From positions 310,001 to 374,000 of the forward strand of contig NZ_JBGUAX010000005.1 in assembly GCF_041821065.1 (NCBI RefSeq): a stretch of 64,000 nucleotides of DNA, written 5' to 3'. The DNA comes from Egicoccus sp. AB-alg2 (GTDB lineage Bacteria; Actinomycetota; Nitriliruptoria; Nitriliruptorales; Nitriliruptoraceae). The notes beneath the pieces are model-generated. The model was not told where the DNA came from and did no database searches. It saw only the letters and a program-made list of their open reading frames with translations. Positions 1 through 64,000 of this stretch are shown piece by piece (the stretch's first letter is position 1; the number at the start of each line of letters is the position of its first letter). The position numbers and the translations under genes are program-made.

Positions 1-1
1 C

Positions 2-2299
2 GCCGCGCTGCGCGATCGCTATCGCGTGCTGCTGCTCGACGAGTTCCAGGACACGGACCCGATCCAGATCGAGCTGGCGGTCCTGCTCGCCAGCGCGCAG
101 GCGGACGCCGGCGAGCGACCGTGGCAGGAGCTGGAGGCCGAACCCGGACGGCTGTTCTTCGTCGGCGACCCCAAGCAGTCCATCTATCGCTTCCGCCGGG
201 CCGACATCGGCCTGTTCCTCGCCGCCCGCGAGCGGTTCGCCGGCGACGAGCCCGTGCGCCTCACGACGAACTTCCGGTCGGCCCCCGGCTTGCTGGGGTG
301 GGTCAACCACGTCTTCGGCGAGCTCATCCGCCCCCAGCCTGGTGCCCAGCCCGAGTACCAGCCGCTGGATGCGGCGCCGGGACGCCACGACGCGCCGCGC
401 GGCCCGGGCGTCGGGCTGCTGGGGATGGAGCCACACCCCGACGATCCGCAGGCCGAGGACCTGCGCGAACGCGAGGCCGACGACGTGGCCGACACGGTGC
501 TGCGGGCGCTCGACCCGTCCAGCCCGTGGCAGGTGCGCGACGGCGAATCGTGGCGGGACGCCCGACCCGGGGACGTCACGATCCTGCTGCCGGCCCGCAC
601 GTCGCTGTCCGCGCTGGAACGCGCGCTCGAGCGGCGCCGGATCCCCTACCGCGCCGAGGCCAGCTCGCTGGTCTACGCCACGCGCGAGATCCGTGACCTG
701 CTGACCGCCCTGCGGGCCCTGGGCGATCCGACCGACCAGCTGTCGCTGGTCGCGGCGCTGCGCTCGCCGCTGTTCGGCTGCGGCGACGACGACCTGGTGA
801 CCTGGACCCGCCAGCATGGCGGCCGGCTCGACCTCGGCCGCCGTCTGCCCGACGACGCCCCACCGGACCACCCGGTCGCCGTGGCCCTCACGCTGCTGCG
901 CCGACTGGCCGACGAGGCGGTGTGGGCGACCCCCAGCGAACTGCTCGACCGGCTCGCCCGCGAGCGACGCCTGTTCGAGCTCGGGCACGTGCTCGGCCAC
1001 CCTCAGGACCTGTGGCGACGGCTGCGGTTCGTCATCGACCAGGCCCGCGCGTGGTCGGAGACCGAGGGCGGCACGCTGCGCCAGTACCTCGCCTGGGCCC
1101 GGCTGCAGGCCTCCGAGTCCGCCCGTGTGTCGGAGACCGTCCTGCCGGAGACCGACGAGGACGCCGTCCGGCTCATGACGATCCACGCCTCCAAGGGGCT
1201 GCAGTTCCCCATCACGATCCTCAGCGGCACCACCACCCGCCCGCAGACGCGCCGCGACCGGGTCGGGGTCGCCTGGCCGCCGCACGGACCGGTCGCCCTC
1301 AAGGTCGGCTCCGACGTGGCCACCGAGGAGTACGAGGCGTTCAAGCCGATCGACGAGCAGCTCAGCTACCACGAGCGGCTGCGGCTGCTGTACGTCGCCT
1401 GCACCCGCGCCCAGGACCACCTCGTGGTGTCGTTGCACCGGCCCGCGAAGCCACCGAAGGACCGTCCCAGCGCCAGCAACGCGCAACTGCTCGCCGAGGC
1501 GACTGCGGGTGCCCCCACCGCCGTCGCGCTCACGCAGCCGCCGTCGCTGCGCCATCTGCCCCCACCGGCAGCAGGTGACGGTGCCGTCACGCCGGTCCCC
1601 GACCTCGCCACCTGGCGGGCGCAGCGCGACGCCTCCCTGAAGGCCAGCAGCCGCCCGCGCAGCGTCGGCGCCTCGGGCGTCGAGGCGCTCGCGGTACCGG
1701 CCGGCGACGAGGTGGAGGCCGGGCTGCAGAAGGGCCCCCGAGACCTCGACCTGCCGGCCTGGAACAAGGGCCGCTACGGCACGGCCGTCGGTCGCGCCGT
1801 GCACGCCGTACTGCAGACCGTCGACCTGGCCACCGGCGCGGGTCTGGAGGCGGCCGCCCGGGCACAGGTCGCGGCCGAGGGCGTGGAGGACCGCCTCGAC
1901 GACGTGGTCGCCCTCGCCCGCGCCGCACTCGGCAGCGCTTCGATCCGCGAGGCCGCCCAGCGGCCACGCTGGCGCGAGACCTACGTCGCCACCACGGTCG
2001 GTGACACGACCCTGGAGGGTTACCTCGACCTGCTCTACCGCGACGCCGACGGGGGCCTGGTCGTGGTCGACCACAAGACCGCCAGCAGCGCCCGCGACCT
2101 CGACCAACGGCTCGAGCGCTACCGGTGGCAGGGCGGCGCCTACGCGCTGGCGGTCGAGCGCGCCGTCGGCGAGCCGGTGCGTCGCGTGGTGTTCCTGTTC
2201 CTGACGCCCGAGGGCGCCATCGAACGCGAGCTCGACGACGTGCCGGCCGCCGCGGCCGCCGTCGCCCGGGTCCTCGAGGAGGCCGCCACCGCGGTGTGA
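2..2299 (+). CDS. addA: AddA/RecB-type UvrD helicase-nuclease, 3' part
   Basis: ATP-dependent exonuclease subunit that would process double-strand breaks for recombination. The reading frame is already open at the window edge, so the N-terminal helicase motifs, including Walker A, lie outside. What remains shows UvrD/SF1 motif II (LLLDEFQDTDP near the start), motif III (GDPKQSIYRFRRADI), motif IV (TNFRS), motif V (TIHASKGLQF) and motif VI (LYVACTRAQDHL). The last ~150 residues carry a RecB-family nuclease: GYLDLLY, then VVVDHKT, then QGGAY (QxxxY). Helicase followed by a C-terminal nuclease is the AddA arrangement rather than UvrD or PcrA. A partner AddB would be expected upstream, outside the window. 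The family call is strong; the exact name (addA versus a RecB-like homologue) is inference. Confidence 0.85.
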   Translation, partial: AALRDRYRVLLLDEFQDTDPIQIELAVLLASAQADAGERPWQELEAEPGRLFFVGDPKQSIYRFRRADIGLFLAARERFAGDEPVRLTTNFRSAPGLLGWVNHVFGELIRPQPGAQPEYQPLDAAPGRHDAPRGPGVGLLGMEPHPDDPQAEDLREREADDVADTVLRALDPSSPWQVRDGESWRDARPGDVTILLPARTSLSALERALERRRIPYRAEASSLVYATREIRDLLTALRALGDPTDQLSLVAALRSPLFGCGDDDLVTWTRQHGGRLDLGRRLPDDAPPDHPVAVALTLLRRLADEAVWATPSELLDRLARERRLFELGHVLGHPQDLWRRLRFVIDQARAWSETEGGTLRQYLAWARLQASESARVSETVLPETDEDAVRLMTIHASKGLQFPITILSGTTTRPQTRRDRVGVAWPPHGPVALKVGSDVATEEYEAFKPIDEQLSYHERLRLLYVACTRAQDHLVVSLHRPAKPPKDRPSASNAQLLAEATAGAPTAVALTQPPSLRHLPPPAAGDGAVTPVPDLATWRAQRDASLKASSRPRSVGASGVEALAVPAGDEVEAGLQKGPRDLDLPAWNKGRYGTAVGRAVHAVLQTVDLATGAGLEAAARAQVAAEGVEDRLDDVVALARAALGSASIREAAQRPRWRETYVATTVGDTTLEGYLDLLYRDADGGLVVVDHKTASSARDLDQRLERYRWQGGAYALAVERAVGEPVRRVVFLFLTPEGAIERELDDVPAAAAAVARVLEEAATAV

Positions 2300-2442
2300 T
2301 CTGCGACGCGGTGGCCCGGTGGGCAGCAACTCCGGCGGCCGGCCCGGCGCCGGCCCGCCGGGACGCGCGCAGGGCGGCCGCCCCGGCGGCGCGCGCTACC
2401 GTGGGCGCGGGTCCGGCGCGTGCGACGAAGGCGGGGTGAGGC

Positions 2443-2802
2443 GTGGAGGGACGACCGACCGCCGCCCCACGCCCCGGCGACCCACGCAGCCGCGGGCCGC
2501 GCCCGGCCGGCGGCTGGCGTGACGGGCTGTGGCTCGGCCTGGCCGTCGGCCTGGCCGGCATCACCGCATTCCAGTTCGTGCGCCTGGCGTGGGTGGCGCT
2601 CACGGGCGAGTTGGCCGTCAGCAGTGGCGGCCTCGTCCTCGCCTTCCTCATCACCGTCGTGTGGCTGCTGACGATCTACTGGTTGGTCGCCGGCGCCTGG
2701 CGTCGCAGCGTGTGGGGCTGCCCGTTCGAGCACACCGCCGACACGGCCGCCGAACGGCGCTGCCCGCGGCACCGCATGATCGAGGATCCGCCGGAGCCGT
2801 GA
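2443..2802 (+). CDS. Small two-TM membrane protein with Cys/His tail
   Basis: I do not recognise the family. The 119-aa product has a basic, Pro/Arg-rich N-terminus (~1-25) and two hydrophobic segments (roughly 30-50 and 62-84). A short cytoplasmic-looking tail has C and H spaced C-x3-H-x9-C-x2-H (within [10 protein letters not shown] and RRCPRHR), which could bind a metal. The start is GTG with a GGGGTGAG purine run just upstream. It lies between the nuclease gene and rpsT on the same strand, 143 nt after the former. Composition and third-position GC look coding. Function unknown; the metal-site idea is inference from spacing only. Confidence 0.6.
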
Positions 2803-2812
2803 GCGGGCCCGG

Positions 2813-2842
2813 TTGCCCGACCCCGGGCGGCGCTGGTACCTT
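2813..2842 (+). promoter_or_regulatory. Probable rpsT promoter
   Basis: TTGCCC (2813-2818) and TACCTT (2837-2842) are separated by 18 nt, 137 nt before the rpsT start. This fits a vegetative sigma-70-type promoter in a high-GC actinobacterium. It begins just after the preceding gene's stop. Confidence 0.45.
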
Positions 2843-2978
2843 GCCCGCTCGGCCCGCACCGGTCGTGGTCCTGCTGCGCCGGTTCGCACGTCCGCCACGT
2901 CAAACCTTCGAAGGCGAGCGCGAACCACCGAGCGCGCGGCTGCGCCGACCCGCACGAGAACGAGACGAGCCCTCCGCC

Positions 2979-3239
2979 ATGGCCAACATCAAGTCCCAGA
3001 TCAAGCGCAACCGCCAGAACGAGGCGCGCCACCAGCGCAACAAGGCGGTCCGTTCGCGGCTGAAGACCTTCACCAAGAAGTTCCAGACCGCCGTCGAGGC
3101 CGGCGACAAGCCCGCGGCCGAGGCGGCGTTCGCCGACGCCTCGCGTGCGCTGGACAAGGCCGCCAGCAAGGGCGTCATCCACCGCAACAACGCCGCCAAC
3201 CGCAAGTCCGGTATGGCCAAGCGCCTCCAGAACATCTGA
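2979..3239 (+). CDS. rpsT: 30S ribosomal protein S20
   Basis: An 86-aa, Lys/Arg-rich helical protein beginning [20 protein letters not shown] and ending [17 protein letters not shown]. This is the classic S20 pattern at normal family length. It binds 16S rRNA during early 30S assembly. I chose the ATG at 2979 because the conserved MANIKSQ start falls there; the longer upstream reading has no S20 character. It has its own likely promoter and a rho-independent terminator, so it appears monocistronic. holA next to rpsT is common in actinobacteria; here they are separated by the DUF2254, unknown and glutamate dehydrogenase genes. Confidence 0.97.
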
Positions 3240-3269
3240 CGCGCCGCCCTCGCGGCCGCGACAGCACAG

Positions 3270-3295
3270 AAGGCGCCCCTACGGGGGCGCCTTTT
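3270..3295 (+). terminator. Rho-independent terminator of rpsT
   Basis: A 10-bp stem AAGGCGCCCC (3270-3279) / GGGGCGCCTT (3284-3293), followed by TT. It begins 30 nt after the rpsT stop. It also overlaps the last codons of the convergent DUF2254 gene. Confidence 0.8.
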
Positions 3296-4709
3296 CCGTG
3301 TCTGCGGGCGACGGCGCGACCACCGGCTCGGTGGCCTCAACAGCGGGTGTGGCGACGCGCTGACCGTCCCCGCCCGCCACGTCCTCGCCGTCGGATGAGA
3401 AGCCACCACCCGACCCGATCCCCTGCCGGTCGGCGTGTCGGGCCGCCTGCTGTTCGGCCTCCAACGCGAACGAGCCCGCGACGGTCTCGTCGAGCAGCCG
3501 GCGCTGGCGTCGCAGCGGCGGATGGCGGTCCTCGGGCAGGTACGCGAGCAGGTCCTCGAGCGCGGCCTGGAGTCGGCGGACGACCTGCAGCGAGTCGCGC
3601 GCGTCGTGTCGGATCTCCTCGAAGGCGAGCGCGACGTAGAGGTCCCAGGTCGGCTGCGGTACGCACAGGCGAGGGGTGCCGCCCGTGTCGGCGTGCCACC
3701 CGGTCGGGAAGGAGCGTGAACCCAACAGCCGCAGCAGGTCGTGGAGCTCGTCGACCACCTGGGTGGCCGTGGTGGGATCGTTGACGCTGGGTGACAGCGA
3801 GCGCGCGGCGATGTCGATCAGCAGCCGGAACCCGAACGGCACGTCCTGGGTGATGGAGCGCTCGGCGTCGATCACCACGGTGTCCAGTAGCCGATCGCGG
3901 TCGACCCGGTGGTCGCCGTACACCTCGAACAGGCGCCCGTCCGTGGGGATGAAGTCCCCCACGGCGGGGACCATGACGACCAGCACGTCGCTGCGCTCGG
4001 CCGTCTCCAGCAGCTTCCCGACGTCGATCTCCAGCACGACGCCGTTGTGCGGCGCCAGGACCACGTCGTCGGCGTCGCGGTCCGGGACCTCGGCGTGGAC
4101 GGCCGCCGGCGCCTCCGTCGCGTCGCGATAACCCTGCAGGATCTCCTGGCGGGTCTCGTCGCCGATGCGGTTGATGATCGACGTCACCCGGGCCTCGTGC
4201 AGGATGTGGTCGACGTACGAGATGAACATGCCGAGGCTGAGGACCGCGAGCACGAACGCGACGCTGACCGAGACGCTGGTGACGCTGTTGGCCTCGAAGT
4301 CGTCGTAGGTGAGCGCGAACTGCTGGAGGATGACCAGCGCGTAGGTGAACGTCGTGACGAACGTGCCCAGGGTCAGGTGGCTGTGCGCGTCCTGCAGGAA
4401 GGTCCGCACGGCCCGCGGCGAGAGCGCCTGGGTGGCCAGCTGGATGACGACGGCCACGACCGTGAGCACCAACGCCGTCAGCGTGGCGATGGACGTGGCG
4501 ATCAGCGACAGGATCGTCCGGGCCGTGTCGGGCTGACCGTTGAAGAACGGGAACGGCGCCCCGTTGGTGATGACGACGTTGTCCACGGTCAGCGTGACCG
4601 CGGCGAGCACCAACGCCGCGGCGGCGCCCACGCTCGGGACGACCCACAGCCGCGAGCGGCGGTACCAACGGAAGGCCTGCAGGTACCTCGAGGGGTGCGG
4701 TCGCTCCAT
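3279..4709 (-). CDS. DUF2254 family membrane protein
   Basis: A 476-aa predicted inner-membrane protein of the DUF2254 family. The N-terminal third has four hydrophobic segments (about residues 19-40, 65-95, 112-132, 146-170), with the family-like stretch SPRAVRTFLQDAHSHLTLG between the second and third. The C-terminal two thirds are soluble and include SVNDPTTATQVVDEL, another conserved stretch. The start is the ATG at 4709, with GGGGAG six nt upstream. The frame remains open a further 36 codons upstream, but that extension has no membrane or family character. The gene converges on rpsT and ends inside the rpsT terminator. The function of the family is not established; an envelope or transport role is only inference. 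Confidence 0.85.
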   Translation of the reverse strand: MERPHPSRYLQAFRWYRRSRLWVVPSVGAAAALVLAAVTLTVDNVVITNGAPFPFFNGQPDTARTILSLIATSIATLTALVLTVVAVVIQLATQALSPRAVRTFLQDAHSHLTLGTFVTTFTYALVILQQFALTYDDFEANSVTSVSVSVAFVLAVLSLGMFISYVDHILHEARVTSIINRIGDETRQEILQGYRDATEAPAAVHAEVPDRDADDVVLAPHNGVVLEIDVGKLLETAERSDVLVVMVPAVGDFIPTDGRLFEVYGDHRVDRDRLLDTVVIDAERSITQDVPFGFRLLIDIAARSLSPSVNDPTTATQVVDELHDLLRLLGSRSFPTGWHADTGGTPRLCVPQPTWDLYVALAFEEIRHDARDSLQVVRRLQAALEDLLAYLPEDRHPPLRRQRRLLDETVAGSFALEAEQQAARHADRQGIGSGGGFSSDGEDVAGGDGQRVATPAVEATEPVVAPSPADTEKAPP

Positions 4710-4869
4710 GCCGGCTCCCCGACGTCGCTCCGAGGCTACGACCGCACGCCGACGGGCCGTCCTGTCCGCGGGGCCCCGGTCGCAGCCGGCCGGACACGCG
4801 TCGGCCGTCCGGCGCACGAGACGGGAGGGAGGGGGCCGTTGACGCGTTGCCGGCCCTCGGCGCCGCCGA

Positions 4870-5502
4870 TCAGCGGTCCGGCCACTCCCCCTCGTTGGTG
4901 AACCGGACCTTGCGCATCACCTGGCGGGCCTCGTCGCGGGCCTGCTCGATGGTGGTCTCGGCGGCGATCAGCTCCTCCAGGCGCTGGTACAGCGGCGTGC
5001 CGAGGACCCACGGGATGCGCGGCTCGACCGCCGTGCGCTGCTGCGCGGTGAGCTCGGCCTGCTGGAACCGCTCGGCCAGCGCGTCGCTGTTGCGCTCCAG
5101 CCAGCCGAGCAGGTTGCGCCGGTGGGTGGGGGTCAGCTCCTCCAGCGGCCGGCTGACCCCGGACGCGGACGTCCAGATGCGCCGCTGCAGCAGCACCGCC
5201 AGATCGAGGTGCGACGCGGACCGCCCGCCGTCCGAGCGTCGGTGCTGCAGCAGGGCGCGTACGCGCTGGTGCAGCGGCGCGACGTCGTCGAGCGCGACCT
5301 CCCCGGCGCGCAGGCGCTCGAGCACCGTCTCGTCGTCCGGCGCGAAGGCCGCCTCATAGCTCGAACGATGGGTGTAGAGCTGCCGGGCGATCTCGCGCAG
5401 GGTGCGGCCGTCGGCGTCGGCCAGGGCCACGACACGACCGTCCGTGAGCGTCACCTCGCGGTCCTGGTTGACGTCGTCGGGGTCGAGCGTGATCCGCGCC
5501 AC
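4870..5502 (-). CDS. Unknown 210-aa protein divergent from glutamate dehydrogenase
   Basis: I do not recognise this protein. It is soluble, charged and mostly helical, with no TM segment or signal. It begins MARITLDPDDVNQDREVTL and contains LTPTHRRNLLGWLERNSDALA in the middle and a long C-terminal helix. The GTG at 5502 is preceded by AGGCAGGGAA, and the conserved-looking sequence starts there, so I reject the much longer frame that continues antisense through the neighbouring dehydrogenase gene. It is divergently transcribed from the NAD-glutamate dehydrogenase across a 153-nt gap, so shared regulation is possible. Length and even composition argue for a real gene. Confidence 0.65.
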   Translation of the reverse strand: MARITLDPDDVNQDREVTLTDGRVVALADADGRTLREIARQLYTHRSSYEAAFAPDDETVLERLRAGEVALDDVAPLHQRVRALLQHRRSDGGRSASHLDLAVLLQRRIWTSASGVSRPLEELTPTHRRNLLGWLERNSDALAERFQQAELTAQQRTAVEPRIPWVLGTPLYQRLEELIAAETTIEQARDEARQVMRKVRFTNEGEWPDR

Positions 5503-5655
5503 TTCCCTGCCTCGTCGAGCCGGCGGCACAGCAGACCGGGCAACCCTACGTCCAGCCCGGGGCCACACCGCGCACGGCCCGTCCGCTCGGTCCACCGGAT
5601 GGGGTCTGCGGGGTCCTAGCATCGGCGGTAGGCAGCCAGCGACCTCGAGGCAGAC

Positions 5656-8600
5656 GTGGCGGACGCGACTTCTGTACGCGACGAGCAACCCCCGGATCCG
5701 ACGAGCACCGCGAGCCACGAACGTGTGCTCACGGCGCTGGCGGACCTGCCGCACGACCGGCCCGAGGTGCTCGCGGAGTTCGCCCGGGCGGCGCTGCGAC
5801 GGGTTCCGCCCACGATGTTGCGGGGCGCCGACGCGCCGGCGGCAGCACGGCGGATCCTCGAGGCGTTCGAGGCGATCGACCGGCGCAGCGACGGCGAGAT
5901 CAACATCTCGCTGCGGGTCCCGCCGACCGGCCTGGACGGCCGGCCGGCGCTGACGTCGGTCGTCGAGGTGGCGTCGGAGGACCGGCCGTTCCTGCTGTCG
6001 ACGGTGACCGACGAACTCGAACGCCAGGGCTACCGGGTCGTGCGGTCGCTGCACCCGATCGTCGGGGTCGAACGCGACGAGGACGGCCGCGTCGCCCGGA
6101 TCGTGCCCGCCCGCACCGCCGAGCACCGCGAGTCGCTGCTGCACCTCGAGCTCGGCGAACGCATCTCCGAGTCGGCCGCCGCGGAGCTGTGCCAGCAGCT
6201 GCGACGGCTCGTCGACGACGTGATGATCGCCACGGGTGACTTCGACGCGATGTGCGCCCGCATCCGCGAGGTGGCGCAGGCGCTGCAGAACGGCCGCTGG
6301 TCCCACGCACCCGAGGACGAGCAGGCCGAGGTCGCCGCGCTGCTGGACTGGCTGCTGGACGAGAACCTCGTGTTGCTGGGCATCCGCGAGTACGACCTCG
6401 GCGAGGAGGACGGCCGTCGCGTCGCCGCCGTCGTGCCCGGCAGCGGGCTCGGCCTGCTGCGTGACGAGTCGTCGTCGCGGTTCAGCGAGCCCGTGCCGAT
6501 CGACACGCTGCCCGCTCACGAGCGCGAGCACCTCGAACGCCCGCACCTGCTGACCGTCACCCGCACCAACCGGCTGTCGACCGTGCAGCGACGCGTGCGC
6601 ATGGAGTACTTCGGGCTCTCGCGCGTGGACGAGGACGGCCGCGTCGTCGGCGAGTTCCGCATCCTCGGGCTGTTCACCCGCAAGGGCTACACCGAGCCGG
6701 CCCGCAGCACCCCCGTGCTGCGCGACAAGCTGCGCCGGATCCTCGAGACCGAGGACGTGGTGGCCGGCTCGCACGACGAGGTGATGCTGCTCTCGCTGTT
6801 CCAGGCCCTGCCCAAGGACGAGCTGTTCCAGTCCTCGACGGAAACGCTGCACCGCACGCTGGTCGGGCTGCTGCACGCCGAGGAGCACCGCGAGATCCGG
6901 ACCCTCGCGCGCGTCGACCACCACACGCGCACCGTGTCAGTCCTGGTGGCGGTGCCACGCGACGTGTACTCGCCGCAGTTGCGCGAGCGGCTGCAGGTGC
7001 TGCTGACACGCACCTACGGCACCGCCAAGATCGACGTGGAGGTGTCCCTCGGCGACCGCAACGAGGCGCTCGCCCGCTTCCTGCTGCAACTCGACGGCGA
7101 GGTCCCCGAGGTCTCGCTCGCCAGCCTTCAGAACGACGTCCGCAAGCTGGCCCGCTCGTGGCTGGACGAGTTGACCGTGAAGCTGCGCACCCTCCTCGAC
7201 GAGGGCGAGGCACAGCGACTGACCAGCACGGTCGGCACCCGGCTGCCGCGGGCCTACCGCGACACCGTCGACACCGACGTGGCCGTGCAAGACGTGGTGC
7301 TGCTCGACGAGGTGCTGCGCAGCGAGCACGGCCTGCTGGTGCGCCTGCAGGCCGGCGACGACTCGCTGCTGCGCCTGAAGGCCGCCAAGCTCGGACCCCC
7401 GCTGGAGCTGTCCGGCTTCCTGCCCATCCTGGAGAGCCTCGGGCTGATCGTCACCGAGGAGGTCCCGCACGCGCTCGAACGCCACGGCGACGAGCCCAAG
7501 GTCCAGCTGCACGACTTCGGCGTGCGCACCGACGACCTCGACGTGGTCGCCGACGGACCGCGGCTGGCCGACGCCGTCCTGGCGGCCTGGCGTGGTCACT
7601 TCCAGGTGGACTCGCTCAACCGGCTGGTGCTGTGCGCCCAGATGCCGTGGCGCGACGTGTCGCTGCTGCGGGCCTACCGCCGCTACCGACGCCAGGTCGG
7701 CACGGCCTACACGCCCGAGTACCAGAACGACGCGCTGGTCGCCCATCCGGAGGTGGCCCGGGCACTCGTCGACCACTTCCACACCCGTTTCGACCCGCAC
7801 CGCAACGCCGGCGAACAGGAGCTCGAGGCGTCGCGGCAGCGGGTCATCGAGGCCTGCGACCGGCTCGACCGACTCGATCACGACCGCATCCTGCGCGGCT
7901 TCCTCGACCTCATCGACGCCACCCTGCGCACCAACGCGTTCCGTGAGGACGCCCGCGCCGACGGTTCGCGCGAGCCGTACTTCGCCTTCAAGATGGACCC
8001 GACCCGGGTGCCGGGCATGCCGGCGCCGGTCCCCTACCGCGAGATCTTCGTCCACTCCCCCCGCGTCGAGGGCGTGCACCTGCGCGGCGGCCGCGTCGCC
8101 CGCGGGGGGCTGCGCTGGTCGGACCGCAAGGACGACGTGCGCACCGAGGTGCTCGACCTCGTCAAGGCGCAGATCCTGAAGAACGCGCTGATCGTGCCCA
8201 CCGGCGCGAAGGGCGGGTTCGTGCTCATGCGCGAGCCGCAGGACCCCGACGCGCGCCGGGACGAGGTCCGCCGTCAGTACGTCACCTTCGTGCGCGGCCT
8301 CCTCGACGTCACCGACGACCTCGAGGGCGACGAGGTGGTCCCGCCGGCCGACGTCGTGCGACGCGACGGCGACGACCACTACCTCGTCGTCGCCGCCGAC
8401 CGCGGCACCGCGACGTTCTCGGACACCGCGAACCTGCTCTCACGCCGCTACGGGTTCTGGCTCGACGACGCCTTCGCCTCCGGCGGCTCCAACGGCTACG
8501 ACCACAAGGCCCTGGGCGTGACCGCCCGCGGCGCGTGGGTGGCCGTGCAGCGCCACTTCCGTGAGCTCGGTATGGACGTGCAGACCGAACCGATCACGGT

Positions 8601-10491
8601 GGTCGGCATCGGTGACATGTCGGGTGACGTGTTCGGCAACGGCCTGCTGCGCTCGCGGACCGTCAAGCTGGTGGCCGCCTTCGACCACCGCCACGTCTTC
8701 CTCGACCCCGACCCCGACCCGGAAGTCGCCTTCGAGGAGCGCCGGCGGCTGTTCGAGCTACCGGGCAGCAGCTGGGACGACTACGACCGCGACAAGCTGT
8801 CGCCCGGTGGCGGGATCCACCCGCGCACCGTCCGGTCGATCCCACTGTCGGAAGAGGTCCGCGAGGCGCTGCGGGTCGACGCCGAGGAGCTGACGCCGCC
8901 CGAACTGATCCGCGCCATCCTCGGCGCGCCCGTCGACCTGCTGTTCGCCGGCGGGATCGGCACCTACGTCAAGGCCTCGTCCGAGCGGCACGACCAGGTC
9001 GGCGACCGCACCAACGACGAGGTCCGCATCGACGCCACCGGCCTGCGGGCCCGCGTGTTCGCCGAGGGAGCCAACCTCGCCATCACCCAGCGGGGCCGCA
9101 TCGAGTACGCCCGCCACGGCGGCCGGATCAACCAGGACGCGATCGACAACGCCGCCGGTGTGTCGACCTCGGACCACGAGGTGAACCTCAAGATCCTGCT
9201 GACGCTGGCCGTCGAGGAGGGTCGCCTCGGTCAGGACGAGCGCGACAAGCTGCTCGCCGATCTGGCCGACGACGTCGTCGCCGACGTCATGCGCGACGTC
9301 GACCGGCAGACCGCCGCGCTGTCCCAGGAGCTGGCCCGCAGCCCCGACAGCCTCGACGCCTACGAGCAGTTCATGCGGCGGCTGGAGGCCAACACCGAGT
9401 TCGACCGCGAGGTGCAGATCCTCCCCGACACCGAGGAGCTGACCGCACGGGGCGAGTCGCGCGCCGGGCTGGTCCGACCCGAGCTCGCGACGCTGCTGGC
9501 CTGGGCGAAGCGCGAGATCAAGGAGGCGCTGCTGGCCTCCGCCGTGCCCGACGAGGACCTGCTGCAGCCGCTGCTGGCCGACTACTTCCCCGACGCCGTG
9601 TCCGAGCGGTTCGCCGACCTGCTGCCCCGCCACCGGCTGCGCCGCGAACTGATCGCCACGATGGCGGCCAACGACATCGTCGACCGCATGGGCGTCACGT
9701 TCCCCACGTCGCTCTCCGACCAGGCCGGCGTGCCGCTCACCGAGGTCGTGCTGGCGTACTTCGTCGCCCGCGAGGTGGTGCGCGCCGCCCACTGGTGGGA
9801 CCTGCTCGAGCAGGCGCAGTCGCTGCACGACCCGCAACGGGCGCTCGAACTCGAACAGATCGTCGACCGGTTGGTCGCCCGCGTCGCCTCGACCGTGCTG
9901 CTCGACCCGCTGCTGCGCACGCCGACGTCGCTGCTGGAACGCGACCGTCCGGTCGCCGACGAACTGCTCGACAACATGCTCGACCTCGGCACGCCGTCAC
10001 AACGGCGGGCGCGCGTGGCCCACGCCCGCTGGCTCGTCGACGACCTCGTCGACCCGGAACTCGCCCGCTTCCTGGCCTGTGCCGGCGACCTCGCCATGAT
10101 CCCCGACGTCGCCTACGTGCTCTCGCGCGCGGCCGGCAAGCGCAACCCGTCGGACGTGGCCGACGCGTTCCTCCGGCTGGGCGAGACGCTGCACGTCGAC
10201 CGCATCGAACAGGCGCTGGAACGGGCCGCGGTGCACACGCCGTGGGCACGCCGCCAGCGCGGCGGGCTCGCCAACGACATGCGCCGTCTGCGCCGCGAGG
10301 CCACGCTCACCGCCCTCGAACGGTTCCCGGACGACCCCGAGTCCGAGGCCGTGCAGCAGTTCCTGGTGGAGCGGCCCAGCGCCCTCGAACGCATCCGGAC
10401 CGTGGTCAAGCAGGCCGACGGGCAGGAGAGCCTCGACGCCATCGCCGTGGCGGTGCGGACCATCCGCGACGCCATCGAGCGCGGCGCCTGA
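5656..10491 (+). CDS. gdhB: NAD-specific glutamate dehydrogenase (180-kDa class)
   Basis: Oxidatively deaminates glutamate to 2-oxoglutarate with NAD+, linking amino-acid catabolism to the TCA cycle. At 1611 aa it has the length of the large class known from Streptomyces clavuligerus and Pseudomonas. The N-terminal half holds the ACT-like regulatory region. The catalytic core begins near residue 770 (YFAFKMDPTRVPGMP) and contains GGLRWSDRKDDVRTEV (~817), the lysine-bearing VPTGAKGGFV (~850) and a Rossmann motif GIGDMSGDVFGNGLL (~984). A long helical C-terminal domain follows. The start is GTG at 5656, with a purine stretch (GAGGCAG) upstream; a TAGCAT at 5617-5622 could be the -10. It is monocistronic, divergent from an unknown gene and followed by a repeat-bearing intergenic stretch. 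Confidence 0.95.
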   Translation: MADATSVRDEQPPDPTSTASHERVLTALADLPHDRPEVLAEFARAALRRVPPTMLRGADAPAAARRILEAFEAIDRRSDGEINISLRVPPTGLDGRPALTSVVEVASEDRPFLLSTVTDELERQGYRVVRSLHPIVGVERDEDGRVARIVPARTAEHRESLLHLELGERISESAAAELCQQLRRLVDDVMIATGDFDAMCARIREVAQALQNGRWSHAPEDEQAEVAALLDWLLDENLVLLGIREYDLGEEDGRRVAAVVPGSGLGLLRDESSSRFSEPVPIDTLPAHEREHLERPHLLTVTRTNRLSTVQRRVRMEYFGLSRVDEDGRVVGEFRILGLFTRKGYTEPARSTPVLRDKLRRILETEDVVAGSHDEVMLLSLFQALPKDELFQSSTETLHRTLVGLLHAEEHREIRTLARVDHHTRTVSVLVAVPRDVYSPQLRERLQVLLTRTYGTAKIDVEVSLGDRNEALARFLLQLDGEVPEVSLASLQNDVRKLARSWLDELTVKLRTLLDEGEAQRLTSTVGTRLPRAYRDTVDTDVAVQDVVLLDEVLRSEHGLLVRLQAGDDSLLRLKAAKLGPPLELSGFLPILESLGLIVTEEVPHALERHGDEPKVQLHDFGVRTDDLDVVADGPRLADAVLAAWRGHFQVDSLNRLVLCAQMPWRDVSLLRAYRRYRRQVGTAYTPEYQNDALVAHPEVARALVDHFHTRFDPHRNAGEQELEASRQRVIEACDRLDRLDHDRILRGFLDLIDATLRTNAFREDARADGSREPYFAFKMDPTRVPGMPAPVPYREIFVHSPRVEGVHLRGGRVARGGLRWSDRKDDVRTEVLDLVKAQILKNALIVPTGAKGGFVLMREPQDPDARRDEVRRQYVTFVRGLLDVTDDLEGDEVVPPADVVRRDGDDHYLVVAADRGTATFSDTANLLSRRYGFWLDDAFASGGSNGYDHKALGVTARGAWVAVQRHFRELGMDVQTEPITVVGIGDMSGDVFGNGLLRSRTVKLVAAFDHRHVFLDPDPDPEVAFEERRRLFELPGSSWDDYDRDKLSPGGGIHPRTVRSIPLSEEVREALRVDAEELTPPELIRAILGAPVDLLFAGGIGTYVKASSERHDQVGDRTNDEVRIDATGLRARVFAEGANLAITQRGRIEYARHGGRINQDAIDNAAGVSTSDHEVNLKILLTLAVEEGRLGQDERDKLLADLADDVVADVMRDVDRQTAALSQELARSPDSLDAYEQFMRRLEANTEFDREVQILPDTEELTARGESRAGLVRPELATLLAWAKREIKEALLASAVPDEDLLQPLLADYFPDAVSERFADLLPRHRLRRELIATMAANDIVDRMGVTFPTSLSDQAGVPLTEVVLAYFVAREVVRAAHWWDLLEQAQSLHDPQRALELEQIVDRLVARVASTVLLDPLLRTPTSLLERDRPVADELLDNMLDLGTPSQRRARVAHARWLVDDLVDPELARFLACAGDLAMIPDVAYVLSRAAGKRNPSDVADAFLRLGETLHVDRIEQALERAAVHTPWARRQRGGLANDMRRLRREATLTALERFPDDPESEAVQQFLVERPSALERIRTVVKQADGQESLDAIAVAVRTIRDAIERGA

Positions 10492-10848
10492 CCCGCTCGC
10501 CCTGTGGGCGGCCCGCTCCGGGTGGGCGGCCCACCTGCGCAGGGGGCGTTCCGCCCCGGGGCGCAGCCGCTCGGCCGTTGGCGCGGGGGCCGTCCGCTGC
10601 GGGCGTGCGGGCCGCCTGCGCAGGGGGCGTTCCGCCCCGACACACGCTCCACTCGCCGACGTCGCTTCGCTCGTCGTCAGCCCCTGCTACGGCGACCCCC
10701 ACGCCCTCCGCTCCCAAGACTCCACAATTGGCCCGAGGTGCGGTTCGCTGCGCGCGTCGTCAGCCCCTGCTGCGGCCGCCCACCCACTCTCCGCTCGGTC
10801 CTCCCGGGGCTCGATGGGCCGGTGCGCTTCGCTCGTCGGGGGGTGGGT
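10492..10848. repeat. Intergenic mosaic repeat, first site
   Basis: No convincing gene lies here. Two exact 24-nt copies of one block occur at 10534-10557 and 10615-10638; the same block recurs inverted at 19065-19088. A second block occupies 10681-10714, with a diverged copy at 10764-10796, and again at 18650-18683 and, inverted, 18987-19020. The order of blocks over 10615-10714 matches that of 18987-19088 read on the other strand, so a ~100-bp composite element is dispersed in this chromosome. The stretch lies between the glutamate dehydrogenase stop and the convergent holA stop. Confidence 0.7.
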
Positions 10849-13800
10849 TCAGGTGGGGGCGAGGGGGTTCCAGGGGCGGCCTACTTCTCGGGGGGTGGCC
10901 ACCTCGAGGATGGCCAGTTCGAGGAGGAGGTGGTCGGGGAGGTCGGCGCCCTTGAGGTCGACGTCGAGCTGTGCCAGGCGGTCGTGGCACCAGGCCAGCT
11001 CGCCCGGGTTGAAGGCTGCGGCGAGGCCCTGCAGGCGGCGGTGCTGGCCAGGCGACACGCCGGCCTCCTTCGGCGCCGCGCCGCTTCGGACCAGCAGGAG
11101 CTGGCGCATGCGGAAGGTCAGCGCGCCGAGGATGGCCAGCGGCGCCTCGCCGGCCTCCAGCGAACCGCGGACCGCGACCAGTGCGCCGGCCGGGTCGCGT
11201 TCGGCCACGGCGTCGGCGATGGCGAAGCCGGACCGGCGCCCGTGTCCCTCGACGGCCGACTCGACGTGCTCGGCGGTCAGGGTGGCCACACCGGCGTGGG
11301 TGGCGCACACCGAGCCGACCTTGGACGCGATCGTGCCCGGGTCGTTGCCGGCGTGGGCCAGCAGCGCGGCGATCGCGGTGGCGTCCGCCTTGCGCTTCAG
11401 CCGGCGGAACTCCTCGCCGGCCAGACGCTGCCAGCCCCGGTCGTCCCAGTCCGGCGGGGTCTTCACGTCGATCCGCTGCCCGTGCTCCTTGGCGAGCTTG
11501 GCGATCTTCTGGATCTTGCCGACGCCGCGGGCGACGACGACCAGCACCGCCTCGTCGGTCGGGGACGCGACGTAGGCCTCCACCTCGGCCTTCAGGTCGC
11601 CCGACAGGTTCTCCGCCCCGCGCACCACGACGCAGGTGCGCCCGCCGAACAACGAGGCGGTGCGCAGTTCCGGCAGGTGGTCGGTCTCCTGCACGTCGCA
11701 CGTCTCGACCGTGAGCTCCGGATCCTGCGCGCGCAGGTCGGCGAGGGCACGTTCGAGCTCGCGGTGCAACAGCAGGTCGTCGTCGCCGACGAGGAGCAGC
11801 ACGGGAGTCATGCGGGGAGCCTATCGACGGCCGGTGACCCGCCCCGTCCGCCTCCCGCACCGCCCGCCGCGGGGCCGGGACGCCGACGCGGACCGTGCCG
11901 TGCAGATCGGTGCGATGCACCTCGGTGCCCAGGTCGTCGAGCACCCGCAGCGTGCTCGGTGCCGGATGGCCGTAGGTGTTGTCGGCGCCGACGCCGATGA
12001 CGGCCACCTGCGGGGCGACCGCGGCCAGGAACGCCGGGTCCGTGGTCGCGGCACCGTGGTGCGGGACCGCCATCAGCTCCGCGGCGAGCGGGTCCGGGCG
12101 CGGGTCGTCCGCGGCACGGGCGAGCAGGTCGGCCTGGGCGGCCAGCTCCGCGTCGCCGGCGAAGAGCACGCGCCGGTCGTGCCAGGTCACACGGATCACG
12201 ATGGAGCCGTCGTTCAACTCACTGGGCGACCAGCGGTAGGGGCGGCCCGCGTCCGGACCCAGCACCTCGACGTCGAGGTCGCCGACCACCACCCGGTCGC
12301 CGGTCACGGGACCGCGGACGGGCACGTCGCGGTCGGCGGCCACCTCGAACAGGTCGTCGAGGATGGGCGACTCCGTGCCGAAGGTCCGCAACCACACGGC
12401 GCCGACCTGCACCGAGCGCAGCACCTCGGGCCCGCCGCCGACGTGGTCGGCGTGTGGGTGGGTCACGACCAGCAGGTCCAGGCGCCGACGGCCGTTGGCG
12501 CGCAGCCATCGTGCCGCCCGGTCGTCCTCGCCCGCGTCGACCAGCACGCGGGCCTGCGGTGACTCCACCAGGAACGCGTCGCCCTGCCCGACGTCGATCG
12601 CCGTGACCGTCAGCCCCGAAGGCGAACGGGCCCCGACGGCCAGCGGGGCGAACGAGGCCAGCACCAGCACCGCGGCCGTCGCGGCGGCCAGGCGTGCCGG
12701 CGGGCGGCGAGCCGGAGCCAGCAGCGCGAGACAGGCGAGGACCAGCGCGGCGACGGTCACCGGCCGGCCCACGTCGGCGACCCCACCGCGCCCGGCGAAC
12801 CCGTGGGCCGCCAGGAGCACGATCCGGGCCGGCCAGCCGGCGAGGGCGAACAGCCAGGTGCCGGCCTCGAGGTGGACGGCCGCGACCACGGCCGCCACGA
12901 ACCCGATCGAGGCAGCCACCGCGGCTGCCGGCACGGCGACGAGGTTCGCCGGCACCGACGCGAGCGGCACCTCCCCGAAGCTCGCCAGCAGTAGCGGGAC
13001 GACGGCGATCTGCGCGCCGAGCGTCACCGCCAGGACGTCGGCGACACGCGCCGGCAGGCGGTGCAGGCGCGGCCGCACCGCCGGGGCGATCACCAGCACG
13101 CCGGCGGTCGCGGTGGCCGACAGCAGCAGGCCGAGCGACCCGGCCAGGCGCGGGTCGAGCAGGACGAGCAGCAGCACGGCCGCAGCCAGCGCATGCCGCG
13201 CGTCGCGGGCGTGGCCGCGCGCGCCGGCCAGCAGCACCACACCGGCCATCGTTCCCGCGCGCAGGACCGAGGGCTCGAAGCGGGTCAGGAACGCGAACCA
13301 CACCAGCGTGCCCGCCAACACGCCCCGGCGTGCCGCGGCCGGCAGCCGCAATACCAGGCACAGGCCGTACACGCCCGCGGTGACCAGCGCGACGTGCGTG
13401 CCCGACACGGCCGTCAGGTGCGTCAGCGAGGTCGCCTGCATCGCCGTGCGCTCGGCCTCCGGCAACGTGCGGGTGTCGCCGGTGGCCAGGCCGGCCAGCA
13501 GCCCGCCGACCGGGGGCGGGTTGCGGGCACGAGCGGCCTGGCGGACGCGGTCGCGCACGTGCTCGCTCGCACGTGCGGGCCCGCCGGGCTGGCCGGCGTC
13601 GGTCCAGTTGCGCAGGTCGAGCGCGACCGTGACGTGCTGTTGCGCGAGCCAGCGCCCGTAGCCGCCGTCGGGCAGCGGTCGCGCGGTCGCCGAGGCCGTG
13701 AACCGTTGCCCCAACGGCGGCGGGTCGTCGACCTCCAGCGTGGTCGCCGCCCGCTCGCGTGTGGCCTGGCCGTCGACCGCCTCGATCCGCACGACCGCGT

Positions 13801-14212
13801 GCCAGCCGGTCGCAATCGGACGCGGCTCGCGCACGACCGTGCCGGCGACCGTGACCGCACCGCCATGGTCGGCGACGTGCGGGAGCAGCCCCCAGCCGGT
13901 CGTCGCGTCGCGCGCCAGGATGCCGGCCGCCCCGACCGCGGTCGCGGCCAGCAGCAGCCACGCCCCCACCACCGGTGCCGCGGGCGCCAGACGGGACGCC
14001 GACGCGGGGCTTCGGCACCTCGCCACACCGACGGCGACCGCCACCACGGCGACCGACGCGACGACGACGGCGGTCAGCAGCGGCCGTTCGAGGCGGTCCG
14101 CCGCGAGCGATCCCGCCCCGGAACCGGCCACCACGGCCGCCGCCCACAGCGGCAGCGGCCCGAGCACCGACCCGAGCGGCGGGCGATCCCACCCCCCGTC
14201 GTCGGCGGTCAC
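10760..14212 (-). CDS. comEC: ComEC/Rec2 DNA-uptake channel; frame runs on through holA
   Basis: Inner-membrane channel that carries single-stranded DNA into the cytoplasm during transformation. Recognisable ComEC covers about residues 1-797 (14212 down to ~11822): an N-terminal TM/DUF4131-like part, the multi-pass Competence domain with the [15 protein letters not shown] motif, and a C-terminal metallo-beta-lactamase domain with [10 protein letters not shown] (~582-591) and AVPHHGA. The GTG start overlaps the comEA stop by 4 nt (GTGA). The frame then has no stop until 10760, running about 350 codons out of phase through holA. The predicted tail is Arg/Pro-rich shadow translation, so the true end is probably near 11820. 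A one-base slip would reach the TAG at 11821. Either a lost stop, a frameshift or a sequence error is involved. Confidence 0.85.
10849..11811 (-). CDS. holA: DNA polymerase III subunit delta
   Basis: Clamp-loader subunit that opens the beta clamp; 320 aa, normal for HolA. It begins [20 protein letters not shown], the nucleotide-fold start of the delta family. Other typical stretches are [15 protein letters not shown] (~55-70), a middle AAA-like part, and the C-terminal collar region [14 protein letters not shown]. The ATG start at 11811 is ten nt after a TAG at 11821-11823 in the same frame. Transcription is minus, downstream of comEC, the usual comEA-comEC-holA order. Oddly, the comEC reading frame stays open through the whole of this gene (see comEC). 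Confidence 0.93.
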   Translation of the reverse strand: MTPVLLLVGDDDLLLHRELERALADLRAQDPELTVETCDVQETDHLPELRTASLFGGRTCVVVRGAENLSGDLKAEVEAYVASPTDEAVLVVVARGVGKIQKIAKLAKEHGQRIDVKTPPDWDDRGWQRLAGEEFRRLKRKADATAIAALLAHAGNDPGTIASKVGSVCATHAGVATLTAEHVESAVEGHGRRSGFAIADAVAERDPAGALVAVRGSLEAGEAPLAILGALTFRMRQLLLVRSGAAPKEAGVSPGQHRRLQGLAAAFNPGELAWCHDRLAQLDVDLKGADLPDHLLLELAILEVATPREVGRPWNPLAPT

Positions 14213-15027
14213 GACACCGTGACCAGGTCGGCCAGCTGCTGGAAGGTCTTCTCGCCGATCCCGGGGACCTCGCGCAGGTCGCCGGGCACCTGGAACGGGC
14301 CGTGCTCCTCGCGGTGCCGGACGATCGCGGCCGACTTGCTCGGACCGATGCCGGGCAGCCGCTGGAGCTCCTCCTCGCCGGCACGGTTGAGGTCGATCGG
14401 TGCGTCACCGCCCCCCGCCGCCCCCGCCGCCGCGTCGCCGCCCGATCCCGGCGCGCCGCCCGTCGGGGGCGGTGGATCCTCGCCCTCACGCGGCAGGTGG
14501 ACGTGCTCGCCATCCTCCAGCAGACGCGCGAGGTTGAGGTGGTCGAGCCGGGCGTCGTCGGTGGCACCGCCCGCTGCGGCGATCGCGTCCGCCACCCGCG
14601 CTCCGCCATCGAGGGTCACGACCCCTGGTGTCGACACGGCACCGGTGACGTGGACCACGAGGCTCGCGGGTGCCGACGTGCCGCCGGTTCCGTCGGCCCC
14701 GACCCCTGCCTCGGCCGACCCCGCGGCCGGCGGTTCCGACAGACCCGGATCGCCGGCGACGCCGCCGGCGTCCCGTGGGTGAGCGTGGTGGTGCTCGTGC
14801 GGGTCCGGTGCCGCACCGTCCACCTCGGCGCCGTCGTGGACGTCACCGATCAGGCCTGCCGCGTCGCCTGGTGTCGCGCCCGGGCGCTGCGCGGCCTGGA
14901 CCACGAACAGGCCGGTGGCCACCAGCGCGCCGAGGAGCAGCAGCGCCACACCGGCCGCTTCGGCCGGGGTCGCCTGGAGCCAGGTCAGCGCCCGTTGGCG
15001 CAGCGGGATCGGGTCGGCGTCGTCCAT
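14209..15027 (-). CDS. comEA: ComEA-like DNA-binding competence protein
   Basis: Membrane-anchored DNA receptor for transformation; 272 aa. A single TM segment (about 25-45, [17 protein letters not shown]) is followed by a long Ala/Gly/Pro/His-rich linker. An SLBB domain follows ([16 protein letters not shown] to [11 protein letters not shown]), and the C-terminal helix-hairpin-helix pair ([20 protein letters not shown] and [12 protein letters not shown]) binds DNA. The start is the ATG at 15027. Its stop overlaps the comEC GTG by 4 nt, implying translational coupling. The frame is open upstream to a TAG at 15229 and looks coding all the way (see the small upstream gene). Confidence 0.92.
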
Positions 15028-15228
15028 GGCGACAGCCTGCCGGGCCTCGGCGCCGGTCCCCGATCGCGTTCCCTGCCGCTTGTGGACGACGTCGCCGACG
15101 GCGTCGCGGGCGACGGGCGGCTGGAGCTCCTCGAGGAAGCGTTCGGCCCGTTCCGCGAGCCCGTCGACGACCGTGCCGACCGAGCGAACCAGGTCACGGC
15201 CGTCGGCCTTTCCCTGGACGATCCAGAC

Positions 15229-15417
15229 CTACCGGTCCTCCTCGGCGACCTCGGTGACGCCCGGAACCGCCGCCAGTGCCGCTTCGACGCCCTGCCGCAA
15301 CTCGTCCTCGAGCGGGTCGTCACGCCGGAACTCCGCAACCGCGACACCGACCTGCCAGGTCCAGGGCCCGGCGTCGTAGCGGATCGCCTCGACGGCACGG
15401 AGGTCGTCATCGTCCAC
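15229..15417 (-). CDS. Small conserved-looking protein ending at a suspicious TAG
   Basis: A 62-aa product starting at GTG 15417, just downstream of degV and in the same direction. It reads as genuine protein: [20 protein letters not shown], then [20 protein letters not shown], then [13 protein letters not shown]. It then meets TAG at 15231-15229. After the TAG the same frame stays coding-like ([20 protein letters not shown], then a helical [11 protein letters not shown]) and continues without a stop into comEA. This suggests a ~100-aa protein truncated by a nonsense change; GAG to TAG would restore EEDREVW. The alternative is a genuine short protein. Function unknown. Confidence 0.45.
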
Positions 15418-15425
15418 CAGCCGCT

Positions 15426-16280
15426 TCAGGCGTCGGCGCGCGGCACCACGGCGATCCCGACGGCCCCCGGACCCACGTGGGCGCCGACGATGGGGCCCAT
15501 GTGCGTCTCCAGCCGCTCGCCGACCTCCAGCCGCCCTTCGAGCCGTGACCACAGTGACGCGGCCCGCTCGGCGGCGACGGCGTGGGCGACCACCACGTCC
15601 ACCTCGCGGCCCGCAGCGTGCTCCACCGCCATCTCCGCGACCCGGTCCAACGCCCGCTGCCAGGTCCGGGTGCGTTCGCGTACCTCGACGCGCCCCTCGA
15701 CGACCTGCAGGACCGGCTTCACCCGCAGCACGCTGCCGACGGCGGCCTGCGCGCCGGTGAGGCGACCGCCGCGCTTGAGGTGGGACAGATCGTCCACCAC
15801 GAGCAGGCTCAGCGACCGGTCGCGCACGGCCTCGGCGACCTCCACCACCTCGGCAACCGTGCCGCCGGCCTCGGCGACACGGTGGGCACGAAGGGCCGCG
15901 AGACCCAGCGCGCCACCGACCAGTTGCGTGTCGACCACTTCGACGGGCAGGCCGGCCCGGCCGGCGCGGTGCCGGGCCAGGTCGACGGTGCCCGACAGCG
16001 CGGCGGACACGTGTAGGGACACGACGGCGTCGTGGCCGTCGTCCACGCAGTCGGCGTAGGCCTCCTCGAACCAGGCCGGTGCGGGCTGCGACGTGGTCGG
16101 CAGCCGCGACGTCGCGGCGAGGCGGTCGTAGAAGGCCTCGTTGGAGATGGTGACGCCGGAGATGAGCGTCTCGTCGCCGAACGTCACCGACAGCGGCACG
16201 ACCCGGATGCCGAGGCGCTCGACGAGGTCCGCCGGCAGGTCGCAGGTCGAGTCGGTCACCACCGCGACACCGCGTCCCAC
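15426..16280 (-). CDS. DegV family fatty-acid-binding protein
   Basis: DegV/FakB-type protein, 284 aa, that binds a single fatty acid; in Firmicutes FakB presents it to the kinase FakA. The diagnostic start [12 protein letters not shown] lies at residues 5-16, followed by LVPLS-like [13 protein letters not shown] and the fatty-acid site motif TSQPAP. The C-terminal domain contains [14 protein letters not shown], typical of the family. I chose GTG 16280 because the DegV fold begins there and a GAGGGAG run lies upstream; a longer frame adds only an Arg-rich stretch. It sits between the hydrolase gene and the small pre-comEA gene. No FakA homologue is in the window. Confidence 0.9.
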
Positions 16281-16339
16281 CGCCCACTCCCTCGCCGGGC
16301 GCGGCAGCCTAACGGTCCCTCGGCACCGCGCACCGCAGG

Positions 16340-17248
16340 TCACGGGGTCGAGGGCTGGGCCGTCGCGGTCGAGGGCGGCGTGCCCGGGGCGACGACGTGG
16401 TCGAGGACGAGGTCGCCGACGTCGTCGGGCCGCTCGAGGTGCAGGAAGTGGCCGACGCCGTCGAGGATCACCACGCGCGAGGCGGGGTGCGGCAGCCGTC
16501 CGATGCTGCGCTCGGCCCAGACCACGCCGATGCAGCCGTCGTCACGGCCGTGCAGCATCAGGTGCGGCTGTGGCGGCAGGGGGACCCGGTGTGAGAGGGC
16601 CCGGCCGGACAGCACCGCCGGGACGAACCCGCGGTAGTACGCGAGCACCGCCCGTGGGGCGCCGGGGCTGCGCAGGACCGCCCGCAACGGCGCCAGGTCG
16701 TCCTCGGTCGGCACGTAGTCCGGCGACCAGCGTCGCCACAACCGCACGAACCCGGCGGCGTCCGCTGAGGCCATGCGGTGCTCGGCCCCCGGCAGCAGCG
16801 CCGCGAGCGCGTAGCGCGAGCGCACCACCTGCGGGCCGTCACCGGCGGCCCCCAGCAGCACCCGCTCCGGTGGGACCGCCAGCGTCACCAGCCGGCGCCA
16901 CCGTTCGGGCGCGGCCGCCGCGGCCCGCATGCCGGCGATGGCGCCCCAGTCGTGTCCGATCAGCACCGCGTCGCGGCCGCCCCCGAGCGCCCGGTGCAGG
17001 GCGTTGACGTCGGCGGCCAGCGTGTCGGGCTCGACCCGTACCCGGTCGGGCACCCCGGTCGGTGGATAGCCCCGCGCCCACGGCGCCACCGCGTGGAAGC
17101 CCGCCTCGGCCAGTCGCGGCAGCAGGTGGCGCCAAGTCGCCGGCGTGTCCGGGAAGCCGTGCAGGCACAGCGCCAGGGGGCCGTCCGGCGGCCCCGCCTC
17201 GACGTAGGCGAACGTCAGACCGTTGGCCCGTGTGAACCGCGCTGCCAC
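16340..17248 (-). CDS. Alpha/beta hydrolase, epoxide hydrolase/dehalogenase-like
   Basis: A 302-aa alpha/beta-hydrolase. Residues ~30-45 give the oxyanion loop HGFPDTPATW. The nucleophile motif is GHDWG near residue 100, with Asp rather than Ser, as in epoxide hydrolases and haloalkane or fluoroacetate dehalogenases. The acid probably lies in HGRDDGCIG and the base is the His of GVGHFLHLE near the C-terminus. The GTG at 17248 has GGAGG about 10 nt upstream. It is on the minus strand, with degV 59 nt downstream, and divergent from the F420 oxidoreductase. Substrate cannot be told from sequence. Confidence 0.85.
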   Translation of the reverse strand: MAARFTRANGLTFAYVEAGPPDGPLALCLHGFPDTPATWRHLLPRLAEAGFHAVAPWARGYPPTGVPDRVRVEPDTLAADVNALHRALGGGRDAVLIGHDWGAIAGMRAAAAAPERWRRLVTLAVPPERVLLGAAGDGPQVVRSRYALAALLPGAEHRMASADAAGFVRLWRRWSPDYVPTEDDLAPLRAVLRSPGAPRAVLAYYRGFVPAVLSGRALSHRVPLPPQPHLMLHGRDDGCIGVVWAERSIGRLPHPASRVVILDGVGHFLHLERPDDVGDLVLDHVVAPGTPPSTATAQPSTP

Positions 17249-17470
17249 CTCGACGTCGCCTCCTCGTCCGATCCGCGACCACCTCGACGCACACGCGCGG
17301 CACATGGGTCGTCACACGAAAGCTACCGGCGCGGCCGCGACCGACCGGACGGAAGTCGGCGTCCAGGCTCGCCGTCGGACCCGCACCCTCGGTGACTCAC
17401 GCCCGACTGATGCACGAGCCACCCGCACGCCCCGAACGCCCATCGACGCCCCGCGGAAAGGACGCCTCCG

Positions 17471-18427
17471 GTGGCGAACTACGGCTTCACCCTCTTCTCC
17501 GAACTCAACGGCCCCAAGGAGATGGTCGAACAGGCCGTCGCCGCCGAACGGGCCGGCGGTGTCGACTTCCTCGGCATGTCCGACCACTTCCACCCGTGGC
17601 TCAGCCGCCACACGGACAGCCCGTTCGCCTGGACCGCGCTGGGGGCCGTCGCGACGGCCACCGAACGGCTCGAGATGGTCACCCTCGTGACCTGCCCGTT
17701 CCTGCGCTACCACCCCGCGATCATCGCGCAGGCGGCCGCCACCGTGCAGATCCTGGCCGACGGCCGGTTCACGCTGGGGCTCGGTGCCGGCGAGAACCTC
17801 TCCGAGCACATCGTCGGCCGGGGCTGGCCGCCCGTCGACGTCCGCCACGAAATGTTCGCCGAGGCGGTCGAGATCATCCGCGAGCTGTGGACCGGCGAGT
17901 GGGTGACCTACCACGGCCAGCACCTGACCGCGCAGGACGCCAAGCTGCACACGCTGCCCGAGCAGGCGCCCCGGATCGCGCTGGCCGCCTCCGGACCCCA
18001 GTCGATCGAGCTCGCCGTCGAGCACGGCGACGACATCGTGTGCGACTCCCCCGAGCCGGACGTCGTCGAGGGCTTCAAGGCGCAGAAGCCCGAGGGCCGC
18101 GCCTACGCCCAGATCCCCGTCGCCTACGACGAGGACTTCGACACCGCCCTGGACGCCGCCCACCACTTCGCGTTCGGCGCCACCGGCTGGAAGGTGATGG
18201 CGGAACTGCCCAACATCCCCGGCTTCGACGCCACGGCCGCACTGGTCGACGACGACGCCATCCAGGAGCTGGTCGTGACCGGCAGCGACCCGAAGCCGCT
18301 CGTCGACAAGCTCCAGCAGGCGGTGGAGACCGGCTACGACCACATCGCCGTCGTGCAGGTCGGCCCCGAACGCACCGACCGCTTCCAGGACTGGTTCACC
18401 CAGAAGGTCCGCCCCGAACTGCCGTAA
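17471..18427 (+). CDS. F420-dependent LLM-class oxidoreductase
   Basis: A 318-aa luciferase-like (LLM) flavin/F420 enzyme of the subgroup related to F420-dependent glucose-6-phosphate dehydrogenase. It begins MANYGFTLFSE and shows the TIM-barrel landmarks MSDHFHPWL (~36-44), LVTCPFLRYHPAIIAQAAAT (~72-91), the F420/FMN phosphate loop RFTLGLGAGENLSEH (~100) and IALAASGPQSIELA. It would transfer hydride to or from coenzyme F420, implying the host makes F420. The GTG start has AAGGA eight nt upstream. It is a single gene, convergent with leuS across the repeat-rich 18.4-19.1 kb stretch. Substrate unknown. Confidence 0.9.
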   Translation: MANYGFTLFSELNGPKEMVEQAVAAERAGGVDFLGMSDHFHPWLSRHTDSPFAWTALGAVATATERLEMVTLVTCPFLRYHPAIIAQAAATVQILADGRFTLGLGAGENLSEHIVGRGWPPVDVRHEMFAEAVEIIRELWTGEWVTYHGQHLTAQDAKLHTLPEQAPRIALAASGPQSIELAVEHGDDIVCDSPEPDVVEGFKAQKPEGRAYAQIPVAYDEDFDTALDAAHHFAFGATGWKVMAELPNIPGFDATAALVDDDAIQELVVTGSDPKPLVDKLQQAVETGYDHIAVVQVGPERTDRFQDWFTQKVRPELP

Positions 18428-18451
18428 CCGAAACGCGGTGGTGGATCCCGG

Positions 18452-18591
18452 CCCGCTGCGGGTGCGGTGGTCGATCCCGCCCGCTGCGGGCGCGGTGGTC
18501 GCCTGCCACGGTTGCAACCTGACGCCCGCTGCGCATGCGGTGGTCGCCTGCTACGGCTGCGACGTGACGCCCGCTGCGGGTGCGGTGGTCG
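18452..18591 (+). repeat. Four direct copies of a 22-nt unit
   Basis: Near-identical 22-nt units start at 18452, 18480, 18525 and 18570 (each CCCGCTGCG...GCGGTGGTCG), with 28-, 45- and 45-nt periods. A fifth copy lies inverted at 19089-19110. It is non-coding, directly after the LLM oxidoreductase stop. Spacing and the lack of cas genes argue against CRISPR. Confidence 0.75.
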
Positions 18592-18760
18592 CCTCCGCAG
18601 GGGGCGCTTCGCTCGCTCTCGGTTCGCGCCTGGGGCGCTCCCGAGATAGCCCCTGCTACGGCGACCACCCCACCCTCCGCTCCGGGGTCGGGCCCTGCGC
18701 GCCGTCCCGCCCGACGGCGCGGCGGCCGGCTGGTTGCCGGATCCGTCCGGTCGCGTCTGC

Positions 18761-18815
18761 CGGCAACGGTCGCGCGCGGCTGCCTCGGCATGGCAGCCAG
18801 GCGCGACCGTTGCCG
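18761..18815. ncRNA. Strong two-tier stem-loop
   Basis: Perfect 15-bp arms CGGCAACGGTCGCGC (18761-18775) and their complement (18801-18815). A 2x2 internal loop and a 7-bp inner stem GGCTGCC/GGCAGCC close a 7-nt loop. An upstream GTTGCCGG (18733-18740) can pair with 18760-18767 and would compete for the 5' arm. This is a structure prediction by eye only; whether it is transcribed is unknown. Confidence 0.4.
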
Positions 18816-18861
18816 AGTGCCGTAACCGCGTGGAGTACGCAGCCGGGGGTACGCGATCCGC

Positions 18862-18908
18862 ATGCGTGCATCCTGACGCGCAGCGATAGCGGGTCGGGAT
18901 GCACGCAT
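18862..18908. repeat. 12-bp inverted repeat
   Basis: Perfect arms ATGCGTGCATCC (18862-18873) and GGATGCACGCAT (18897-18908) with a 23-nt loop, 46 nt after the preceding stem-loop. It could be a protein-binding palindrome or a transcript hairpin. Confidence 0.5.
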
Positions 18909-18986
18909 CCGCCCGGCGCCGACCTCCGCCGCCTAGCCCCGGCGGCCGACCGCCGTGCGCCGCACCGCCCCGCGGCGAGCGCCGAG

Positions 18987-19110
18987 GGAGCGGAGGGGCG
19001 GGTGGTCGCCGTAGCAGGGGCTGTGAGCGAGCGAAGCGATGCTCACGAGTGGAGCCGAGTGTCAGGGGCGGAACGCCCCCTGCGCAGGCGACCACCCGAC
19101 CCGCAGCGGG
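18987..19110 (-). repeat. Composite intergenic repeat, inverted copy
   Basis: Read on the minus strand, this stretch carries the 22-nt unit (19110-19089), the 24-nt block (19088-19065, identical to 10534-10557 and 10615-10638), a TCGCTTCGCTCG stretch, and the 34-nt block (19020-18987). The last three occur in the same order at 10615-10714. It ends just beyond the leuS stop. Confidence 0.7.
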
Positions 19111-19132
19111 GACACCGCCGCCACCCGAGTGG

Positions 19133-21655
19133 CTAGGCGACGACGAGGTTGACGAGCTTGCCGGGAACGACGATCACCTTGCGCACCTCGCCGGTCAGCT
19201 GGTCGGCGACGGCGTCGCGGGCGGCGGTCTCCGTCGCGGACTGGTCGGCGTCGGCCGGCACGGTGACGCGGGCGCGGACCTTGCCGTTGACCTGGACGAC
19301 GATCGTGACCTCGTCCTCGACGAGCAGCGAGGTGTCCGCCTGCGGCCACGACTGGTCGTGGACGGAGTCGCCGTGGCCGAGCCGCCGCCACAGCTCCTCG
19401 GTGATGAACGGGCAGATCGGCGCCAGCAGCTTCTGCAGCACCTCGAGCGCGTCGCGGGTCGCGGGCCCGTGCACGCCGTTGCGGGTGGCGTCGAGCACGG
19501 CGTTGGTCAGCGTCATCAGCTTGGCGATGGCGGTGTTGTACTTGCGCGCCGCGTAGTCCTCGCTGGCACCGACGATGGCCTCGGCGGTCGCCTTGCGTAG
19601 CGCGGCGACGGCGTCGTCCGGGCCGGGTTCGGCCAGCCCCGACTCCTCACGGGCGACGTGCTCCAGGGTGAGGCGCCACACGCGCGAGAGCCACTTGTGC
19701 ATGCCGCCGGGCGAGACGTCGGCCCAGTCGATGTCGTCCTCGGGCGGCGAGGCGAACAGCATCGTGCCGCGCAGCGTGTCGGCGCCGTAGGTCTCGTAGA
19801 CCTCGCCCGGCACGACGAGGTTGCCCTTCGACTTGGACATGGCCGCGCCGCCGAGGATGACCTGGCCCTGGCTGAGCAGCGCCTGGAACGGCTCGTCGGC
19901 GGCGACCAGCCCACGGTCGCGCATGGCCTTCACGACGAAGCGGGCGTAGAGCAGGTGCAGCACGGCGTGCTCGACCCCGCCGGTGTACTGGTCGATCGGC
20001 AGCCACCGGCCGGCCGGCTGCACGGGCCAGGCGAGGTCGTCGCTGCGCGGGTCGAGGTAGCGCAGGAAGTACCACGACGAGTCCACGAACGTGTCCATCG
20101 TGTCCGTGTCGCGGACCGCTTCCTCGGAGCCGCACTGCGGGCAGGTGACGTCGTGCTTCCACGTCGGGTGCAGCGCCAGTGGTGAGCCGGCCACCTGGAA
20201 GTCGAGGTCGTCGGGCAGCCGGACGGGCAGCTGGTCGTCGGGGACGGCCACCTCGCCGCAGGACGGGCAGTGGATGATCGGGATCGGTGCGCCCCAGGAG
20301 CGCTGCCGGGAGATCAGCCAGTCGCGCAGCCGGTAGTTGACGGTCGCCTTGGCGATGCCGCGCTGCTCGAGGTCGGCGGTGATGCGCTGCTTGGTCTCGC
20401 GCCAGTCCAGCCCGTCGTACGGGCCGGAGTTGACGGTCACGCCGTCGCCGGCGTACGCCTCGGTCATGTGCGCACCGTCGAGGTCGGTGCCGTCCTCGGG
20501 CGCGACGACGACACGCACCTCGAGGTCTTCCTGGCGGGCGAAGTCGAAGTCGCGCTGGTCGTGGGCGGGCACGGCCATGATCGCGCCGGTGCCGTAGTCC
20601 ATCAGCACGTAGTCGGCGGCGTAGGCGGGAACGTTCTCGCCCGTGGCCGGATTGACCATGTCGAAGTTCAGGCGCAGGCCGCGCTTCTGGCGTCCGGTGC
20701 CCTTCTCCGCGGTCCCCTCGAACGAGGCCATGCGCTCGATCTCGGACTTGCGTGAGACCTCGTCCATGAAGGCGCGGTAGTCGGGGTCGTCGCCCATGCG
20801 CGCCTCGACCAGCGGGTGCTCGGGCGAGAAGACGAAGTAGGTGGCGCCGTACAGGGTGTCGGGCCGGGTCGTGTAGACGACGACCTCCTCCCCCGGGCCG
20901 TCGGCGTCGGCGGTGCGGAAGGTGACCTCGGCGCCCTCGGAGCGACCGATCCAGTTGCGCTGCAGGGTCTTGACCCGCTCCGGCCAGTCCAGCGTCGGCA
21001 GCGCGTCCAGCAGTTCGTCCGCGTAGTCGGTGATGCGGAAGAACCACTGGGTCAGCGGCTTGCGGACGACGACGGTGCCGCAACGCTCGCAGGCACCGTC
21101 GACGACCTGCTCGTTGGCGAGCACGGTCTGGCAGCCCTCGCACCAGTTGACCGCGGCGGCACGGCGGTAGGCCAGCCCGGCGTCGAACAGCTGCAGGAAC
21201 AGCCACTGGGTCCAGCGGTAGTACTCCGCGTCGCAGGTGTGCAGCACCCGGTCCCAGTCGAACGAGTAGCCCAGACGCGCGATCGTGGCCCGCTGCTCGG
21301 CGATGTTGTCGTAGGTCCACTTGGCGGGGTCGGCGCCGCGGTTGCGGGCGGCGTTCTCCGCCGGCAGCCCGAAGGCGTCCCAGCCGATCGGGTTCAGCAC
21401 GGTGCGGCCCGTCATGCGCAGGTGCCGCACGAGCGCGTCGTGGATCGAGAAGATCTCCGCGTGCCCCATGTGCAGGTCACCGCTGGGGTACGGGAACATC
21501 GTCAGGGCGTAGAAACCTTCGCCGTCCGCGGTCGCGTCGAGCGGCAGCGAGTAGACGCGCTCGTCGTGCCAGCGCCGTGCGATCGCCGGCTCGAAGGCGA
21601 GCGGGTCGTAGCGCTCGACCTCGGTGCCGGTCGGGATCGCCTGCCCGTCGCTCAC
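19133..21655 (-). CDS. leuS: Leucyl-tRNA synthetase
   Basis: Class I synthetase that charges tRNA-Leu; 840 aa, within the bacterial range. The HIGH-type motif is [12 protein letters not shown] (~57-68) and the KMSKS motif is AAMSKSKGN (~604-612). The CP1 editing domain and paired CxxC clusters (CEGCQ, CERCG, CPSCG, CPQCG) are present, and the C-terminal part ends [11 protein letters not shown]. The GTG at 21655 has AAGGAG six nt upstream. A longer in-frame reading upstream has no synthetase character and crosses a terminator. The gene is monocistronic, minus strand, converging on the F420 oxidoreductase across the repeat stretch. Confidence 0.97.
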
Positions 21656-21694
21656 GGACGTCTCCTTGCTGTGTTCGCTGGGTCGTTGCATCCG

Positions 21695-21716
21695 GAAAAG
21701 CCCCGTGGCCGGGGCT
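21695..21716 (-). terminator. Rho-independent terminator ahead of leuS
   Basis: On the minus strand AGCCCC/GGGGCT (21716-21711 and 21704-21699) closes a short loop and is followed by TTT. It would stop transcripts coming from the YihY operon before leuS, only ~40 nt upstream of the leuS start. An attenuation role for leuS cannot be excluded. Confidence 0.5.
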
Positions 21717-21793
21717 CCCACGAGCGTAGCCGCCGGCGCCAGCCCGCCTTCCGAGACCCCGAGGTGGACCGATTCGGCGTGCGCGGGCGCCGG

Positions 21794-21823
21794 TTCGACC
21801 GGCCCGGCGACACCGTGTACATT
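21794..21823 (+). promoter_or_regulatory. Probable promoter of tRNA-Ala
   Basis: TTCGAC (21794-21799) and TACATT (21818-21823) are separated by 18 nt, 42 nt before the tRNA. The spacing matches the proposed rpsT promoter. Confidence 0.45.
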
Positions 21824-21864
21824 GCCCCGCCGCACGCCACGCAGTCGCGTGACGGGCACCGCAC

Positions 21865-21938
21865 GGGCCGGTAGCGCAGTCCGGCAGCGCACCTCCATGG
21901 CATGGAGGGGGTCGTGGGTTCAAATCCCATCCGGTCCA
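21865..21938 (+). tRNA. tRNA-Ala (anticodon GGC)
   Basis: A full cloverleaf can be drawn. The acceptor is GGGCCGG/CCGGTCC with the alanine-specific G3-U70 pair. The D stem is GCGC/GCGC with a GG-containing loop. The anticodon stem is CCTCC/GGAGG closing ATGGCAT (anticodon GGC, U33 present). The T arm is GTGGG-TTCAAAT-CCCAT and the discriminator base is A. Only CC follows in the genome, so the terminal A must be added post-transcriptionally. It is the only tRNA in the window and stands opposite to both neighbours. Confidence 0.95.
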
Positions 21939-21957
21939 CCGTGACGGTTTCGCACAG

Positions 21958-21992
21958 AACGCCCCGCCAGGCATCGCCGGCGGGGCGTTCTG
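21958..21992 (+). terminator. Terminator of tRNA-Ala
   Basis: An 11-bp stem AACGCCCCGCC (21958-21968) / GGCGGGGCGTT (21979-21989) with a 10-nt loop, 20 nt after the tRNA. The following U tract is weak (TTCTGCTT). It is also close to the YihY stop, so it may serve both strands. Confidence 0.65.
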
Positions 21993-22005
21993 CTTGCGGC
22001 AGCGA

Positions 22006-23112
22006 CTACGAGGTGCGTCCCTCGAACTCCTCGGGCGTCGTGTCGGCCGCGTGGGCGCCGCGACGTCCGATCGGCTCCTCGGCGCCGACGGTGGTGTCGC
22101 GCAGCGTCTGGCGCTCCTGCTCGGCGTTGATCTCCGCACCGAGCAGCACCACGAACGCGGTCAGGAACAGCCACAGCATCAGCACGATGATGCCGGCGAA
22201 GGCGCCGTAGGTCTCACCGAAGTTGCCGAAGTTCTCCACGTAGAGGGTGAACAGCGCCGACCCGATCAGCCACAGCACGGTCGCCACGATCGCGCCGGTG
22301 CTGGCCCACTTGAACTGCGGCGAGTCGCGGTCGGGACCGACCTTGTAGATGACGCCAAGCGCGCCGATCACCAGCACCGCCAGCAGGGGCCACTGCGCGA
22401 CACGGATCGCCAGCTCGCCGGCCTGGCCGAGCCCGAGCTGGTCGACGACCCCCGGCAGCACCGCGATGAGGCCCAGGGCGATCAGCAGGAACACGATGCC
22501 GCCCAGCGTGAGCGCCAGCGCCAGTCCGCGCTTGATCGGGAACTTGCGTTGGTCCACCTCGTCGTAGGCGGCGTTGCAGCCCTCGATCAGCCCGGCCATA
22601 CCTCCGGACGCGCTCCACAGCGCGATCAGGATGGACACCACCAGCGCGAACGACAACGCGCCCGAACCGGTCTCTGCCACCTGGGTCATCTGGCCTTCGA
22701 TGAGGCCGGCGGCGTCGGCGGGCAGGGCGCCGGTCAGGTTCGCCATCTGCTGCTGGATCTGCGCCGGGTCGGCCACCAGCCCCCAGATGCTGATCGCGGC
22801 GATGATCGCCGGGAACAGCGCCAGCAGGCCCTTGAACGCCACACCCGCCGCCAGCAGCGACACGTGGTCGTTCTTCAGCTCCGTGACCACGCGCTTGCCG
22901 ATGCTCTTCCACCCGGACCCCGGGATGTCGGTCGGCGAGCCGGCGTCACGTCCGTCAGGCTGGTCACGTCCGCCCGTGTCGCGGCGGGCATCGGCAGCGT
23001 GCGACGACGCGGCGCGCTCGTCGGCGTCGCGCACGTCGATGACGCGATCACGGTCCGGGGCGTCGGTACGCCCCCGTCCTGCCGTCCCGGTGTCGCGGTC
23101 GGCGAGTCCCAC
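22006..23112 (-). CDS. YihY/BrkB family inner-membrane protein
   Basis: A 368-aa member of the YihY/virulence factor BrkB family (once misnamed ribonuclease BN). It has an Asp/Arg-rich N-terminal tail (~1-65), then six predicted TM segments. Family stretches include LAAGVAFKGLLALFPAIIAA (~86-105), WSASGGMAGLIEGCNAAYDE and YGAFAGIIVLMLWLFLTAF. The C-terminal tail is acidic. The GTG at 23112 has AGGAG six nt upstream. It is the last gene of a minus-strand set of four envelope proteins, 78 nt after the DUF3618 gene. Function is unknown; a transport or envelope role is assumed. Confidence 0.9.
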   Translation of the reverse strand: MGLADRDTGTAGRGRTDAPDRDRVIDVRDADERAASSHAADARRDTGGRDQPDGRDAGSPTDIPGSGWKSIGKRVVTELKNDHVSLLAAGVAFKGLLALFPAIIAAISIWGLVADPAQIQQQMANLTGALPADAAGLIEGQMTQVAETGSGALSFALVVSILIALWSASGGMAGLIEGCNAAYDEVDQRKFPIKRGLALALTLGGIVFLLIALGLIAVLPGVVDQLGLGQAGELAIRVAQWPLLAVLVIGALGVIYKVGPDRDSPQFKWASTGAIVATVLWLIGSALFTLYVENFGNFGETYGAFAGIIVLMLWLFLTAFVVLLGAEINAEQERQTLRDTTVGAEEPIGRRGAHAADTTPEEFEGRTS

Positions 23113-23190
23113 GGCGGTCTCCTGTCTGCTGTCTCGGTGACGGGTCGGGTCCGCACTCGAGCGGCGGACCCGACCCTTCGATCGTTCGTG

Positions 23191-23826
23191 TCAGCGCTGC
23201 TCGCGCACGGTCTGGGCCGACTCCTGCGCGTGGCCCTGGACCTGCTGGGCCGCGTCCTGCGCCTGCGAGCGCGTCTCCTCGACGGCCTGCTGCGCGGACT
23301 GCTTGGTGTCCTCCATCGCGTGCTGCGCGTGCTCTTGCAGCTGCGTCTTCATCTCCTGGCCGGCCTCCTGCACCTGCTGGCGGACCGGGTCCTCGAAGTT
23401 GTCACGCAGCTCGCTCGCGAGCTCCTGCTCCGCCCGGCTCGGCGGTAGCAACGAGCCGACCAGGGCGCCGACCCCGAAGGCGACGAGTCCGGCGGCCAAC
23501 GGGTTGCCGCGCGTCACCTGCTCGACGCGCTGCGGTGCCTGCTGGATCGCCTCGCCGGCGTCCTGGAGCGTCCCGCTCGCGCGACCGGCGACGTCCGAAG
23601 CCGTGCCCTGTACCTGCTCGGCATCCGGCGTCGCACCCATGACGGCGTCCTTGGCGCGCTGGAACCGGCCGCGCACCTTCTCCGTCTGCCGTTCCTTGAT
23701 GCGCGACGGGCTGACCCGGTCCTCGAGCTCCGCGAGCGTGCGGTCCATGTCGGCCCGGGTGCGGGCGATCTCGCTCCGTAGCTGTTCTGGGTCCTGCGAG
23801 GTGGGCGTGGTGGCGTACTGGCTCAT
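23191..23826 (-). CDS. DUF3618 family membrane-associated protein
   Basis: A 211-aa protein. The DUF3618 signature LRSEIARTRADMDRTLAELE lies at about residues 16-35, followed by EDRVSPSRIKER. One hydrophobic segment (~110-130, NPLAAGLVAFGVGALVGSLL) precedes a Gln/Glu/Ala-rich coiled tail (~140-211) resembling LEA-type helices. The ATG overlaps the stop of the holin-X gene by 4 nt (ATGA), so the two are translationally coupled. DUF3618 next to holin-X genes is a recurring actinobacterial pair. Biochemical function unknown. Confidence 0.85.
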   Translation of the reverse strand: MSQYATTPTSQDPEQLRSEIARTRADMDRTLAELEDRVSPSRIKERQTEKVRGRFQRAKDAVMGATPDAEQVQGTASDVAGRASGTLQDAGEAIQQAPQRVEQVTRGNPLAAGLVAFGVGALVGSLLPPSRAEQELASELRDNFEDPVRQQVQEAGQEMKTQLQEHAQHAMEDTKQSAQQAVEETRSQAQDAAQQVQGHAQESAQTVREQR

Positions 23827-24278
23827 GAGCTCATCCGATCGGTGACGACCTGCTTGTCCTTCTGCACGTTCTCGATGGTCGCGTGGGGCGTGAAGTCGAC
23901 CTGCTGGAAGCGCTTCTTGCCCGTGGCGAACAGGACCGCGGCGACGACGCCGAACACGATCCCGACGACGAGGAAGGCCAGGCCGGTGGGCATGACCTCG
24001 GCCAGGCCCCAGGCGGCGGCCCAGGCCAGCAGCAGCAGGGTCACGAAGGCGAGGATCCCGGCCGCGCCGAGCATCCCGCCCGCCTTCGCCGCCGAGCTGG
24101 CCTCGCGTTTGATCTCGACCTTGGCCAGCTCGACCTCCTGCCGGAACAGCAGCGTGACGTCGTCGCCGAGGCGGCTGATCAGATCGCTGAGGGAGGCGTC
24201 GGGGCCGGGTGGCGGTGCCGACGTGGCATCGACGCGAAGGTCGTCGACGGCCTCGGAACCGTGGGGGTCGACGCTCAT
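23823..24278 (-). CDS. Actinobacterial holin-X / phage holin family protein
   Basis: A 151-aa protein of the holin superfamily III (DUF1469) type. A soluble N-terminus with SDLISRLGDDVTLLFRQEVE (~31-50) is followed by KVEIKREASSAAKAGG. Two TM segments follow (~70-90 and ~96-116), then a charged tail. Despite the family name, chromosomal members are not phage lysis genes. It overlaps both neighbours by 4 nt (ATGA at each end), the tightest coupling in this cassette. Probably part of an envelope-stress or membrane-organising module; inference. Confidence 0.85.
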   Translation of the reverse strand: MSVDPHGSEAVDDLRVDATSAPPPGPDASLSDLISRLGDDVTLLFRQEVELAKVEIKREASSAAKAGGMLGAAGILAFVTLLLLAWAAAWGLAEVMPTGLAFLVVGIVFGVVAAVLFATGKKRFQQVDFTPHATIENVQKDKQVVTDRMSS

Positions 24279-25063
24279 CGGCCGTTCCCTCCCGGTGAGA
24301 ACGGGTCGTCCTGCTCGGCTGGCGGCGGCACGACACCGCCGGTCGGGCTGCCCGTCGGCGGCAGCGGCGGCGCGGGCGGTGCGCCGGTCGCCGGCGAGGT
24401 CACCGGCGGGGTCCCGAGGCCCGGCGCCGGCGTCAGTCCGTCGCGCTCGAAGCGCGCGTCGCTCGTCGAGGTCGTGCCGGACGGCGGGATGCTCGACACG
24501 CCCGCTCCGCCGGAGCCTGCGCCGATGCTGCTCTGGGCACCGTCACCGCCGTTCTGTGCGGCCTGGGCGCCGCGGGCCAGGCGGGACACGGCGAAGCCCG
24601 CGACCGCAGCCCCCAGCAGGAAGGCGCCCGGCTTGCGGCGCGCATAGCGCTGCACCTCGTCGACGACGCCGTCGAATCCGAGCTGGTCGACCCGGTTCGC
24701 GATCTGGTCGACCTGGCCGGCCAGACGCTGGGCGTAGTCGCCGACCGGACCGGCCTCCTCCACGTCACCGCGGGCCAGGGCCTCGAACCGACCGCCGAGG
24801 GAGTGCATCGCGCCACCGAGGGCTTCGGTCTGCTGCCGCGCCTGCTGGTGCAGCTGGTCCTTGGCGTCCTGGGTCAGGTCACGGGCGTGGCCCATGGCTT
24901 CGCTGGCGACGCCCGCCGCTTGCTCCTTGGCCGTGCCGGCGACCTCGCCGGCCTGCTGCTTGGCGTCCTCGGCGACCTGACGGCCTTCCTGGCGCGTCAA
25001 GTCGACGGTGTCCGTGTCGTCGGTGCCCGGGCGGGCCCCGTACGTCGGTGGCTGCTGTGCCAC
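24275..25063 (-). CDS. LEA-like helical protein with TM segment and Pro-rich tail
   Basis: 262 aa, first gene of the cassette. Residues ~25-80 are an Ala/Gln/Glu/Lys-rich helix (GRQVAEDAKQQAGEVAGTAK and similar), resembling apolipoprotein- or LEA-type repeats. A region GDYAQRLAGQVDQIANRVDQ follows, and a hydrophobic segment (~145-160, GAFLLGAAVAGFAVSRL) leads to a Gly/Pro/Thr-rich disordered tail (~165-262). The GTG at 25063 has GGAGGGA eight nt upstream. The stop overlaps the holin-X ATG by 4 nt. No specific family recognised; it probably acts at the membrane with its operon partners. Confidence 0.75.
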   Translation of the reverse strand: MAQQPPTYGARPGTDDTDTVDLTRQEGRQVAEDAKQQAGEVAGTAKEQAAGVASEAMGHARDLTQDAKDQLHQQARQQTEALGGAMHSLGGRFEALARGDVEEAGPVGDYAQRLAGQVDQIANRVDQLGFDGVVDEVQRYARRKPGAFLLGAAVAGFAVSRLARGAQAAQNGGDGAQSSIGAGSGGAGVSSIPPSGTTSTSDARFERDGLTPAPGLGTPPVTSPATGAPPAPPLPPTGSPTGGVVPPPAEQDDPFSPGGNGR

Positions 25064-25490
25064 GTCGTTTCCCTCCGTGTCGAATCGGCCGTCAGCGGTC
25101 GTGGCGGCCGGGGAGACAGCAAACGGGCCGATGCACGCGAAACGGACAGGGCCGAGGTGGTCCTCGGTAGGTGACGAGCCGTATTCGCCGGACTGGGGAG
25201 CGCCGAGGCGCCGTCGCAGCGGTGGCCGGTGGGACAGGTGCAGCGACCCATCCGGCTGATGAACGGCGCATTCCGGTGGTTTCCGCCCCCGACGTGGGCA
25301 GTGGTCGGGCGGGAACCGTCTTCGTCCAGATCAGCCGGGCGGGCAATCACGCCGTTGCATCCGTCGGGGCAGACATCGCGCAGTCGGCCCGCTTCAGGGT
25401 CGCCCACGACCGCCGACGGGAGCAGCTAGCGTGGCACGTTCCTCGCCTCGCCCCTCCTGTCTTCCCCTCATCTCGCTCGAGTAACTGGCC
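25064..25490. other. Divergent intergenic region
   Basis: 427 nt between the envelope cassette and the UPF0316 gene, both transcribed outward. A TAGCGT at 25427-25432 may be a -10 for the plus-strand gene. I see no convincing small gene, tRNA or strong hairpin here; open frames crossing it look like shadows. Confidence 0.5.
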
Positions 25491-26081
25491 GTGCCCGACG
25501 TCTTCTCCCTCGACGTCGCCGGCGTGTGGCAGCTGCTGTGGCCCGCTGTGGCCATCGCGCTGCTGCGCGTCGCCGACGTGTCCCTCAACGTCTTCAAGGT
25601 CGTGTTCGTCGTCCAGCAGCGCCGCTGGCTGGCGGCGGCGACCGCCGGTCTGGAAGCGGGCACCTGGTTGGCCGCCGCCGGCATCGTGTTCGCCGACGTG
25701 ACGCCCGCCCGGGCCGCCGGCTTCGTGGTCGGCGTCGCGGCCGGGACCGCCATCGGGGTCGGGCTGACCGGCAAGCTGCGTCTGGGCATGGCGACCGTGC
25801 GGGTCTACGCCGACGCCACCCGGACCGACGACGACGGACGTCCGCTCGAGCGCGGGCATGCCATCGCGCGAGCCGTCCACGCCGCCGGGTTCGGTGCCAC
25901 GGTCTTCCGCGGCCAGGGCTACAAGGGCGACGTCGACATGGTCCTGTCGACGGTGCGGCGGCGTGATGCGGACCGAGTCCTCGCGATCGCGCGGGCGGTG
26001 GACGAGGCCTCGTTCGCGGCGATCGACAATGCCGTGCACCCGGCCCCGGTGCCGGGCGGCTCACCCAGCGGGCGCGTCTGA
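25491..26081 (+). CDS. UPF0316/DUF5698-DUF2179 membrane protein
   Basis: A 196-aa protein with three N-terminal TM segments (about 15-40, 45-68, 73-95; RVADVSLNVFKVVFVVQQRR between the first two), then a cytoplasmic domain containing GFGATVFRGQGYKGDVDMVL and the ending DEASFAAIDNAVHP. This is the UPF0316 pattern, YebE/YqfU-like. The GTG start at 25491 follows a weak ribosome-binding site. It stands alone, divergent from the envelope cassette and convergent with the phosphatase. Function unknown; the soluble half resembles ligand-binding DUF2179 domains. Confidence 0.85.
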   Translation: MPDVFSLDVAGVWQLLWPAVAIALLRVADVSLNVFKVVFVVQQRRWLAAATAGLEAGTWLAAAGIVFADVTPARAAGFVVGVAAGTAIGVGLTGKLRLGMATVRVYADATRTDDDGRPLERGHAIARAVHAAGFGATVFRGQGYKGDVDMVLSTVRRRDADRVLAIARAVDEASFAAIDNAVHPAPVPGGSPSGRV

Positions 26082-26129
26082 CAGCGACCCGGCGCCGACA
26101 TCGGCGTCGGCGCAGGCGGCCGCGTCTGC

Positions 26130-26780
26130 TCAGGCCCTGACGACCGGTCGCCACCCGATCCGCAGGTCGAGCGGGAGGTGGGCGATCTCGTTCCAGCGGT
26201 CGAGGACCACCCGCTGGCCGTCCCAGGACACCAGCTCCGTCACCGACGCGTTGTGAACCGTCCCGAACGTCCCCGGCGGCAGCTCCAACAGCGCGTGCGT
26301 GCCGTGCCAGACCGGCCCGCCGTGGGTGACCGCGATCGTGACGCCGTCCTCGGGCGTCTCGTCCATCAGCTCGCGCAGGACCGGGACGATCCGCTCGACG
26401 AACACCGCGTTGGTCTCACCGCCGATCTCCGCCACCACGGCGTCGTCGTGGGCGCGCCACCGCTGCCACCGCTCCGGGTCGCGTTCCTCGGCCTCGGTGC
26501 GGGTCAGACCCTCCCACGCGCCGAAGCTGCGCTCGCGCAGCCGGGCGTCGGTCTCCGGGTCGACCGCGAGCACCTCCAGCAGCGGCGCCGCCGTCTGCTG
26601 GCAGCGCAGCAGGTCGGACACCACCACCCGCGCATCGGGGTGTGCGGCGGCGAGCGCCTCACCGACGTGTTGCGACTGGGCGTGGCCATCGTCGGACAGG
26701 CCGGCGCACTGCTGTCCCTGGATGCGTCCGGTGGCGTTCCAGACCGACTCGCCGTGGCGAACCAGGACCAGCCGCCTCAC
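26130..26780 (-). CDS. Histidine phosphatase (phosphoglycerate mutase-like)
   Basis: A 216-aa enzyme of the histidine phosphatase superfamily. The catalytic RHGESVWN is at residues 8-15 (His9 phosphorylated), the acid is within LRERSFGAWEGL, and the second His is in VTHGGPVWHG. The GTG start overlaps the rsfS stop by 4 nt (GTGA). Phosphatases of this type commonly follow rsfS in actinobacteria, where one candidate role is glucosyl-3-phosphoglycerate phosphatase. The substrate here is not determined. Confidence 0.88.
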   Translation of the reverse strand: MRRLVLVRHGESVWNATGRIQGQQCAGLSDDGHAQSQHVGEALAAAHPDARVVVSDLLRCQQTAAPLLEVLAVDPETDARLRERSFGAWEGLTRTEAEERDPERWQRWRAHDDAVVAEIGGETNAVFVERIVPVLRELMDETPEDGVTIAVTHGGPVWHGTHALLELPPGTFGTVHNASVTELVSWDGQRVVLDRWNEIAHLPLDLRIGWRPVVRA

Positions 26781-27199
26781 GCCTCGTCCCCGAGGTGGCT
26801 GCCGGCACTGATCCGTGCCGGTGCACCGTCGAGTCGTTCGCCGGTGCCCGGGTCGCGCCGCGGGACGTCGGCCCAGAGCTTGTCCAGCGCGTAGAACTCG
26901 CGCTCCTCGGTGGAGAACAGGTGGCAGACCAGGTCGCCGTAGTCGATGACCAGCCAGCCGCCCTCGGCCGTGCCCTCGCGGCGCAGCGGCTTGCGTTCGT
27001 GCTCGACCCGCAGCCGCTCCTCGACCGATTCGGCGACCGCCTTCAGCTGGCGGTCGCTGGAGGTGCTGACCAACAGGAAGACGTCGACCAGCGCGAGCAG
27101 GTCGGCGACCTCGAGGATGGTGAGATCGGATGCCTTCTTGTCGTCGGCCGCGTCGGCGGCCGCGACGGCGAGTGCGACGGCTTCGTCGGTGGCGGGCAC
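26777..27199 (-). CDS. rsfS: Ribosome silencing factor RsfS
   Basis: A 140-aa RsfS/Iojap protein that binds L14 and blocks 30S-50S joining in starvation. Typical sequence runs through DKKASDLTILEVADL (~20-34), FLLVSTSSDRQLKAV, GWLVIDYGDLVCHLF and REFYALDKLWADVP. The GTG at 27199 gives the normal length. It sits between a LytR_C-like gene and the phosphatase, overlapping the latter by 4 nt, in the usual nadD-rsfS neighbourhood. Confidence 0.95.
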   Translation of the reverse strand: MPATDEAVALAVAAADAADDKKASDLTILEVADLLALVDVFLLVSTSSDRQLKAVAESVEERLRVEHERKPLRREGTAEGGWLVIDYGDLVCHLFSTEEREFYALDKLWADVPRRDPGTGERLDGAPARISAGSHLGDEA

Positions 27200-27273
27200 G
27201 GGCAGGCTCGTATCGTCGACGGACGGGTCAGTCGGCAGGGAACCACAGCCGCCAGCCGCACGCGAGACCGCGC

Positions 27274-27810
27274 TCAGTCCTCCGACAGGTCGGCGCCGAC
27301 CACGACGCTGATGTCCAGTCCGTCCGGCGCGCCGGCGGTGGCCTTCTCGATCACGCCGACGCCGAGGAGGTCACGCAGGTCGGCCGCCACGGCCAGCGAC
27401 GCGGGGTCGTCGAGGTGGACGAGGATGCGGGTCCGCTCGTGGTGCTGATCGGCCGGCTCGTCCACCACCGCCACCACGAACCCCGCCGGGCGGGCGAGGT
27501 CGGCCACGTCACGGGCCAGGTGCGGGCGGCCGCTGCCGTCGACGACCCGCACCACCGGGGCGGCGTCGGTCGCGGCCGCCGACAGCGTGCCCGCGGTCTT
27601 CGACGTCGCCGGCGACGACGGTCGCCGCAGCGAGAGCGCACCGGTGAGCGCACCGACAGCCACTGCGGCCGCCACCAGCACGGTCAGGCCCACGAGCCCG
27701 GCGCGCACCCGGTCCGCCGGCGACCGGCGGCGCCACGTCCGGTCGTGCCGCCGCCGCAGCCGACGCCGCTGCCTCCGCGTCGACGGACGCTGCCCCTGCC
27801 CCCAACCCAC
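27274..27810 (-). CDS. LytR C-terminal-domain-like membrane protein
   Basis: 178 aa. A very Arg-rich cytoplasmic N-terminus (~1-34) is followed by one TM segment (~36-58). An extracytoplasmic domain (~85-175) has VVRVVDGSGRPHLARDVADL and ILVHLDDPASLAVAADL and ends ISVVVGADLSED. This matches the LytR_C (VanY/LytR cell-envelope) domain often placed between nadD and rsfS. The GTG start is only 4 nt after the nadD stop. It probably helps in cell-wall polymer attachment or regulation; inference. Confidence 0.75.
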   Translation of the reverse strand: MGWGQGQRPSTRRQRRRLRRRHDRTWRRRSPADRVRAGLVGLTVLVAAAVAVGALTGALSLRRPSSPATSKTAGTLSAAATDAAPVVRVVDGSGRPHLARDVADLARPAGFVVAVVDEPADQHHERTRILVHLDDPASLAVAADLRDLLGVGVIEKATAGAPDGLDISVVVGADLSED

Positions 27811-27814
27811 CTCG

Positions 27815-28405
27815 TCACCCCACGGCGTCGTACAGTTGATGTCGTCTCACGTACCGGTCGACTGCTTCGGGCACGAGGTAACGGGTTGCCCGACCTTCGG
27901 CGTATCTCGCCCGCAGTTCGGTCGACGAGATCTCCAGGCGCGGGACCTCCAGTTCGTCCACGTGCTGGGCCGCCACTGGGTCGAGCCGCACCTCGTGACC
28001 CGGACGGGTGACCGCCACGAACCGGGCCAGTCGGTAGGCGTCCTCGATGCGTTGCCACTCGTCCAGCCGGGCCGTCGTGTCGGCGCCGAGCAGGAAGTGC
28101 CAGGTGACGTCCGGTTCCTCGTGGTGCAGCGCCTCGAGCGTCTCCACGGTGTAGGTCGGGCCGTCGCGTTCGGTCTCGCGCGCGTCGACGTGCAGGTGCG
28201 CGTCGTCGACGACCGCCGCCTGCGCCATGGCGACCCGGTGGTGCGCCTCTCCCACGGTGCGCTTCATCCACGGGTCGCCGGCGACCAGCAGCCGTACCTG
28301 GTCGAGTCCGAGGTCGACACGCGCGGACTCGGCCACCACGAGGTGCCCCACGTGCGGCGGGTCGAACGTGCCTCCCAGCAGGCCGACGTGACGTCCCACG
28401 CTCAA
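27815..28405 (-). CDS. nadD: Nicotinate-nucleotide adenylyltransferase
   Basis: Makes nicotinic acid adenine dinucleotide from NaMN and ATP in NAD synthesis; 196 aa. The nucleotidyltransferase motif GGTFDPPHVGH is at ~11-21 and the ISSTELRAR motif at ~160-168, with the GDPWMKR and LLGAD stretches between. The listed start is TTG at 28405, overlapping the preceding dioxygenase stop by 4 nt (TTGA). A GTG at 28399 would give MGRHVGLLGGTF and is equally acceptable. Followed at 4 nt by the LytR_C-like gene. Confidence 0.94.
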   Translation of the reverse strand: MSVGRHVGLLGGTFDPPHVGHLVVAESARVDLGLDQVRLLVAGDPWMKRTVGEAHHRVAMAQAAVVDDAHLHVDARETERDGPTYTVETLEALHHEEPDVTWHFLLGADTTARLDEWQRIEDAYRLARFVAVTRPGHEVRLDPVAAQHVDELEVPRLEISSTELRARYAEGRATRYLVPEAVDRYVRRHQLYDAVG

Positions 28406-29490
28406 CCCGACTGGAAGCGGAACGCCATCTGCTGGCGCACTTCCGCGGGGAGACGCGGCAGCTCGTCACGCGGCACCGAGTACGTGGCGAGGTCGAACAG
28501 ATCCGTGAACACGCGATGGCGGCGGGCGGCTGCCTCGAGGTATTCGTGGCCCGACGTGCCGCCGGTCCCGATGCGCCCGCCGATGGTGCGGTGCACGAGC
28601 TGGGCGTGGGCGTTGCGGAACGCGTTGAAGCCGATGTCGAGGTCCACCAGCGTCCGCAGCAGTCGGTGCGGGGTGTGGAACGCCGGCTCGTCGCGGTACA
28701 GGCTGATCAGCAGGGCGGCGAGGAACGCCTCGTGCGACAGGCGCCGCTTTCCCCGGGCCCGCAGATCCTCCCACCGTTCCCGCTCGAACAGCGTCGCGAA
28801 CGTCTCCACCGTGGTCTCGAACGCGTCGAGCTGCTGCTGCCGACTCACCTCGTCGAGGCTCGCGTTGGTGGCGATGAGCTTGCGGTCGCGCTCGATCATC
28901 GCCGTCACGGCGTCCCGGTAGGCGGACCAGAAGTCGAAGTCGCCGAAGTGCAGGAACGGGGTGCGGGCCAACCAGGCATCCAGGACGCCGAGGAGGGTCG
29001 GCTGCGACTCGGACGCGAGCAGCCGCTGGGCGTGTTCCTGCGACAGCCGCGAGGTGTAGGGCGCCCCCTGGATCTTCATCCGCTTCGCCGGGTCGAGCCC
29101 GAGCCGGTTCTCGATCAGCCGGAACTGCACCGACTGGAAGCCGCTGGCGGGGATGAGCTGGTCGCGGAAGTCGAGGAAGTCCAGCGGCGTCATCGTCTCC
29201 AGCACGGCGAACTGCTGGACCAGCAGCGGCTGGATCTCCTTGATGCGCTCCAGCCGGTGCAGCACCTGGCCCATGTCGCGCTCGTCGACCGGGACCGCCG
29301 CGAGCGTGTCGACGACCGACTCGAGCTCCCACAGGATCTGCTTGAACCACAGCTCGAAGGCCTGGTGGGTGACGATGAACAGCATCTCGTCGTGCGCCGG
29401 CGTGGCGCCGTCCTCCGCCGAGGCCAGTCGTTGCGCCCCCAGCAGGTCGTCCAACCCGAGGTAGTCCCAGTAGTACCGCACGCGTTCCAT
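28402..29490 (-). CDS. kynA: Tryptophan 2,3-dioxygenase
   Basis: Haem enzyme opening the indole ring of tryptophan to N-formylkynurenine; 362 aa. Signature sequences are DEMLFIVTHQAFELWFKQIL (~34-53), the FRLIENRLGL stretch, and the haem/substrate region VHRTIGGRIGTGGTSGHEYL near the C-terminus. It is longer than many bacterial homologues (~280-300 aa). It lies directly upstream of nadD with a 4-nt overlap, so it may share its transcript. No other kynurenine genes are nearby, so a link to de novo NAD synthesis is only suggestive. The start is ATG 29490. Confidence 0.93.
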   Translation of the reverse strand: MERVRYYWDYLGLDDLLGAQRLASAEDGATPAHDEMLFIVTHQAFELWFKQILWELESVVDTLAAVPVDERDMGQVLHRLERIKEIQPLLVQQFAVLETMTPLDFLDFRDQLIPASGFQSVQFRLIENRLGLDPAKRMKIQGAPYTSRLSQEHAQRLLASESQPTLLGVLDAWLARTPFLHFGDFDFWSAYRDAVTAMIERDRKLIATNASLDEVSRQQQLDAFETTVETFATLFERERWEDLRARGKRRLSHEAFLAALLISLYRDEPAFHTPHRLLRTLVDLDIGFNAFRNAHAQLVHRTIGGRIGTGGTSGHEYLEAAARRHRVFTDLFDLATYSVPRDELPRLPAEVRQQMAFRFQSG

Positions 29491-29602
29491 GCCTCGCCCT
29501 CCGCGCCCCTGCAGACGCTATCGCCTGGCCGGCCCGGTCCGTGGCGCCTGCGCGTTTCGCCGCCGCTTTCCTGCACGCTCCGCCGTGCCGCGTCGTCGAG
29601 GT

Positions 29603-29995
29603 TCAGTCGCGGCCGATGGTCGCGGTCACGCCGACGACCGCGGCCACGACCACACCGGCGAGCACCACCCGCAGCCATCCCGGCACGTTGGTGTCCCGCC
29701 CACGCGTCTCCGTCCCCGGCGTCGTCTCGTCGGCGCCGGTCTCGTCGGCGCCCGTGTCGCGGTTGCCCTCTGGCGGCTGCTCGGCCGCCTTGGCCGTGCC
29801 CGGCGCCTCGTGCGCAACCGGCGCCGTGTCAGCGAGTCGGATCGCCGTTCCCGCCACCTCCTTCGCGGCAGGGTCCTCCCCCTCGGCGGCCCGAGCCGTG
29901 CCGGCACCGAGGAGAAGGCTCAGCACGACGCCGACGGCCGCCGTGACCACGGCGACGTGCGCCAGCCGGGCGGCCGCGCCCGAGTCCACGTGCAC
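29603..29995 (-). CDS. Small exported protein with Thr/Glu linker and C-terminal TM
   Basis: Family not recognised. From GTG 29995 the product is 130 aa: a likely signal peptide (VAVVTAAVGVVLSLLLGAG then ARAAEGED), an acidic Thr/Glu/Gly-rich linker (TGADETGADETTPGTETRG), and a C-terminal TM segment (VLAGVVVAAVVGVTATIG). The start is uncertain, since GTG codons at 29995 and 29989 and a longer frame to 30073 all work and none has a clear ribosome-binding site. It sits between the VWA gene and tryptophan dioxygenase on the same strand. Confidence 0.5.
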   Translation of the reverse strand: MHVDSGAAARLAHVAVVTAAVGVVLSLLLGAGTARAAEGEDPAAKEVAGTAIRLADTAPVAHEAPGTAKAAEQPPEGNRDTGADETGADETTPGTETRGRDTNVPGWLRVVLAGVVVAAVVGVTATIGRD

Positions 29996-30087
29996 CCTGC
30001 ATCCGATTGGTGGGCTTCCTCGGGGCTCGACGCGGCGCCCCCGGAAGACGGCACCGCGGCGCACGGTCGGCACGCAGATCGGCGCCG

Positions 30088-31503
30088 CTACGCGATGCGC
30101 TCCACGAAGCCGGCCAGCTGCTTGAGGTTGCGCACCTCGACCATCTCCTCGACGAACCGGCCGTACGAGGACGAGATCGAGTCGCCGGTGTCCCAGAACT
30201 GGATCGGCTCGGGGTTGAGCCAGAACACGCGGCGTGCACGTCGCTGCAGGTCCTGCAGCACCCAGGCATTGGCCTGGCGGTAGTTGTTGCGGGCGTCGCC
30301 GAGGATCAGCACCGTCGAACGCGGGCTGATGTCGCGGGCATACTCGGCGTGGAAGCGCTCGAGGGAATGGCCGTAGTCGGAGTGGCCGTCGAGCCAGACG
30401 AGTTCGGCCTCGGACATCATGCGTTTCATGGCGTCGGCGGCGTCGCCCTGCTCGAACAGCGCGGTCACCTCGTCGAGCGTGTCGATGAACGCGAACGAAC
30501 GCACCTTGCTGAACTGCTCCTGCAACGCGTGCACGAGCATCAGCGTGAATCGCGCGAACGACGCGACCGAACCCGACACGTCACAGATGACGAACAGCTC
30601 GGGCTTGTGCGGCCGGCGTGGCCGGAACATGGGGTCGAAGGGCACGCCGCCGGTGGACAGCGACTGACGCACGGTGCGGCGGACGTCGAGCCGGCCGTCC
30701 TTGCCGTGCTTGCGCTTGACCGACACGCGGGTCGCGAGCTTGCGGGCCAGCGGACGGATCTGTGCGCGCAGCTGCGCCTGGTCCTCGGCGGACAGATGGA
30801 AGAAGTCGAGTTCCTCCACCGGCGGTCGCGTCATGCGGTCGGCGACCTGCTCGAGGCCGCGCTGGGCCGCGGCGCGCCGCCGGATCTCGGCCTCGACCTC
30901 CTGTTGGAAGGCACGCAGCCGGGCCTCGAACTCGTCGCGGTACAGCCGCTCCTGCAGCGGCGTCAGCCGGTCCTCGTCGTCGACGGCGCGCGCCAGCATG
31001 TCGCGCAGCAGCTGCTGGAGGTCGACCGCGCGGAACACCTTGTACTGGAAGTAGGAAACGCCGCCGTCGCGACCCTCCACCCGTCCGAACTGCTCGACCG
31101 CCAGGCGTGCCATCTGTCGGATGGCCTCGTCGTCGCCCTCCATCAGCCGGTCGAGGAGGTCGCTGAGGTAGTCGTCGGGATCCAGCTCGTCGGCGGGTTC
31201 GTCGGTGACCGGCGGCGTGTCGTCGGGCTCGGCGCGACGGGCCGGGAAGTACAGCTCGAACAGGTCGTCGAACGCGCGACGGTGGGTCTGCGAGGTCACC
31301 GTCACCGCCGCGAGCGCCTCGCGGAGCTGCGCGCGGTCCAGCAGGTCGAGGTGCGGCAGGGCACGCACGGCGTCGATGGCCTCGGACTGGGTGGCGCCGA
31401 CGCCGGCGCGCCGCAGCGCCTGGACGAAGTCGAGGACACGCTGGAGGAACCCGTTCAGCGGCGGCGGTCCGTCGGCCAGCACCTGCGCGACGCGCTCGTC
31501 CAC
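30088..31503 (-). CDS. VWA domain protein, CoxE-like
   Basis: A 471-aa protein of the CoxE/VWA type that normally partners MoxR AAA+ ATPases in metal-cofactor or complex maturation. The N-terminal two thirds are helical (LNGFLQRVLDFVQALRRAGV at the start). The C-terminal von Willebrand A domain has the MIDAS motif VICDVSGSVASF near residue 300, then THR-equivalent and Asp loops (LDGHSDYGHSL, LILGDARNNY). I favour GTG 31503, which has GAGGAGG five nt upstream, over GTG 31524. Its expected partner moxR lies upstream on the same strand but separated by the PQQ-like and HNH genes. Confidence 0.87.
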   Translation of the reverse strand: MDERVAQVLADGPPPLNGFLQRVLDFVQALRRAGVGATQSEAIDAVRALPHLDLLDRAQLREALAAVTVTSQTHRRAFDDLFELYFPARRAEPDDTPPVTDEPADELDPDDYLSDLLDRLMEGDDEAIRQMARLAVEQFGRVEGRDGGVSYFQYKVFRAVDLQQLLRDMLARAVDDEDRLTPLQERLYRDEFEARLRAFQQEVEAEIRRRAAAQRGLEQVADRMTRPPVEELDFFHLSAEDQAQLRAQIRPLARKLATRVSVKRKHGKDGRLDVRRTVRQSLSTGGVPFDPMFRPRRPHKPELFVICDVSGSVASFARFTLMLVHALQEQFSKVRSFAFIDTLDEVTALFEQGDAADAMKRMMSEAELVWLDGHSDYGHSLERFHAEYARDISPRSTVLILGDARNNYRQANAWVLQDLQRRARRVFWLNPEPIQFWDTGDSISSSYGRFVEEMVEVRNLKQLAGFVERIA

Positions 31504-31611
31504 CTCGTCCTCCTCGATCGACACCAGCCTACGACCCGACGCCGGTCGGGGAGATCCGGCACACCGGCACACCGCCACCGCGGGGCATGATGACGCCAGC
31601 ACGCACGTCGA

Positions 31612-31656
31612 GCCCACCACGCGACGTCCCGCGGGAGGCGGGTCGGCGTGGTGGGC
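31612..31656. repeat. 11-bp inverted repeat downstream of the HNH gene
   Basis: Arms GCCCACCACGC (31612-31622) and GCGTGGTGGGC (31646-31656) enclose a GC-rich 23-nt loop. It lies in the 200-nt gap between the HNH gene stop and the VWA start. It could be a terminator lacking a U tract or a boundary of the inserted HNH unit. Confidence 0.5.
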
Positions 31657-31703
31657 AGATGACGTACGTGATCCGAGTCTGGCCGCGCCGCGGTTGGCAC
31701 GCG

Positions 31704-33584
31704 TCAGAACGGGATGGTGTCCCCAGGATCGACGAATTGCCTGAGCCTGCGGCCGGCGGGTGGATCGCAGCCAGCGCTGGGCGTGTCGCCGGGCACGGCA
31801 GACGGGTCGGCACCGGTGCTCGGCGCCTTGCCAGATCGGGCCGGCGGGTCCGTGCCACCAGGCACGGTGGACGGACCGGCACCACCGGTCGGCCCGTCGC
31901 GAGGCGCGCCCGGCAGGTCGAGACCGCCGCGTGACGAGCCGCGTGGTGCTGCGGGCGGGTCGGTGCCGCCGGACGGGCCCCAGTCGACGGGTGCGGTCGG
32001 CAGGGAGATGCGGGTGGTGCCGGGCAGGGCCCGGATCCGCAATCCGCTTCTCGGGTGGTGCCAGATCCGGACGCCGTCGGCGGTCTGGGTGACGATCCAG
32101 CCGGCGGTCTCCTTGGTGTGGTTGGTGGGCCGGCACACCGGCGCCAGCTCATCGATGTCGGTACGCCCCGGCACATCGCCAGGCCGGACCGGATGCCAGG
32201 GGCGGGCGTGATCCAGATCGCAGGCCAGCGCAGCGACCTGGCAGCCGGGTTCGCTGCAGGTGTCCTGGACCGCCAGCACGGCGTCGGACAGCCAACCGGG
32301 CGGCAACCGGCGGGTCCGGCCGACCCCGAGGACCTGGCCGGCGTCGTCGACGACGATGGCCCGCAGCTCGGTTCCGCGTTGGTCGAGCAGCCGCCGCGCC
32401 GCCACGGAGGTGAGCTGCAGCCGGCCGCCGGACAGGCGGGTCAACAGCTCGGCCGGCAGCCGGCCGGTGTCGAGCAGGGTGTCGTACGAGACACGCAGCA
32501 ACACCTTGACCGGCACCCGCCCGCCGCCGTCGCCGGTCGCGCCGGCCTCGAGCAGGTCGATCAGCTTCTCGAACCGGCGCCGGCCCCGATCGGCCGACGC
32601 CTGCCGGACCTGGTCCGGATCCGGGTCATGCCCGATCCCGGGTTTGGTGGCCGGACCGGCCCGGCCGGGGTCGGTGGCGGCCTCGAGCAGCGCGAAGTTG
32701 GCCGCGCCTGCCTGTCCGAAGAACCGGCCGCCGGTGCCGTCCAGCCGCGGCTGGAGCACCAGCATCTCCGCCGGCTCGTCGACACCCTCGTCAGGTTCTT
32801 CGGGGTCGGTGGCGGTCAGATCGGCGGCCAGCCACCGGACCAACCCGGACACGGCATCCGGGTCCGCGCCCTCCAACCGGTCGACCAGCTCGTCGACCGC
32901 GGCGTCCAGCAGGCCATCCAGCCGGCGCGGCAGCCGCTGCACTTCCAGCGCGATGATCCGCAGCTGCGCCCACGAGATCCGGGCCTGATCGAACGCCGCC
33001 TTCAGGCCGGGCAGCCGCCGCAGCACCTCAGCGGCGGTCAGCAGCATCCGCCGATCCGCGGACGTGCGGCGGGCCTCGCTCAGCAGCCACTGCTCCAACG
33101 GCACCCCCGTCAAGGTTTCGACTGCGGAGCTGTCCTGGAGCTGGATGATCGTGTCCAACACCGAGGCGAGCAGCCGATCGACCAAGCGCAGCTCGTCGAG
33201 CATCCCGGCCAGCCCCGGCACCTCCGCCAACACCGGAAACGCGTCCAAGCGGTCGGCCACAGCCGCCGGCTCGCGCGCAGCCGCAGGTGTCGTCACCGAC
33301 GCGGCATCGACGGCGTCGCCAGCCGGATCCGTGCTCGAGGACGCATCCGTGCGATAGCCGGCACCGTGATCGGCCGCCAGCACCCGACCGACCGTGTGCG
33401 GCCGCGCCCCCCGACGCGCGGCCCCACCGGCAGCCCCGTAGCGGCCGGCCGGAGCGGCCGACAGCGACGGAGCGGAAGCTGTGCGAAGCATCGACCCAGT
33501 ATCGGCGACGGGTGTGACACGAACCGCGCCGATTTGGCCGGCCGGAGCGGCCGACAGCGACGGAGTGGGGACGGTGCGAAGCAT
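31704..33584 (-). CDS. DUF222 domain HNH endonuclease (13E12-type)
   Basis: About 626 aa, resembling the REP13E12 family of mycobacteria. A long DUF222 helical region (~90-430; DELRLVDRLLASVLDTIIQL and similar) is followed by the HNH core. The core reads CSEPGCQVAALACDLDHARP, then ELAPVCRPTNHTKE. A Pro/Gly/Thr-rich tail of about 100 residues ends DPGDTIPF. The listed start is ATG 33584. An alternative ATG at 33491 sits in a second copy of the same 79-bp sequence, and the frame is open to 33692. Both ATGs follow GATACT by 6 nt, as in leaderless genes. It interrupts the moxR-PQQ-VWA order; mobility is inferred. Confidence 0.85.
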   Translation of the reverse strand: MLRTVPTPSLSAAPAGQIGAVRVTPVADTGSMLRTASAPSLSAAPAGRYGAAGGAARRGARPHTVGRVLAADHGAGYRTDASSSTDPAGDAVDAASVTTPAAAREPAAVADRLDAFPVLAEVPGLAGMLDELRLVDRLLASVLDTIIQLQDSSAVETLTGVPLEQWLLSEARRTSADRRMLLTAAEVLRRLPGLKAAFDQARISWAQLRIIALEVQRLPRRLDGLLDAAVDELVDRLEGADPDAVSGLVRWLAADLTATDPEEPDEGVDEPAEMLVLQPRLDGTGGRFFGQAGAANFALLEAATDPGRAGPATKPGIGHDPDPDQVRQASADRGRRRFEKLIDLLEAGATGDGGGRVPVKVLLRVSYDTLLDTGRLPAELLTRLSGGRLQLTSVAARRLLDQRGTELRAIVVDDAGQVLGVGRTRRLPPGWLSDAVLAVQDTCSEPGCQVAALACDLDHARPWHPVRPGDVPGRTDIDELAPVCRPTNHTKETAGWIVTQTADGVRIWHHPRSGLRIRALPGTTRISLPTAPVDWGPSGGTDPPAAPRGSSRGGLDLPGAPRDGPTGGAGPSTVPGGTDPPARSGKAPSTGADPSAVPGDTPSAGCDPPAGRRLRQFVDPGDTIPF

Positions 33585-33614
33585 CGACCCAGTATCGGCG
33601 ATGCCTGTGACACG
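33443..33614 (-). repeat. 79-bp direct duplication of promoter-start region
   Basis: Copies at 33443-33521 and 33536-33614 (93-nt offset) each contain GATACT (minus strand, 33503-33498 and 33596-33591), six nt, then ATG. Each also carries the same first ~16 codons of the HNH gene. The offset is a multiple of three, so the frame stays open across both. Duplicated start sites of this kind could give two isoforms or simply mark a recent slip. Confidence 0.7.
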
Positions 33615-33728
33615 GTCCCGATGAGTCGTCCGCGAACTGTGGAGAACCGGAGGTGGAGCGCATGCCGTCATGACGGCGCCGGCGAGTTGCACGCGCAGCC
33701 CGCTGGTTGCCGCGGTCGCCGCCTGGCG

Positions 33729-35150
33729 TCAGCTGCCGTAGGTGACGGCGACGGCGCCGTCGTCGCTGCGCAGGAGGACGACGACATGATCGTCGACGGT
33801 GACGACGTCAGTCATCAGCACCTCGGTGATGCCGCTCTCCAGGACGGCGTTCTCCTCGGTCCCGAGGATCGCCAGCCCGCCCCCCATCGCGGCGAACGTG
33901 CCCTGCGGCGCCTCGGCGATGCCGGCACGACCGTCGAAGCCGGCACCGTCCGGATCGGCGACACGGATCTCACCCAGCGATTCGCCGTCCGACGCCGCGA
34001 GCTGCCGGGCGACCACCTCGCCGCCGGCGTCCAGCACCACCGCGATGCCGGCATCGGGTGCGAGGCCCGCCGAAACGGGTGTCGCCGCCTCCGCCTCCCG
34101 GGCCCAGCGCACGCTGCCGTCGGCGACGTCCAGCGCGACGAGGCTGCTGACGTCCCGGTCGTCTTCGCGGCTGAGCGCGACCAACGCCCCCTCGTCGCTC
34201 ACCGTCAGCACGTCGGCCCAGACGGGCGAGTCACCGTCGGGCGCCGCGCCCTCCAGGTCGTCGAGGTCGACGGCCCACATGGGGTCGCCCGTGGCACGGT
34301 CGAAGGCGCTGACGACCGGTGCAGCCTCGTCGGCGGCGGTCCGGCGCCCGAGCACCACCAGTTGGGAGCCCATGGCCGCGTCCAGGCGCTCACCGGTGAC
34401 ACCGGGCGGGATCTCCGGCACGTCGAGCGCACTGATCCAGACCTGCCCCTGCTGGGCGTCGCGCAGCTCGAGCTGCGGGAACTCGCCGTCCTCCTCGACG
34501 CGGAAGAGGAGCAGCTGACCGTCGCCGGCGCTGAGATGGAACGCGAACGAGGTGCCGACGGTGGCGGTGTCGAGGCAGTCGCCGCCGTCGAGGCGCACGT
34601 CGACCGGGACGATGGCGTCGGTCTGGCCGGTCATCGGGTTCGTGAGCGCGAGCGAGTACAGCGTCGCCCCGTCGCCGACGATCGTGCCGTCACCCACCTC
34701 GGCGGTGTCGCGCACCTCGGCGTCGGCGGCGTCCAGCACCGTCGTCGTCCGGCCGATCGCCGCCACCAGGTCGCCGTCGGGACCGCCGACGACGGCCAGG
34801 GACTGCGCACCGGTGACGTCCGCCGCGGCGGCCACCGGTCCCAGCCGGCTCGCGAGCGTGCCGTTGAGGTAGCTGGCCAGCGCGGCGCGTTCGTCGTCGA
34901 AGAGGTCGGGCAGCCCCTCCGCCAGCACCGCGTCGAGGTCGGTCCCGGCCGTGCGCGGCAGGATGGGCTCGGGGTCGATGCCGGCGCAGGCCGAACGGGT
35001 GAACACGGCCGCGCTGACGACGCCGACGAGGATCAGCGCCACCATGGAGGCGGCGCCGACGATCAGCACGCGCCGGTCGGCCGACAGCGGGTCGTCGGTG
35101 CGTCCGGGGCTCGGGTCGAGGTCGGCCGGGGCCGACGGGGAGTCACTCAC
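33729..35150 (-). CDS. Membrane-anchored PQQ-like beta-propeller protein
   Basis: A 473-aa protein. A short disordered N-terminus (~1-26), one TM segment (~27-50, VLIVGAASMVALILVGVVSA), then an extracytoplasmic repeat domain. WD/PQQ-like blades are visible (VVSAFDRATGDPMWAVDLDD, SSLVALDVADGSVRWARE, LTVSDEGALVALSRE), suggesting an outer-face propeller. No enzymatic residues are recognisable. The GTG start is 12 nt after the moxR stop, so the two are co-transcribed. A PQQ-like protein in a MoxR set suggests a substrate or chaperoned client; inference. Confidence 0.75.
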   Translation of the reverse strand: MSDSPSAPADLDPSPGRTDDPLSADRRVLIVGAASMVALILVGVVSAAVFTRSACAGIDPEPILPRTAGTDLDAVLAEGLPDLFDDERAALASYLNGTLASRLGPVAAAADVTGAQSLAVVGGPDGDLVAAIGRTTTVLDAADAEVRDTAEVGDGTIVGDGATLYSLALTNPMTGQTDAIVPVDVRLDGGDCLDTATVGTSFAFHLSAGDGQLLLFRVEEDGEFPQLELRDAQQGQVWISALDVPEIPPGVTGERLDAAMGSQLVVLGRRTAADEAAPVVSAFDRATGDPMWAVDLDDLEGAAPDGDSPVWADVLTVSDEGALVALSREDDRDVSSLVALDVADGSVRWAREAEAATPVSAGLAPDAGIAVVLDAGGEVVARQLAASDGESLGEIRVADPDGAGFDGRAGIAEAPQGTFAAMGGGLAILGTEENAVLESGITEVLMTDVVTVDDHVVVLLRSDDGAVAVTYGS

Positions 35151-35162
35151 CTGGTCCCGCCG

Positions 35163-36068
35163 TCAGTTCATCTCGGGGCGCGGCGGCAACCGCAGGTGCC
35201 CGACCGCCTTCTCCACGTCCTGCTGGTACTTCAGCAGCACGTTCATGGTGCCGCGCGCGACACTCTCGTCGATGCTGTCGAAGCCGAGCTCGAGCAGCGT
35301 CCGGGCCCAGTCCAGCGTCTCGGAGATCGACGGCGGCTTCTTGAGCTCCAGCTGCCGCAGGCTGCGGACGATCCGCACCAGCTGGTCGGTGAGGTGCTCC
35401 GGGGCCTCGGGGACGCGGGACAGCACGATCTGCTTCTCGCGCTCCACGCTCGGGTAGTCGAGGTGGAGGTACAGACAGCGGCGCTTGAGGGCTTCCGAGA
35501 GCTCGCGCGTGTTGTTGGAGGTGAGCACCACGAAGGGGTGACGGCTGCCGCGGACGGTCCCGAGCTCCGGGATGGTGACCTGGAAGTCCGACAGGATCTC
35601 CAGCAGCAGGGCCTCGAACTCGAAGTCGACCTTGTCGACCTCGTCGATGAGCAGCACGACGTCACCGGGGTGGCGCAGCGCCCGCAGCAGCGGCCGTTCG
35701 AGCAGGTAGTCCTCGCCGAACAGGTCGTCCTCGACCTCGTCCCAGCTCTCGCCCGCCTTCGCGTCACCGCCGCGTGCGTGGGTGATCCGCAGCAGCTGCT
35801 TCTTGTAGTTCCACTCGTACAGCGCCTTGGCCTCGTCCAGGCCCTCGTAGCACTGCAGCCGGATCAATTCGGCCCCGCGCGCCTCGGCGACCGCCTTGGC
35901 GAGTTCGGTCTTGCCGACACCGGCCGGCCCCTCCACGAGGACGGGCTTGCGCAGCCGCTCGGCGAGGTAGGTGACGGTCTCGATCGACTCGTCGGGGAGG
36001 TAGCCGACGTCCGAGAGCCGCTTGCGGACGTCGACGACCCCGCTGAACTCGCTCGGGGTGCTGGACAC
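35163..36068 (-). CDS. MoxR family AAA+ ATPase
   Basis: A 301-aa MoxR-type chaperone ATPase. Walker A GPAGVGKTEL (~47-56), Walker B VVLLIDEVDK (~137-146), sensor-1 region VVLTSNNTRELSEAL, and arginine finger in LKRRCLYLHL. I chose GTG 36068 because GAAGG lies at proper distance; GTG 36074 is an in-frame alternative. MoxR proteins act with VWA proteins to insert metals or remodel complexes; the likely VWA partner is at 30088-31503. Co-transcribed with the PQQ-like gene. Confidence 0.92.
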   Translation of the reverse strand: MSSTPSEFSGVVDVRKRLSDVGYLPDESIETVTYLAERLRKPVLVEGPAGVGKTELAKAVAEARGAELIRLQCYEGLDEAKALYEWNYKKQLLRITHARGGDAKAGESWDEVEDDLFGEDYLLERPLLRALRHPGDVVLLIDEVDKVDFEFEALLLEILSDFQVTIPELGTVRGSRHPFVVLTSNNTRELSEALKRRCLYLHLDYPSVEREKQIVLSRVPEAPEHLTDQLVRIVRSLRQLELKKPPSISETLDWARTLLELGFDSIDESVARGTMNVLLKYQQDVEKAVGHLRLPPRPEMN

Positions 36069-36209
36069 GGACACGCCTTCGCGTCGGCGGAGTTGACCAG
36101 GGAAGGCGCCGGCACACGGCACCGGCCGGCGGCTCACCAGCAGGCTACGGCAGTCCCCGCCGGAGCGACCAACCGGCACCGACCGTCCGCCCCAGCCGGC
36201 GGCGTCCGA

Positions 36210-37133
36210 TCAGACCGCCGACGCCGCGAGGTGGTCGAGGAGCAGCGGGAGCACGGCCTGCTCGACGAACGCTGCGGGCAGGTCGTGCCCCATGCCGTCG
36301 ACGACCTCCAGTCGGGCGTCGGGGACGGCCTTCGCGGTCGCGTGGCCGCCGGACACGTCGATGAGCGGGTCGCGGTCGCCGTGCACGACCAGCGTCGGGG
36401 CGGTGACGTCGGCGAGGCGGTCGGTGCGGTCACCGTCGGCGCGGACCGCCAGCAGTTGGCGCGCCGTGCCGTGCGGGTGCACGCCACGCTGCCACGTCAG
36501 CGTCGCGCGCCGGCGCACCACCTCGGGGTCGACGTGCCCGGGACTGCCGACCGCCTCCTCCTTGGCGAGCACGTAGGCGAGGTAGGCGTCGAGGTCGTCG
36601 GTGGGCGGCGGGGTGGTCAGCACCCACTTGGCGTCCTCGTGCACCTGCCCGACGTCACGGGCCCCGGTCGTCGACATCAGCGACGTCAGCGACCGCACCC
36701 GCTCGGCGTGCGCCAGGGCGAGGTGCTGGGCGACCATCCCGCCCATGGAACGGCCGACGACGTGTGCCTCGGCCACACCCACCGCGTCGAGGACGGCGAC
36801 CAGGTCGTCGGCGAGGTCGGCCAGCCCGTAGGGCGGCACGGGCCAGCCGTCGGCGCCGCGGGGCAGGTCGTGCACCCGGCCCGGCAGCACCGTGGAACGG
36901 CCGGCGTCGCGGTTGTCCATCGTGAGCGTCCGGTACCCGGCGGCGTGCAACCCGGCCAGCAGCTCGGCCGGCCAGTCGACCCGTTGCATGCCCAGCCCCT
37001 CGACGAGGAGGACGACCTCGGCAGCGGGGTCTTCGGGGCCGGCGACGTGGACGTCGAGCTCGACCGGTACGCCGGCACAGGTGCCGGTGCCGACGCGCCG
37101 GCCGTCGTGTCCACGCCCTCCCGGGGGTGTCAT
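36210..37133 (-). CDS. Alpha/beta hydrolase
   Basis: A 307-aa alpha/beta-hydrolase with a Ser nucleophile in [12 protein letters not shown] (~122-133). The acid is in [10 protein letters not shown] and the catalytic His in DGMGHDLP. An N-terminal [11 protein letters not shown] loop stands where the oxyanion HG motif is expected, and DNRDAGRST is typical of the esterase/aromatic-hydrolase subgroup. The ATG overlaps the mgsA stop by 4 nt (ATGA), so the two are translationally coupled; why a hydrolase should follow methylglyoxal synthase is unclear. A far longer frame upstream is a shadow and is rejected. Confidence 0.87.
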
Positions 37134-37540
37134 CGGCGCTCGGCCTCGTCGAGGAGGTCGACGAGCGCGTCGAGGATCAGCTCGGCCGTCACGAGGTTGG
37201 TGGCCAGCGGCACCCCGTGGATGTCGCAGAGCTTGAGCAGCGCCTGGATGTCGGGCTCGTGCGGGTGTGCGGTCATCGGATCGCGCAGGAACAGCACGGC
37301 GCGTACGCCGCCGTCGACGAGGCGGGCGCCGATCTGCACGTCGCCGCCGACCGGGCCCGACTCCACCCGCTCGACCGGCAGCCCGGTGGCTTCGGCGACG
37401 CGCCCGCCGGTGGTCCCGGTCGCCAGCAGCGGGAACCGCACGAGGTCGTCCCTGCGACGCGCGGCGAGCGCGACCAGGTCGTCCTTGCGGGCGTCGTGGG
37501 CGATGAGCGCCAATGACGCGTCGGGGCGGATGGTCACCAC
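37130..37540 (-). CDS. mgsA: Methylglyoxal synthase
   Basis: Converts dihydroxyacetone phosphate to methylglyoxal and phosphate, a bypass of lower glycolysis; 136 aa from GTG 37540, normal for the family. Recognised by [16 protein letters not shown] (~10-25), [13 protein letters not shown], the catalytic-Asp loop [12 protein letters not shown], and the [20 protein letters not shown] stretch. AGGAG lies upstream; GTG 37537 gives a slightly better spacing. It overlaps the hydrolase gene by 4 nt and is divergent from the quinone oxidoreductase. Confidence 0.93.
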
Positions 37541-37649
37541 GGGGCTCCTCGCGGGCGGGCGCGGCACCGTACCCGTCACCGGGTCCGCGACCGGTCCGAA
37601 AACGGCGGCACCGGACTAGCGTGAGCCGCGAAGCCGACGAGGAGACCCA

Positions 37650-38624
37650 GTGACCGTGCGTGCCGTGCGATTCCACGAGACCGGCGGACCCGAGGTCCTG
37701 CAGCTGGAGGACGTCGAGGACCCTCGCCCCGGCCCCGGCGAAGTGCTCGTCGAGGTGGCGGCGGCCGGCGTCAACTTCATCGACACCTACCAGCGCAGCG
37801 GCAGCTACCCGATGGACCTGCCGAGCGGTCTCGGGTTGGAGGGTTCCGGCGTCGTCCGCGCCGTCGGTGAGGGCGTCGAGCACCGCCGCGAGGGCGAGCG
37901 TGTGGCCTGGACCGACCAGCTCGGCTCGTACGCGCAGCTGGTGGCGGTCGACGCGGACCGCACCGTGTCCGTGCCAGACGACGTCGACCTCGACGTCGCG
38001 GCGGCGCTGATGTTGCAGGGGCTGACGGCCCACTACCTGTCGAGCTCCACCTACAAGCTCGGCAGCGACGACACGGCGCTGGTCTATGCCGCAGCCGGCG
38101 GCGTGGGACGCCTGCTGGTCCAGCTCGCCAAGCGCCGTGAGGCCCGTGTCCTGGCCTGCACCTCGACCGACGAGAAGGAGGCCGAGGCCCGCCGCCTGGG
38201 CGCGGACGAGGTGATCCGGTACCGCGACGTGGACATCGCCAAGACCGTCCGTGAGCTGACGGACGGCCACGGCGTGGACGTGGTGTACGACTCCGTGGGT
38301 GCCGACACCTGGGAGTCGTCGCTCGACAGCCTCCGCCCGCGCGGGATGATGGTGCTCTACGGCGCGTCCTCGGGTCCGGTTCCACCCCAGGACCCGCAGA
38401 TCTTCAACAAGAAGGGGTCGCTGTTCTTCACGCGCCCCACGCTGTTCCACCACGTGGCCGACCGCGACACGCTGGAGTGGCGGGCGGGCGCGTTGTTCGA
38501 GCTCGTCGGGCAGGGCCAGCTGGAGGTGCACGTCCACGACCGCTATCCCCTCGACCAGGTCCAGCAGGCTCACATCGACCTGGAGTCGGGGCGCACCGCC
38601 GGCAAGCTGCTGCTGGTGCCCTGA
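37650..38624 (+). CDS. NADPH:quinone oxidoreductase (zeta-crystallin-like)
   Basis: A 324-aa MDR-superfamily enzyme. Begins TVRAVRFHETGGPEVLQLED; GVNFIDTYQRSGSYP (~40-54) is the quinone reductase signature region, and YAAAGGVGRLLVQLAK (~147-162) the NADPH-binding loop. It lacks the zinc-ligand Cys of alcohol dehydrogenases. GTG 37650 has GAGGAG seven nt upstream; TAGCGT at 37617 may be the -10. First gene of a five-gene plus-strand operon (37.65-41.94 kb). A second paralogue follows at 39893. Confidence 0.92.
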   Translation: MTVRAVRFHETGGPEVLQLEDVEDPRPGPGEVLVEVAAAGVNFIDTYQRSGSYPMDLPSGLGLEGSGVVRAVGEGVEHRREGERVAWTDQLGSYAQLVAVDADRTVSVPDDVDLDVAAALMLQGLTAHYLSSSTYKLGSDDTALVYAAAGGVGRLLVQLAKRREARVLACTSTDEKEAEARRLGADEVIRYRDVDIAKTVRELTDGHGVDVVYDSVGADTWESSLDSLRPRGMMVLYGASSGPVPPQDPQIFNKKGSLFFTRPTLFHHVADRDTLEWRAGALFELVGQGQLEVHVHDRYPLDQVQQAHIDLESGRTAGKLLLVP

Positions 38625-38636
38625 GCCGGGTGCTGC

Positions 38637-39365
38637 GTGAGCGCCACCGCCGACACCCTCGCGCCCGACCCGGACGAGGAACCGACCCCGCGCGAGCGGC
38701 TCGCGGCCGTCCTGGAGCAGCGACTCGACGTGCCGATGGCGGTCCTGGCCGTCGTGTGGGCGGCGCTGGTCGCCTACGAGCTCGTGGCACCCGGGGCCGT
38801 GCGCCCGGCGCTGGCCACGACCGGCAACGTCATCTGGGGCGTGTTCGTCGCGGAGTTCCTGCTGAAGCTGGTGGTGTCGGGGCATCCGCTTCGGTTCCTG
38901 CGCCGGCACTGGCCCTCGCTGCTGTTCCTGGTCCTGCCGGTCCTGCGGGTGCTGCGGATCGCGCGTGCGTTGCGGGTGGTGCGAGTCCTGCCGGCGGCCC
39001 GCGTCGTCGGCTCGTCGTACCGGGCGGTCGGGACGGCCCGCGGCCTGCTGACGGGACGGCTGCAGTTCCTGGCGGTGATGACCGGCATCGTGACGTTCGG
39101 CGGCGGACAGCTGCTCTACGTCATCGAACGCGACCGCGAAGGGGCGCTGACCTCCCTCGGCGACGCGCTGTACTGGGCGGCCAACCTGGCGATCGCCTCG
39201 AACGTGATCTACACGCCCGTCACGCTGGCGGGACGGCTGCTGAGCCTGGTGCTGTCGACCTACGCACTGGTGGTGTTCGCGTCGCTGGCGGGCTCCCTCG
39301 GCGCCTTCTTCGTCGAGTCCCGCCAGGAACGCGCCGCCGTCGAGGACGAGAAGGGCGAGACGTGA
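38637..39365 (+). CDS. Voltage-gated ion channel-like membrane protein, atypical pore
   Basis: A 242-aa ion-transport-fold protein. TM segments lie at about 38-60, 68-88 (FVAEFLLKLVVSG), 100-115, an S4-like helix with regularly spaced Arg (LRVLRIARALRVVRVLPAAR), then ~150-168 and a last one ~205-230. The pore helix reads ALYWAANLAIASNVIYTP where a K+ channel would have TVGYGD. So the potassium selectivity filter is absent and ion choice is unknown. The gene starts 12 nt after the quinone oxidoreductase and overlaps the YbaK gene by 4 nt (GTGA). Confidence 0.8.
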   Translation: MSATADTLAPDPDEEPTPRERLAAVLEQRLDVPMAVLAVVWAALVAYELVAPGAVRPALATTGNVIWGVFVAEFLLKLVVSGHPLRFLRRHWPSLLFLVLPVLRVLRIARALRVVRVLPAARVVGSSYRAVGTARGLLTGRLQFLAVMTGIVTFGGGQLLYVIERDREGALTSLGDALYWAANLAIASNVIYTPVTLAGRLLSLVLSTYALVVFASLAGSLGAFFVESRQERAAVEDEKGET

Positions 39366-39838
39366 CCGACCTGCCACACACCCCCGCGATCGCCGCCGCC
39401 GAGGCGCTCGGCCTGGACCACGAGGTACGCGTCATCGAACGTGCCCGCAGCGTCGAGGAGGCGGCCGACCGCATCGGCGTGCCCGTCGAGCGGCTGTGCA
39501 AGACGCTGGTCGTGCGCCGCGCCGAGGACGACCACCTGCTGGTCCTGGTCCCGGGCCCGCGGCAGCTGGACTGGCCGAAGCTGCGGGCGCACCTCGGCGT
39601 CTCGCGCCTGTCGCTCCCGGACGCCGACGAAGCCAGGTCGGTGACCGGCTACGAGCGCGGGACGATCACGCCGCTGGGCACCACCCGACCGCTCCCGGTC
39701 GTCGTCGACGCCGAGGCGGCCGCGGCGGACCGGATCGCGGTCGGCGGCGGCGCCCACGGGGTGTCGCTGCTGCTGTCGCCCGCCGACCTGATCGCCGCCG
39801 TCGGGGCCGAGGTCGCCGACGTCACCAAGGCCGGCTGA
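39362..39838 (+). CDS. YbaK/EbsC family Cys-tRNA(Pro)/aminoacyl-tRNA deacylase
   Basis: A 158-aa YbaK-like trans-editing deacylase, which clears mischarged tRNA such as Cys-tRNA(Pro). Family pattern: RVIERARSVEEAADRIGVP, then the lysine-bearing CKTLVVR (~45-51), LVLVPGPRQLDW, and the glycine-rich end IAVGGGAHGVSLLLSPADLI. GTG 39362 overlaps the channel-like gene stop by 4 nt. Its place in an operon with a channel and quinone reductases has no obvious functional reason. Confidence 0.88.
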   Translation: MTDLPHTPAIAAAEALGLDHEVRVIERARSVEEAADRIGVPVERLCKTLVVRRAEDDHLLVLVPGPRQLDWPKLRAHLGVSRLSLPDADEARSVTGYERGTITPLGTTRPLPVVVDAEAAAADRIAVGGGAHGVSLLLSPADLIAAVGAEVADVTKAG

Positions 39839-39892
39839 GCCTTCCAGTCTCCCTCCCCGTCCTCCCCACCCGTCCCGACAGGAGCCATCCTC

Positions 39893-40849
39893 TTGCGTGC
39901 CATCCGTATCACCGAGTTCGGCGGTCCCGAGGTCCTCCGGCTGGTCGACGACCAGCCGGAACCCGAGGCGGCGCCCGGCACCGTCGTCGTCGACGTCGCC
40001 CACGCCGGCATCAACTACGCCGACACGCACCAGGCGGAGAACTCCTACCTGGCACCCGCGAGCCTGCCGCTGGTGCCGGGCGCCGAGGTCGTCGGCACGA
40101 CCGGCGACGGCCGCCGCGTGGTGGCGCTGCTGGCCGGCGGCGGGTACGCCGAACGGGCCCTGGCGGCCGAACCGCTGGCCTTCGACGTGCCGGACGCGGT
40201 CGACGACGGCGCCGCCCTCGCGCTGGTCCTCCAGGGCACGACCGCCTGGCACCTGCTGCGCACCTCGGCACACCTGCAACCCGGCGAGTCGGTGGTCGTG
40301 CACGCGGCCGCCGGCGGCGTCGGCAGCCTCGCCGTGCAGCTCGCCAAGCGTTGGGGCGCCGGCCGAGTCATCGCCGTCGCGTCGTCGCCGGACAAGCGGG
40401 AACTGGCGCTCGACCTCGGCGCGGACGTGGTCGTCGACGCCGGCGCCGACGACCTGAAGGGCGCCATCGAGGAGGCCAACGGCGGCAAGGTCGACGTGGT
40501 GCTGGAGATGGTCGGCGGCGCCACGACCGACGCGAGCCTCGCGGCGCTGGCGCCCTTCGGCCGGCTGGTGTTCTACGGCATGGCCTCGCGCCGGCCGCCC
40601 TCGCCGGTCGAGCCGGGCGCACTGATGCAGCGCTCGCGGGGCGTCATCGGGTTCTGGCTCGCCCACGCCATGCGCGACCCGCAGCGTCACCTGGCCACGC
40701 CGATGCGCGAACTGCTCGACCTGACTGCCGCCGGCGACCTGCGCCCGGTGGTGGGCGGGACCTACGCGCTGGGCGACGCGGCCCAGGCCCACCGCGACCT
40801 GCGCGAGCGGCGGACGATCGGCAAGCTGCTGCTCGACACGCAGCGCTGA
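39893..40849 (+). CDS. Quinone oxidoreductase, second paralogue
   Basis: A 318-aa MDR-superfamily NADPH:quinone reductase. Begins RAIRITEFGGPEVLRL; GINYADTHQAENSYL (~40-54) is the signature region and VHAAAGGVGSLAVQLAKRWG (~138-157) the NADPH site. Starts with TTG, preceded by AGGAG eight nt upstream. Clearly related to the gene at 37650, sharing the GGPEVL start and AAAGGVG loop, but well diverged, so it is not a recent duplicate. DUF2332 follows after 2 nt. Confidence 0.92.
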   Translation: MRAIRITEFGGPEVLRLVDDQPEPEAAPGTVVVDVAHAGINYADTHQAENSYLAPASLPLVPGAEVVGTTGDGRRVVALLAGGGYAERALAAEPLAFDVPDAVDDGAALALVLQGTTAWHLLRTSAHLQPGESVVVHAAAGGVGSLAVQLAKRWGAGRVIAVASSPDKRELALDLGADVVVDAGADDLKGAIEEANGGKVDVVLEMVGGATTDASLAALAPFGRLVFYGMASRRPPSPVEPGALMQRSRGVIGFWLAHAMRDPQRHLATPMRELLDLTAAGDLRPVVGGTYALGDAAQAHRDLRERRTIGKLLLDTQR

Positions 40850-40851
40850 CC

Positions 40852-41940
40852 GTGGCCTCCGAGGCCCGACCGCTGCCCGACCGCCTGCGCGGCTTCGCCG
40901 CCGCCTGCGAGGACCGCTCGCCGCTGTACGCGCACCTGGCCCGGCGCGCGGCCGACGACCCCGAGGTGGCAGAGCTGCTGACCGCCGCGCCGACCGCCGG
41001 GCTGGCCCATCCGACGCTGCTGTTCGCCGCCGTCCACGACCTCGTGCTGGCCGGCGATGCGCCCGACCTGGCGGCCTGGTACCCCAGCGCCGGCGGCCGC
41101 CGCACCCTCGCGGACGCCGACCCGTGGCCGACGTTCCGGCGCACGGTGCTCACCCATCGCGCCGCGGTCGAACACCGCGTCGGCACGCGGCGCACCCAGA
41201 CCAACGAGGTCGGCCGCAGCAGCGCGCTGCTGGTGGCCCTGCGCTGGGTCCAGCAGTCGGTGGCCCGCCCGTTGGCGTGGCTGGACGTCGGCACCTCGGC
41301 GGGGCTGAACCTGCGGCTGGAGCACTACCGGCACGAGTTCGTCGGCGACGCCGCGACCCGCGTGCTGGGGCCCGAGGATGCCCGCGTGCGGCTGCGCTGC
41401 GAGGTCACCGGCGTACCACCGCTCGACGCGGTGCCCGACGTCGGGTGGCGGAGCGGGCTGGACGCCGCGCCCGTCGACGTCACCGACCCGCGCGAGCGCG
41501 CCTGGCTGCAGGCCTGCGTGTGGCCGGAGCAGATCGACCGGTTGCAGCGGCTGCGGGCTGCGCTGGACGTCGCCACCGCCGACCCGGTGCCACTGCACAC
41601 CGGCGACGCCGTCGACGCGCTGGCCGAGGTGGCGGCTGCGGCGCCGGCCGACGCCCACCTCGTCGTCACCCACAGCTGGGTGTTGGCCTACCTCGAACCG
41701 GACGCTCGCAAGGCGTTCGAGGCGGCCCTGGCCGAGCTCGGGTCACGTCGCGACCTCGACCGCATCGGCATGGAGAGCGGCGGGCTGGTGCCCGGGACCG
41801 TTCGCGACGGGCGGGCACGCTCGTGGCTGGGCCGCAGCGCCTGGCGCGACGGGCGACGTGAGGACCAGGTCGCCGCCGAGGTGGACGACCACGGTCGCTG
41901 GTTGACGTGGGAGCCCGGGCCGGCACGCCCGATCGCCTGA
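40852..41940 (+). CDS. DUF2332 family protein
   Basis: A 362-aa DUF2332 protein, common in actinobacteria and of unknown function. Typical parts are AAACEDRSPLYAHLARRAAD near the N-terminus, RTQTNEVGRSSALLVAL (~117-133), LDVGTSAGLNLRLEHY (~143-158, resembling a methyltransferase motif I) and LVVTHSWVLAYL. GTG 40852 begins 2 nt after the quinone oxidoreductase stop. Last gene of its operon. A nucleotide- or SAM-binding role is inference. Confidence 0.88.
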   Translation: MASEARPLPDRLRGFAAACEDRSPLYAHLARRAADDPEVAELLTAAPTAGLAHPTLLFAAVHDLVLAGDAPDLAAWYPSAGGRRTLADADPWPTFRRTVLTHRAAVEHRVGTRRTQTNEVGRSSALLVALRWVQQSVARPLAWLDVGTSAGLNLRLEHYRHEFVGDAATRVLGPEDARVRLRCEVTGVPPLDAVPDVGWRSGLDAAPVDVTDPRERAWLQACVWPEQIDRLQRLRAALDVATADPVPLHTGDAVDALAEVAAAAPADAHLVVTHSWVLAYLEPDARKAFEAALAELGSRRDLDRIGMESGGLVPGTVRDGRARSWLGRSAWRDGRREDQVAAEVDDHGRWLTWEPGPARPIA

Positions 41941-42102
41941 GAGGCGACTCAGCCCGGTCATCGCCACTTCTCAGGACCGGCTCACCGCCGCCACAGCCCG
42001 GCCCCGCACGCTGCAGGCATCGAGTCGGTGCCAGGTCAGCGACTCGAGAGGCACCGGACGGCTGCTGAGACGCTTCTCAGCTTCGGCCCAGGAACCGCTC
42101 AG
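41937..42102 (+). promoter_or_regulatory. Cluster of CTCAG/CTGAG boxes upstream of repeat-protein gene
   Basis: CTGAG-N6-CTCAG occurs twice (41937-41952 and 42065-42080). CTCAG/CTCAC lie 11 nt apart at 41970 and 41981, and another CTCAG at 42098 is 22 nt from 42076. TTCTCAG recurs upstream of the response regulator. The 11-nt helical phasing is what OmpR-family regulators usually bind. Function is inferred. Confidence 0.5.
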
Positions 42103-42146
42103 CCGGCCTCGGCATCGTGTGACCACAACTTCGAGGAGACCACCCC

Positions 42147-42710
42147 ATGAAGCACCTCTCACGCTGGAAGACGGTGACGGCCACGGCCGCCACGGCGGCG
42201 CTCGCCGCTGGCGCGTTCGGGCTGTCGGCCGCCGTCGCCGGCCCGACGCAGGCGCCCGCCGCCATCGACCTGGACACGGAGTCGACGCTCGGTGAGCGCA
42301 TCGCCGACGACCGCGGCGTCGACGGCACCGACACCAGCGGCTCGCCCGACACCAGCGGGTCCCCGGACACCAGCGGGTCCCCGGACACCAGCGGCTCGCC
42401 CGACACCAGCGGCTCGCCCGACACCAGCGGGTCCCCCGCCTCCCCGGCCACGCCGCCGACGCCGGACAGCCCGGCCTCCCCGGCCTCGCCCGCCAGCGCC
42501 GCCTCCATCGACTCGCCGGACGAGGCCCGCTCGGAGACCCGGACCCGGACCGAGACCCGCAGCGACGACTCGCGCACCCGCCAGGAGACCCGGACGAAGC
42601 ACGCGTCGCCCGACTCCCCGGGAAGCGTCGCGTCGCCGCCCAGCCCGGCCTCGCCGCCGAGCGCGGACAGCCCCGACTCCGTCGACTCGCCGGCCTCGAA
42701 CGACAGCTGA
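42147..42710 (+). CDS. Exported Ser/Pro/Asp repeat protein
   Basis: A 187-aa low-complexity protein. A probable signal peptide (~1-33, LAAGAFGLSAAVAG) is followed by a short acidic stretch. Six perfect DTSGSP repeats occupy residues 62-97. Then come SPASPATPPTPDSP-type sequence, a charged Arg/Thr/Glu patch (SETRTRTETRSDDSRTRQE), and an Ser-Pro-Asp tail. No enzymatic domain; likely secreted or wall-associated and probably disordered. The ATG follows GAGGAG by eight nt. Similar in N-terminus and SPDS-rich tail to the product at 46510. Upstream CTCAG boxes suggest control by the adjacent two-component system. Family not recognised. Confidence 0.7.
   Translation: MKHLSRWKTVTATAATAALAAGAFGLSAAVAGPTQAPAAIDLDTESTLGERIADDRGVDGTDTSGSPDTSGSPDTSGSPDTSGSPDTSGSPDTSGSPASPATPPTPDSPASPASPASAASIDSPDEARSETRTRTETRSDDSRTRQETRTKHASPDSPGSVASPPSPASPPSADSPDSVDSPASNDS
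42330..42437 (+). repeat. 18-bp coding tandem repeats (x6)
   Basis: Six 18-bp units encode DTSGSP. Units differ only at synonymous third positions. Copy-number change would not shift the frame, so length variation between strains is expected. Confidence 0.9.
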
Positions 42711-42739
42711 CCACCTCCCGGGCCCAGGACGGCCCAGGA

Positions 42740-42788
42740 CACGATGCCCCGCCCTTCCCGTGCCCCGCGCCCCCCGCGGGGCATCGTG
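42740..42788. terminator. Convergent-gene hairpin
   Basis: Perfect 13-bp arms CACGATGCCCCGC (42740-42752) and GCGGGGCATCGTG (42776-42788) with a 23-nt C-rich loop. It lies between the stops of the repeat-protein gene and the phosphotransferase gene, and has no U tract. Probably acts as a bidirectional terminator. Confidence 0.55.
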
Positions 42789-42846
42789 CTGTTCCGGGTC
42801 GACGAGGTCTCCCGGTTCGTCCGGTCCAGCACCGCGGGCGTGCTCG

Positions 42847-44067
42847 TCAGTCCGCGGTGACGGCGAAGGCGCGGGCGATGCGGACCTCGGTCTCCGTCCG
42901 CCAGCCGGGATCCTGTGCCCGGTGCGGGCCGGTGGCCAGGGCCAGCCACGCGCCGGCCGTCGCCAGTCGCAGCGCCCGGTCGCCCACCAGTGGGCGGTAG
43001 GCCTCGGCGACCTGCGCCGCGTACGCGGACGCCCGGACGGCGATGGTCGGCCAGACGTGTCCGACGACCTCGAGGTGGGCGACGAGGTTGCCGGCGTCGG
43101 TCGCGAGGTGTCCCGTGCCCGAGCCGTCGACGTCGAGCAGGCCGGTCACCTCGCCGTCCTCCAGCAACAACTGCCCGTCGTGGAGGTCGCCGTGGACGGG
43201 CACGAGCGGGGCGTCGAGATCGGCCACCTCGGCGGCCAGGCGCCGCAGATCGGCGGCCGCGGCCGGCACGACGCCAGCGAGGAAGTCGAGGTGGCGGGTC
43301 GGGTCCGCGAAGGCGCGCGGGTCCCGTCGGCTGGTCAACCCGCTGGCGGCGAACCGCTGCGACAGCTCGACCAGGGCCGCCGGGCCGGGCAGCGAGCGAC
43401 CCGACACCAGCGCCTCCCGCAGGGTCGCGCCGGGCAGGGCCTGCAACGCCACGATCCCCTGCCGGGCGGCGACCCCGATCACGCGCGGCACGGGCACGTG
43501 TTCCTGCAGCTGGCGGTGGATGCCAGCCAGCTCCTCGGCGCGCCGGCCGGCCAGGACCTTCAGGTACAGGACCCGGCCGGTGACGTCCGTGCCGGCATCC
43601 TCCGGGTCGGTCACGGTCACCTCGACGACCGCCCGGCGGGTCGGCCGGTAGGCACGCGTGCGCAGGCCCACCGTGCCCGGGGGTCCCTGCAACCCGTCCA
43701 GCAGCTCGCGGACACGGCCGTGGTCGATCGCCGACGGCAGGCCGGGCAGGAACGGGTCGTGCGGGAACCGCCACACCGCCAGCTGGTCCTCACCGCGCCG
43801 CAGCACGAACGTGCCGGGGGGAAGGGCGCGGGCATCGGCGTGCACGACCAGCAGCACCTCGCGGCGGGTGCCGTCGGCCTCGAGCGTGGCGGCGTAGACG
43901 TGCGAGACGGCGCGGCCCGGGCGCTGGTGGACGCTGCGCAGCGTCGCCTCGACGAGGCGCGCGCCGGCGTGTCGGGCCGCCTCCCGCAGCACCTCGACGG
44001 CCTCGGGCCCCTCGAGGTGGCGGGCGGCGGCCAGCGGGTCGGTCACCGGCGGGGGTTGCACGGACAC
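42847..44067 (-). CDS. Aminoglycoside phosphotransferase-like kinase
   Basis: A 406-aa protein with the APH/choline-kinase fold. The Brenner-type catalytic loop is VPVHGDLHDGQLLLEDGE (~285-302), followed by the metal-binding LLDVDGSGTGHLATDAGN. The N-terminal half includes YLKVLAGRRAEELAG, a likely ATP-lysine region. Substrate unknown; sugar kinases such as maltokinases share this fold, so resistance should not be assumed. GTG 44067 has GAGGA upstream. Divergent from the response regulator across 127 nt that hold the TTCTCAG palindrome, so it could be a target of it. Confidence 0.8.
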   Translation of the reverse strand: MSVQPPPVTDPLAAARHLEGPEAVEVLREAARHAGARLVEATLRSVHQRPGRAVSHVYAATLEADGTRREVLLVVHADARALPPGTFVLRRGEDQLAVWRFPHDPFLPGLPSAIDHGRVRELLDGLQGPPGTVGLRTRAYRPTRRAVVEVTVTDPEDAGTDVTGRVLYLKVLAGRRAEELAGIHRQLQEHVPVPRVIGVAARQGIVALQALPGATLREALVSGRSLPGPAALVELSQRFAASGLTSRRDPRAFADPTRHLDFLAGVVPAAAADLRRLAAEVADLDAPLVPVHGDLHDGQLLLEDGEVTGLLDVDGSGTGHLATDAGNLVAHLEVVGHVWPTIAVRASAYAAQVAEAYRPLVGDRALRLATAGAWLALATGPHRAQDPGWRTETEVRIARAFAVTAD

Positions 44068-44126
44068 GGGTCGTCCTCGGTCGGTCGTCACCACGATGCA
44101 GGCTCGGTCGCCGCGGTGAGCCGGGC

Positions 44127-44153
44127 CTGAGGGCGACATGAGAAGGTTCTCAG
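44127..44153. promoter_or_regulatory. TGAGAA-GG-TTCTCA palindrome upstream of the response regulator
   Basis: A perfect 6-bp inverted repeat at 44139-44152, followed by G (so reading TTCTCAG), with an extra CTGAG at 44127-44131. It lies 42 nt upstream of the response-regulator ATG and 71 nt from the divergent kinase start. The core matches boxes ahead of the repeat-protein gene, suggesting autoregulation. Confidence 0.5.
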
Positions 44154-44194
44154 GTAGGCGACCCGAGCGTCGCCCGTCCTGCACACTGGCGGGC

Positions 44195-44884
44195 ATGAAC
44201 GTGTTGATCGTCGAGGACGAAGCCCGCATCGCCGCCTTCGTGGAGCGCGGCCTGAAAGCCGAGGGCTTCGCCGTACAGGTGGCTCCCGACGGCGAGACCG
44301 GCTACGCGCTGGCCTGCAACGAGGACGTGGACCTGGTCGTCCTCGACCTCATGCTGCCCGGCATGTCCGGCGAGGACGTGCTGCGCCGGTTGCGCCAGCG
44401 GCGGCCGGACGTCCCCGTCATCATCCTGACCGCCCGCGACGCCGTGGAGGACCGGGTCCGCAACCTCAACAACGGCGCCGACGACTACGTCACCAAGCCG
44501 TTCAGCTTCGTGGAGCTGCTTGCCCGCATCCACGCGCGCCTGCGCTCGCGCGACCAGCGCAACGCCACGGAACTCGAGATCGGCGACCTCACCCTCGACC
44601 TGCGCAGCCGCACCGCCCGGCTCGGCGGTCGCGAGGTCACCCTGACGGCCCGCGAGTTCGCGCTGCTGGAGACGTTCATGCGCCACCCCAACCAGGTGCT
44701 GTCGCAGGTGCAGTTGATGGACCGGGTCTGGGGCTACGACTTCGACCCCGGCTCCAACGTCGTCGAGGTGTATGTCGGCTACCTGCGACGCAAGCTGCGC
44801 AAGGACCTCATCGAGACCGTCCGCGGGGCCGGCTACCGCCTGCGGGCCGACGCCGGCGCCCCGGCCGGCACGGGATCCGGCTGA
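44195..44884 (+). CDS. OmpR-family response regulator
   Basis: A 229-aa regulator. The receiver domain has acidic pocket VEDEA (6-10), phospho-acceptor Asp51 in VVLDLMLPG, Thr in ILTARD and Lys in VTKPFSF. The C-terminal winged helix contains LTAREFALLETFMRHPNQVL, VWGYDFDPGSNVVEVYVGYL and the ending RGAGYRLRA. The ATG at 44195 has no obvious ribosome-binding site. The histidine kinase starts one nt after its stop. It probably controls the neighbouring exported-protein genes through YTCAG boxes; inference. Confidence 0.95.
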   Translation: MNVLIVEDEARIAAFVERGLKAEGFAVQVAPDGETGYALACNEDVDLVVLDLMLPGMSGEDVLRRLRQRRPDVPVIILTARDAVEDRVRNLNNGADDYVTKPFSFVELLARIHARLRSRDQRNATELEIGDLTLDLRSRTARLGGREVTLTAREFALLETFMRHPNQVLSQVQLMDRVWGYDFDPGSNVVEVYVGYLRRKLRKDLIETVRGAGYRLRADAGAPAGTGSG

Positions 44885-44885
44885 C

Positions 44886-46499
44886 ATGGCCGGCGTGCTG
44901 CGGTCGCTGCGCTCGCTGCGGGTCCGCGTCCCCGCCACGGCGATGGCGGTGTTCGTGATCAGCCTGGCCGTCGCGGCCGTGCTGGCGTACGAGCTGCTGC
45001 TGCAGGACGGGCGGCGCGACATCGATGTCGTCATCGCCCGTGAGCAGGAGCGGTTCAGCCTGTCGATCTCCGAGCTGCTCGCCGAGGTGCGGGCCGACGA
45101 GCCGCAGGCCGAACCCACCGAGGCGCTGCGCGCGGCCGTGACCCGCTACCTGCAGCTCAACCCCTCCACGCCGTCGTACTGGGCGATCGTGACGCTGGCC
45201 GACGGCGACCGCCTGGCCGCGGCCAACGGCCCGCCGGAGCTCGAGCCGCTGTACCGGAACAACGCGCTGCCGCAGGGCCGGCTCAACGTGCGCGAGACGA
45301 TCGACACCGAGGCCGGCGAGGTACGCACCTCCACGGTGCCGATCCTGCTCGGCGGCGAACAGGTCGGGACGCTGCAGATCGTCTCGCCGCTGGCGCCGGT
45401 GCGCAGCGAGGCGCTGGAGGCCGCGGGCCTGGTGGCCGCGGCCGCCGGCGTGTCGCTGCTGCTCGGCGGCATCCTGCTGTCCGCGACGCTGTGGCGAGCC
45501 CTGACACCACTCGGTGCGCTGGCCGCCGCGGCCCGCACCACGAACCTGCGGTCGCTGGACGCGCGGGTCGAAGAGCTCGACACCGACGACGAGGTGGGCG
45601 TGCTCGCCCGCGAGTTCAACACCATGCTCGACCGTCTGGACCGTGCCTCGGCGCAGCAGCGCGAGTTCATGGCCAGCATCGGCCACGAGCTGCGCACGCC
45701 CATCACCATCGGCCGCGGCCACCTGGAGATGTTGCAGGCGGTCGGGCCCGACGACCCGGAGCTGACGGCGGAGACGATCGCCATCCTGCAGGACGAGTTG
45801 CGCCGGATGGGGCGGCTCGTCGACGACCTCATGGCGATCGCGCGCTCCGGGATGGAGGACTTCACCCGGCCGCGCGAGTTCGAGCTGGTGCAGTGGTTCG
45901 AGGAGCTCGAGCTCAAGCTGGCCGGCACCGAACACGGCCGCCGGGTGCGCATCCACCCGCCGCCACCCGTGACGCTGCTCGCCGACCCCGACCGGCTGTC
46001 GCAGGCGGTGCTGAACCTCGTCAACAATGCCGGCGTGCACACGCCCGCCGACGTGGTCATCACGGTCGACGCCGACCTGCGTCCGGACCGGGTCGTGATC
46101 GCCGTCCAGGACGACGGCGACGGCATCCCCGAGCCCATCCGCGACCAGGTCTTCGCCCCGTTCGTGCGGGCCGGCGACGCCCCGTCCTCGACCGGCCTCG
46201 GCCTGAGCGTCGTGAAGGCGGTCGTGGACGCGCACGGCGGCGAGGTGGAGCTCGACACCGGCACGTGGGGAACGCGGGTCGCCCTGCACCTGCCGTGGCA
46301 GCCCGCCGCCCATGACGAGGAACTGCTCCCGGGGCCGCTCGAGGCGACCGTCGAGGCGTCGGTCGAGGGTGGGGCCGGGTCGACGACGCGGCTGGCCGGG
46401 CCGGCGCCGGCCGCGGAGTCCGTCGGCGAGGACACGCTGCGCCTGCCCGCCGACGCCGACGAGACGCGGCCCACGCTGCGCGTGCGCCGGCCCGGCTGA
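44886..46499 (+). CDS. Sensor histidine kinase
   Basis: A 537-aa membrane kinase. TM1 (~14-35), an extracytoplasmic sensor (~36-175, with LNPSTPSYWAIVTLADG), TM2 (~180-202), then HAMP. The dimerisation helix has His267 in FMASIGHELRTPITI. ATPase boxes: N (LNLVNNAGVHTP), G1 (DDGDGIPEP) and G2 (STGLGLSVVK). An unusual ~70-residue low-complexity C-terminal tail follows the ATPase. It pairs with the response regulator immediately upstream (1-nt gap) and is followed at 10 nt by the second repeat-protein gene, so all three are likely one transcript. Confidence 0.95.
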   Translation: MAGVLRSLRSLRVRVPATAMAVFVISLAVAAVLAYELLLQDGRRDIDVVIAREQERFSLSISELLAEVRADEPQAEPTEALRAAVTRYLQLNPSTPSYWAIVTLADGDRLAAANGPPELEPLYRNNALPQGRLNVRETIDTEAGEVRTSTVPILLGGEQVGTLQIVSPLAPVRSEALEAAGLVAAAAGVSLLLGGILLSATLWRALTPLGALAAAARTTNLRSLDARVEELDTDDEVGVLAREFNTMLDRLDRASAQQREFMASIGHELRTPITIGRGHLEMLQAVGPDDPELTAETIAILQDELRRMGRLVDDLMAIARSGMEDFTRPREFELVQWFEELELKLAGTEHGRRVRIHPPPPVTLLADPDRLSQAVLNLVNNAGVHTPADVVITVDADLRPDRVVIAVQDDGDGIPEPIRDQVFAPFVRAGDAPSSTGLGLSVVKAVVDAHGGEVELDTGTWGTRVALHLPWQPAAHDEELLPGPLEATVEASVEGGAGSTTRLAGPAPAAESVGEDTLRLPADADETRPTLRVRRPG

Positions 46500-46509
46500 G
46501 GAGGATCCC

Positions 46510-46968
46510 GTGGACACCCCACGACGGTGGCAGGTCGCCTCGGTGGTCACGGCCGCGGCCAGCATCGGCGCCGGCGCCCTGGCGCTGCACCGCCCCTCCG
46601 CCGAGGCCATCGAACCGATCGACCTCGACGTCCTCGCCGCGCAGGTGGCGCCGGGGCCGGACGCCGATCCGCCGGTGACCGGCTCCCTCGACGCCGTGAT
46701 CGTCCCGCCGGACCTGCTCGAGCGGGTGCCGACGCCGCCGACCCCGGCCACACCGGTGACCGCCGAGACGCCGGCCACACCGGGCGAGACACCGGCGACA
46801 CCGGCGACACCGGCGACACTGGCGACACCGGCGACACCGGCGTCCATCGCCTCGCCCGACGACGACTCGGCGACGACCAGCACCGCCCCGGCCACGACCT
46901 CGCGCACCGCGCCGGCGCCGGCGGACAGCCCCGACAGCGTCCACAGTCCGGACAGCATCGACACCTGA
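46510..46968 (+). CDS. Exported Thr/Pro/Ala repeat protein
   Basis: A 152-aa low-complexity protein. The N-terminus RRWQVASVVTAAASIGAGAL looks like a signal or anchor (~5-32). A folded-looking middle (IEPIDLDVLAAQVAPG) follows, then TPAT-type repeats (~75-112) and a Ser/Asp/Pro tail ending DSPDSVHSPDSIDT. The tail resembles that of the gene at 42147 (DSPDSVDSPASNDS), so the two flanking proteins look related. GTG with GAGGA upstream, 10 nt after the kinase stop. No family recognised; the context suggests an output or ligand of the two-component system. Confidence 0.7.
   Translation: MDTPRRWQVASVVTAAASIGAGALALHRPSAEAIEPIDLDVLAAQVAPGPDADPPVTGSLDAVIVPPDLLERVPTPPTPATPVTAETPATPGETPATPATPATLATPATPASIASPDDDSATTSTAPATTSRTAPAPADSPDSVHSPDSIDT
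46788..46841 (+). repeat. 9-bp coding tandem repeats (x6)
   Basis: Six GACACCGGC units, one with a C-to-T change, coding for alternating Ala/Thr/Pro. In-frame expansion or contraction is possible. Confidence 0.85.
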
Positions 46969-46999
46969 GCGGGGCCGAACCGGTCTACCCTCGACCGTC

Positions 47000-48628
47000 A
47001 TGCGTTCCTGGGTCCTGCCGTTCCTCGCCGGCGTCACCGTGGTGGCGCTGGTCGCCACCAGCGTCGGGCTGGTCGTGCAGACCCGCCGCGCGGCGGCGGC
47101 CGAGGCACGGGCCGACGCGCTGGCCGTCGAGGTGGAGCAGCTCCAGGATCGCGTCCGGGAGCTGGAATCCGGGCGCGCCGGCGACGGAGACGGCGGGCTG
47201 CAGGGCCTGCTCGACGGACTCCTGGGCGGTGAGGGCGGCGGTCTCGAGGGCCTGCTCGGCGGGCTGCTGGGCGGCGACGGGGACGCGGGCGGCCTGCTGG
47301 GTGGCGGAGACGCCCCCGGTGCGGCGTGTCTGGTCCCCGACGAAGGTGCCGGACTCGGGGCGTTCGGCGGCCGGGAAGGGCTCTTCGGCGAGGAGGGCCT
47401 CAGCGGGCTCCTGGAGGGTGACAGCCTGCTCGGCGACCTGGGCGGACTCCTCGGTGGCCAGGACCCGGCCGGGGAGTCCACGTCGACGCTGCCGGAGGAT
47501 CCCGACGACCTCGTCGAGGCACTGGTCCCGCAGGTGGCCGACGACCGCGAGCTGACCTGGACCGACCCCGTCGAGGTGGACTTCCTCACGACCTCCGAGG
47601 TACAGGCACGGCTGGACGAGTTGCTCGAGGACGATGCCGACCCGGCCCGCGACGACGCCTACCAACGGCTGCTGGTCGCGCTGGGTGCGGTACCGGCCAG
47701 CACGGACCTGCCCACGGTGCGGCGGCAGTTGCTCGACGAGCAGGTCGCCGGGTTCTACGTGCCCGACACCGGTGAGCTGGTCGTGCGCGTGCCCGACGAC
47801 GGGCAGGTCGGCACGCTGGACAAGATCACCCTCGCCCACGAGCTGCAGCACGCCCTGGCCGACCAGGCCCTCGGCCTGCCGGACCTGGAGGCGTTCGAGG
47901 GCAGCGACCGCGTCCTGGCCGCCCAGGCCGTGGTCGAGGGCGACGCCACCCTGTTCATGAACCAGTGGGCGCTGGCCAACATCCCGGTGCAGGACCAGAT
48001 CGCGGCGGCCACCGGCGACGACGCCGCCCGTGCCCAGGCCGGCCTCGACGGCGTGCCGGTCTACCTGCAGCGCGAGTTGCTCTTCCCCTACACCGAGGGG
48101 CTGGACTGGGTCTGTGACCGCTGGCTCCAGGACGGCTGGTCAGGCGTGGACGCGGCCTACGCCGACCTGCCGGAGACGACGGCGGAGATCCTCTACGGCG
48201 ACGCGGCCGCGGTGCCGCGCGAGCTGGAGGTCCCGGCGGCACCCGACGGCCACGAGACGGTCCTGTCCGACGAGTTCGGTGCGGCCCAGCTGCTGTGGCT
48301 GTTCGAGGCGCCCGGCGGCGACGAGGCCAAAGCCCTGCCCGACCCGCGCCGATCGGCCGCCGCCTGGGCCGGCGGGCAGGCCGCCGTGTACGCCGATGGC
48401 ACCGACAGCGCCGTCGCGCTGGTCTTCGGCGATGCCCGCGGGACGCTCTGCGACGACCTCGCGAGCTGGTACACGGCGGCGTTCCCCGAGGCCACCAACA
48501 CCCGCGAGGGTGCCGTGCAGTCCTTCCTGATGCCCGCCCAGCACGCGACGCTCAGCTGCGACGACGGCGTCGTGCGCCTCGGCATCGCACCCGACGCGGC
48601 GACGGCACGGGCCGCCGCCGAAGGCTGA
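47000..48628 (+). CDS. Membrane-anchored zinc metallopeptidase-like protein
   Basis: 542 aa. One N-terminal TM (~7-28), a short coiled coil (~33-58), and a strange Gly/Leu-rich stretch (~64-155; GLLGGLLGGDGDAGGLLGG). Then a catalytic-looking domain: LAHELQHALADQ has the HExxH zinc site at 280-284, and VVEGDAT (~311-317) could give the third ligand as in gluzincins. The active domain would face outside. ATG 47000 follows TACCCT by 8 nt, so the mRNA may be leaderless. 31 nt after the repeat-protein gene; it could act on neighbouring exported proteins (inference). No exact family name is certain. Confidence 0.75.
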   Translation: MRSWVLPFLAGVTVVALVATSVGLVVQTRRAAAAEARADALAVEVEQLQDRVRELESGRAGDGDGGLQGLLDGLLGGEGGGLEGLLGGLLGGDGDAGGLLGGGDAPGAACLVPDEGAGLGAFGGREGLFGEEGLSGLLEGDSLLGDLGGLLGGQDPAGESTSTLPEDPDDLVEALVPQVADDRELTWTDPVEVDFLTTSEVQARLDELLEDDADPARDDAYQRLLVALGAVPASTDLPTVRRQLLDEQVAGFYVPDTGELVVRVPDDGQVGTLDKITLAHELQHALADQALGLPDLEAFEGSDRVLAAQAVVEGDATLFMNQWALANIPVQDQIAAATGDDAARAQAGLDGVPVYLQRELLFPYTEGLDWVCDRWLQDGWSGVDAAYADLPETTAEILYGDAAAVPRELEVPAAPDGHETVLSDEFGAAQLLWLFEAPGGDEAKALPDPRRSAAAWAGGQAAVYADGTDSAVALVFGDARGTLCDDLASWYTAAFPEATNTREGAVQSFLMPAQHATLSCDDGVVRLGIAPDAATARAAAEG

Positions 48629-48630
48629 CG

Positions 48631-49296
48631 TCAGCCCTGGTCCATCTCGTCGAGCATCTGCGCCATGCGGCTCATCTCGATCTGCTGATCGCTGACGACG
48701 TGGTTGGCGAACTGCGAGATCTCCGGCTCCTGACCGCCGTCGGAGGCGAACAGCTCCTCGACCATCTGCAGCGCCCCCGCGTGGTGACGCATCATGTACT
48801 CGAGGAACAGCCGGTCGAACTCCTCACCGGTGGCGGCCTCGAGTTCGGCGAACTCCTCCTCGGTGAGCATGCCGGGCATCAATTCGCCCTCGTGGCCCTC
48901 GTGCTCGGCGAGCAGGCTCGGCACCTCGGCGTCGCGCGCCTCGAGCCAGCGGCGCATGAGGTCGATCTCGTCCTCCTGCGAGATGTCCATTCGCTCGGCG
49001 AACAGCGGCAGGTCCTCGCGCTCGGTGCGGTCTTCCACGAGTCGCGTCATGCGCAGCGCCTGCGCGTGATGCGGGATCATGCCCTGCATGAAGGCGATGT
49101 CCGCCTCCGTGTGCTCGGGCGGCTTGACCGCCTCGGCCGCCTCCTCGGGGGTGAGCTCCCGACTCGGTTCACCCGGCGCGCCCGGCTGGATGATCCGCGG
49201 CTGCGCCGCCGCGGTGGTGTCGTCGGCCGACGTGCACCCGGCGACGCCCACGAGCAGCGCCGCGAAACCGGCCAGAACGGCAGAACCACGATTCAT
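48631..49296 (-). CDS. DUF305 lipoprotein
   Basis: A 221-aa DUF305 protein. The lipobox LLVGVAGC at residues 15-22 marks a lipoprotein signal peptide. Two DUF305 halves follow: FMQGMIPHHAQALRMTRLVE (~70-89) and LFLEYMMRHHAGALQMVEEL (~165-184), each with the HH pair that gives the ferritin-like family its metal-binding character. ATG 49296 has GGGAGAGG upstream. Convergent with the metallopeptidase gene (2-nt gap) and divergent from the first LVIVD gene. DUF305 proteins are often linked to copper or metal stress; role here not determined. Confidence 0.92.
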   Translation of the reverse strand: MNRGSAVLAGFAALLVGVAGCTSADDTTAAAQPRIIQPGAPGEPSRELTPEEAAEAVKPPEHTEADIAFMQGMIPHHAQALRMTRLVEDRTEREDLPLFAERMDISQEDEIDLMRRWLEARDAEVPSLLAEHEGHEGELMPGMLTEEEFAELEAATGEEFDRLFLEYMMRHHAGALQMVEELFASDGGQEPEISQFANHVVSDQQIEMSRMAQMLDEMDQG

Positions 49297-49350
49297 GCAA
49301 ACCTCTCCCAGTGTGCGCTTCGTGCCCCCGATGCCACCATCCGACCTCGA

Positions 49351-49367
49351 CTTCAGACTAGCTTCAG
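49351..49367. promoter_or_regulatory. CTTCAG direct repeat at 11-nt spacing
   Basis: CTTCAG at 49351-49356 and 49362-49367, exactly one helical turn apart, in the 179-nt divergent region between the DUF305 and LVIVD genes. Compare the CTCAG boxes at 41.9-42.1 and 44.1 kb. A response-regulator site is plausible. Confidence 0.45.
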
Positions 49368-49475
49368 CGCGTCTCCGTACGAGACCCGCGGTCGTCAACC
49401 GGCGCGGGGATCGCACGCGGCTGAGGGAGCCACGAGACGTCGGCACGGGGGGCACACCTGGGAGGGTGTACACGA

Positions 49476-51386
49476 ATGAGAGTGCCATTGTCTCGTCCCG
49501 TGCGGAGGCGCACGGGACGTTTGCTGTTCGCGGCCCTGGCTGCGACGTCGCTGTTCGCCGGCGCACTGCCGGCGGCGGCGGACACCATGCCGGCCGAAGA
49601 GCAGGAGGACGCCGACTTCGGCTTCGAGAGCTTCGAGGCGTCGGAGAGCGCCGAAGCGCCGCAGTTCCCGACCACCGACGACCCGCGCGTCGGGCTGCAG
49701 GCCGGCCCCGGTGAGACGGCGGGCCAGGCCATCCTGAACCTGGAGAAGCTCGCGAGCCTGCCGCTGGCGCCGGGCGCGAACACGAACTCGGACCTGGCCT
49801 TCACCGGCGACTACGTGATCTCCGGCAACTACAACGGGTTCAACGTCTACGACGTGTCGGACCCGACCGAGCCGCAACTGCGAACCTCCATCATCTGCCC
49901 TGGCAGCCAGAACGACGTGTCGGTCTACGGCGACCTGCTGTTCATGTCGGTCGAGGCGACCAGCGCCAAGATCGACTGCACCTCCGGCGGCGTCACGTCG
50001 GCGAACCGGTTCCGCGGTGTCCGCATCTGGGACATCAGCGACATCGACAACCCGGTCCAGCTCAATGGCGTGCAGACCTGCAAGGGCTCGCACACCCACA
50101 CCATCGTGGAAGACCCGAACGACGACGACAACGTCTACGTCTACGTGTCCGGGACGGCCGGTATCCGTGCTGCGGCCGAGCCGCCGTTCAACTGCACGGG
50201 CGCCAGTTCGCTGCTGAATCGCGACACGGACAACTTCTCCGTGACCGTGATCAAGGTGCCGCTGGACGACCCGGACGCCGCGGCGATCGTCAACCGCAAC
50301 GCGCGCATCTTCTCGTTCTGCGGTGACAACTCCTGCGAGGACGATCACGCCAACGGGTCGCTGAACGCCTTCCCGCCGAGCAACCCGCAACCGCTGTACC
50401 CCGAGGGCAGTGGGCGTGAGCCGGGTGGTCAGAGCGCGTCGCAGGCCTCCACCTGCCACGACATCACGGCCTACCCGCAGATCGGCCTGGCGGCAGGTGC
50501 CTGCCAGGGACGCGGGCTGCTGATCGACATCACCGACCCGGCGAACCCGCGCCGCATCGACGCGGTCGAGGACTACAACTTCGCCTACTGGCACTCGGCG
50601 ACGTTCAACAACGACGGCACCAAGGTCATCTTCACCGACGAGTGGGGTGGCGGCTCCGGTGCCCGGTGCCGGGCGACCGACCCCCTGACTTGGGGCGCCA
50701 ACGCACTGTTCGACATCGTCGAGACCAATGAGGGCCTGAAGATGGAGTTCGCCTCCTACTTCAAGCTGCCGATGGTCCAGACCAACCAGGAGAACTGCGT
50801 CGCCCACAACGGCTCGCTGATCCCGGTCCCCGGCCGAGACATCATGGTCCAGGCCTGGTACCAGGGCGGGACCACGGTGTTCGACTTCACCGACTCGAAG
50901 AACCCCGTGGAGATCGCCTACTTCGACCGCGGCCCGAACCACCCGACTTCGCTGCAGACCGGCGGGTTCTGGTCGACGTACTGGCACAACGGCTACATGT
51001 ACGGCAACGAGATCGGGCGCGGCTTCGACGTCTTCGACCTGACGACGTCCGAGTTCCTGAACGAGGTCGAGATCGCGGCCGCGAAGCAGGTCCAGTTCGA
51101 CGAGTACAACGTCCAGGGCCAGGAGCGTCTCGTCTGGCCGGCGACCTTCACCACCGTCCGTGCCTGGCACTCGGCCGCGCAGCGGCAGGGCGTGCTGAGC
51201 GCGGAGACGGACGCCAACCTGACCAAGTTCATCGACCGCTCCGAGAAGTCGGCCGACAGCAAGAACGCCGCGCAGCGCCGGAACGACGCCGCGCTGCTGA
51301 AGGCGGTCGGCAACCAGCTCGGCGACAGCAGCGTCGAGCAGGGGCTGAAGAACGCCCTTTCGGAGCTGTCCGACACGCTGCGGTGA
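49476..51386 (+). CDS. Secreted LVIVD repeat beta-propeller protein, copy 1
   Basis: A 636-aa exported protein. Signal peptide (~1-35, LFAALAATSLFAGALPAAA), then an acidic stretch. Residues ~100-560 are LVIVD-type blades: DLAFTGDYVISGNYNGFNVY, VSVYGDLLFMSVEAT, VRIWDISDIDNP, TTVFDFTDSKNPVEIAYFDR. A helical C-terminus (~585-636) ends LGDSSVEQGLKNALSELSDT. ATG 49476 with GGGAGGG upstream. It is paralogous to the gene at 51641. Likely surface or extracellular; no catalytic residues recognised. A terminator-like hairpin follows. Confidence 0.9.
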   Translation: MRVPLSRPVRRRTGRLLFAALAATSLFAGALPAAADTMPAEEQEDADFGFESFEASESAEAPQFPTTDDPRVGLQAGPGETAGQAILNLEKLASLPLAPGANTNSDLAFTGDYVISGNYNGFNVYDVSDPTEPQLRTSIICPGSQNDVSVYGDLLFMSVEATSAKIDCTSGGVTSANRFRGVRIWDISDIDNPVQLNGVQTCKGSHTHTIVEDPNDDDNVYVYVSGTAGIRAAAEPPFNCTGASSLLNRDTDNFSVTVIKVPLDDPDAAAIVNRNARIFSFCGDNSCEDDHANGSLNAFPPSNPQPLYPEGSGREPGGQSASQASTCHDITAYPQIGLAAGACQGRGLLIDITDPANPRRIDAVEDYNFAYWHSATFNNDGTKVIFTDEWGGGSGARCRATDPLTWGANALFDIVETNEGLKMEFASYFKLPMVQTNQENCVAHNGSLIPVPGRDIMVQAWYQGGTTVFDFTDSKNPVEIAYFDRGPNHPTSLQTGGFWSTYWHNGYMYGNEIGRGFDVFDLTTSEFLNEVEIAAAKQVQFDEYNVQGQERLVWPATFTTVRAWHSAAQRQGVLSAETDANLTKFIDRSEKSADSKNAAQRRNDAALLKAVGNQLGDSSVEQGLKNALSELSDTLR

Positions 51387-51405
51387 CCCGCGGCTGAGCA
51401 CCATG

Positions 51406-51435
51406 GAGGGGCGGCGCGCGAGCGCCGCCCCTCCG
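51406..51435 (+). terminator. GC-rich hairpin after LVIVD gene 1
   Basis: A perfect 13-bp stem GGAGGGGCGGCGC (51406-51418) and its complement (51423-51435), closing a GCGA tetraloop, 20 nt after the stop. No U tract follows, only GGCGTT. Confidence 0.6.
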
Positions 51436-51640
51436 GCGTTCCGAACTGCCGCCCGCGTGCGCTGGTTCCACGGCCAGGGACCGTTGTCCTGTCGCCCGGA
51501 CTACGTTGCCCGCTGTCGTCATCAGCACCCGGGAGAGAGCGGATGACGACGAATCGGGGCGTGCCGCCGGTCCTCTCGTGGACGGGGCGGCGTGCCCCTT
51601 CGTCGTTGTGGAGCGCGATTCCTGCGAAGGAGAGACGTAC

Positions 51641-53494
51641 GTGAGAAGCAGCGCGAGAACGAGCGGGGGCCGGAGACGACGGCTGGTGGCCCTGGCTGCC
51701 GCCGTGTCGATGTTGGTGATGACGCTGCCGGCCGGCGCCGTCGCCCAGGACGCCGACCCGCGCGAGGGTCTGGCACCTGGCTCGGATGCAACCTCGGGCG
51801 GCAACGCCTTCACGGTGCCGAATGCCGACGCCGCGACGGCAGCGTCGAACATGGAGTTCCTGGCCAACCGCCCCAAGCCGGCGTGGACGAACGCTGCCGG
51901 GCAGGAATCGGCCGCAGCCGCCTTCAACTACAGCAACATCAACTCCGACCTCGCCTTCACCGGCGACCACGCCATCTCCGGCAACTACCGGGGCTTCGGC
52001 ATCTACGACGTGTCCGACCCGGCCAACCCGGTGCTCGAGACGATCGTCAACTGCGTCGGCGGTCAGGGCGACGTCTCGGTCTACGGCGACCTGCTGTTCC
52101 AGTCCGTCGAGTCGACGTCGGCGCGTCTGGGCTGCAACAACGACGCCTCGCAGCCGGTCTTCCGTGGGGTGCGGATCTTCGACATCTCCGACCTCGAGAA
52201 CCCGCAGTACGTGGCGGGCGTGCAGACCTGTCGCGGTTCGCACACCCACACGGTCGTCGAGGACCTGAACGACGACGACACCGTCTACGTGTACGTCTCC
52301 GGCACCGCCGGTGTTCGCCCCGCGACCCAACTTGCCGGCTGCACCAACCCGACCAACTCCAACCAGGCCTCGGCCTACCTCGACGCCGACGGCAACCCGA
52401 TCGCGACCTCGCGCTTCCAGGTCGAGGTCATCGAGGTGCCGCTGGACGCTCCCGAGGACGCGGCGATCATCAACGAGGCGCGTCTGATGGCCGACCCGGT
52501 GACGGGCAGCCCGGCCGGTCTGTGGCCGGGTGGCAACCACGGTCCCGGCACGCAGAACACGGCGGCGACCGACGCCTGCCACGACATCACCGCGTACCCG
52601 GAGATCGGCCTGGCCGCCGGCGCCTGTGAGGGCAACGGCATCCTCATCGACATCTCCGACCCCCGCAACCCGGTGCGTATCGACGAGGTGCTCGACCCGA
52701 ACTTCGCCTACTGGCACTCGGCGACGATCAGCAACGACGGGACCAAGGTCGTCTTCACCGACGAGTGGGGCGGTGGCGTCGGTGCGCGCTGCCGGCCGCA
52801 GGACCCGGACAACTGGGGCGCGAACGCCATCTTCGACATCGTCGATGGCAGGCTCGAGTTCGCGAGTTACTACAAGGTGCCGAACGTGCAGGCCGACAAC
52901 GAGACCTGCGTGGCCCACAACGGCAACCTCATCCCGGTCCCGGGCCGCGACATCATGGCCCAGGCGTGGTACGAGGGTGGCGTGTCGGTGTTCGACTTCA
53001 CCGACTCGTCCAACCCGGTCGAGATCGCGTTCTTCGACCGTGGGCCCTACCACCCGGAGGTCTTCCACCAGGGTGGGTACTGGTCGGCCTACTGGTACAA
53101 CGGCGCGATCTACGGCAACGAGATCTTCCTCGGTTTCGACTCGTTCGGCCTGACGCCGAGTGAGCACCTGAACGAGGTAGAGATCGCCGCCGCCGTGTCG
53201 GCCGAGCTGTCGGAGCACAACGCCCAGGCGCAGGTCGAGTACACCTGGCCGGCGTCGTTCACGACCGTTCGTGCCTGGCACTCGGCCGCGCAGCGACAGG
53301 ACGTGCTTGCAGCCGAGATCGACGCCAACGTCGCGAAGTTCGTCGATCGTGCCGAGGCGGCGACGCAGGCGAACAACGCCGCGCAGCGTCGCAACGCCGC
53401 CGCGCAGCTGCGCGCCGTGTCGAACCAGTTGGGCGACAGCAGCGTCGAGCAGGGCCTGCGCGACGCACTGCGGGAACTGGCGGACACGCTCTGA
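51641..53494 (+). CDS. Secreted LVIVD repeat beta-propeller protein, copy 2
   Basis: A 617-aa paralogue of the preceding gene. Signal peptide (~12-38, LVALAAAVSMLVMTLPAGA), then LVIVD blades (DLAFTGDHAISGNYRGFGIY, VRIFDISDLENP, VSVFDFTDSSNPVEIAFFDR) and the same helical C-terminus (NQLGDSSVEQGLRDALRELA). GTG 51641 has AAGGAG eight nt upstream and begins the signal peptide; a longer frame upstream is not supported. The block WHSAAQRQ near the C-terminus is shared exactly by both copies. Separate from copy 1 by a hairpin and 254 nt, so it probably has its own promoter. Confidence 0.9.
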   Translation: MRSSARTSGGRRRRLVALAAAVSMLVMTLPAGAVAQDADPREGLAPGSDATSGGNAFTVPNADAATAASNMEFLANRPKPAWTNAAGQESAAAAFNYSNINSDLAFTGDHAISGNYRGFGIYDVSDPANPVLETIVNCVGGQGDVSVYGDLLFQSVESTSARLGCNNDASQPVFRGVRIFDISDLENPQYVAGVQTCRGSHTHTVVEDLNDDDTVYVYVSGTAGVRPATQLAGCTNPTNSNQASAYLDADGNPIATSRFQVEVIEVPLDAPEDAAIINEARLMADPVTGSPAGLWPGGNHGPGTQNTAATDACHDITAYPEIGLAAGACEGNGILIDISDPRNPVRIDEVLDPNFAYWHSATISNDGTKVVFTDEWGGGVGARCRPQDPDNWGANAIFDIVDGRLEFASYYKVPNVQADNETCVAHNGNLIPVPGRDIMAQAWYEGGVSVFDFTDSSNPVEIAFFDRGPYHPEVFHQGGYWSAYWYNGAIYGNEIFLGFDSFGLTPSEHLNEVEIAAAVSAELSEHNAQAQVEYTWPASFTTVRAWHSAAQRQDVLAAEIDANVAKFVDRAEAATQANNAAQRRNAAAQLRAVSNQLGDSSVEQGLRDALRELADTL

Positions 53495-53517
53495 CCGGAC
53501 ACCGCAGCGGATGACCG

Positions 53518-53546
53518 CGAGGGGGCGCCGACTCGGCGCCCCCTCG
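53518..53546 (+). terminator. GC-rich hairpin after LVIVD gene 2
   Basis: A perfect 12-bp stem CGAGGGGGCGCC (53518-53529) and GGCGCCCCCTCG (53535-53546) with loop GACTC. It lies 24 nt after the stop and before the convergent proB stop. No U tract. Confidence 0.6.
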
Positions 53547-53605
53547 CCGCGTTCACCGGCCCGGGAGCGGACGACCGCCCGCTCCAGCGGACAGCCGCGG
53601 ATCGG

Positions 53606-54742
53606 TCAGAAGACGACCAGGTCGTCGCGGTGGATGACCTCGCGCGCGAAGCCGGACCCGAAGGTCTCGGCCGCGTCGGCCGTCGAACGCCCGGCGATGC
53701 GTTGCAGGTCGCCGGCCGAGTAGTTGGTCAGACCGCGGGCGACGGCACGACCGTCCGCGTCGACCACCTCGACGGCGTCGCCGGCAGCGAACTCCCCCAC
53801 CGTGCCGACGACCCCGACGGACAGCAGGGAGGCGCCGCCGACGCGCAGCGCGTGAACGGCGCCTTCGTTGACCTGCACCTGCCCGTGGGTGCGCAGCGCG
53901 AAGCCGATCCAGAGCCGTCGCGCCTCCAGACGCTGGGGCTGGGCGACGAACCAGGTCCCCACGTGCTCGCCGGCGAGCACGTCGCCCAGCACGTCGGGGC
54001 GGCGGGCGTTGGCGACCACGGCGTGGGCCGCCGAGCGCACCGCCACCCGCGCGGAGCCGACCTTGGTACGCATCCCGCCCGAGCCGACGTACGAGCCGAC
54101 GCCGCCGATGGAGGCCTCGTCCAGCGCGTCGACATCGTCGACGCGGTCGACCAGTGCGGCTTCTGGCGACGTGCGCGGATCGCCGTCGTAGAGCCCGTCG
54201 ACGTCGCTGAGCAGCACGAGCAGCTGCGCGTCGAGCATGGAGGCGACCAGGGCGGCGAGGTAGTCGTTGTCCCCGTACGACAGCTCCTCGGTGGCGACGG
54301 CGTCGTTCTCGTTGATGACCGGCAACGTGCCGAGCTCGAGCAACCGCCGCAGCGTCGTGCGGGCGTTGAGATAGTGGCCACGGCGCACGAAGTCGTCCTG
54401 GCTGAGCAGGATCTGCGCCGCGGCGCGGCCGTGCCTGGACAGCACGCGCTGGTACTCGTGGATGAGCACGCCCTGGCCCAGTGCGGCGCAGGCCTGCAGC
54501 GTCGGCAGATCCACCGGCCGGCGTTCCAAACCGATGAGCCCCATGCCGGCCGCGACGGCGCCCGACGAGACGAGCACGAGCCGCGTGCCGGCGTCCTGCG
54601 CCGCGACGAGCTGCTCCGCGACCGCGGCCACCTGGGCACGGTCGAGCTGGCCGTCCTCACCCCGCAGCGACGACGACCCGACCTTCACGACGGCGAGGTC
54701 GGGGCGGGCGAACCGTGGCCCGCCGCCACGTGCCGGCGTCAC
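53606..54742 (-). CDS. proB: Glutamate 5-kinase
   Basis: First enzyme of proline synthesis: glutamate to gamma-glutamyl phosphate; 378 aa. The amino-acid-kinase domain has AVVKVGSSSLRG (~18-29), LVSSGAVAAGMGL, INENDAVATEELSYGDND and SGGMRTKVGSARVAV. A C-terminal PUA domain ends FAREVIHRDDLVVF. GTG 54742 has GAGG seven nt upstream, 28 nt after obgE. The usual partner proA is not downstream; LVIVD genes converge there instead. Confidence 0.96.
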   Translation of the reverse strand: MTPARGGGPRFARPDLAVVKVGSSSLRGEDGQLDRAQVAAVAEQLVAAQDAGTRLVLVSSGAVAAGMGLIGLERRPVDLPTLQACAALGQGVLIHEYQRVLSRHGRAAAQILLSQDDFVRRGHYLNARTTLRRLLELGTLPVINENDAVATEELSYGDNDYLAALVASMLDAQLLVLLSDVDGLYDGDPRTSPEAALVDRVDDVDALDEASIGGVGSYVGSGGMRTKVGSARVAVRSAAHAVVANARRPDVLGDVLAGEHVGTWFVAQPQRLEARRLWIGFALRTHGQVQVNEGAVHALRVGGASLLSVGVVGTVGEFAAGDAVEVVDADGRAVARGLTNYSAGDLQRIAGRSTADAAETFGSGFAREVIHRDDLVVF

Positions 54743-54770
54743 CGTCCGACCTCGACGCGCGTCGAGCCGC

Positions 54771-56222
54771 TCACGACGGGGCCTGGTCGTCGGCGCCGGG
54801 CTCGGCGTCGGTCGGCTCGGCCGCGGCGTCGACGTCGTCCTCGGGATCCTGCTCGCCGGCGAGGATGGCGTCACGTTCCTCGGCCGGCAGGTCGTCGAGG
54901 TCCGGGTCGAACTCGAACACCATCTCACCGATGACGACGTCGTCGCCCTTGCGGGCGCCGGCCTCGATCAGGGCCTTCTCCACCCCGGCGCGACGGAGGC
55001 GGCCCTGCAGGTAGCGCACCGCCTCCCAGTCGTCGAGCGGCAGCATCTGGACCCAACGCTCGACGCGATCGCCGAGGACCTGGTAGCCGTCGTCGGTGGA
55101 CGTCACCTCGAAGTCCCGTTCGCGTGAGGTCAGTCGCAGCACGACCTCCCGGTCCGGCGCGGCCGCCTCGACCAGGACCTCGCCGCGGGCCGCCCGTTCG
55201 GCGGCGACCATGGCGCCGAGGCGGTAGCGCAGCGGATCCAGGCCGGCGCCGGACACGGCCGACACCTGCAGCACCTGCTCGCCGGCGGCCTCGAGCTGCT
55301 CGACGACGAGCTCGGCCATCGCGCGCCCGTCCGGGAGGTCGACCTTGTTGAGGACGACGAGCTGGGGGCGCTGCAGCAACGTGGGGTCGTGGCGGCGCAG
55401 TTCGTCGCGCAGGACGGCGAGGTCACGGATCGGGTCGCGGTCGGGCTCCATCGGCACGGCGTCCAGCACGTGCAGGAGCACGAGGCAACGCTCGATGTGG
55501 CGCAGGAACCGGATGCCCAGCCCCTTGCCCTCGGCCGCGCCCTCGATCAGACCGGGCACGTCGGCGAGCACCACGTCGATCGGCTGACCGTCGCCGTCCT
55601 CGCCGCCGCGCATGACGCCGAGGTGCGGGGTGAGGGTCGTGAACGGCCATGCCTCGACGCGTGGCTTGGCAGACGACAGGCGGGCGACCAGCGACGACTT
55701 GCCGGCGGACGGGAAGCCCACCAGCCCCACGTCGGCGATCATCTTGAGCTCGAGCCGCAACGAGCGGTCGCGGACCTTCTCGCCGCGCTCGGCGAACCGC
55801 GGCACGCGGCGATAGCGGGTCGCGAAGGCGGCGTTGCCGCGGCCGCCACGTCCGCCGCGGCCGGCCACCCAGCGCTGACCGTCCGCGACCAGGTCGGCGA
55901 GCACCGCCCCGGACTCACGGTCGCGCACGACCGTGCCGAGCGGGACCGTGATCACCTCGTCGCGACCTTCCGCGCCCGTGCGGTTCATGCCCGACCCGTG
56001 ACCGCCGTTACCACCGCGGCGGTGCGGGGAGCGGTGCAGGTCGAGCAGCGAGGTCGTGTTGCGGTCGGCCACGAACACCACGTCACCGCCGCGGCCACCG
56101 TCACCGCCGTCGGGCCCGCCGCGGGGCACGTGGGCCTCGCGGCGCATCGACACCGAGCCGTTGCCGCCGTCGCCGCCGCGCACGTGGACCGTGCACTCGT
56201 CGACGAAGCTGGGAGTCTCCAC
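54771..56222 (-). CDS. obgE: Obg-family GTPase
   Basis: Ribosome-associated essential GTPase, 483 aa. The Obg fold (~1-160) is Gly-rich (PRGGPDGGDGGRGGDVVFVA). The G domain has G1 GFPSAGKSSL (~170), G2 FTTLTPHLG, G3 DVPGLIEGA and G4 NKVDLPD. A C-terminal OCT domain (QVLGDRVERWVQMLPLDD) and an acidic tail follow. GTG 56222, with CGGAG upstream. It stands in the classical rplU-rpmA-obgE-proB order, minus strand. Confidence 0.97.
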   Translation of the reverse strand: METPSFVDECTVHVRGGDGGNGSVSMRREAHVPRGGPDGGDGGRGGDVVFVADRNTTSLLDLHRSPHRRGGNGGHGSGMNRTGAEGRDEVITVPLGTVVRDRESGAVLADLVADGQRWVAGRGGRGGRGNAAFATRYRRVPRFAERGEKVRDRSLRLELKMIADVGLVGFPSAGKSSLVARLSSAKPRVEAWPFTTLTPHLGVMRGGEDGDGQPIDVVLADVPGLIEGAAEGKGLGIRFLRHIERCLVLLHVLDAVPMEPDRDPIRDLAVLRDELRRHDPTLLQRPQLVVLNKVDLPDGRAMAELVVEQLEAAGEQVLQVSAVSGAGLDPLRYRLGAMVAAERAARGEVLVEAAAPDREVVLRLTSRERDFEVTSTDDGYQVLGDRVERWVQMLPLDDWEAVRYLQGRLRRAGVEKALIEAGARKGDDVVIGEMVFEFDPDLDDLPAEERDAILAGEQDPEDDVDAAAEPTDAEPGADDQAPS

Positions 56223-56268
56223 GGGTGCGGCTCCGGATCGGAAGGCAGGGTCGAGGACGAAAGCGAAC

Positions 56269-56292
56269 GGGGCGGCCCGTCGGGGCCGCCCT
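56269..56292 (-). terminator. Hairpin between rpmA and obgE
   Basis: Stem GGGCGGCC (56270-56277) / GGCCGCCC (56284-56291). On the minus strand it is followed by a weak T-rich stretch (GTTCGCTTTCG). It may attenuate or process the rplU-rpmA transcript ahead of obgE. Confidence 0.4.
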
Positions 56293-56323
56293 CGCTCACG
56301 GATGCTTCGCGCTCCCGCCGGTG

Positions 56324-56581
56324 TCAGTCCTGGGTCGGCAGGACCGAAACCGTGGTGCGCGTGCGGGTCTTGTGGAAGCTCACCGCGCCGTCGGCCAGCG
56401 CGAACAGCGTGTCGTCCCCACCGCGGCCGACGTTCTCGCCGGGGTGGATCTTCGTGCCGCGCTGACGAACCAGGATGCCACCGGCGCGGACGGTCTCGCC
56501 GCCGTACTTCTTCACGCCGAGACGCTTCGCGTTGGAGTCGCGGCCGTTGTTGGACGAGCCGCCGCCCTTCTTGTGCGCCAT
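56324..56581 (-). CDS. rpmA: 50S ribosomal protein L27
   Basis: 85 aa, full-length L27: starts [20 protein letters not shown], then [20 protein letters not shown] and [20 protein letters not shown]. Its N-terminus reaches the peptidyl transferase centre. There is no cleavable Firmicutes-type N-terminal extension. The ATG begins one nt after the rplU stop, with GAGGAG in the rplU end as ribosome-binding site. Confidence 0.98.
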
Positions 56582-56582
56582 G

Positions 56583-56885
56583 TCAGATCTCCTCGATGCG
56601 GACGGTCGTCCGGTGCTGACGGTGCCCCCGCCGCTTGTGCTGCCGGGACTTGTTCTTGTAGGTGAACACCCGGATGCGCTTGCCCTTGTCGTGGCCGGTG
56701 ATGGTCGCCTTGACCGACCGCCCGTCGAGGTCACCGCCGGTGGTGACGTCACCGTCGTCGCCGACGACGAGCAGCGGGGTGAGCTCGACGGCGTCCCCGA
56801 CCGCACCGGTCAGCTTCTCGATGGTGACTTCCTGGCCGGGCTGGACCCGGTACTGCTTGCCGCCCGTGGCGATGACCGCGTACAC
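56583..56885 (-). CDS. rplU: 50S ribosomal protein L21
   Basis: 100 aa, starting [20 protein letters not shown] and ending [15 protein letters not shown], with [14 protein letters not shown] in between; the standard L21. Binds 23S rRNA. GTG 56885 with AGGAGG five nt upstream; longer in-frame readings lack family character. First gene of rplU-rpmA-obgE-proB. Confidence 0.98.
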
Positions 56886-57208
56886 GGTGGCCTCCTGGAT
56901 CTGCTGCCGCCCCGAGCACGAGGCGAGGTGGACGTGAAAGGTCGCTCTGGAATACCCGTCCCGGTCCCGGGAACCCTTTCCGGCCACGTGCCAGCGCACA
57001 AGGCGTGGCGAGTCGGTCGTACAGGACCGGGGCGCCGGGCGAGGGGCGAGACGGGCGCGCGAGCAGCCGCGTCGGGCAACGCGCGTCGCGAGAAGGTACC
57101 CGGGCGGTGCGTGAGCGGTCAACCGGCCGCCGTATCCTGACCGCTGCCCGCGGCACCACCGACGTGCCCGGCGCTCCCCCGTCGCCCCCGCCCCTGCGAA
57201 GGTGCCCC
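56886..57208. other. Divergent leader region upstream of rplU
   Basis: 323 nt between rplU (minus) and the sucrase/ferredoxin-like gene (plus). It must hold the rplU promoter. I can see a short palindromic GGTCCCGGGAACC (around 56970) but no clear -35/-10 pair, small gene or known leader motif. Confidence 0.4.
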
Positions 57209-58114
57209 GTGCGTGCCACCTGCGCCGACCACACCCGCCGCGCCGACGAACCGCTGGCCGGGTCGGCACCGACCGCGCTGGGCTGGTTCTGCGTCGAGCA
57301 GTCCGGCGCCTGGGGCCGTGACGCCGTGCGCGAGTCCGGTCTTCCCGAGCATGTCGGGGCGGCGCTGCAGACCACCGTCACGGACCTCGACGTCCGGCTG
57401 CAGGTGATCCGGCGGCCGAGCCACCGCGAGGGGCGGTCCCGCCACGGCGCCCCGCGAACGGTGCTGCTCGCGCACACCGGCGACGAACCGTGGCTGGAGG
57501 TCGTGGAGGTCGCGGACGTCGAGGAGGTGGCCGACCTGGACCCGGCCGTGTGCCTGTCGCCCACGCCGCCGGGGCTGGGCCGGCGGGTCACCGAACCGCG
57601 CTACCTCGTGTGCACGCACGGCAAGCGTGACCGCTGCTGCGCGACCTACGGGCGTCCGATCGCCGACACGCTGGCCGCGCTGCACCCGTCACAGACGTGG
57701 GAGGTCTCGCACGTGGGCGGGCACCGGTACGCCGGCAACCTGGTGGTGCTGCCACACGGCAACGTCCACGGCGGGCTGGACGTCGCGGGCGCGGTCCGGG
57801 TCGTCGACCTGCTGGCGGCCGACCGCCTGGACGTGCCCTCCGCCCGGGGACGGTCGGGGCTGTCGCGTGCGGCGCAGGCGGCGGACGTGCTCGGACGCAC
57901 GAAGCTCGACGTGGACGCGCTGGGCGGCGTCGTCGCCGGCGACGTTCAGCCGCTGGCGGGCGGCCACCACCGCGTCCACCTCGACGTCCAGGGGCGTGCG
58001 TATGAAGCCGAGGTCGTCGAGGAGCCGACCGGCCGGCCGCGGCTGGTGTCCTGCGACGCCGCCGAGCCCGAGGACCCCGGCGTCTGGCGGCTGGTCTCGC
58101 TGACGGCCGTCTGA
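57209..58114 (+). CDS. Sucrase/ferredoxin-like family protein
   Basis: A 301-aa protein of the sucrase/ferredoxin-like (thioredoxin-fold, PF06999) family. N-terminal half: CADHTRRADEPLAGSAPTAL and GWFCVEQSGAWGRDAV. The core has VCTHGKRDRCCATYGRPIA (~131-149) and SHVGGHRYAGNLVVLPHGNV, the Cys and His residues expected for a 2Fe-2S site. A ~100-residue C-terminal domain follows (RSGLSRAAQAADVLG...). GTG 57209 with GAAGG upstream; an earlier start would add an Arg-rich stretch without family character. Function of the family is not established; electron transfer is inference. Confidence 0.85.
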   Translation: MRATCADHTRRADEPLAGSAPTALGWFCVEQSGAWGRDAVRESGLPEHVGAALQTTVTDLDVRLQVIRRPSHREGRSRHGAPRTVLLAHTGDEPWLEVVEVADVEEVADLDPAVCLSPTPPGLGRRVTEPRYLVCTHGKRDRCCATYGRPIADTLAALHPSQTWEVSHVGGHRYAGNLVVLPHGNVHGGLDVAGAVRVVDLLAADRLDVPSARGRSGLSRAAQAADVLGRTKLDVDALGGVVAGDVQPLAGGHHRVHLDVQGRAYEAEVVEEPTGRPRLVSCDAAEPEDPGVWRLVSLTAV

Positions 58115-58156
58115 CCCACCTCGAGGTTGCGACCCGGCCGCGACGCGGCCACGCGC

Positions 58157-59914
58157 TCAGCCGCGTGCGGCGTGCCAGAGGATCGACGGCAGCAGGCCCC
58201 GGTCGCCGGTGGCGGTGAACTCGGCCAGCTTCGGCGCCAGCTTGGCCAGCCCGCGGTGGGTGTGGAACCACACCGGCTTCATCGGCGGCCGGAACGGGCC
58301 GCGGACGACCGACTTCTCCACGTCCTCGAGCAGGTAGCTGTTGTGCACCACGCCGCGACCGGACTGGATGTCCTGCGGCGTCGCGCCCGGGTAGGCGCCC
58401 CACGTGGTGCTGACCATCCCGTAGGCCACCGCCGACCAGTGGTTGACCACCACCGAGCCGTAGCGCAGCCGGTCGATGGCGCGTTCGACGGCGGCCGCGA
58501 TCTCCGGGTCGCGCAGCGACTCCGGGTGGACGATGATCGAGGCCGACAGGGTCCCCCACAGCGTCTCGTTGCAGAACTCCACGGCGGCGTCGAGGTAGTC
58601 GCCGACCGTCCGCGGCGCGTCGAGCGCGACCTCGCCGAACACGCCGCAGAACGCCTCGGTCGTGAAGGCGACGTCGTCGAGGTTCCTCGGATCGAGGTCG
58701 GGGATGAACGTGAACGGCAGCCGGTCCCCGCCGTCGTCCGGCGCCTCGCCGTACCACTCGGCGGTCGGGTGCGCACCGGTGAACTCGCGCCAGCGGTCGA
58801 CGGCGCCCGGGTAGTAGGGCACCCGCGGCTCGGCGCGGCGCAGCGAGTCGCGGATCGCGTTGACGAGCTTGCGGCGCCTGGCCCACTGCCGGTGCTGGAT
58901 CACCATGCGGGCGGCGACGCAGTTGAACCCGGCGTTGTTGACCAGCATGGAGGCGATGTTGTCCCCGTGGAAGGCGACGTCCTTGTCGCTCCACGGGCCC
59001 GGCACCACGATGACGGGGCTGACGTTGCCGAGCTCGGACGTGATCGGCTTGTCCAGCAGCGGCTCGCCGGCGGCCTTGCGGCGCTCGCCCTCCTCGCCGG
59101 TACCGAACACGATGGCGTCGTGGGTCCGGTTGGAACCGGTGATGTGGATCGCGTCGACCTGCTGGTGGTGGGTGAGGTGGCGGCCGACGTCGCCGCCGCC
59201 GTACACGATGCGCAGGAAGCCTTCGCGCACCAGCGGCTGCAGCGCCGCGGCGACGTGCGCGCCGAGGTGCTCGTTGACCGGGTTCATCTTGAGCAGGACG
59301 ACCCGGTTGCGTGCGAACAGCTCGTACAGGGCGTCCATCGGCCCGATCGAGGAGACGTTGCCGGCGCCGAGCACCAGTGACACGGCCGGCTCGGACGCCT
59401 CCGGGTCGCGGTAGACCCGGCCCATGCGCGCCTCGGCCTCGTCGAGCGAGACGTGCGGCTGCAGGCGGACCTCGCCCGTGAAGCCGGTGAACAGCAGCTG
59501 GTCCTCGAGGTCGGCGGGGAACACCTTGGCGACGACCTGGCCGCTGGGGGCGACCTCCAGCGACGGCGGACGCGGGCGCCCCGTGTCGCGGATCTGCTCG
59601 AGGCTGCGGGCGAGCAGGCGCAGGTTGCGCAGCAGCACCACCGGTCCCGAGATCCAGTCCTCGCCCATCAGCGGCGAGTCGCGGCGCAGCCCCTTGGCCT
59701 CGGCGGCCGCCAGCGTCCACGCCGGGGCGGCGTCGAGCGTGTCGTCGACCAGTTCGGCCAGCAGCTCCAGCCGCTGATCGATGTCGGTCGCGACCCAGGC
59801 CGCGGCGCGTTCGCGCAGCGTGGCGAGCGCGGCGTCCAGGTCCTCGCGGGACGTCGCGGGAACGCCGTCCTGCGGCTCCGGGATGGCCAGGGTGCCCGTC
59901 ATGCTCGCCGTCAC
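58157..59914 (-). CDS. Aldehyde dehydrogenase superfamily protein, atypical
   Basis: A 585-aa member of the ALDH superfamily, longer than the usual ~500. The cofactor-binding part reads LVLGAGNVSSIGPMDALYEL then VVLLKMNPVNEHLG. The catalytic Glu is in TSELGNVSPVIVV (~295) and the nucleophile Cys in NNAGFNCVAARMVIQH (~330). Sequence between is unlike common ALDHs (for example HITGSNRTHDAIVFGTG). A long C-terminal part ends LPSILWHAARG. GTG 59914 has AAGGAG five nt upstream. Convergent with the sucrase/ferredoxin-like gene. Substrate unknown; acyl-CoA reductases are the nearest alternative. Confidence 0.82.
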   Translation of the reverse strand: MTASMTGTLAIPEPQDGVPATSREDLDAALATLRERAAAWVATDIDQRLELLAELVDDTLDAAPAWTLAAAEAKGLRRDSPLMGEDWISGPVVLLRNLRLLARSLEQIRDTGRPRPPSLEVAPSGQVVAKVFPADLEDQLLFTGFTGEVRLQPHVSLDEAEARMGRVYRDPEASEPAVSLVLGAGNVSSIGPMDALYELFARNRVVLLKMNPVNEHLGAHVAAALQPLVREGFLRIVYGGGDVGRHLTHHQQVDAIHITGSNRTHDAIVFGTGEEGERRKAAGEPLLDKPITSELGNVSPVIVVPGPWSDKDVAFHGDNIASMLVNNAGFNCVAARMVIQHRQWARRRKLVNAIRDSLRRAEPRVPYYPGAVDRWREFTGAHPTAEWYGEAPDDGGDRLPFTFIPDLDPRNLDDVAFTTEAFCGVFGEVALDAPRTVGDYLDAAVEFCNETLWGTLSASIIVHPESLRDPEIAAAVERAIDRLRYGSVVVNHWSAVAYGMVSTTWGAYPGATPQDIQSGRGVVHNSYLLEDVEKSVVRGPFRPPMKPVWFHTHRGLAKLAPKLAEFTATGDRGLLPSILWHAARG

Positions 59915-60016
59915 GGTGACTCCTTGCCCGACACCACTCCCCCGAGGCGAGGGAGGCGCCGGCGAGGGTAGCCAGCGCCCGGGCGGCCCCGGCACCGGCC
60001 CACGGCACGGCGAGGA

Positions 60017-61846
60017 TCAGCTGGAGGTGCCGGCCCGCCAGCTGGCGTGGAGCCCGGCATAGACGCCGCCCGCGTCGACGAGCTCGCGGTGCGGGCCGCG
60101 CTCGACCACCCGGCCGGCGTCGAACACCAGCACCTCGTCGGCGGCCTCCGCGGTCGACAGCCGGTGGGCGATCGTGATGGTGGTGCGCCCGCTGGTGAGG
60201 CCCACCAGCGCCCGCTGCAGGCGGACCTCGGTGGCCGGGTCCACCGCCGAGGTGGCCTCGTCGAGCACCAGCAGGTCGGGGTTGGCGACGTAGGCGCGCG
60301 CCAGCGCGACCAGTTGGCGCTCGCCGGCCGACAGCGCGTTGCCCCGCTCGCCGACCGGTGTCCGCAGGTGCTGGGGCAGCTCCGCGACCCAGTCGGCCAG
60401 GCCGAGCTCCACCATCGCGAGCTCGAGGTCCTCGTCGTCGATCGACGGGCGCCCCTGCCGCACGTTGTCGGCGATGGTCCCGTCGAACAGCATGCCGTCC
60501 TGCGGCACCATCACGACGCGGCGGCGCAGCGAGTCGAAGCGCACCCGGTCGAGCGGGGTGCCCGCCAGCAGCACGCGCCCCTCGGAGGGGTCCATCAGGC
60601 GGGTGAGCAGCTTCGCGAAGGTGGTCTTGCCCGACCCGGTCTCGCCGACCACGGCGACGCGGGTCTGGGGGGCGATGTCGAGGTGGACGTCGTGCAGCAC
60701 CTGCGGGCCGGTGGCGTTGCGGCCCGTCTCACCGGGCCGCGGGTAGCGGAACGACACGTGCTCGAACGTGACCCCGATCGGGCCCTTCGGCAGCTCGACG
60801 CCCTCCTCGCCCGGGTCGGCGACGTCGGGGTCGAGGTCGAGGACGTCGAGGACGCGGCGCCAGCCGGCCACGGCAGTCTGCCCCTCGTTGATGACCTCGG
60901 TCGCCATCAGCACCGGCTCGACGAACAGCGCGATGAGGAACAGGAACGCCAGCACGGTGCCCGGCGTGACCTGGTCGTCGACGCCGAGGACGACGCCGGC
61001 GAGCACGACCGCGGCCGTCGCGATACCGGCGAACACCTCGCCGCTGCCGGAGAACACGGCGGAGAGCTTGCCGGCCCGCAGCGCGGCCCGGCGGTGGTCC
61101 TCGATGCGCTCGTCCAGGCGCCGCTGGGTGCGACGTTCGATGCCGTAGGCACGCACGACCGGGGCGCCGACGACCGTCTCCGCGAGCGCCCCGAGCATCC
61201 GGCCGACCCGCTCGCGCACGGCCAGGTACGCCGTGGTGAGCCGGACCTGGAACCAGCGCGCGGCGAACAGGAACGGCACGAACACGACCAGCACGACGAC
61301 CGTCAGCTGCCACGAGTAGTACAGCATCACCAGCAAGGAGACGGTCAGCTGCCCGGTGGCGGTGATGAGGTTCAGGCCGGCCCACTGCATGAACCGGCTG
61401 ATCTCGTCGATGTCGGTCGTCACCCGTGCGGTCAGCGTGCCGCGCTGCTGGGTCGCCTGGTGGAGCATCGACAGGTCGTGGATGTGGCGGAACGCCCGGA
61501 CGCGCAGGTTGGACAGCGCCGTCTCCACCACGCTGGCCAGGCGCCAGTTCATCCAGCCGCTGGCGAGCGCGGTGACCACGACGGCGACGCCGGCCAGCAC
61601 GACCGCGTTGGCGACGGCGGCGATGTCGACACCGCCGCCGGTGCCGCCCAGGCCGTCGTCGATGGTGCGCTGCACGGCGATCGGCACGATGGCCCGGCCG
61701 GCGGTCGCGACCAGCGCGAGCAGCAGCGTGCCCGGCAGCCCGATGCGCAGCTCCGGGCTCAGCGAGATGCCCCTGACCAGCGTCCTCCAGGCCCCGTCGA
61801 CGTGCTGGTCCCCGGGGGCGCGCGGCGGTGTCGTGGTCGCGCTCAT
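60017..61846 (-). CDS. ABC exporter half, catalytically complete
   Basis: A 609-aa TMD-NBD half-transporter (MdlB/LmrA type). Six TM segments (~30-320), with LTARVTTDIDEISRFMQWAG typical of the family. The NBD has Walker A GETGSGKTTFAKL (~400), signature LSAGERQLVALA, Walker B LLVLDEATSAVD with catalytic Glu, and H-loop TIAHRLST. The signature is LSAGE rather than LSGGQ. The ATG overlaps the upstream half-transporter stop by 4 nt, so the two are made together and very probably form a heterodimer. Substrate unknown. Confidence 0.93.
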   Translation of the reverse strand: MSATTTPPRAPGDQHVDGAWRTLVRGISLSPELRIGLPGTLLLALVATAGRAIVPIAVQRTIDDGLGGTGGGVDIAAVANAVVLAGVAVVVTALASGWMNWRLASVVETALSNLRVRAFRHIHDLSMLHQATQQRGTLTARVTTDIDEISRFMQWAGLNLITATGQLTVSLLVMLYYSWQLTVVVLVVFVPFLFAARWFQVRLTTAYLAVRERVGRMLGALAETVVGAPVVRAYGIERRTQRRLDERIEDHRRAALRAGKLSAVFSGSGEVFAGIATAAVVLAGVVLGVDDQVTPGTVLAFLFLIALFVEPVLMATEVINEGQTAVAGWRRVLDVLDLDPDVADPGEEGVELPKGPIGVTFEHVSFRYPRPGETGRNATGPQVLHDVHLDIAPQTRVAVVGETGSGKTTFAKLLTRLMDPSEGRVLLAGTPLDRVRFDSLRRRVVMVPQDGMLFDGTIADNVRQGRPSIDDEDLELAMVELGLADWVAELPQHLRTPVGERGNALSAGERQLVALARAYVANPDLLVLDEATSAVDPATEVRLQRALVGLTSGRTTITIAHRLSTAEAADEVLVFDAGRVVERGPHRELVDAGGVYAGLHASWRAGTSS

Positions 61847-63798
61847 CGGACGACCCCGTCCCCGGCGTGCTGGCGGCGTTCGGCGTCCGCCTCGCGGGCC
61901 TGCTCCTCGTAGGCGGTGACGAGGGCGGCGTACGCGGGCACCTCGCGCAGCAGGTCGTCGTGTCTGCCGCGCCCGTCGATGCGGCCGTCGCGGACGAACA
62001 CGACCTCGTCGGCCAGGGCGATCGACCCGCGCCGGTAGGCGACGACGATCACGGTCGAGGGCAGGGCGGCGTCGGACAGCCCGCGCAGGATCTCCGACTC
62101 CACCGACGGGTCGACGGCAGAGGTGGCGTCGTCGAGCACCAGCAGCCGCGGCTTGCGGATGAGGGCCCGGGCCAGCGCGATCCGCTGGCGCTGACCGCCG
62201 GACAGGCTGGCGCCGCGCTCGCCCACCTCGGTGTCGTAGCCCGCGTCGAGCTTCATCACGAAGTCGTGGGCCTGGGCGAGCCGGGCGGCCGCCTCGACCT
62301 CGGCGTCGGTGTAGTCGCCCCCGAGCGTGATGTTCTCGCGCACGGTGTCGTCGAAGAGGAACGCCTCCTGGAACACGATCGCGACGTCGCTGGCCAGCCG
62401 GTCGCGATCGAGGTCGCGCACGTCGCGACCGTCGAAGCTGACCACGCCCCGGTCGGGGTCGTAGAGCCGCACCAGCAGGGCGGCGACGGTCGACTTGCCC
62501 GACCCGGTGGGGCCGACCAGCGCGACGGTGCGGCCCGCCTCGACGTCGAAGGTCACCCCCTCGACGCCGCGGGTGGTCGGTCCCTCGAGGTCGAGGGCCT
62601 CGCCGGCCTGGGGCGGGGTCTGGCCGGCGACCGGTTCCACCTCGGGCCGGCCGGCGGCGAGGTCGGGGCTGCCCGCCGACAGGTCCTCGCGGTCGCTGCT
62701 CGGGTGCAGGTAGCTGACGTCGTCCAGCCCGGTGCGCGCCCCGCCGTCGCGGGTGTCGCGGTGGCGGCCGTAGACCATGTCGCCGACGGCGGTCAGCACG
62801 CGCTGCACACGGTCCCAGCCCACGATGGCGCGGGGCAGTTCGCCCAGCAGCCACCCGAAGACGCGGATGGGCAGGGCGACCAGTCGGAACAGGTAGGCGA
62901 ACGTGATGAGCGCTCCGGCGTTGATGGCGCCGTCGCGCACGCGCATGGAGCCGACCAGCAGCACGAGCAGGATGCCGACGTTGGGCAGCGCCTCGATGAC
63001 GGGGTCGAAGAAGGCCCGCAGGCGCCCGACCACGATCATCTTGTCGCGCAGGTCCTCGGAGATGCCGCGGAACTTGTCGGCCTCGGCGGCCTCCCGGCCC
63101 ATCGTCTTCACGACCAGGGCCGCGTCGAACGACTCGTGGGCAACCTCGGACACGTCTGCGCGGGCCTGCTGCGCCACGGTGGCGGCGTAGCGCATCTTGC
63201 GCTGGTAGTACCAGTTCGCCAGGCCGAGCAGGGGACCGACCGAGAAGCCGATCGCCGCCAGGAACGGGTCGGTGAACACCAGCAGGCCAGCGGTGATCAC
63301 GAGCAGCAGCGACGCCCCGAACGCCATCGGCAGCGGGGCGGCGACGAAGAAGGCCGACTCCACGTCCGCGTTGGCGTTGGACAGCAGTTCGCCGGTCGGG
63401 TGGCGACGGTGCCAGGCGATCGGCAGTTCCAGGTAGCGACGCGTCACCCTGCGGCGGTAGTCGGCCTGCAGGCCGTACTGGGCCACGTAGGCACCGAAGC
63501 GGCGCCCGAACACGCCGATCGCCTTGAGGGTGGCGACGGCGACGATCGCGGCCATCGCCGTCGCGACCAGGCCGCGGTCGACCTGGCCGGCGTCGAAGGC
63601 CGGCAGGATGACGTTGTCGGTCACCCACCCGAGCACGAGCGACGAAGCGACCGTCATCCCGGCGTACACGGCGGAGCCGCCCATGCCCCAGGCGAACGGC
63701 TTGGGGGCCGACCGCAGGGCCTGGGCGATCACGACGGCGCCGCGACGGACGATGCCGTCGCGGGCGCGTGGGGTCGGGCGGGAGGTCACGGCGCTCAC
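61843..63798 (-). CDS. ABC exporter half with degenerate ATPase site
   Basis: A 651-aa half-transporter, partner of the gene at 60017. Six TM segments, a ~60-residue acidic/Pro linker (~345-405), then the NBD. Walker A GPTGSGKSTVAALL (~430) and signature LSGGQRQRIALA are intact. The residue after Walker B is Asp (LLVLDDATSAVD) instead of Glu, and the switch His is replaced by Tyr (VVAYRRGSI). This is the pattern of asymmetric exporters such as TM287/288 or BmrCD, where one site is degenerate. GTG 63798. The stop overlaps the partner ATG by 4 nt. Confidence 0.92.
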   Translation of the reverse strand: MSAVTSRPTPRARDGIVRRGAVVIAQALRSAPKPFAWGMGGSAVYAGMTVASSLVLGWVTDNVILPAFDAGQVDRGLVATAMAAIVAVATLKAIGVFGRRFGAYVAQYGLQADYRRRVTRRYLELPIAWHRRHPTGELLSNANADVESAFFVAAPLPMAFGASLLLVITAGLLVFTDPFLAAIGFSVGPLLGLANWYYQRKMRYAATVAQQARADVSEVAHESFDAALVVKTMGREAAEADKFRGISEDLRDKMIVVGRLRAFFDPVIEALPNVGILLVLLVGSMRVRDGAINAGALITFAYLFRLVALPIRVFGWLLGELPRAIVGWDRVQRVLTAVGDMVYGRHRDTRDGGARTGLDDVSYLHPSSDREDLSAGSPDLAAGRPEVEPVAGQTPPQAGEALDLEGPTTRGVEGVTFDVEAGRTVALVGPTGSGKSTVAALLVRLYDPDRGVVSFDGRDVRDLDRDRLASDVAIVFQEAFLFDDTVRENITLGGDYTDAEVEAAARLAQAHDFVMKLDAGYDTEVGERGASLSGGQRQRIALARALIRKPRLLVLDDATSAVDPSVESEILRGLSDAALPSTVIVVAYRRGSIALADEVVFVRDGRIDGRGRHDDLLREVPAYAALVTAYEEQAREADAERRQHAGDGVVR

Positions 63799-63846
63799 CC
63801 GAGCGAGACTACCCGGTGGGTTCGACGCCTCTCGACGGCCACGACG

Positions 63847-64000
63847 TCAGGTTCGGCAACCGTCGAATGCCAGGCGATAGGTGCCACGCTCGGCCTTGGC
63901 GGCGTACATCGCCTCGTCGGCCCGCCGCAGCAGGTCCTCGGCGTCGGCACCGTCGGCCACGAAGGCCACCCCGACGCTGCCACCGATCCGCACCTCGGTG
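63847..64000 (-). CDS. GGDEF (diguanylate cyclase) domain protein, C-terminal end
   Basis: The last ~50 residues of a gene whose start lies beyond the window. The frame reads SVGVAFVADGADAEDLLRRA, DEAMYAAK, then ERGTYRLAFDGCRT and stop TGA (63849-63847). SxGVA and ADEAMYxAK are the end of the GGDEF fold that makes cyclic di-GMP. The GGDEF signature itself is outside the window. Upstream of the ABC pair on the same strand. Confidence 0.85.
   Translation of the reverse strand, partial: TEVRIGGSVGVAFVADGADAEDLLRRADEAMYAAKAERGTYRLAFDGCRT

Follow-up and report, generated by a model that had tools for sequence, protein, structure and literature searches.

E1 is a single DNA hairpin element of about 120 bases that is dispersed between the genes of Egicoccus sp. 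AB-alg2 and, as far as Rfam, the genome and viral collections and the literature show, represents an undescribed family. In our view, E1 is probably a REP/RPE-like palindromic DNA repeat, dispersed and non-autonomous, with arms that are matched at the DNA level. The element was recognized in a 64-kb stretch of contig C5 (positions 310001-374000), referred to here as the window, of a genome of 4.84 Mb in 29 contigs. The original prediction had described a mosaic repeat of two blocks; these are better read as two parts of one long hairpin, with the 24-nt block holding the 5' arm and the 34-nt block the 3' arm.

Both blocks recur as predicted. The 24-nt block, CCTGCGCAGGGGGCGTTCCGCCCC, has perfect copies at 10534 (+), 10615 (+) and 19065-19088 (-), compared with an expectation of 0 in 100 dinucleotide-preserving shuffles even when 3 mismatches are allowed. 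For the core of the 34-nt block, AGCCCCTGCTACGGCGACCNCC, exact matches lie at three of the sites named for it, namely 10679 (+), 18648 (+) and 19001-19022 (-), compared with 0.02 expected in shuffles, and a diverged copy was located at about 10745-10796 (family D10, 83%). These expectations rule out the possibility that GC-rich DNA resembles itself by chance.

The first locus in the window lies between a large ORF ending at 10491, which we take, from sequence reading alone, as for any gene named here without a family match, to be NAD-glutamate-dehydrogenase-like (GDH; no NCBIfam match was found for it), and the convergent holA gene. It consists, all on the plus strand, of a 5' partial copy at 10512-10557 that includes the flank, the outer 5' arm and the GGGGCGTTCCGCCCC hairpin (blastn, 85% over query positions 11-56; repeats D17 and I3), a full copy with loop type A at 10593-10715 (114.7 bits with the covariance model R1, and also found by blastn) and a degenerate 3' part at 10745-10826 (blastn, 73%; repeat family D10). 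The second locus, between the gene of an F420-dependent LLM oxidoreductase and the convergent leuS, starts with a tandem array of E1 5'-end units with periods of 45 and 28 nt at 18434-18569 (+; Tandem Repeats Finder, repeats D12), which precedes a full copy with loop type B at 18570-18684 (+; R1 95.5 bits, fold z -4.80 as single-stranded DNA). A second full copy, with loop type A, occupies 18986-19110 on the minus strand (R1 123.9 bits, fold z -4.03), and the shared centre between the two, at 18748-18828, belongs to a second palindromic repeat family, E2 (inverted repeat I8; E2 search). The predicted order of the blocks is kept at 10593-10715 and, inverted, at 18986-19110, to which the copy at 18570-18684 adds a third full copy with the other loop. 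The only Rfam match above the gathering score in the window is tRNA-Ala, and no T-run intrinsic terminator (a GC-rich stem followed by a T-run) was found within 10400-19300.

Full copies are 115-125 bp long and, in the alignment, share the order 5'-CCCGCTSCGG, outer 5' arm, 3-nt side, GCAGGGG, loop, CCCCTGC, 3-nt side, outer 3' arm, CTCCGCTCC-3'. The 7-bp inner stem, GCAGGGG/CCCCTGC, is conserved; it is separated from the outer stem by a 3x3 internal loop, usually TGC or TCC on the 5' side and TAC or TCC on the 3' side, and encloses a loop span of 40-60 nt that is of two types, either the GGGGCGTTCCGCCCC hairpin plus a second small hairpin (type A) or one hairpin, TCTCGG...CCGAGA (type B). GTAG is present in 10 of the 19 aligned copies, always internally at the base of the inner stem. 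The outer stem, 11-16 bp, varies between copies: its 5' arm can be wholly different, as in GGGTGGTCGCC, GGCCCGGGGATCGCC and GTGGGGTGGCTGCC, and the partner arm changes along with it. In the copy at 18986-19110 (-), sequence and pair counts place the outer 5' arm GGGTGGTCGCC at 19087-19097, the inner stem at 19077-19083 (GCAGGGG) and 19014-19020 (CCCCTGC), and the outer 3' arm GGCGACCACCC at 19000-19010, with an internal loop TGC/TAC between the two stems. Terminal repeats, for which an alignment of full copies had been proposed, did not emerge: by alignment and pair counts, E1 has no conserved terminal inverted repeat, the outer arms being its least conserved part and yet complementary.

In the complete genome, each of the two block cores occurs seven times, and blastn together with R1 identifies 13 full copies of E1, all 13 of which are intergenic (a predicted ORF overlapping the copy on contig C7 was judged spurious), so that further copies do exist outside coding sequence. 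Contigs C13 and C14 terminate inside E1; contig ends within a repeat are usual where repeats break assemblies. The prediction that all copies lie between convergent genes is valid for both intergenic regions of the window but not genome-wide, where only 6 of the 10 assessable loci are convergent junctions and the other 4 lie between co-directional genes. At the convergent junctions, most copies are nearer the gene to which they are sense; we abandoned our first impression that every copy is sense to its upstream gene, given that the copies on C20 and C7 are antisense, between co-directional genes. None of the 18 loci with E1 copies has an Rfam match. A separate observation concerns the region of an RNA gene upstream of the copy at C3:239.6k, where three hairpins with C-rich loops are present; the guess that this gene encodes SRP RNA was unsupported by Rfam, which returned nothing meaningful around C3:239-241k even at a relaxed E-value.

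Orthologous junctions were located and read in four relatives, G001, G002, G003 and G010. The junction at C5:114.5-115.1k, which carries two E1 copies, spans 633 bp here compared with 3-22 bp in all four; the LLM/leuS junction, 705 bp here, measures about 12 bp in G010 and about 110 bp in G003; the junction of the C1:438k copy spans 281 bp compared with 16-32 bp in G002 and G003; and the GDH/holA junction, 357 bp here, measures about 87-104 bp in these two genomes. The junctions in the relatives are short and empty, which indicates that E1 was inserted or expanded in this lineage. A terminator already in place, with E1 landing in its loop, would account for arms that vary yet remain complementary; this was rejected because no hairpin resembling the arms is present at the empty sites. 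Comparison with these sites, the flanks of which have diverged, reveals no target-site duplication. At both the LLM/leuS and the C5:114k junctions, a type B E1 is combined with E2 and an inverted type A E1; the E1 copies of this shared composite are 98% identical, and the homologous stretch is bounded on each side by an E1 5' end. This duplication, along with the tandem arrays of 5' units and the near-identical neighbours at C3:239.6k and C3:240.7k (97%), is what would be expected if the copies were relics of local duplication or gene conversion among GC-rich intergenic hairpins, with no mobility of their own; the copies are, however, spread over many contigs and present in another genus, and the empty sites offer no seed sequence from which conversion could start, so we find this origin very doubtful. 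Under the preferred interpretation of E1 as a dispersed palindromic repeat, the element would have entered intergenic junctions or expanded there, mainly at 3'-3' convergent ones and often together with E2.

To characterize the arm complementarity, we analyzed an alignment of 19 E1 copies from four genomes. Among the stem cells, 94.4% are paired compared with 83.8% in shuffled alignments, and two-sided changes are found at 13 pairs. The covariation score, 0.272 compared with 0.093 +/- 0.013 for shuffles, was reached in 0 of 500 shuffles, with the caveat that related sequences may exceed shuffles without any structure; when partners are slid, the score is 0.069 at most. Both the slid control and the number of two-sided changes point the same way, in agreement with real covariation of the arms despite this relatedness. 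The outer stem cells comprise 268 Watson-Crick pairs, 1 G.U, 7 A.C and 17 other mismatches. Thus, G.U is no commoner than A.C, although RNA tolerates G.U, and, small as these numbers are, DNA-level exchange between the arms appears to be a better reading than selection on RNA. Template switching is an established route to homogenization of inverted-repeat arms, with double substitutions that do not pass through G.U intermediates (PMC8794818, PMC8604942). In E1, the arms would similarly be kept complementary by template switching between inverted repeats during replication, that is, by arm-to-arm copying. The 3x3 internal loop, however, is kept in nearly all copies where pure arm-to-arm correction should erase it, so that the hairpin structure itself is likely to be under some constraint, which counts against arm-to-arm copying alone.

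The strong covariation, the stable folds of the two window copies (z -4.80 and z -4.03) and the position of most copies at convergent junctions nearer the sense gene could also be explained if E1 were a structured RNA at transcript 3' ends, a terminator or mRNA stabilizer, with the covariation resulting from RNA folding. We regard this as unlikely in view of the near absence of G.U pairs, the lack of a T-run terminator in the window region and of an Rfam family, and the antisense copies on C20 and C7; furthermore, at clpX and the C13:80.6k gene the copy is preceded by another hairpin that has a T-rich tail, and 13 copies are few for a genome of about 4.8 Mb, with orthologous gene ends managing without E1. 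The bias towards the sense gene may nevertheless reflect a role at the RNA level and to this extent counts against the DNA-repeat interpretation. Under that interpretation, which we prefer, E1 at a gene 3' end would form a stable 3' hairpin in the mRNA that may be tolerated or mildly useful without being the cause of the element.

A search for genes that might move E1 detected no Y1/RAYT/IS200-type transposase (PF01797) in the genome of AB-alg2, where positive controls were detected, and no reverse transcriptase (PF00078, RVT_1) in this genome, G001-G003 or G010. Accordingly, a RAYT/IS200 transposase or a reverse transcriptase was rejected as the mover in the genomes searched, and derivation of E1 from a retron or group II intron is not supported there. 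Dispersed, short, palindromic and insertion-like relative to the empty sites, E1 does resemble a classical MITE, that is, a deletion derivative of an insertion sequence, mobilized at its terminal inverted repeats by a DDE transposase. We nonetheless consider this origin highly improbable: the outer arms, which would have to be the terminal inverted repeats, are the parts least conserved between copies, the relation between the conserved ends, CCCGCTSCGG and CTCCGCTCC, is direct-like rather than inverted, and a target-site duplication is not visible in the diverged flanks. As a REP/RPE-like repeat, each E1 copy would fold from one strand into an outer stem, the 3x3 loop, the 7-bp inner stem and a loop with small hairpins and, because no dedicated Y1 transposase is present, might spread by recombination or in the form of single-stranded DNA folded into a hairpin. 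Against this interpretation, neither an enzyme nor an intermediate of transposition was identified, and a target-site duplication is not visible.

Across 120 relatives, R1 identified full copies in the genome of AB-alg2 (13), two others of the same genus, G001 and G002 (3 each), and one other genus of the family, G010 (3), together with weak matches in G072; no E1 was found in the remaining genomes of the same genus and family searched with this model. An exact-pattern scan of genome and viral collections retrieved only G001 (JAGXST01, a metagenome-assembled Actinomycetota genome, isolate CROMO_BS_109_2_0) and no viral contigs. G072 represents a distant actinobacterial family and carries three copies with the E1 architecture, a variable outer stem and a TCC/TCC internal loop, the inner stem GCGGAGG/CCTCCGC being common to G072 and G010. 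In a second covariance model, R2, built with the G072 copies included, 97.1% of the cells are paired and the covariation score is 0.496 compared with 0.159 +/- 0.023. Run over 396 genomes of the phylum, R2 matched three copies in G153 and one in G182, both from the family of G072, and gave one weak match in G221; given that G072 was in the training set, only these three genomes are new. When copies of the two lineages are aligned directly, the scores are above those of dinucleotide-shuffled controls (the best, G010 and G153, scores 37 compared with 18.4 +/- 2.6, reached in 0 of 300), so the near and distant elements likely share a common origin, which these comparisons favour rather than prove.

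In contrast to the AB-alg2 genus, where every copy is intergenic and none is in frame within a protein gene, the distant family has 6 of its 7 copies embedded in frame in conserved genes and the other at a gene 3' end. The in-frame copies are found in dnaE (two) and priA (one) of G072, carA and priA of G153 and priA of G182; the third G153 copy is at the 3' end of a thiolase gene. For DnaE, the in-frame position is in line with long PHP and HHH_6 matches. The sequences flanking the palindrome are contiguous in Escherichia coli CarA and 43 residues apart in that of G153, which is thus longer than the E. coli protein by an insert of about 38 residues where the palindrome lies.

Taken jointly, these observations could be accommodated by a palindrome family specific to certain Actinomycetota that is recognized by structure and not by sequence, with arms rewritten copy by copy at the DNA level while the 3x3 loop and the inner stem are kept, that spreads as a single-strand hairpin without RAYT and that in one lineage became an RPE-like in-frame protein insert; we put forward this combined scenario as a tentative possibility. 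If the reading of E1 as a REP/RPE-like repeat is right, palindromic repeats of this type extend to Actinomycetota, hosts absent from the REP survey, the phylum list of which omits Actinobacteria (PMC3733652). Moreover, with arms rewritten between copies at dated insertion sites, E1 would provide a natural test of whether complementarity of inverted-repeat arms comes from DNA template switching or from selection on RNA. Being intergenic in one lineage and in frame in dnaE, priA and carA in another, the family also makes the entry and tolerance of a palindrome in essential proteins directly comparable.

Among known systems, integron attC sites are, like E1, imperfect hairpins in which structure is kept more than sequence; attC sites have GTTRRRY/RYYYAAC boxes at the stem base, whereas the foot of the E1 stem shows no such boxes, and gene cassettes were not found. 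No publication on such actinobacterial REP-like hairpins with compensatory change was found in the literature. With MITEs, E1 shares its short, dispersed, hairpin-forming and non-autonomous character but differs in having neither conserved terminal inverted repeats nor a visible target-site duplication, and no partner transposase was found in the searches, which covered PF01797 and PF00078. In the broad sense, E1, a dispersed extragenic palindrome with 13 full intergenic copies, is a REP. Similarly to the GTAG and CGTC repeats, it is a short dispersed palindrome, mostly intergenic, 3' of genes and organized in families and clusters (PMC3733652, PMC2817692), and the CGTC repeats likewise have no dedicated transposase (PMC3733652). 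Some REP families are located inside genes, many of them of replication and repair, which resembles the distant E1 relatives in dnaE and priA (PMC3733652). The dimensions differ: E1 measures 115-125 bp, and its stem has two tiers and a loop of 40-60 nt, compared with REP stems of 5-13 bp and loops of 2-20. The GTAG-type REP is a 20-40 bp palindrome with an end tag and an associated RAYT (PF01797), whereas E1 has GTAG only internally, without an end tag, and its genome has no RAYT-type gene; the end tag, 8-9 bp stem and 4-5 nt loop of the CGTC type are all absent from E1 (PMC3733652). Rickettsia palindromic elements, of about 100-150 bp, are found in frame in unrelated conserved genes, as are the E1 relatives in dnaE, priA and carA (PMC10969869), although they differ in sequence, the hosts of E1 are actinobacterial and its copies in the AB-alg2 genus are all intergenic. 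Thus, of the original prediction of a REP- or MITE-like family, the undescribed intergenic repeat stands and the likeness holds only loosely: without the end tag and RAYT of strict REPs or the conserved terminal inverted repeats of MITEs, E1 is REP/RPE-like in its behaviour.

A second palindromic repeat family, denoted E2 (CCGGCAACGGTCGCG...CGCGACCGTTGCCGG), was found at about 20 places in a search of the Egicoccus sp. AB-alg2 genome, many of which adjoin copies of E1, the dispersed 115-125 bp hairpin repeat. These places include window 18748-18828, between two E1 copies, as well as C7:275000-275286, C20:13049-13145, C3:239800-239883, C3:240462-240646 and C1:438187-438283, and further ones exist. 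In two other genomes of the genus (G001 and G002), a further relative (G003) and another genus of the family (G010), the E2 search returned weak, short matches only.

In a distant actinobacterial family, E1-like palindromes lie within, or at the end of, the conserved genes dnaE, priA, carA and thiolase; three genomes carry one in priA, each at roughly the same linker. The palindromes are located in G072 (L133 1545-1656, L231 1501-1590 and L229 1501-1590), G153 (L272 1473-1556, L267 1501-1584 and L260 1501-1584) and G182 (L261 963-1046).

The window contains other repeats, namely, a 93-nt repeat present twice, head to tail, within a GC-rich stretch (33443-33614; 79 nt at 90% identity), two homologous blocks, 74-81% identical and approximately 2.1 kb apart (49779-53490), that look like a tandem gene duplication, and 18-nt and 9-nt tandem repeats (42312-42455 and 46788-46850) that probably encode low-complexity peptide repeats.

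Elsewhere on the same contig (C5:402755-402914, L103), a tandem duplication of about 62 nt that takes in the stop and last codons of a permease-like gene adjoins an E1 copy. At C3:239626-240811 (L101), inverted E1 copies flank a cytidine/dCMP-type deaminase gene; this gene has DNA matches in G001 and G002, but neither G003 nor G010 gave one. At C3:239135-239626 (L101 3136-3626), hairpins with C-rich loops precede an E1 copy on its upstream side and are kept in G001-G003; these have no Rfam match and resemble 6C-type RNA.

Follow-up and report, generated by a model that had tools for sequence, protein, structure and literature searches.

An interrupted small gene between degV and comEA

In Egicoccus sp. 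AB-alg2, a small minus-strand reading frame lies between degV and comEA and is broken by a single TAG codon. We analysed a stretch of 64,000 nucleotides around it (the window; 73% GC). The frame opens at the GTG at 15417-15415, has its TAG at 15231-15229, and then continues without an in-frame stop, in the phase of comEA, up to the comEA ATG at 15027. These coordinates are exactly those of the first-pass annotation of this DNA. The features of the locus, by position in the window, are:

15426..16343, minus strand: degV, for a DegV/FakB-type EDD protein, with its TGA stop at 15428-15426 (Pfam DegV, 1.7e-80; TIGR00762, 3e-82; homologue alignments); left neighbour of the extra segment
15090..15425: extra segment, ~336 bp long, that separates degV from the comEA leader
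15232..15417, minus strand: putative small gene, N-terminal 62 codons, ending in EEDR (coding log-odds; homology to locus L002)
15229..15231, minus strand: in-frame TAG; the homologue has GAG (Glu) here, in EDREVW
15090..15228, minus strand: coding-like stretch after the TAG (log-odds, homologue match of the first residues, strand and helix of the predicted fold)
15028..15089, minus strand: comEA leader, common to relatives, with TCGTCCACA at 15089-15081 and GCAG at 15040-15037; right boundary of the extra segment
14209..15027, minus strand: comEA, with its ATG at 15027 (Pfam HHH_3, 3.4e-21; SLBB, 1.2e-15)

The GTG of the small gene is 8 nt past the degV stop, and the coding-like stretch after the TAG has no stop of its own ahead of the comEA leader. 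The start of comEA agrees with the MDD or MDE starts of its congeners (MDETPG..., MDDIPP..., and MDDTST...). By eye, the N-terminus of ComEA resembles a membrane anchor, which is followed by the SLBB and HHH domains. As listed (minus strand, 16343-16270), the degV ORF starts about 12-24 codons before most homologues align; since those alignments begin at about residue 13-25, the GTG at 16343 probably lies upstream of the true start.

Coding signal before and after the TAG

We scored the frame with a codon log-odds model, for which 26 other ORFs of the window were the training set. Upstream of the TAG, the 62 codons scored +34.0 (the median for true frames is 40.8 and the 95th percentile for wrong frames is 11.7), and the 37 codons after it (15118-15228) scored +22.5 (here the true-frame median is 24.5 and the 95th percentile for wrong frames is 9.3). 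Scores there in the remaining two frames of the minus strand were -23 to -65. So the frame is coding-like before as well as after the TAG, beyond chance, and the earlier description of it as protein-like was correct. If the TAG is a mutation, then it would be recent, given the intact codon structure after it. Across the comEA leader, the last 30 codons scored just 8.7, which is barely over the wrong-frame 95th percentile (7.5).

The antisense frame also scored high (28.1 before the TAG and 20.5 after), so the strand was settled separately, from third-position substitutions relative to a homologue and from a control for the predicted fold (both are described below).

A homologue with a sense codon at the site

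Our first search covered 61 genomes, five of which gave a match at E ≤ 0.01. The one credible match besides the window's own was L002, in a genome from another family of the same class (G040; E = 1.6e-5 for one genome). A chance-looking match reached E = 4.3e-5 in a profile search (L052, in G335), so E-values near this level are not proof alone. The alignment to L002 scored 92, as compared to a maximum of 65 across 3,000 shuffles; with just the part before the TAG, the score was 70 and the shuffle maximum was 57.

The L002 frame reads VNDPLYDIGPAWLPDWDLTVQLDDVVAHLQDERLDALTATLAGLPGVEEAIHEDREVWHVRGTG and diverges from the window's frame thereafter. The two frames have the same residue in 26 of 61 aligned codons, and all 12 of the nucleotide differences inside those 26 codons are at the third position. 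Across the alignment, mismatches at codon positions 1, 2, and 3 number 25, 21, and 35. If the same alignment is read in antisense, 18 of 61 residues are identical instead of 26.

The first-pass annotation had proposed that GAG in place of the TAG would restore EEDREVW, and that relatives might contain a family that spans the site. L002, although just one homologue, agrees with both ideas: it has GAG (Glu) opposite the TAG, within EDREVWHVRG, and the similarity continues for a few residues, with four of the eight compared residues past the site being identical (VWIVQGKA in the window and VWHVRGTG in L002). In other words, the homologue does not end at the same residue, and the similarity does not stop at the TAG. 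The homologue in G040 (L002, positions 879-1070 of that locus) is flanked by other small genes and leaves the window's frame directly after HVRGTG. Because it departs from that frame within about 8 residues past the site, L002 may be truncated or degenerate too.

We did not find a convincing third member of the family. A profile search across all 66 class genomes gave no convincing member besides the one in G040. Across 396 genomes of the phylum, a protein search gave G040 again and nothing more, and a profile search added no convincing member; a codon pattern for EDREVW is present in 11 of these 396 genomes, of which G040 alone is a relative. Profile searches of 139 genomes (two draws, both from one class) likewise added none that was convincing, nor did we see a convincing one in 296 genomes from another class or in 39 more genomes, both sets being searched without a positive control. 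Searches of genome contigs, viral contigs, phages, and plasmids gave no further homologue, and none of the genomes searched was a second strain that carries the small gene. For the small gene there was no Pfam family above the cut-off (including HMA), no match in PHROGs or PADLOC, and no match in a sequence search of the PDB.

Several weak matches were considered and set aside. A plasmid match within a GntR regulator (E = 0.1) was judged to be due to chance. We translated L003-L006, L039, L040, L052-L060, and L104 and, by eye, rejected them as stretches of ABC ATPases, long unrelated frames, or antisense frames. Among these, L056 at first resembled part of a family member, but it probably lies antisense to another gene.

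Judging from these sequence comparisons, the small gene belongs to a rare family and is not conserved. The first-pass annotation had called it conserved, which does not fit with one other convincing copy among 66 genomes of the class and with three congeners that lack the gene.

The predicted protein

We modelled the 100-residue read-through product, with a residue at the TAG, from the single sequence (mean pLDDT 75.0, pTM 0.62). The predicted order of elements is strand-strand-helix-strand-strand-helix (beta-beta-alpha-beta-beta-alpha), which is ferredoxin-like. Residue 63, at the TAG, is in the turn of a beta hairpin between strands 54-61 and 64-69, so the protein would lose its last strand and helix if translation ended there. 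The same region read in antisense gave a pLDDT of 39.3 and a pTM of 0.23, although this control is one sequence and of different composition. Foldseek found no match in the PDB at E ≤ 0.001, and VIA-align found HMA-like and other ferredoxin-like domains with Z of 6-8, a level that its notes call common. The product of the small gene would likely have a ferredoxin-like fold, going by this model, but no function follows from the prediction.

Origin of the extra segment

DegV is present in 28 of the 61 genomes examined. We compared the region between degV and comEA across 27 loci, leaving out L032 (which is cut by a contig end) and L035 and L036 (which are second copies of DegV). From the degV stop to TCCACA, in the comEA leader, is 342 nt in the window as compared to 15, 7, and 41 nt in the congeners L008, L009, and L010, so the extra segment sits between degV and the comEA leader. 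None of these three congeners has the small gene between degV and comEA. The gene was probably acquired here rather than lost from the congeners, as a gain would be simpler than a loss.

Extra DNA occurs at this same place in two other relatives, L018 and L019 (TCCACA at 425 and 426), and its content differs from that in the window. This stretch (from the degV stop to ~420 nt downstream) looks gene-like, apparently on the opposite strand, and by eye it resembles a small metallopeptidase (zincin). Extra genes can sit between degV and the comEA leader with the leader element still in place.

A conserved element in the comEA leader

The leader element is TCCACAG in relatives (L007-L028) and TCCACAA in the window (minus strand, within 15089-15028), and it is followed by GCAG, GCAA, or GCAC. 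The spacing from TCCACA to this second motif is 40 nt (consensus GGCAGNCT), with the comEA start a few nt beyond, and the spacing is identical in 15 of the 20 aligned loci. The alignment includes 20 of the 27 loci; the others are L009, L020, and five that lack the element or are too short. TCCACA is found downstream of degV in 21 of the 27 loci, as compared to 1.4 expected from shuffling.

Scans for terminators and sigma-70 promoters found nothing. The element may be a competence promoter or the site of a regulator, perhaps for a leaderless transcript. TNNTCCACA also resembles a high-GC DnaA box. Among the papers listed in a literature search we found no description of this element, and for a link to comEA in this group of bacteria the titles listed were unrelated. 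This rigidly spaced element may be more interesting than the interrupted gene.

Interpretation of the TAG

We propose, with a probability of roughly 0.68, that a rare and probably acquired small gene was disrupted by a nonsense mutation. The gene would originally have encoded a ferredoxin-like protein of ~100 residues, and a change of one codon to TAG would have broken it at residue 63. Translation from the GTG at 15417 would then yield just a 62-residue piece, and because this piece lacks the last strand and helix, it is most likely non-functional. The small gene is most likely a pseudogene or in the course of decay, if the predicted fold is right. That the frame has no stop beyond the TAG fits with a copy that is decaying or truncated. 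As there is no stop between the TAG and comEA, the ancestral C-terminus cannot be named. The gene for ComEA would be unaffected, with its promoter region and its start kept. Points against this proposal are that the residue at the site is supported by a sole homologue, which may itself be degenerate, that the frame has no stop between the TAG and comEA, and that the codon structure past the TAG is still intact. A gene caller would annotate comEA alone, or add a 62-residue hypothetical protein, and would miss the interrupted frame.

The first-pass annotation had offered a nonsense mutation or a sequencing error. The evidence for a coding frame that is broken by one TAG, with Glu in the homologue, bears it out to that extent, but these two alternatives cannot be separated here. 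We think that the TAG is real and that an error in sequencing or assembly is unlikely. If it were an error, then the true codon would be a sense codon, and the gene would be either intact or joined to the frame of comEA. A difference of one base is enough, the coding statistics are unchanged past the TAG, and the genome is a draft in 29 contigs. However, the sequence contains no sign of an error, and a sense codon at this site would still leave no stop before comEA, which would be odd for an intact and separate gene.

Less likely again is that a 62-residue protein genuinely ends at the TAG and that the similarity past it is fortuitous or a relic. The TAG is the frame's only stop before comEA, and the homologue diverges shortly past the site. 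But the homologue continues with Glu and then VW.V.G, the log-odds after the TAG are 22.5, and the predicted fold requires the part after the TAG.

It is improbable that the UAG is functionally read through or recoded, to give the full domain or a fusion of the domain to ComEA. This idea draws on the maintained codon structure and on the open frame in phase with comEA, to which the first-pass annotation had given weight. The open phase appears to be incidental: the short comEA leaders of the congeners L008, L009, and L010 likewise lack stops in the phase of comEA, so the run into comEA is not evidence of a fusion, and we rejected a ComEA fusion as the cause of the open frame. Nor is a stop-free run of this kind notable at 73% GC, as the in-phase stop-free stretches upstream of the chosen starts of 36 ORFs in the window range from 2 to 169 codons. 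Belinky et al. 2021 (PMC7918605) report conserved in-frame stops across bacteria, describe them as widespread in genes, and argue that many of these genes are not pseudogenes, so readthrough is possible in principle. On the other hand, we found no match to PylS in the genome (which is 98.46% complete) and no CUA anticodon among its 44 tRNA matches (from ARAGORN). Ordinary genes also end in TAG: it terminates 6 of the 36 ORFs (which were chosen mechanically, and some are doubtful), including a leuS-like gene at 19133-21898 that we named by eye. These results go against recoding, which the first-pass annotation had suggested. The preserved leader element and start of comEA downstream argue against readthrough as well.

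One specific version is more doubtful still: low-rate and perhaps regulated readthrough of the UAG at 15231-15229, which would place a ferredoxin-like domain at the N-terminus of some ComEA, on the cytoplasmic side of the membrane anchor, beside normal ComEA made from its own start. If true, this would be an unusual way to lengthen a DNA-uptake protein, but nothing in the evidence leads us to expect it.

The least probable explanation is that there is no gene, with a high-GC stretch being open by chance or with the plus strand being the coding strand: the high antisense scores fit with it, but the third-position differences (12/12 in conserved minus-frame codons), the lower antisense identity (18/61 vs. 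26/61), and the poor antisense fold (pLDDT 39) all argue against it.

Comparison with known systems

The predicted beta-alpha-beta-beta-alpha arrangement of the small gene's product would, if right, be like that of HMA and other ferredoxin-like proteins. With the single-sequence model, VIA-align gave HMA domains a middling Z of 6-7 across about 60-65 residues, and the top row was 2phc (Z = 8.1). The small gene's score against CopZ from NCBIfam, 18.1 bits as compared to a cut-off of 85, is far below the level of that family. In HMA metallochaperones, CxxC is the metal site motif. In contrast to these CopZ-like proteins, the 100-residue frame of the small gene has no cysteine at all and hence no CxxC metal site.

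The locus is also like the genes with in-frame stops that are described in Belinky et al. 2021 (PMC7918605), in that there is a single TAG with coding statistics on both sides. However, the focus there is on stops that are common to orthologues from at least two species, whereas the stop here was seen in one genome, opposite a sense codon in the sole homologue.
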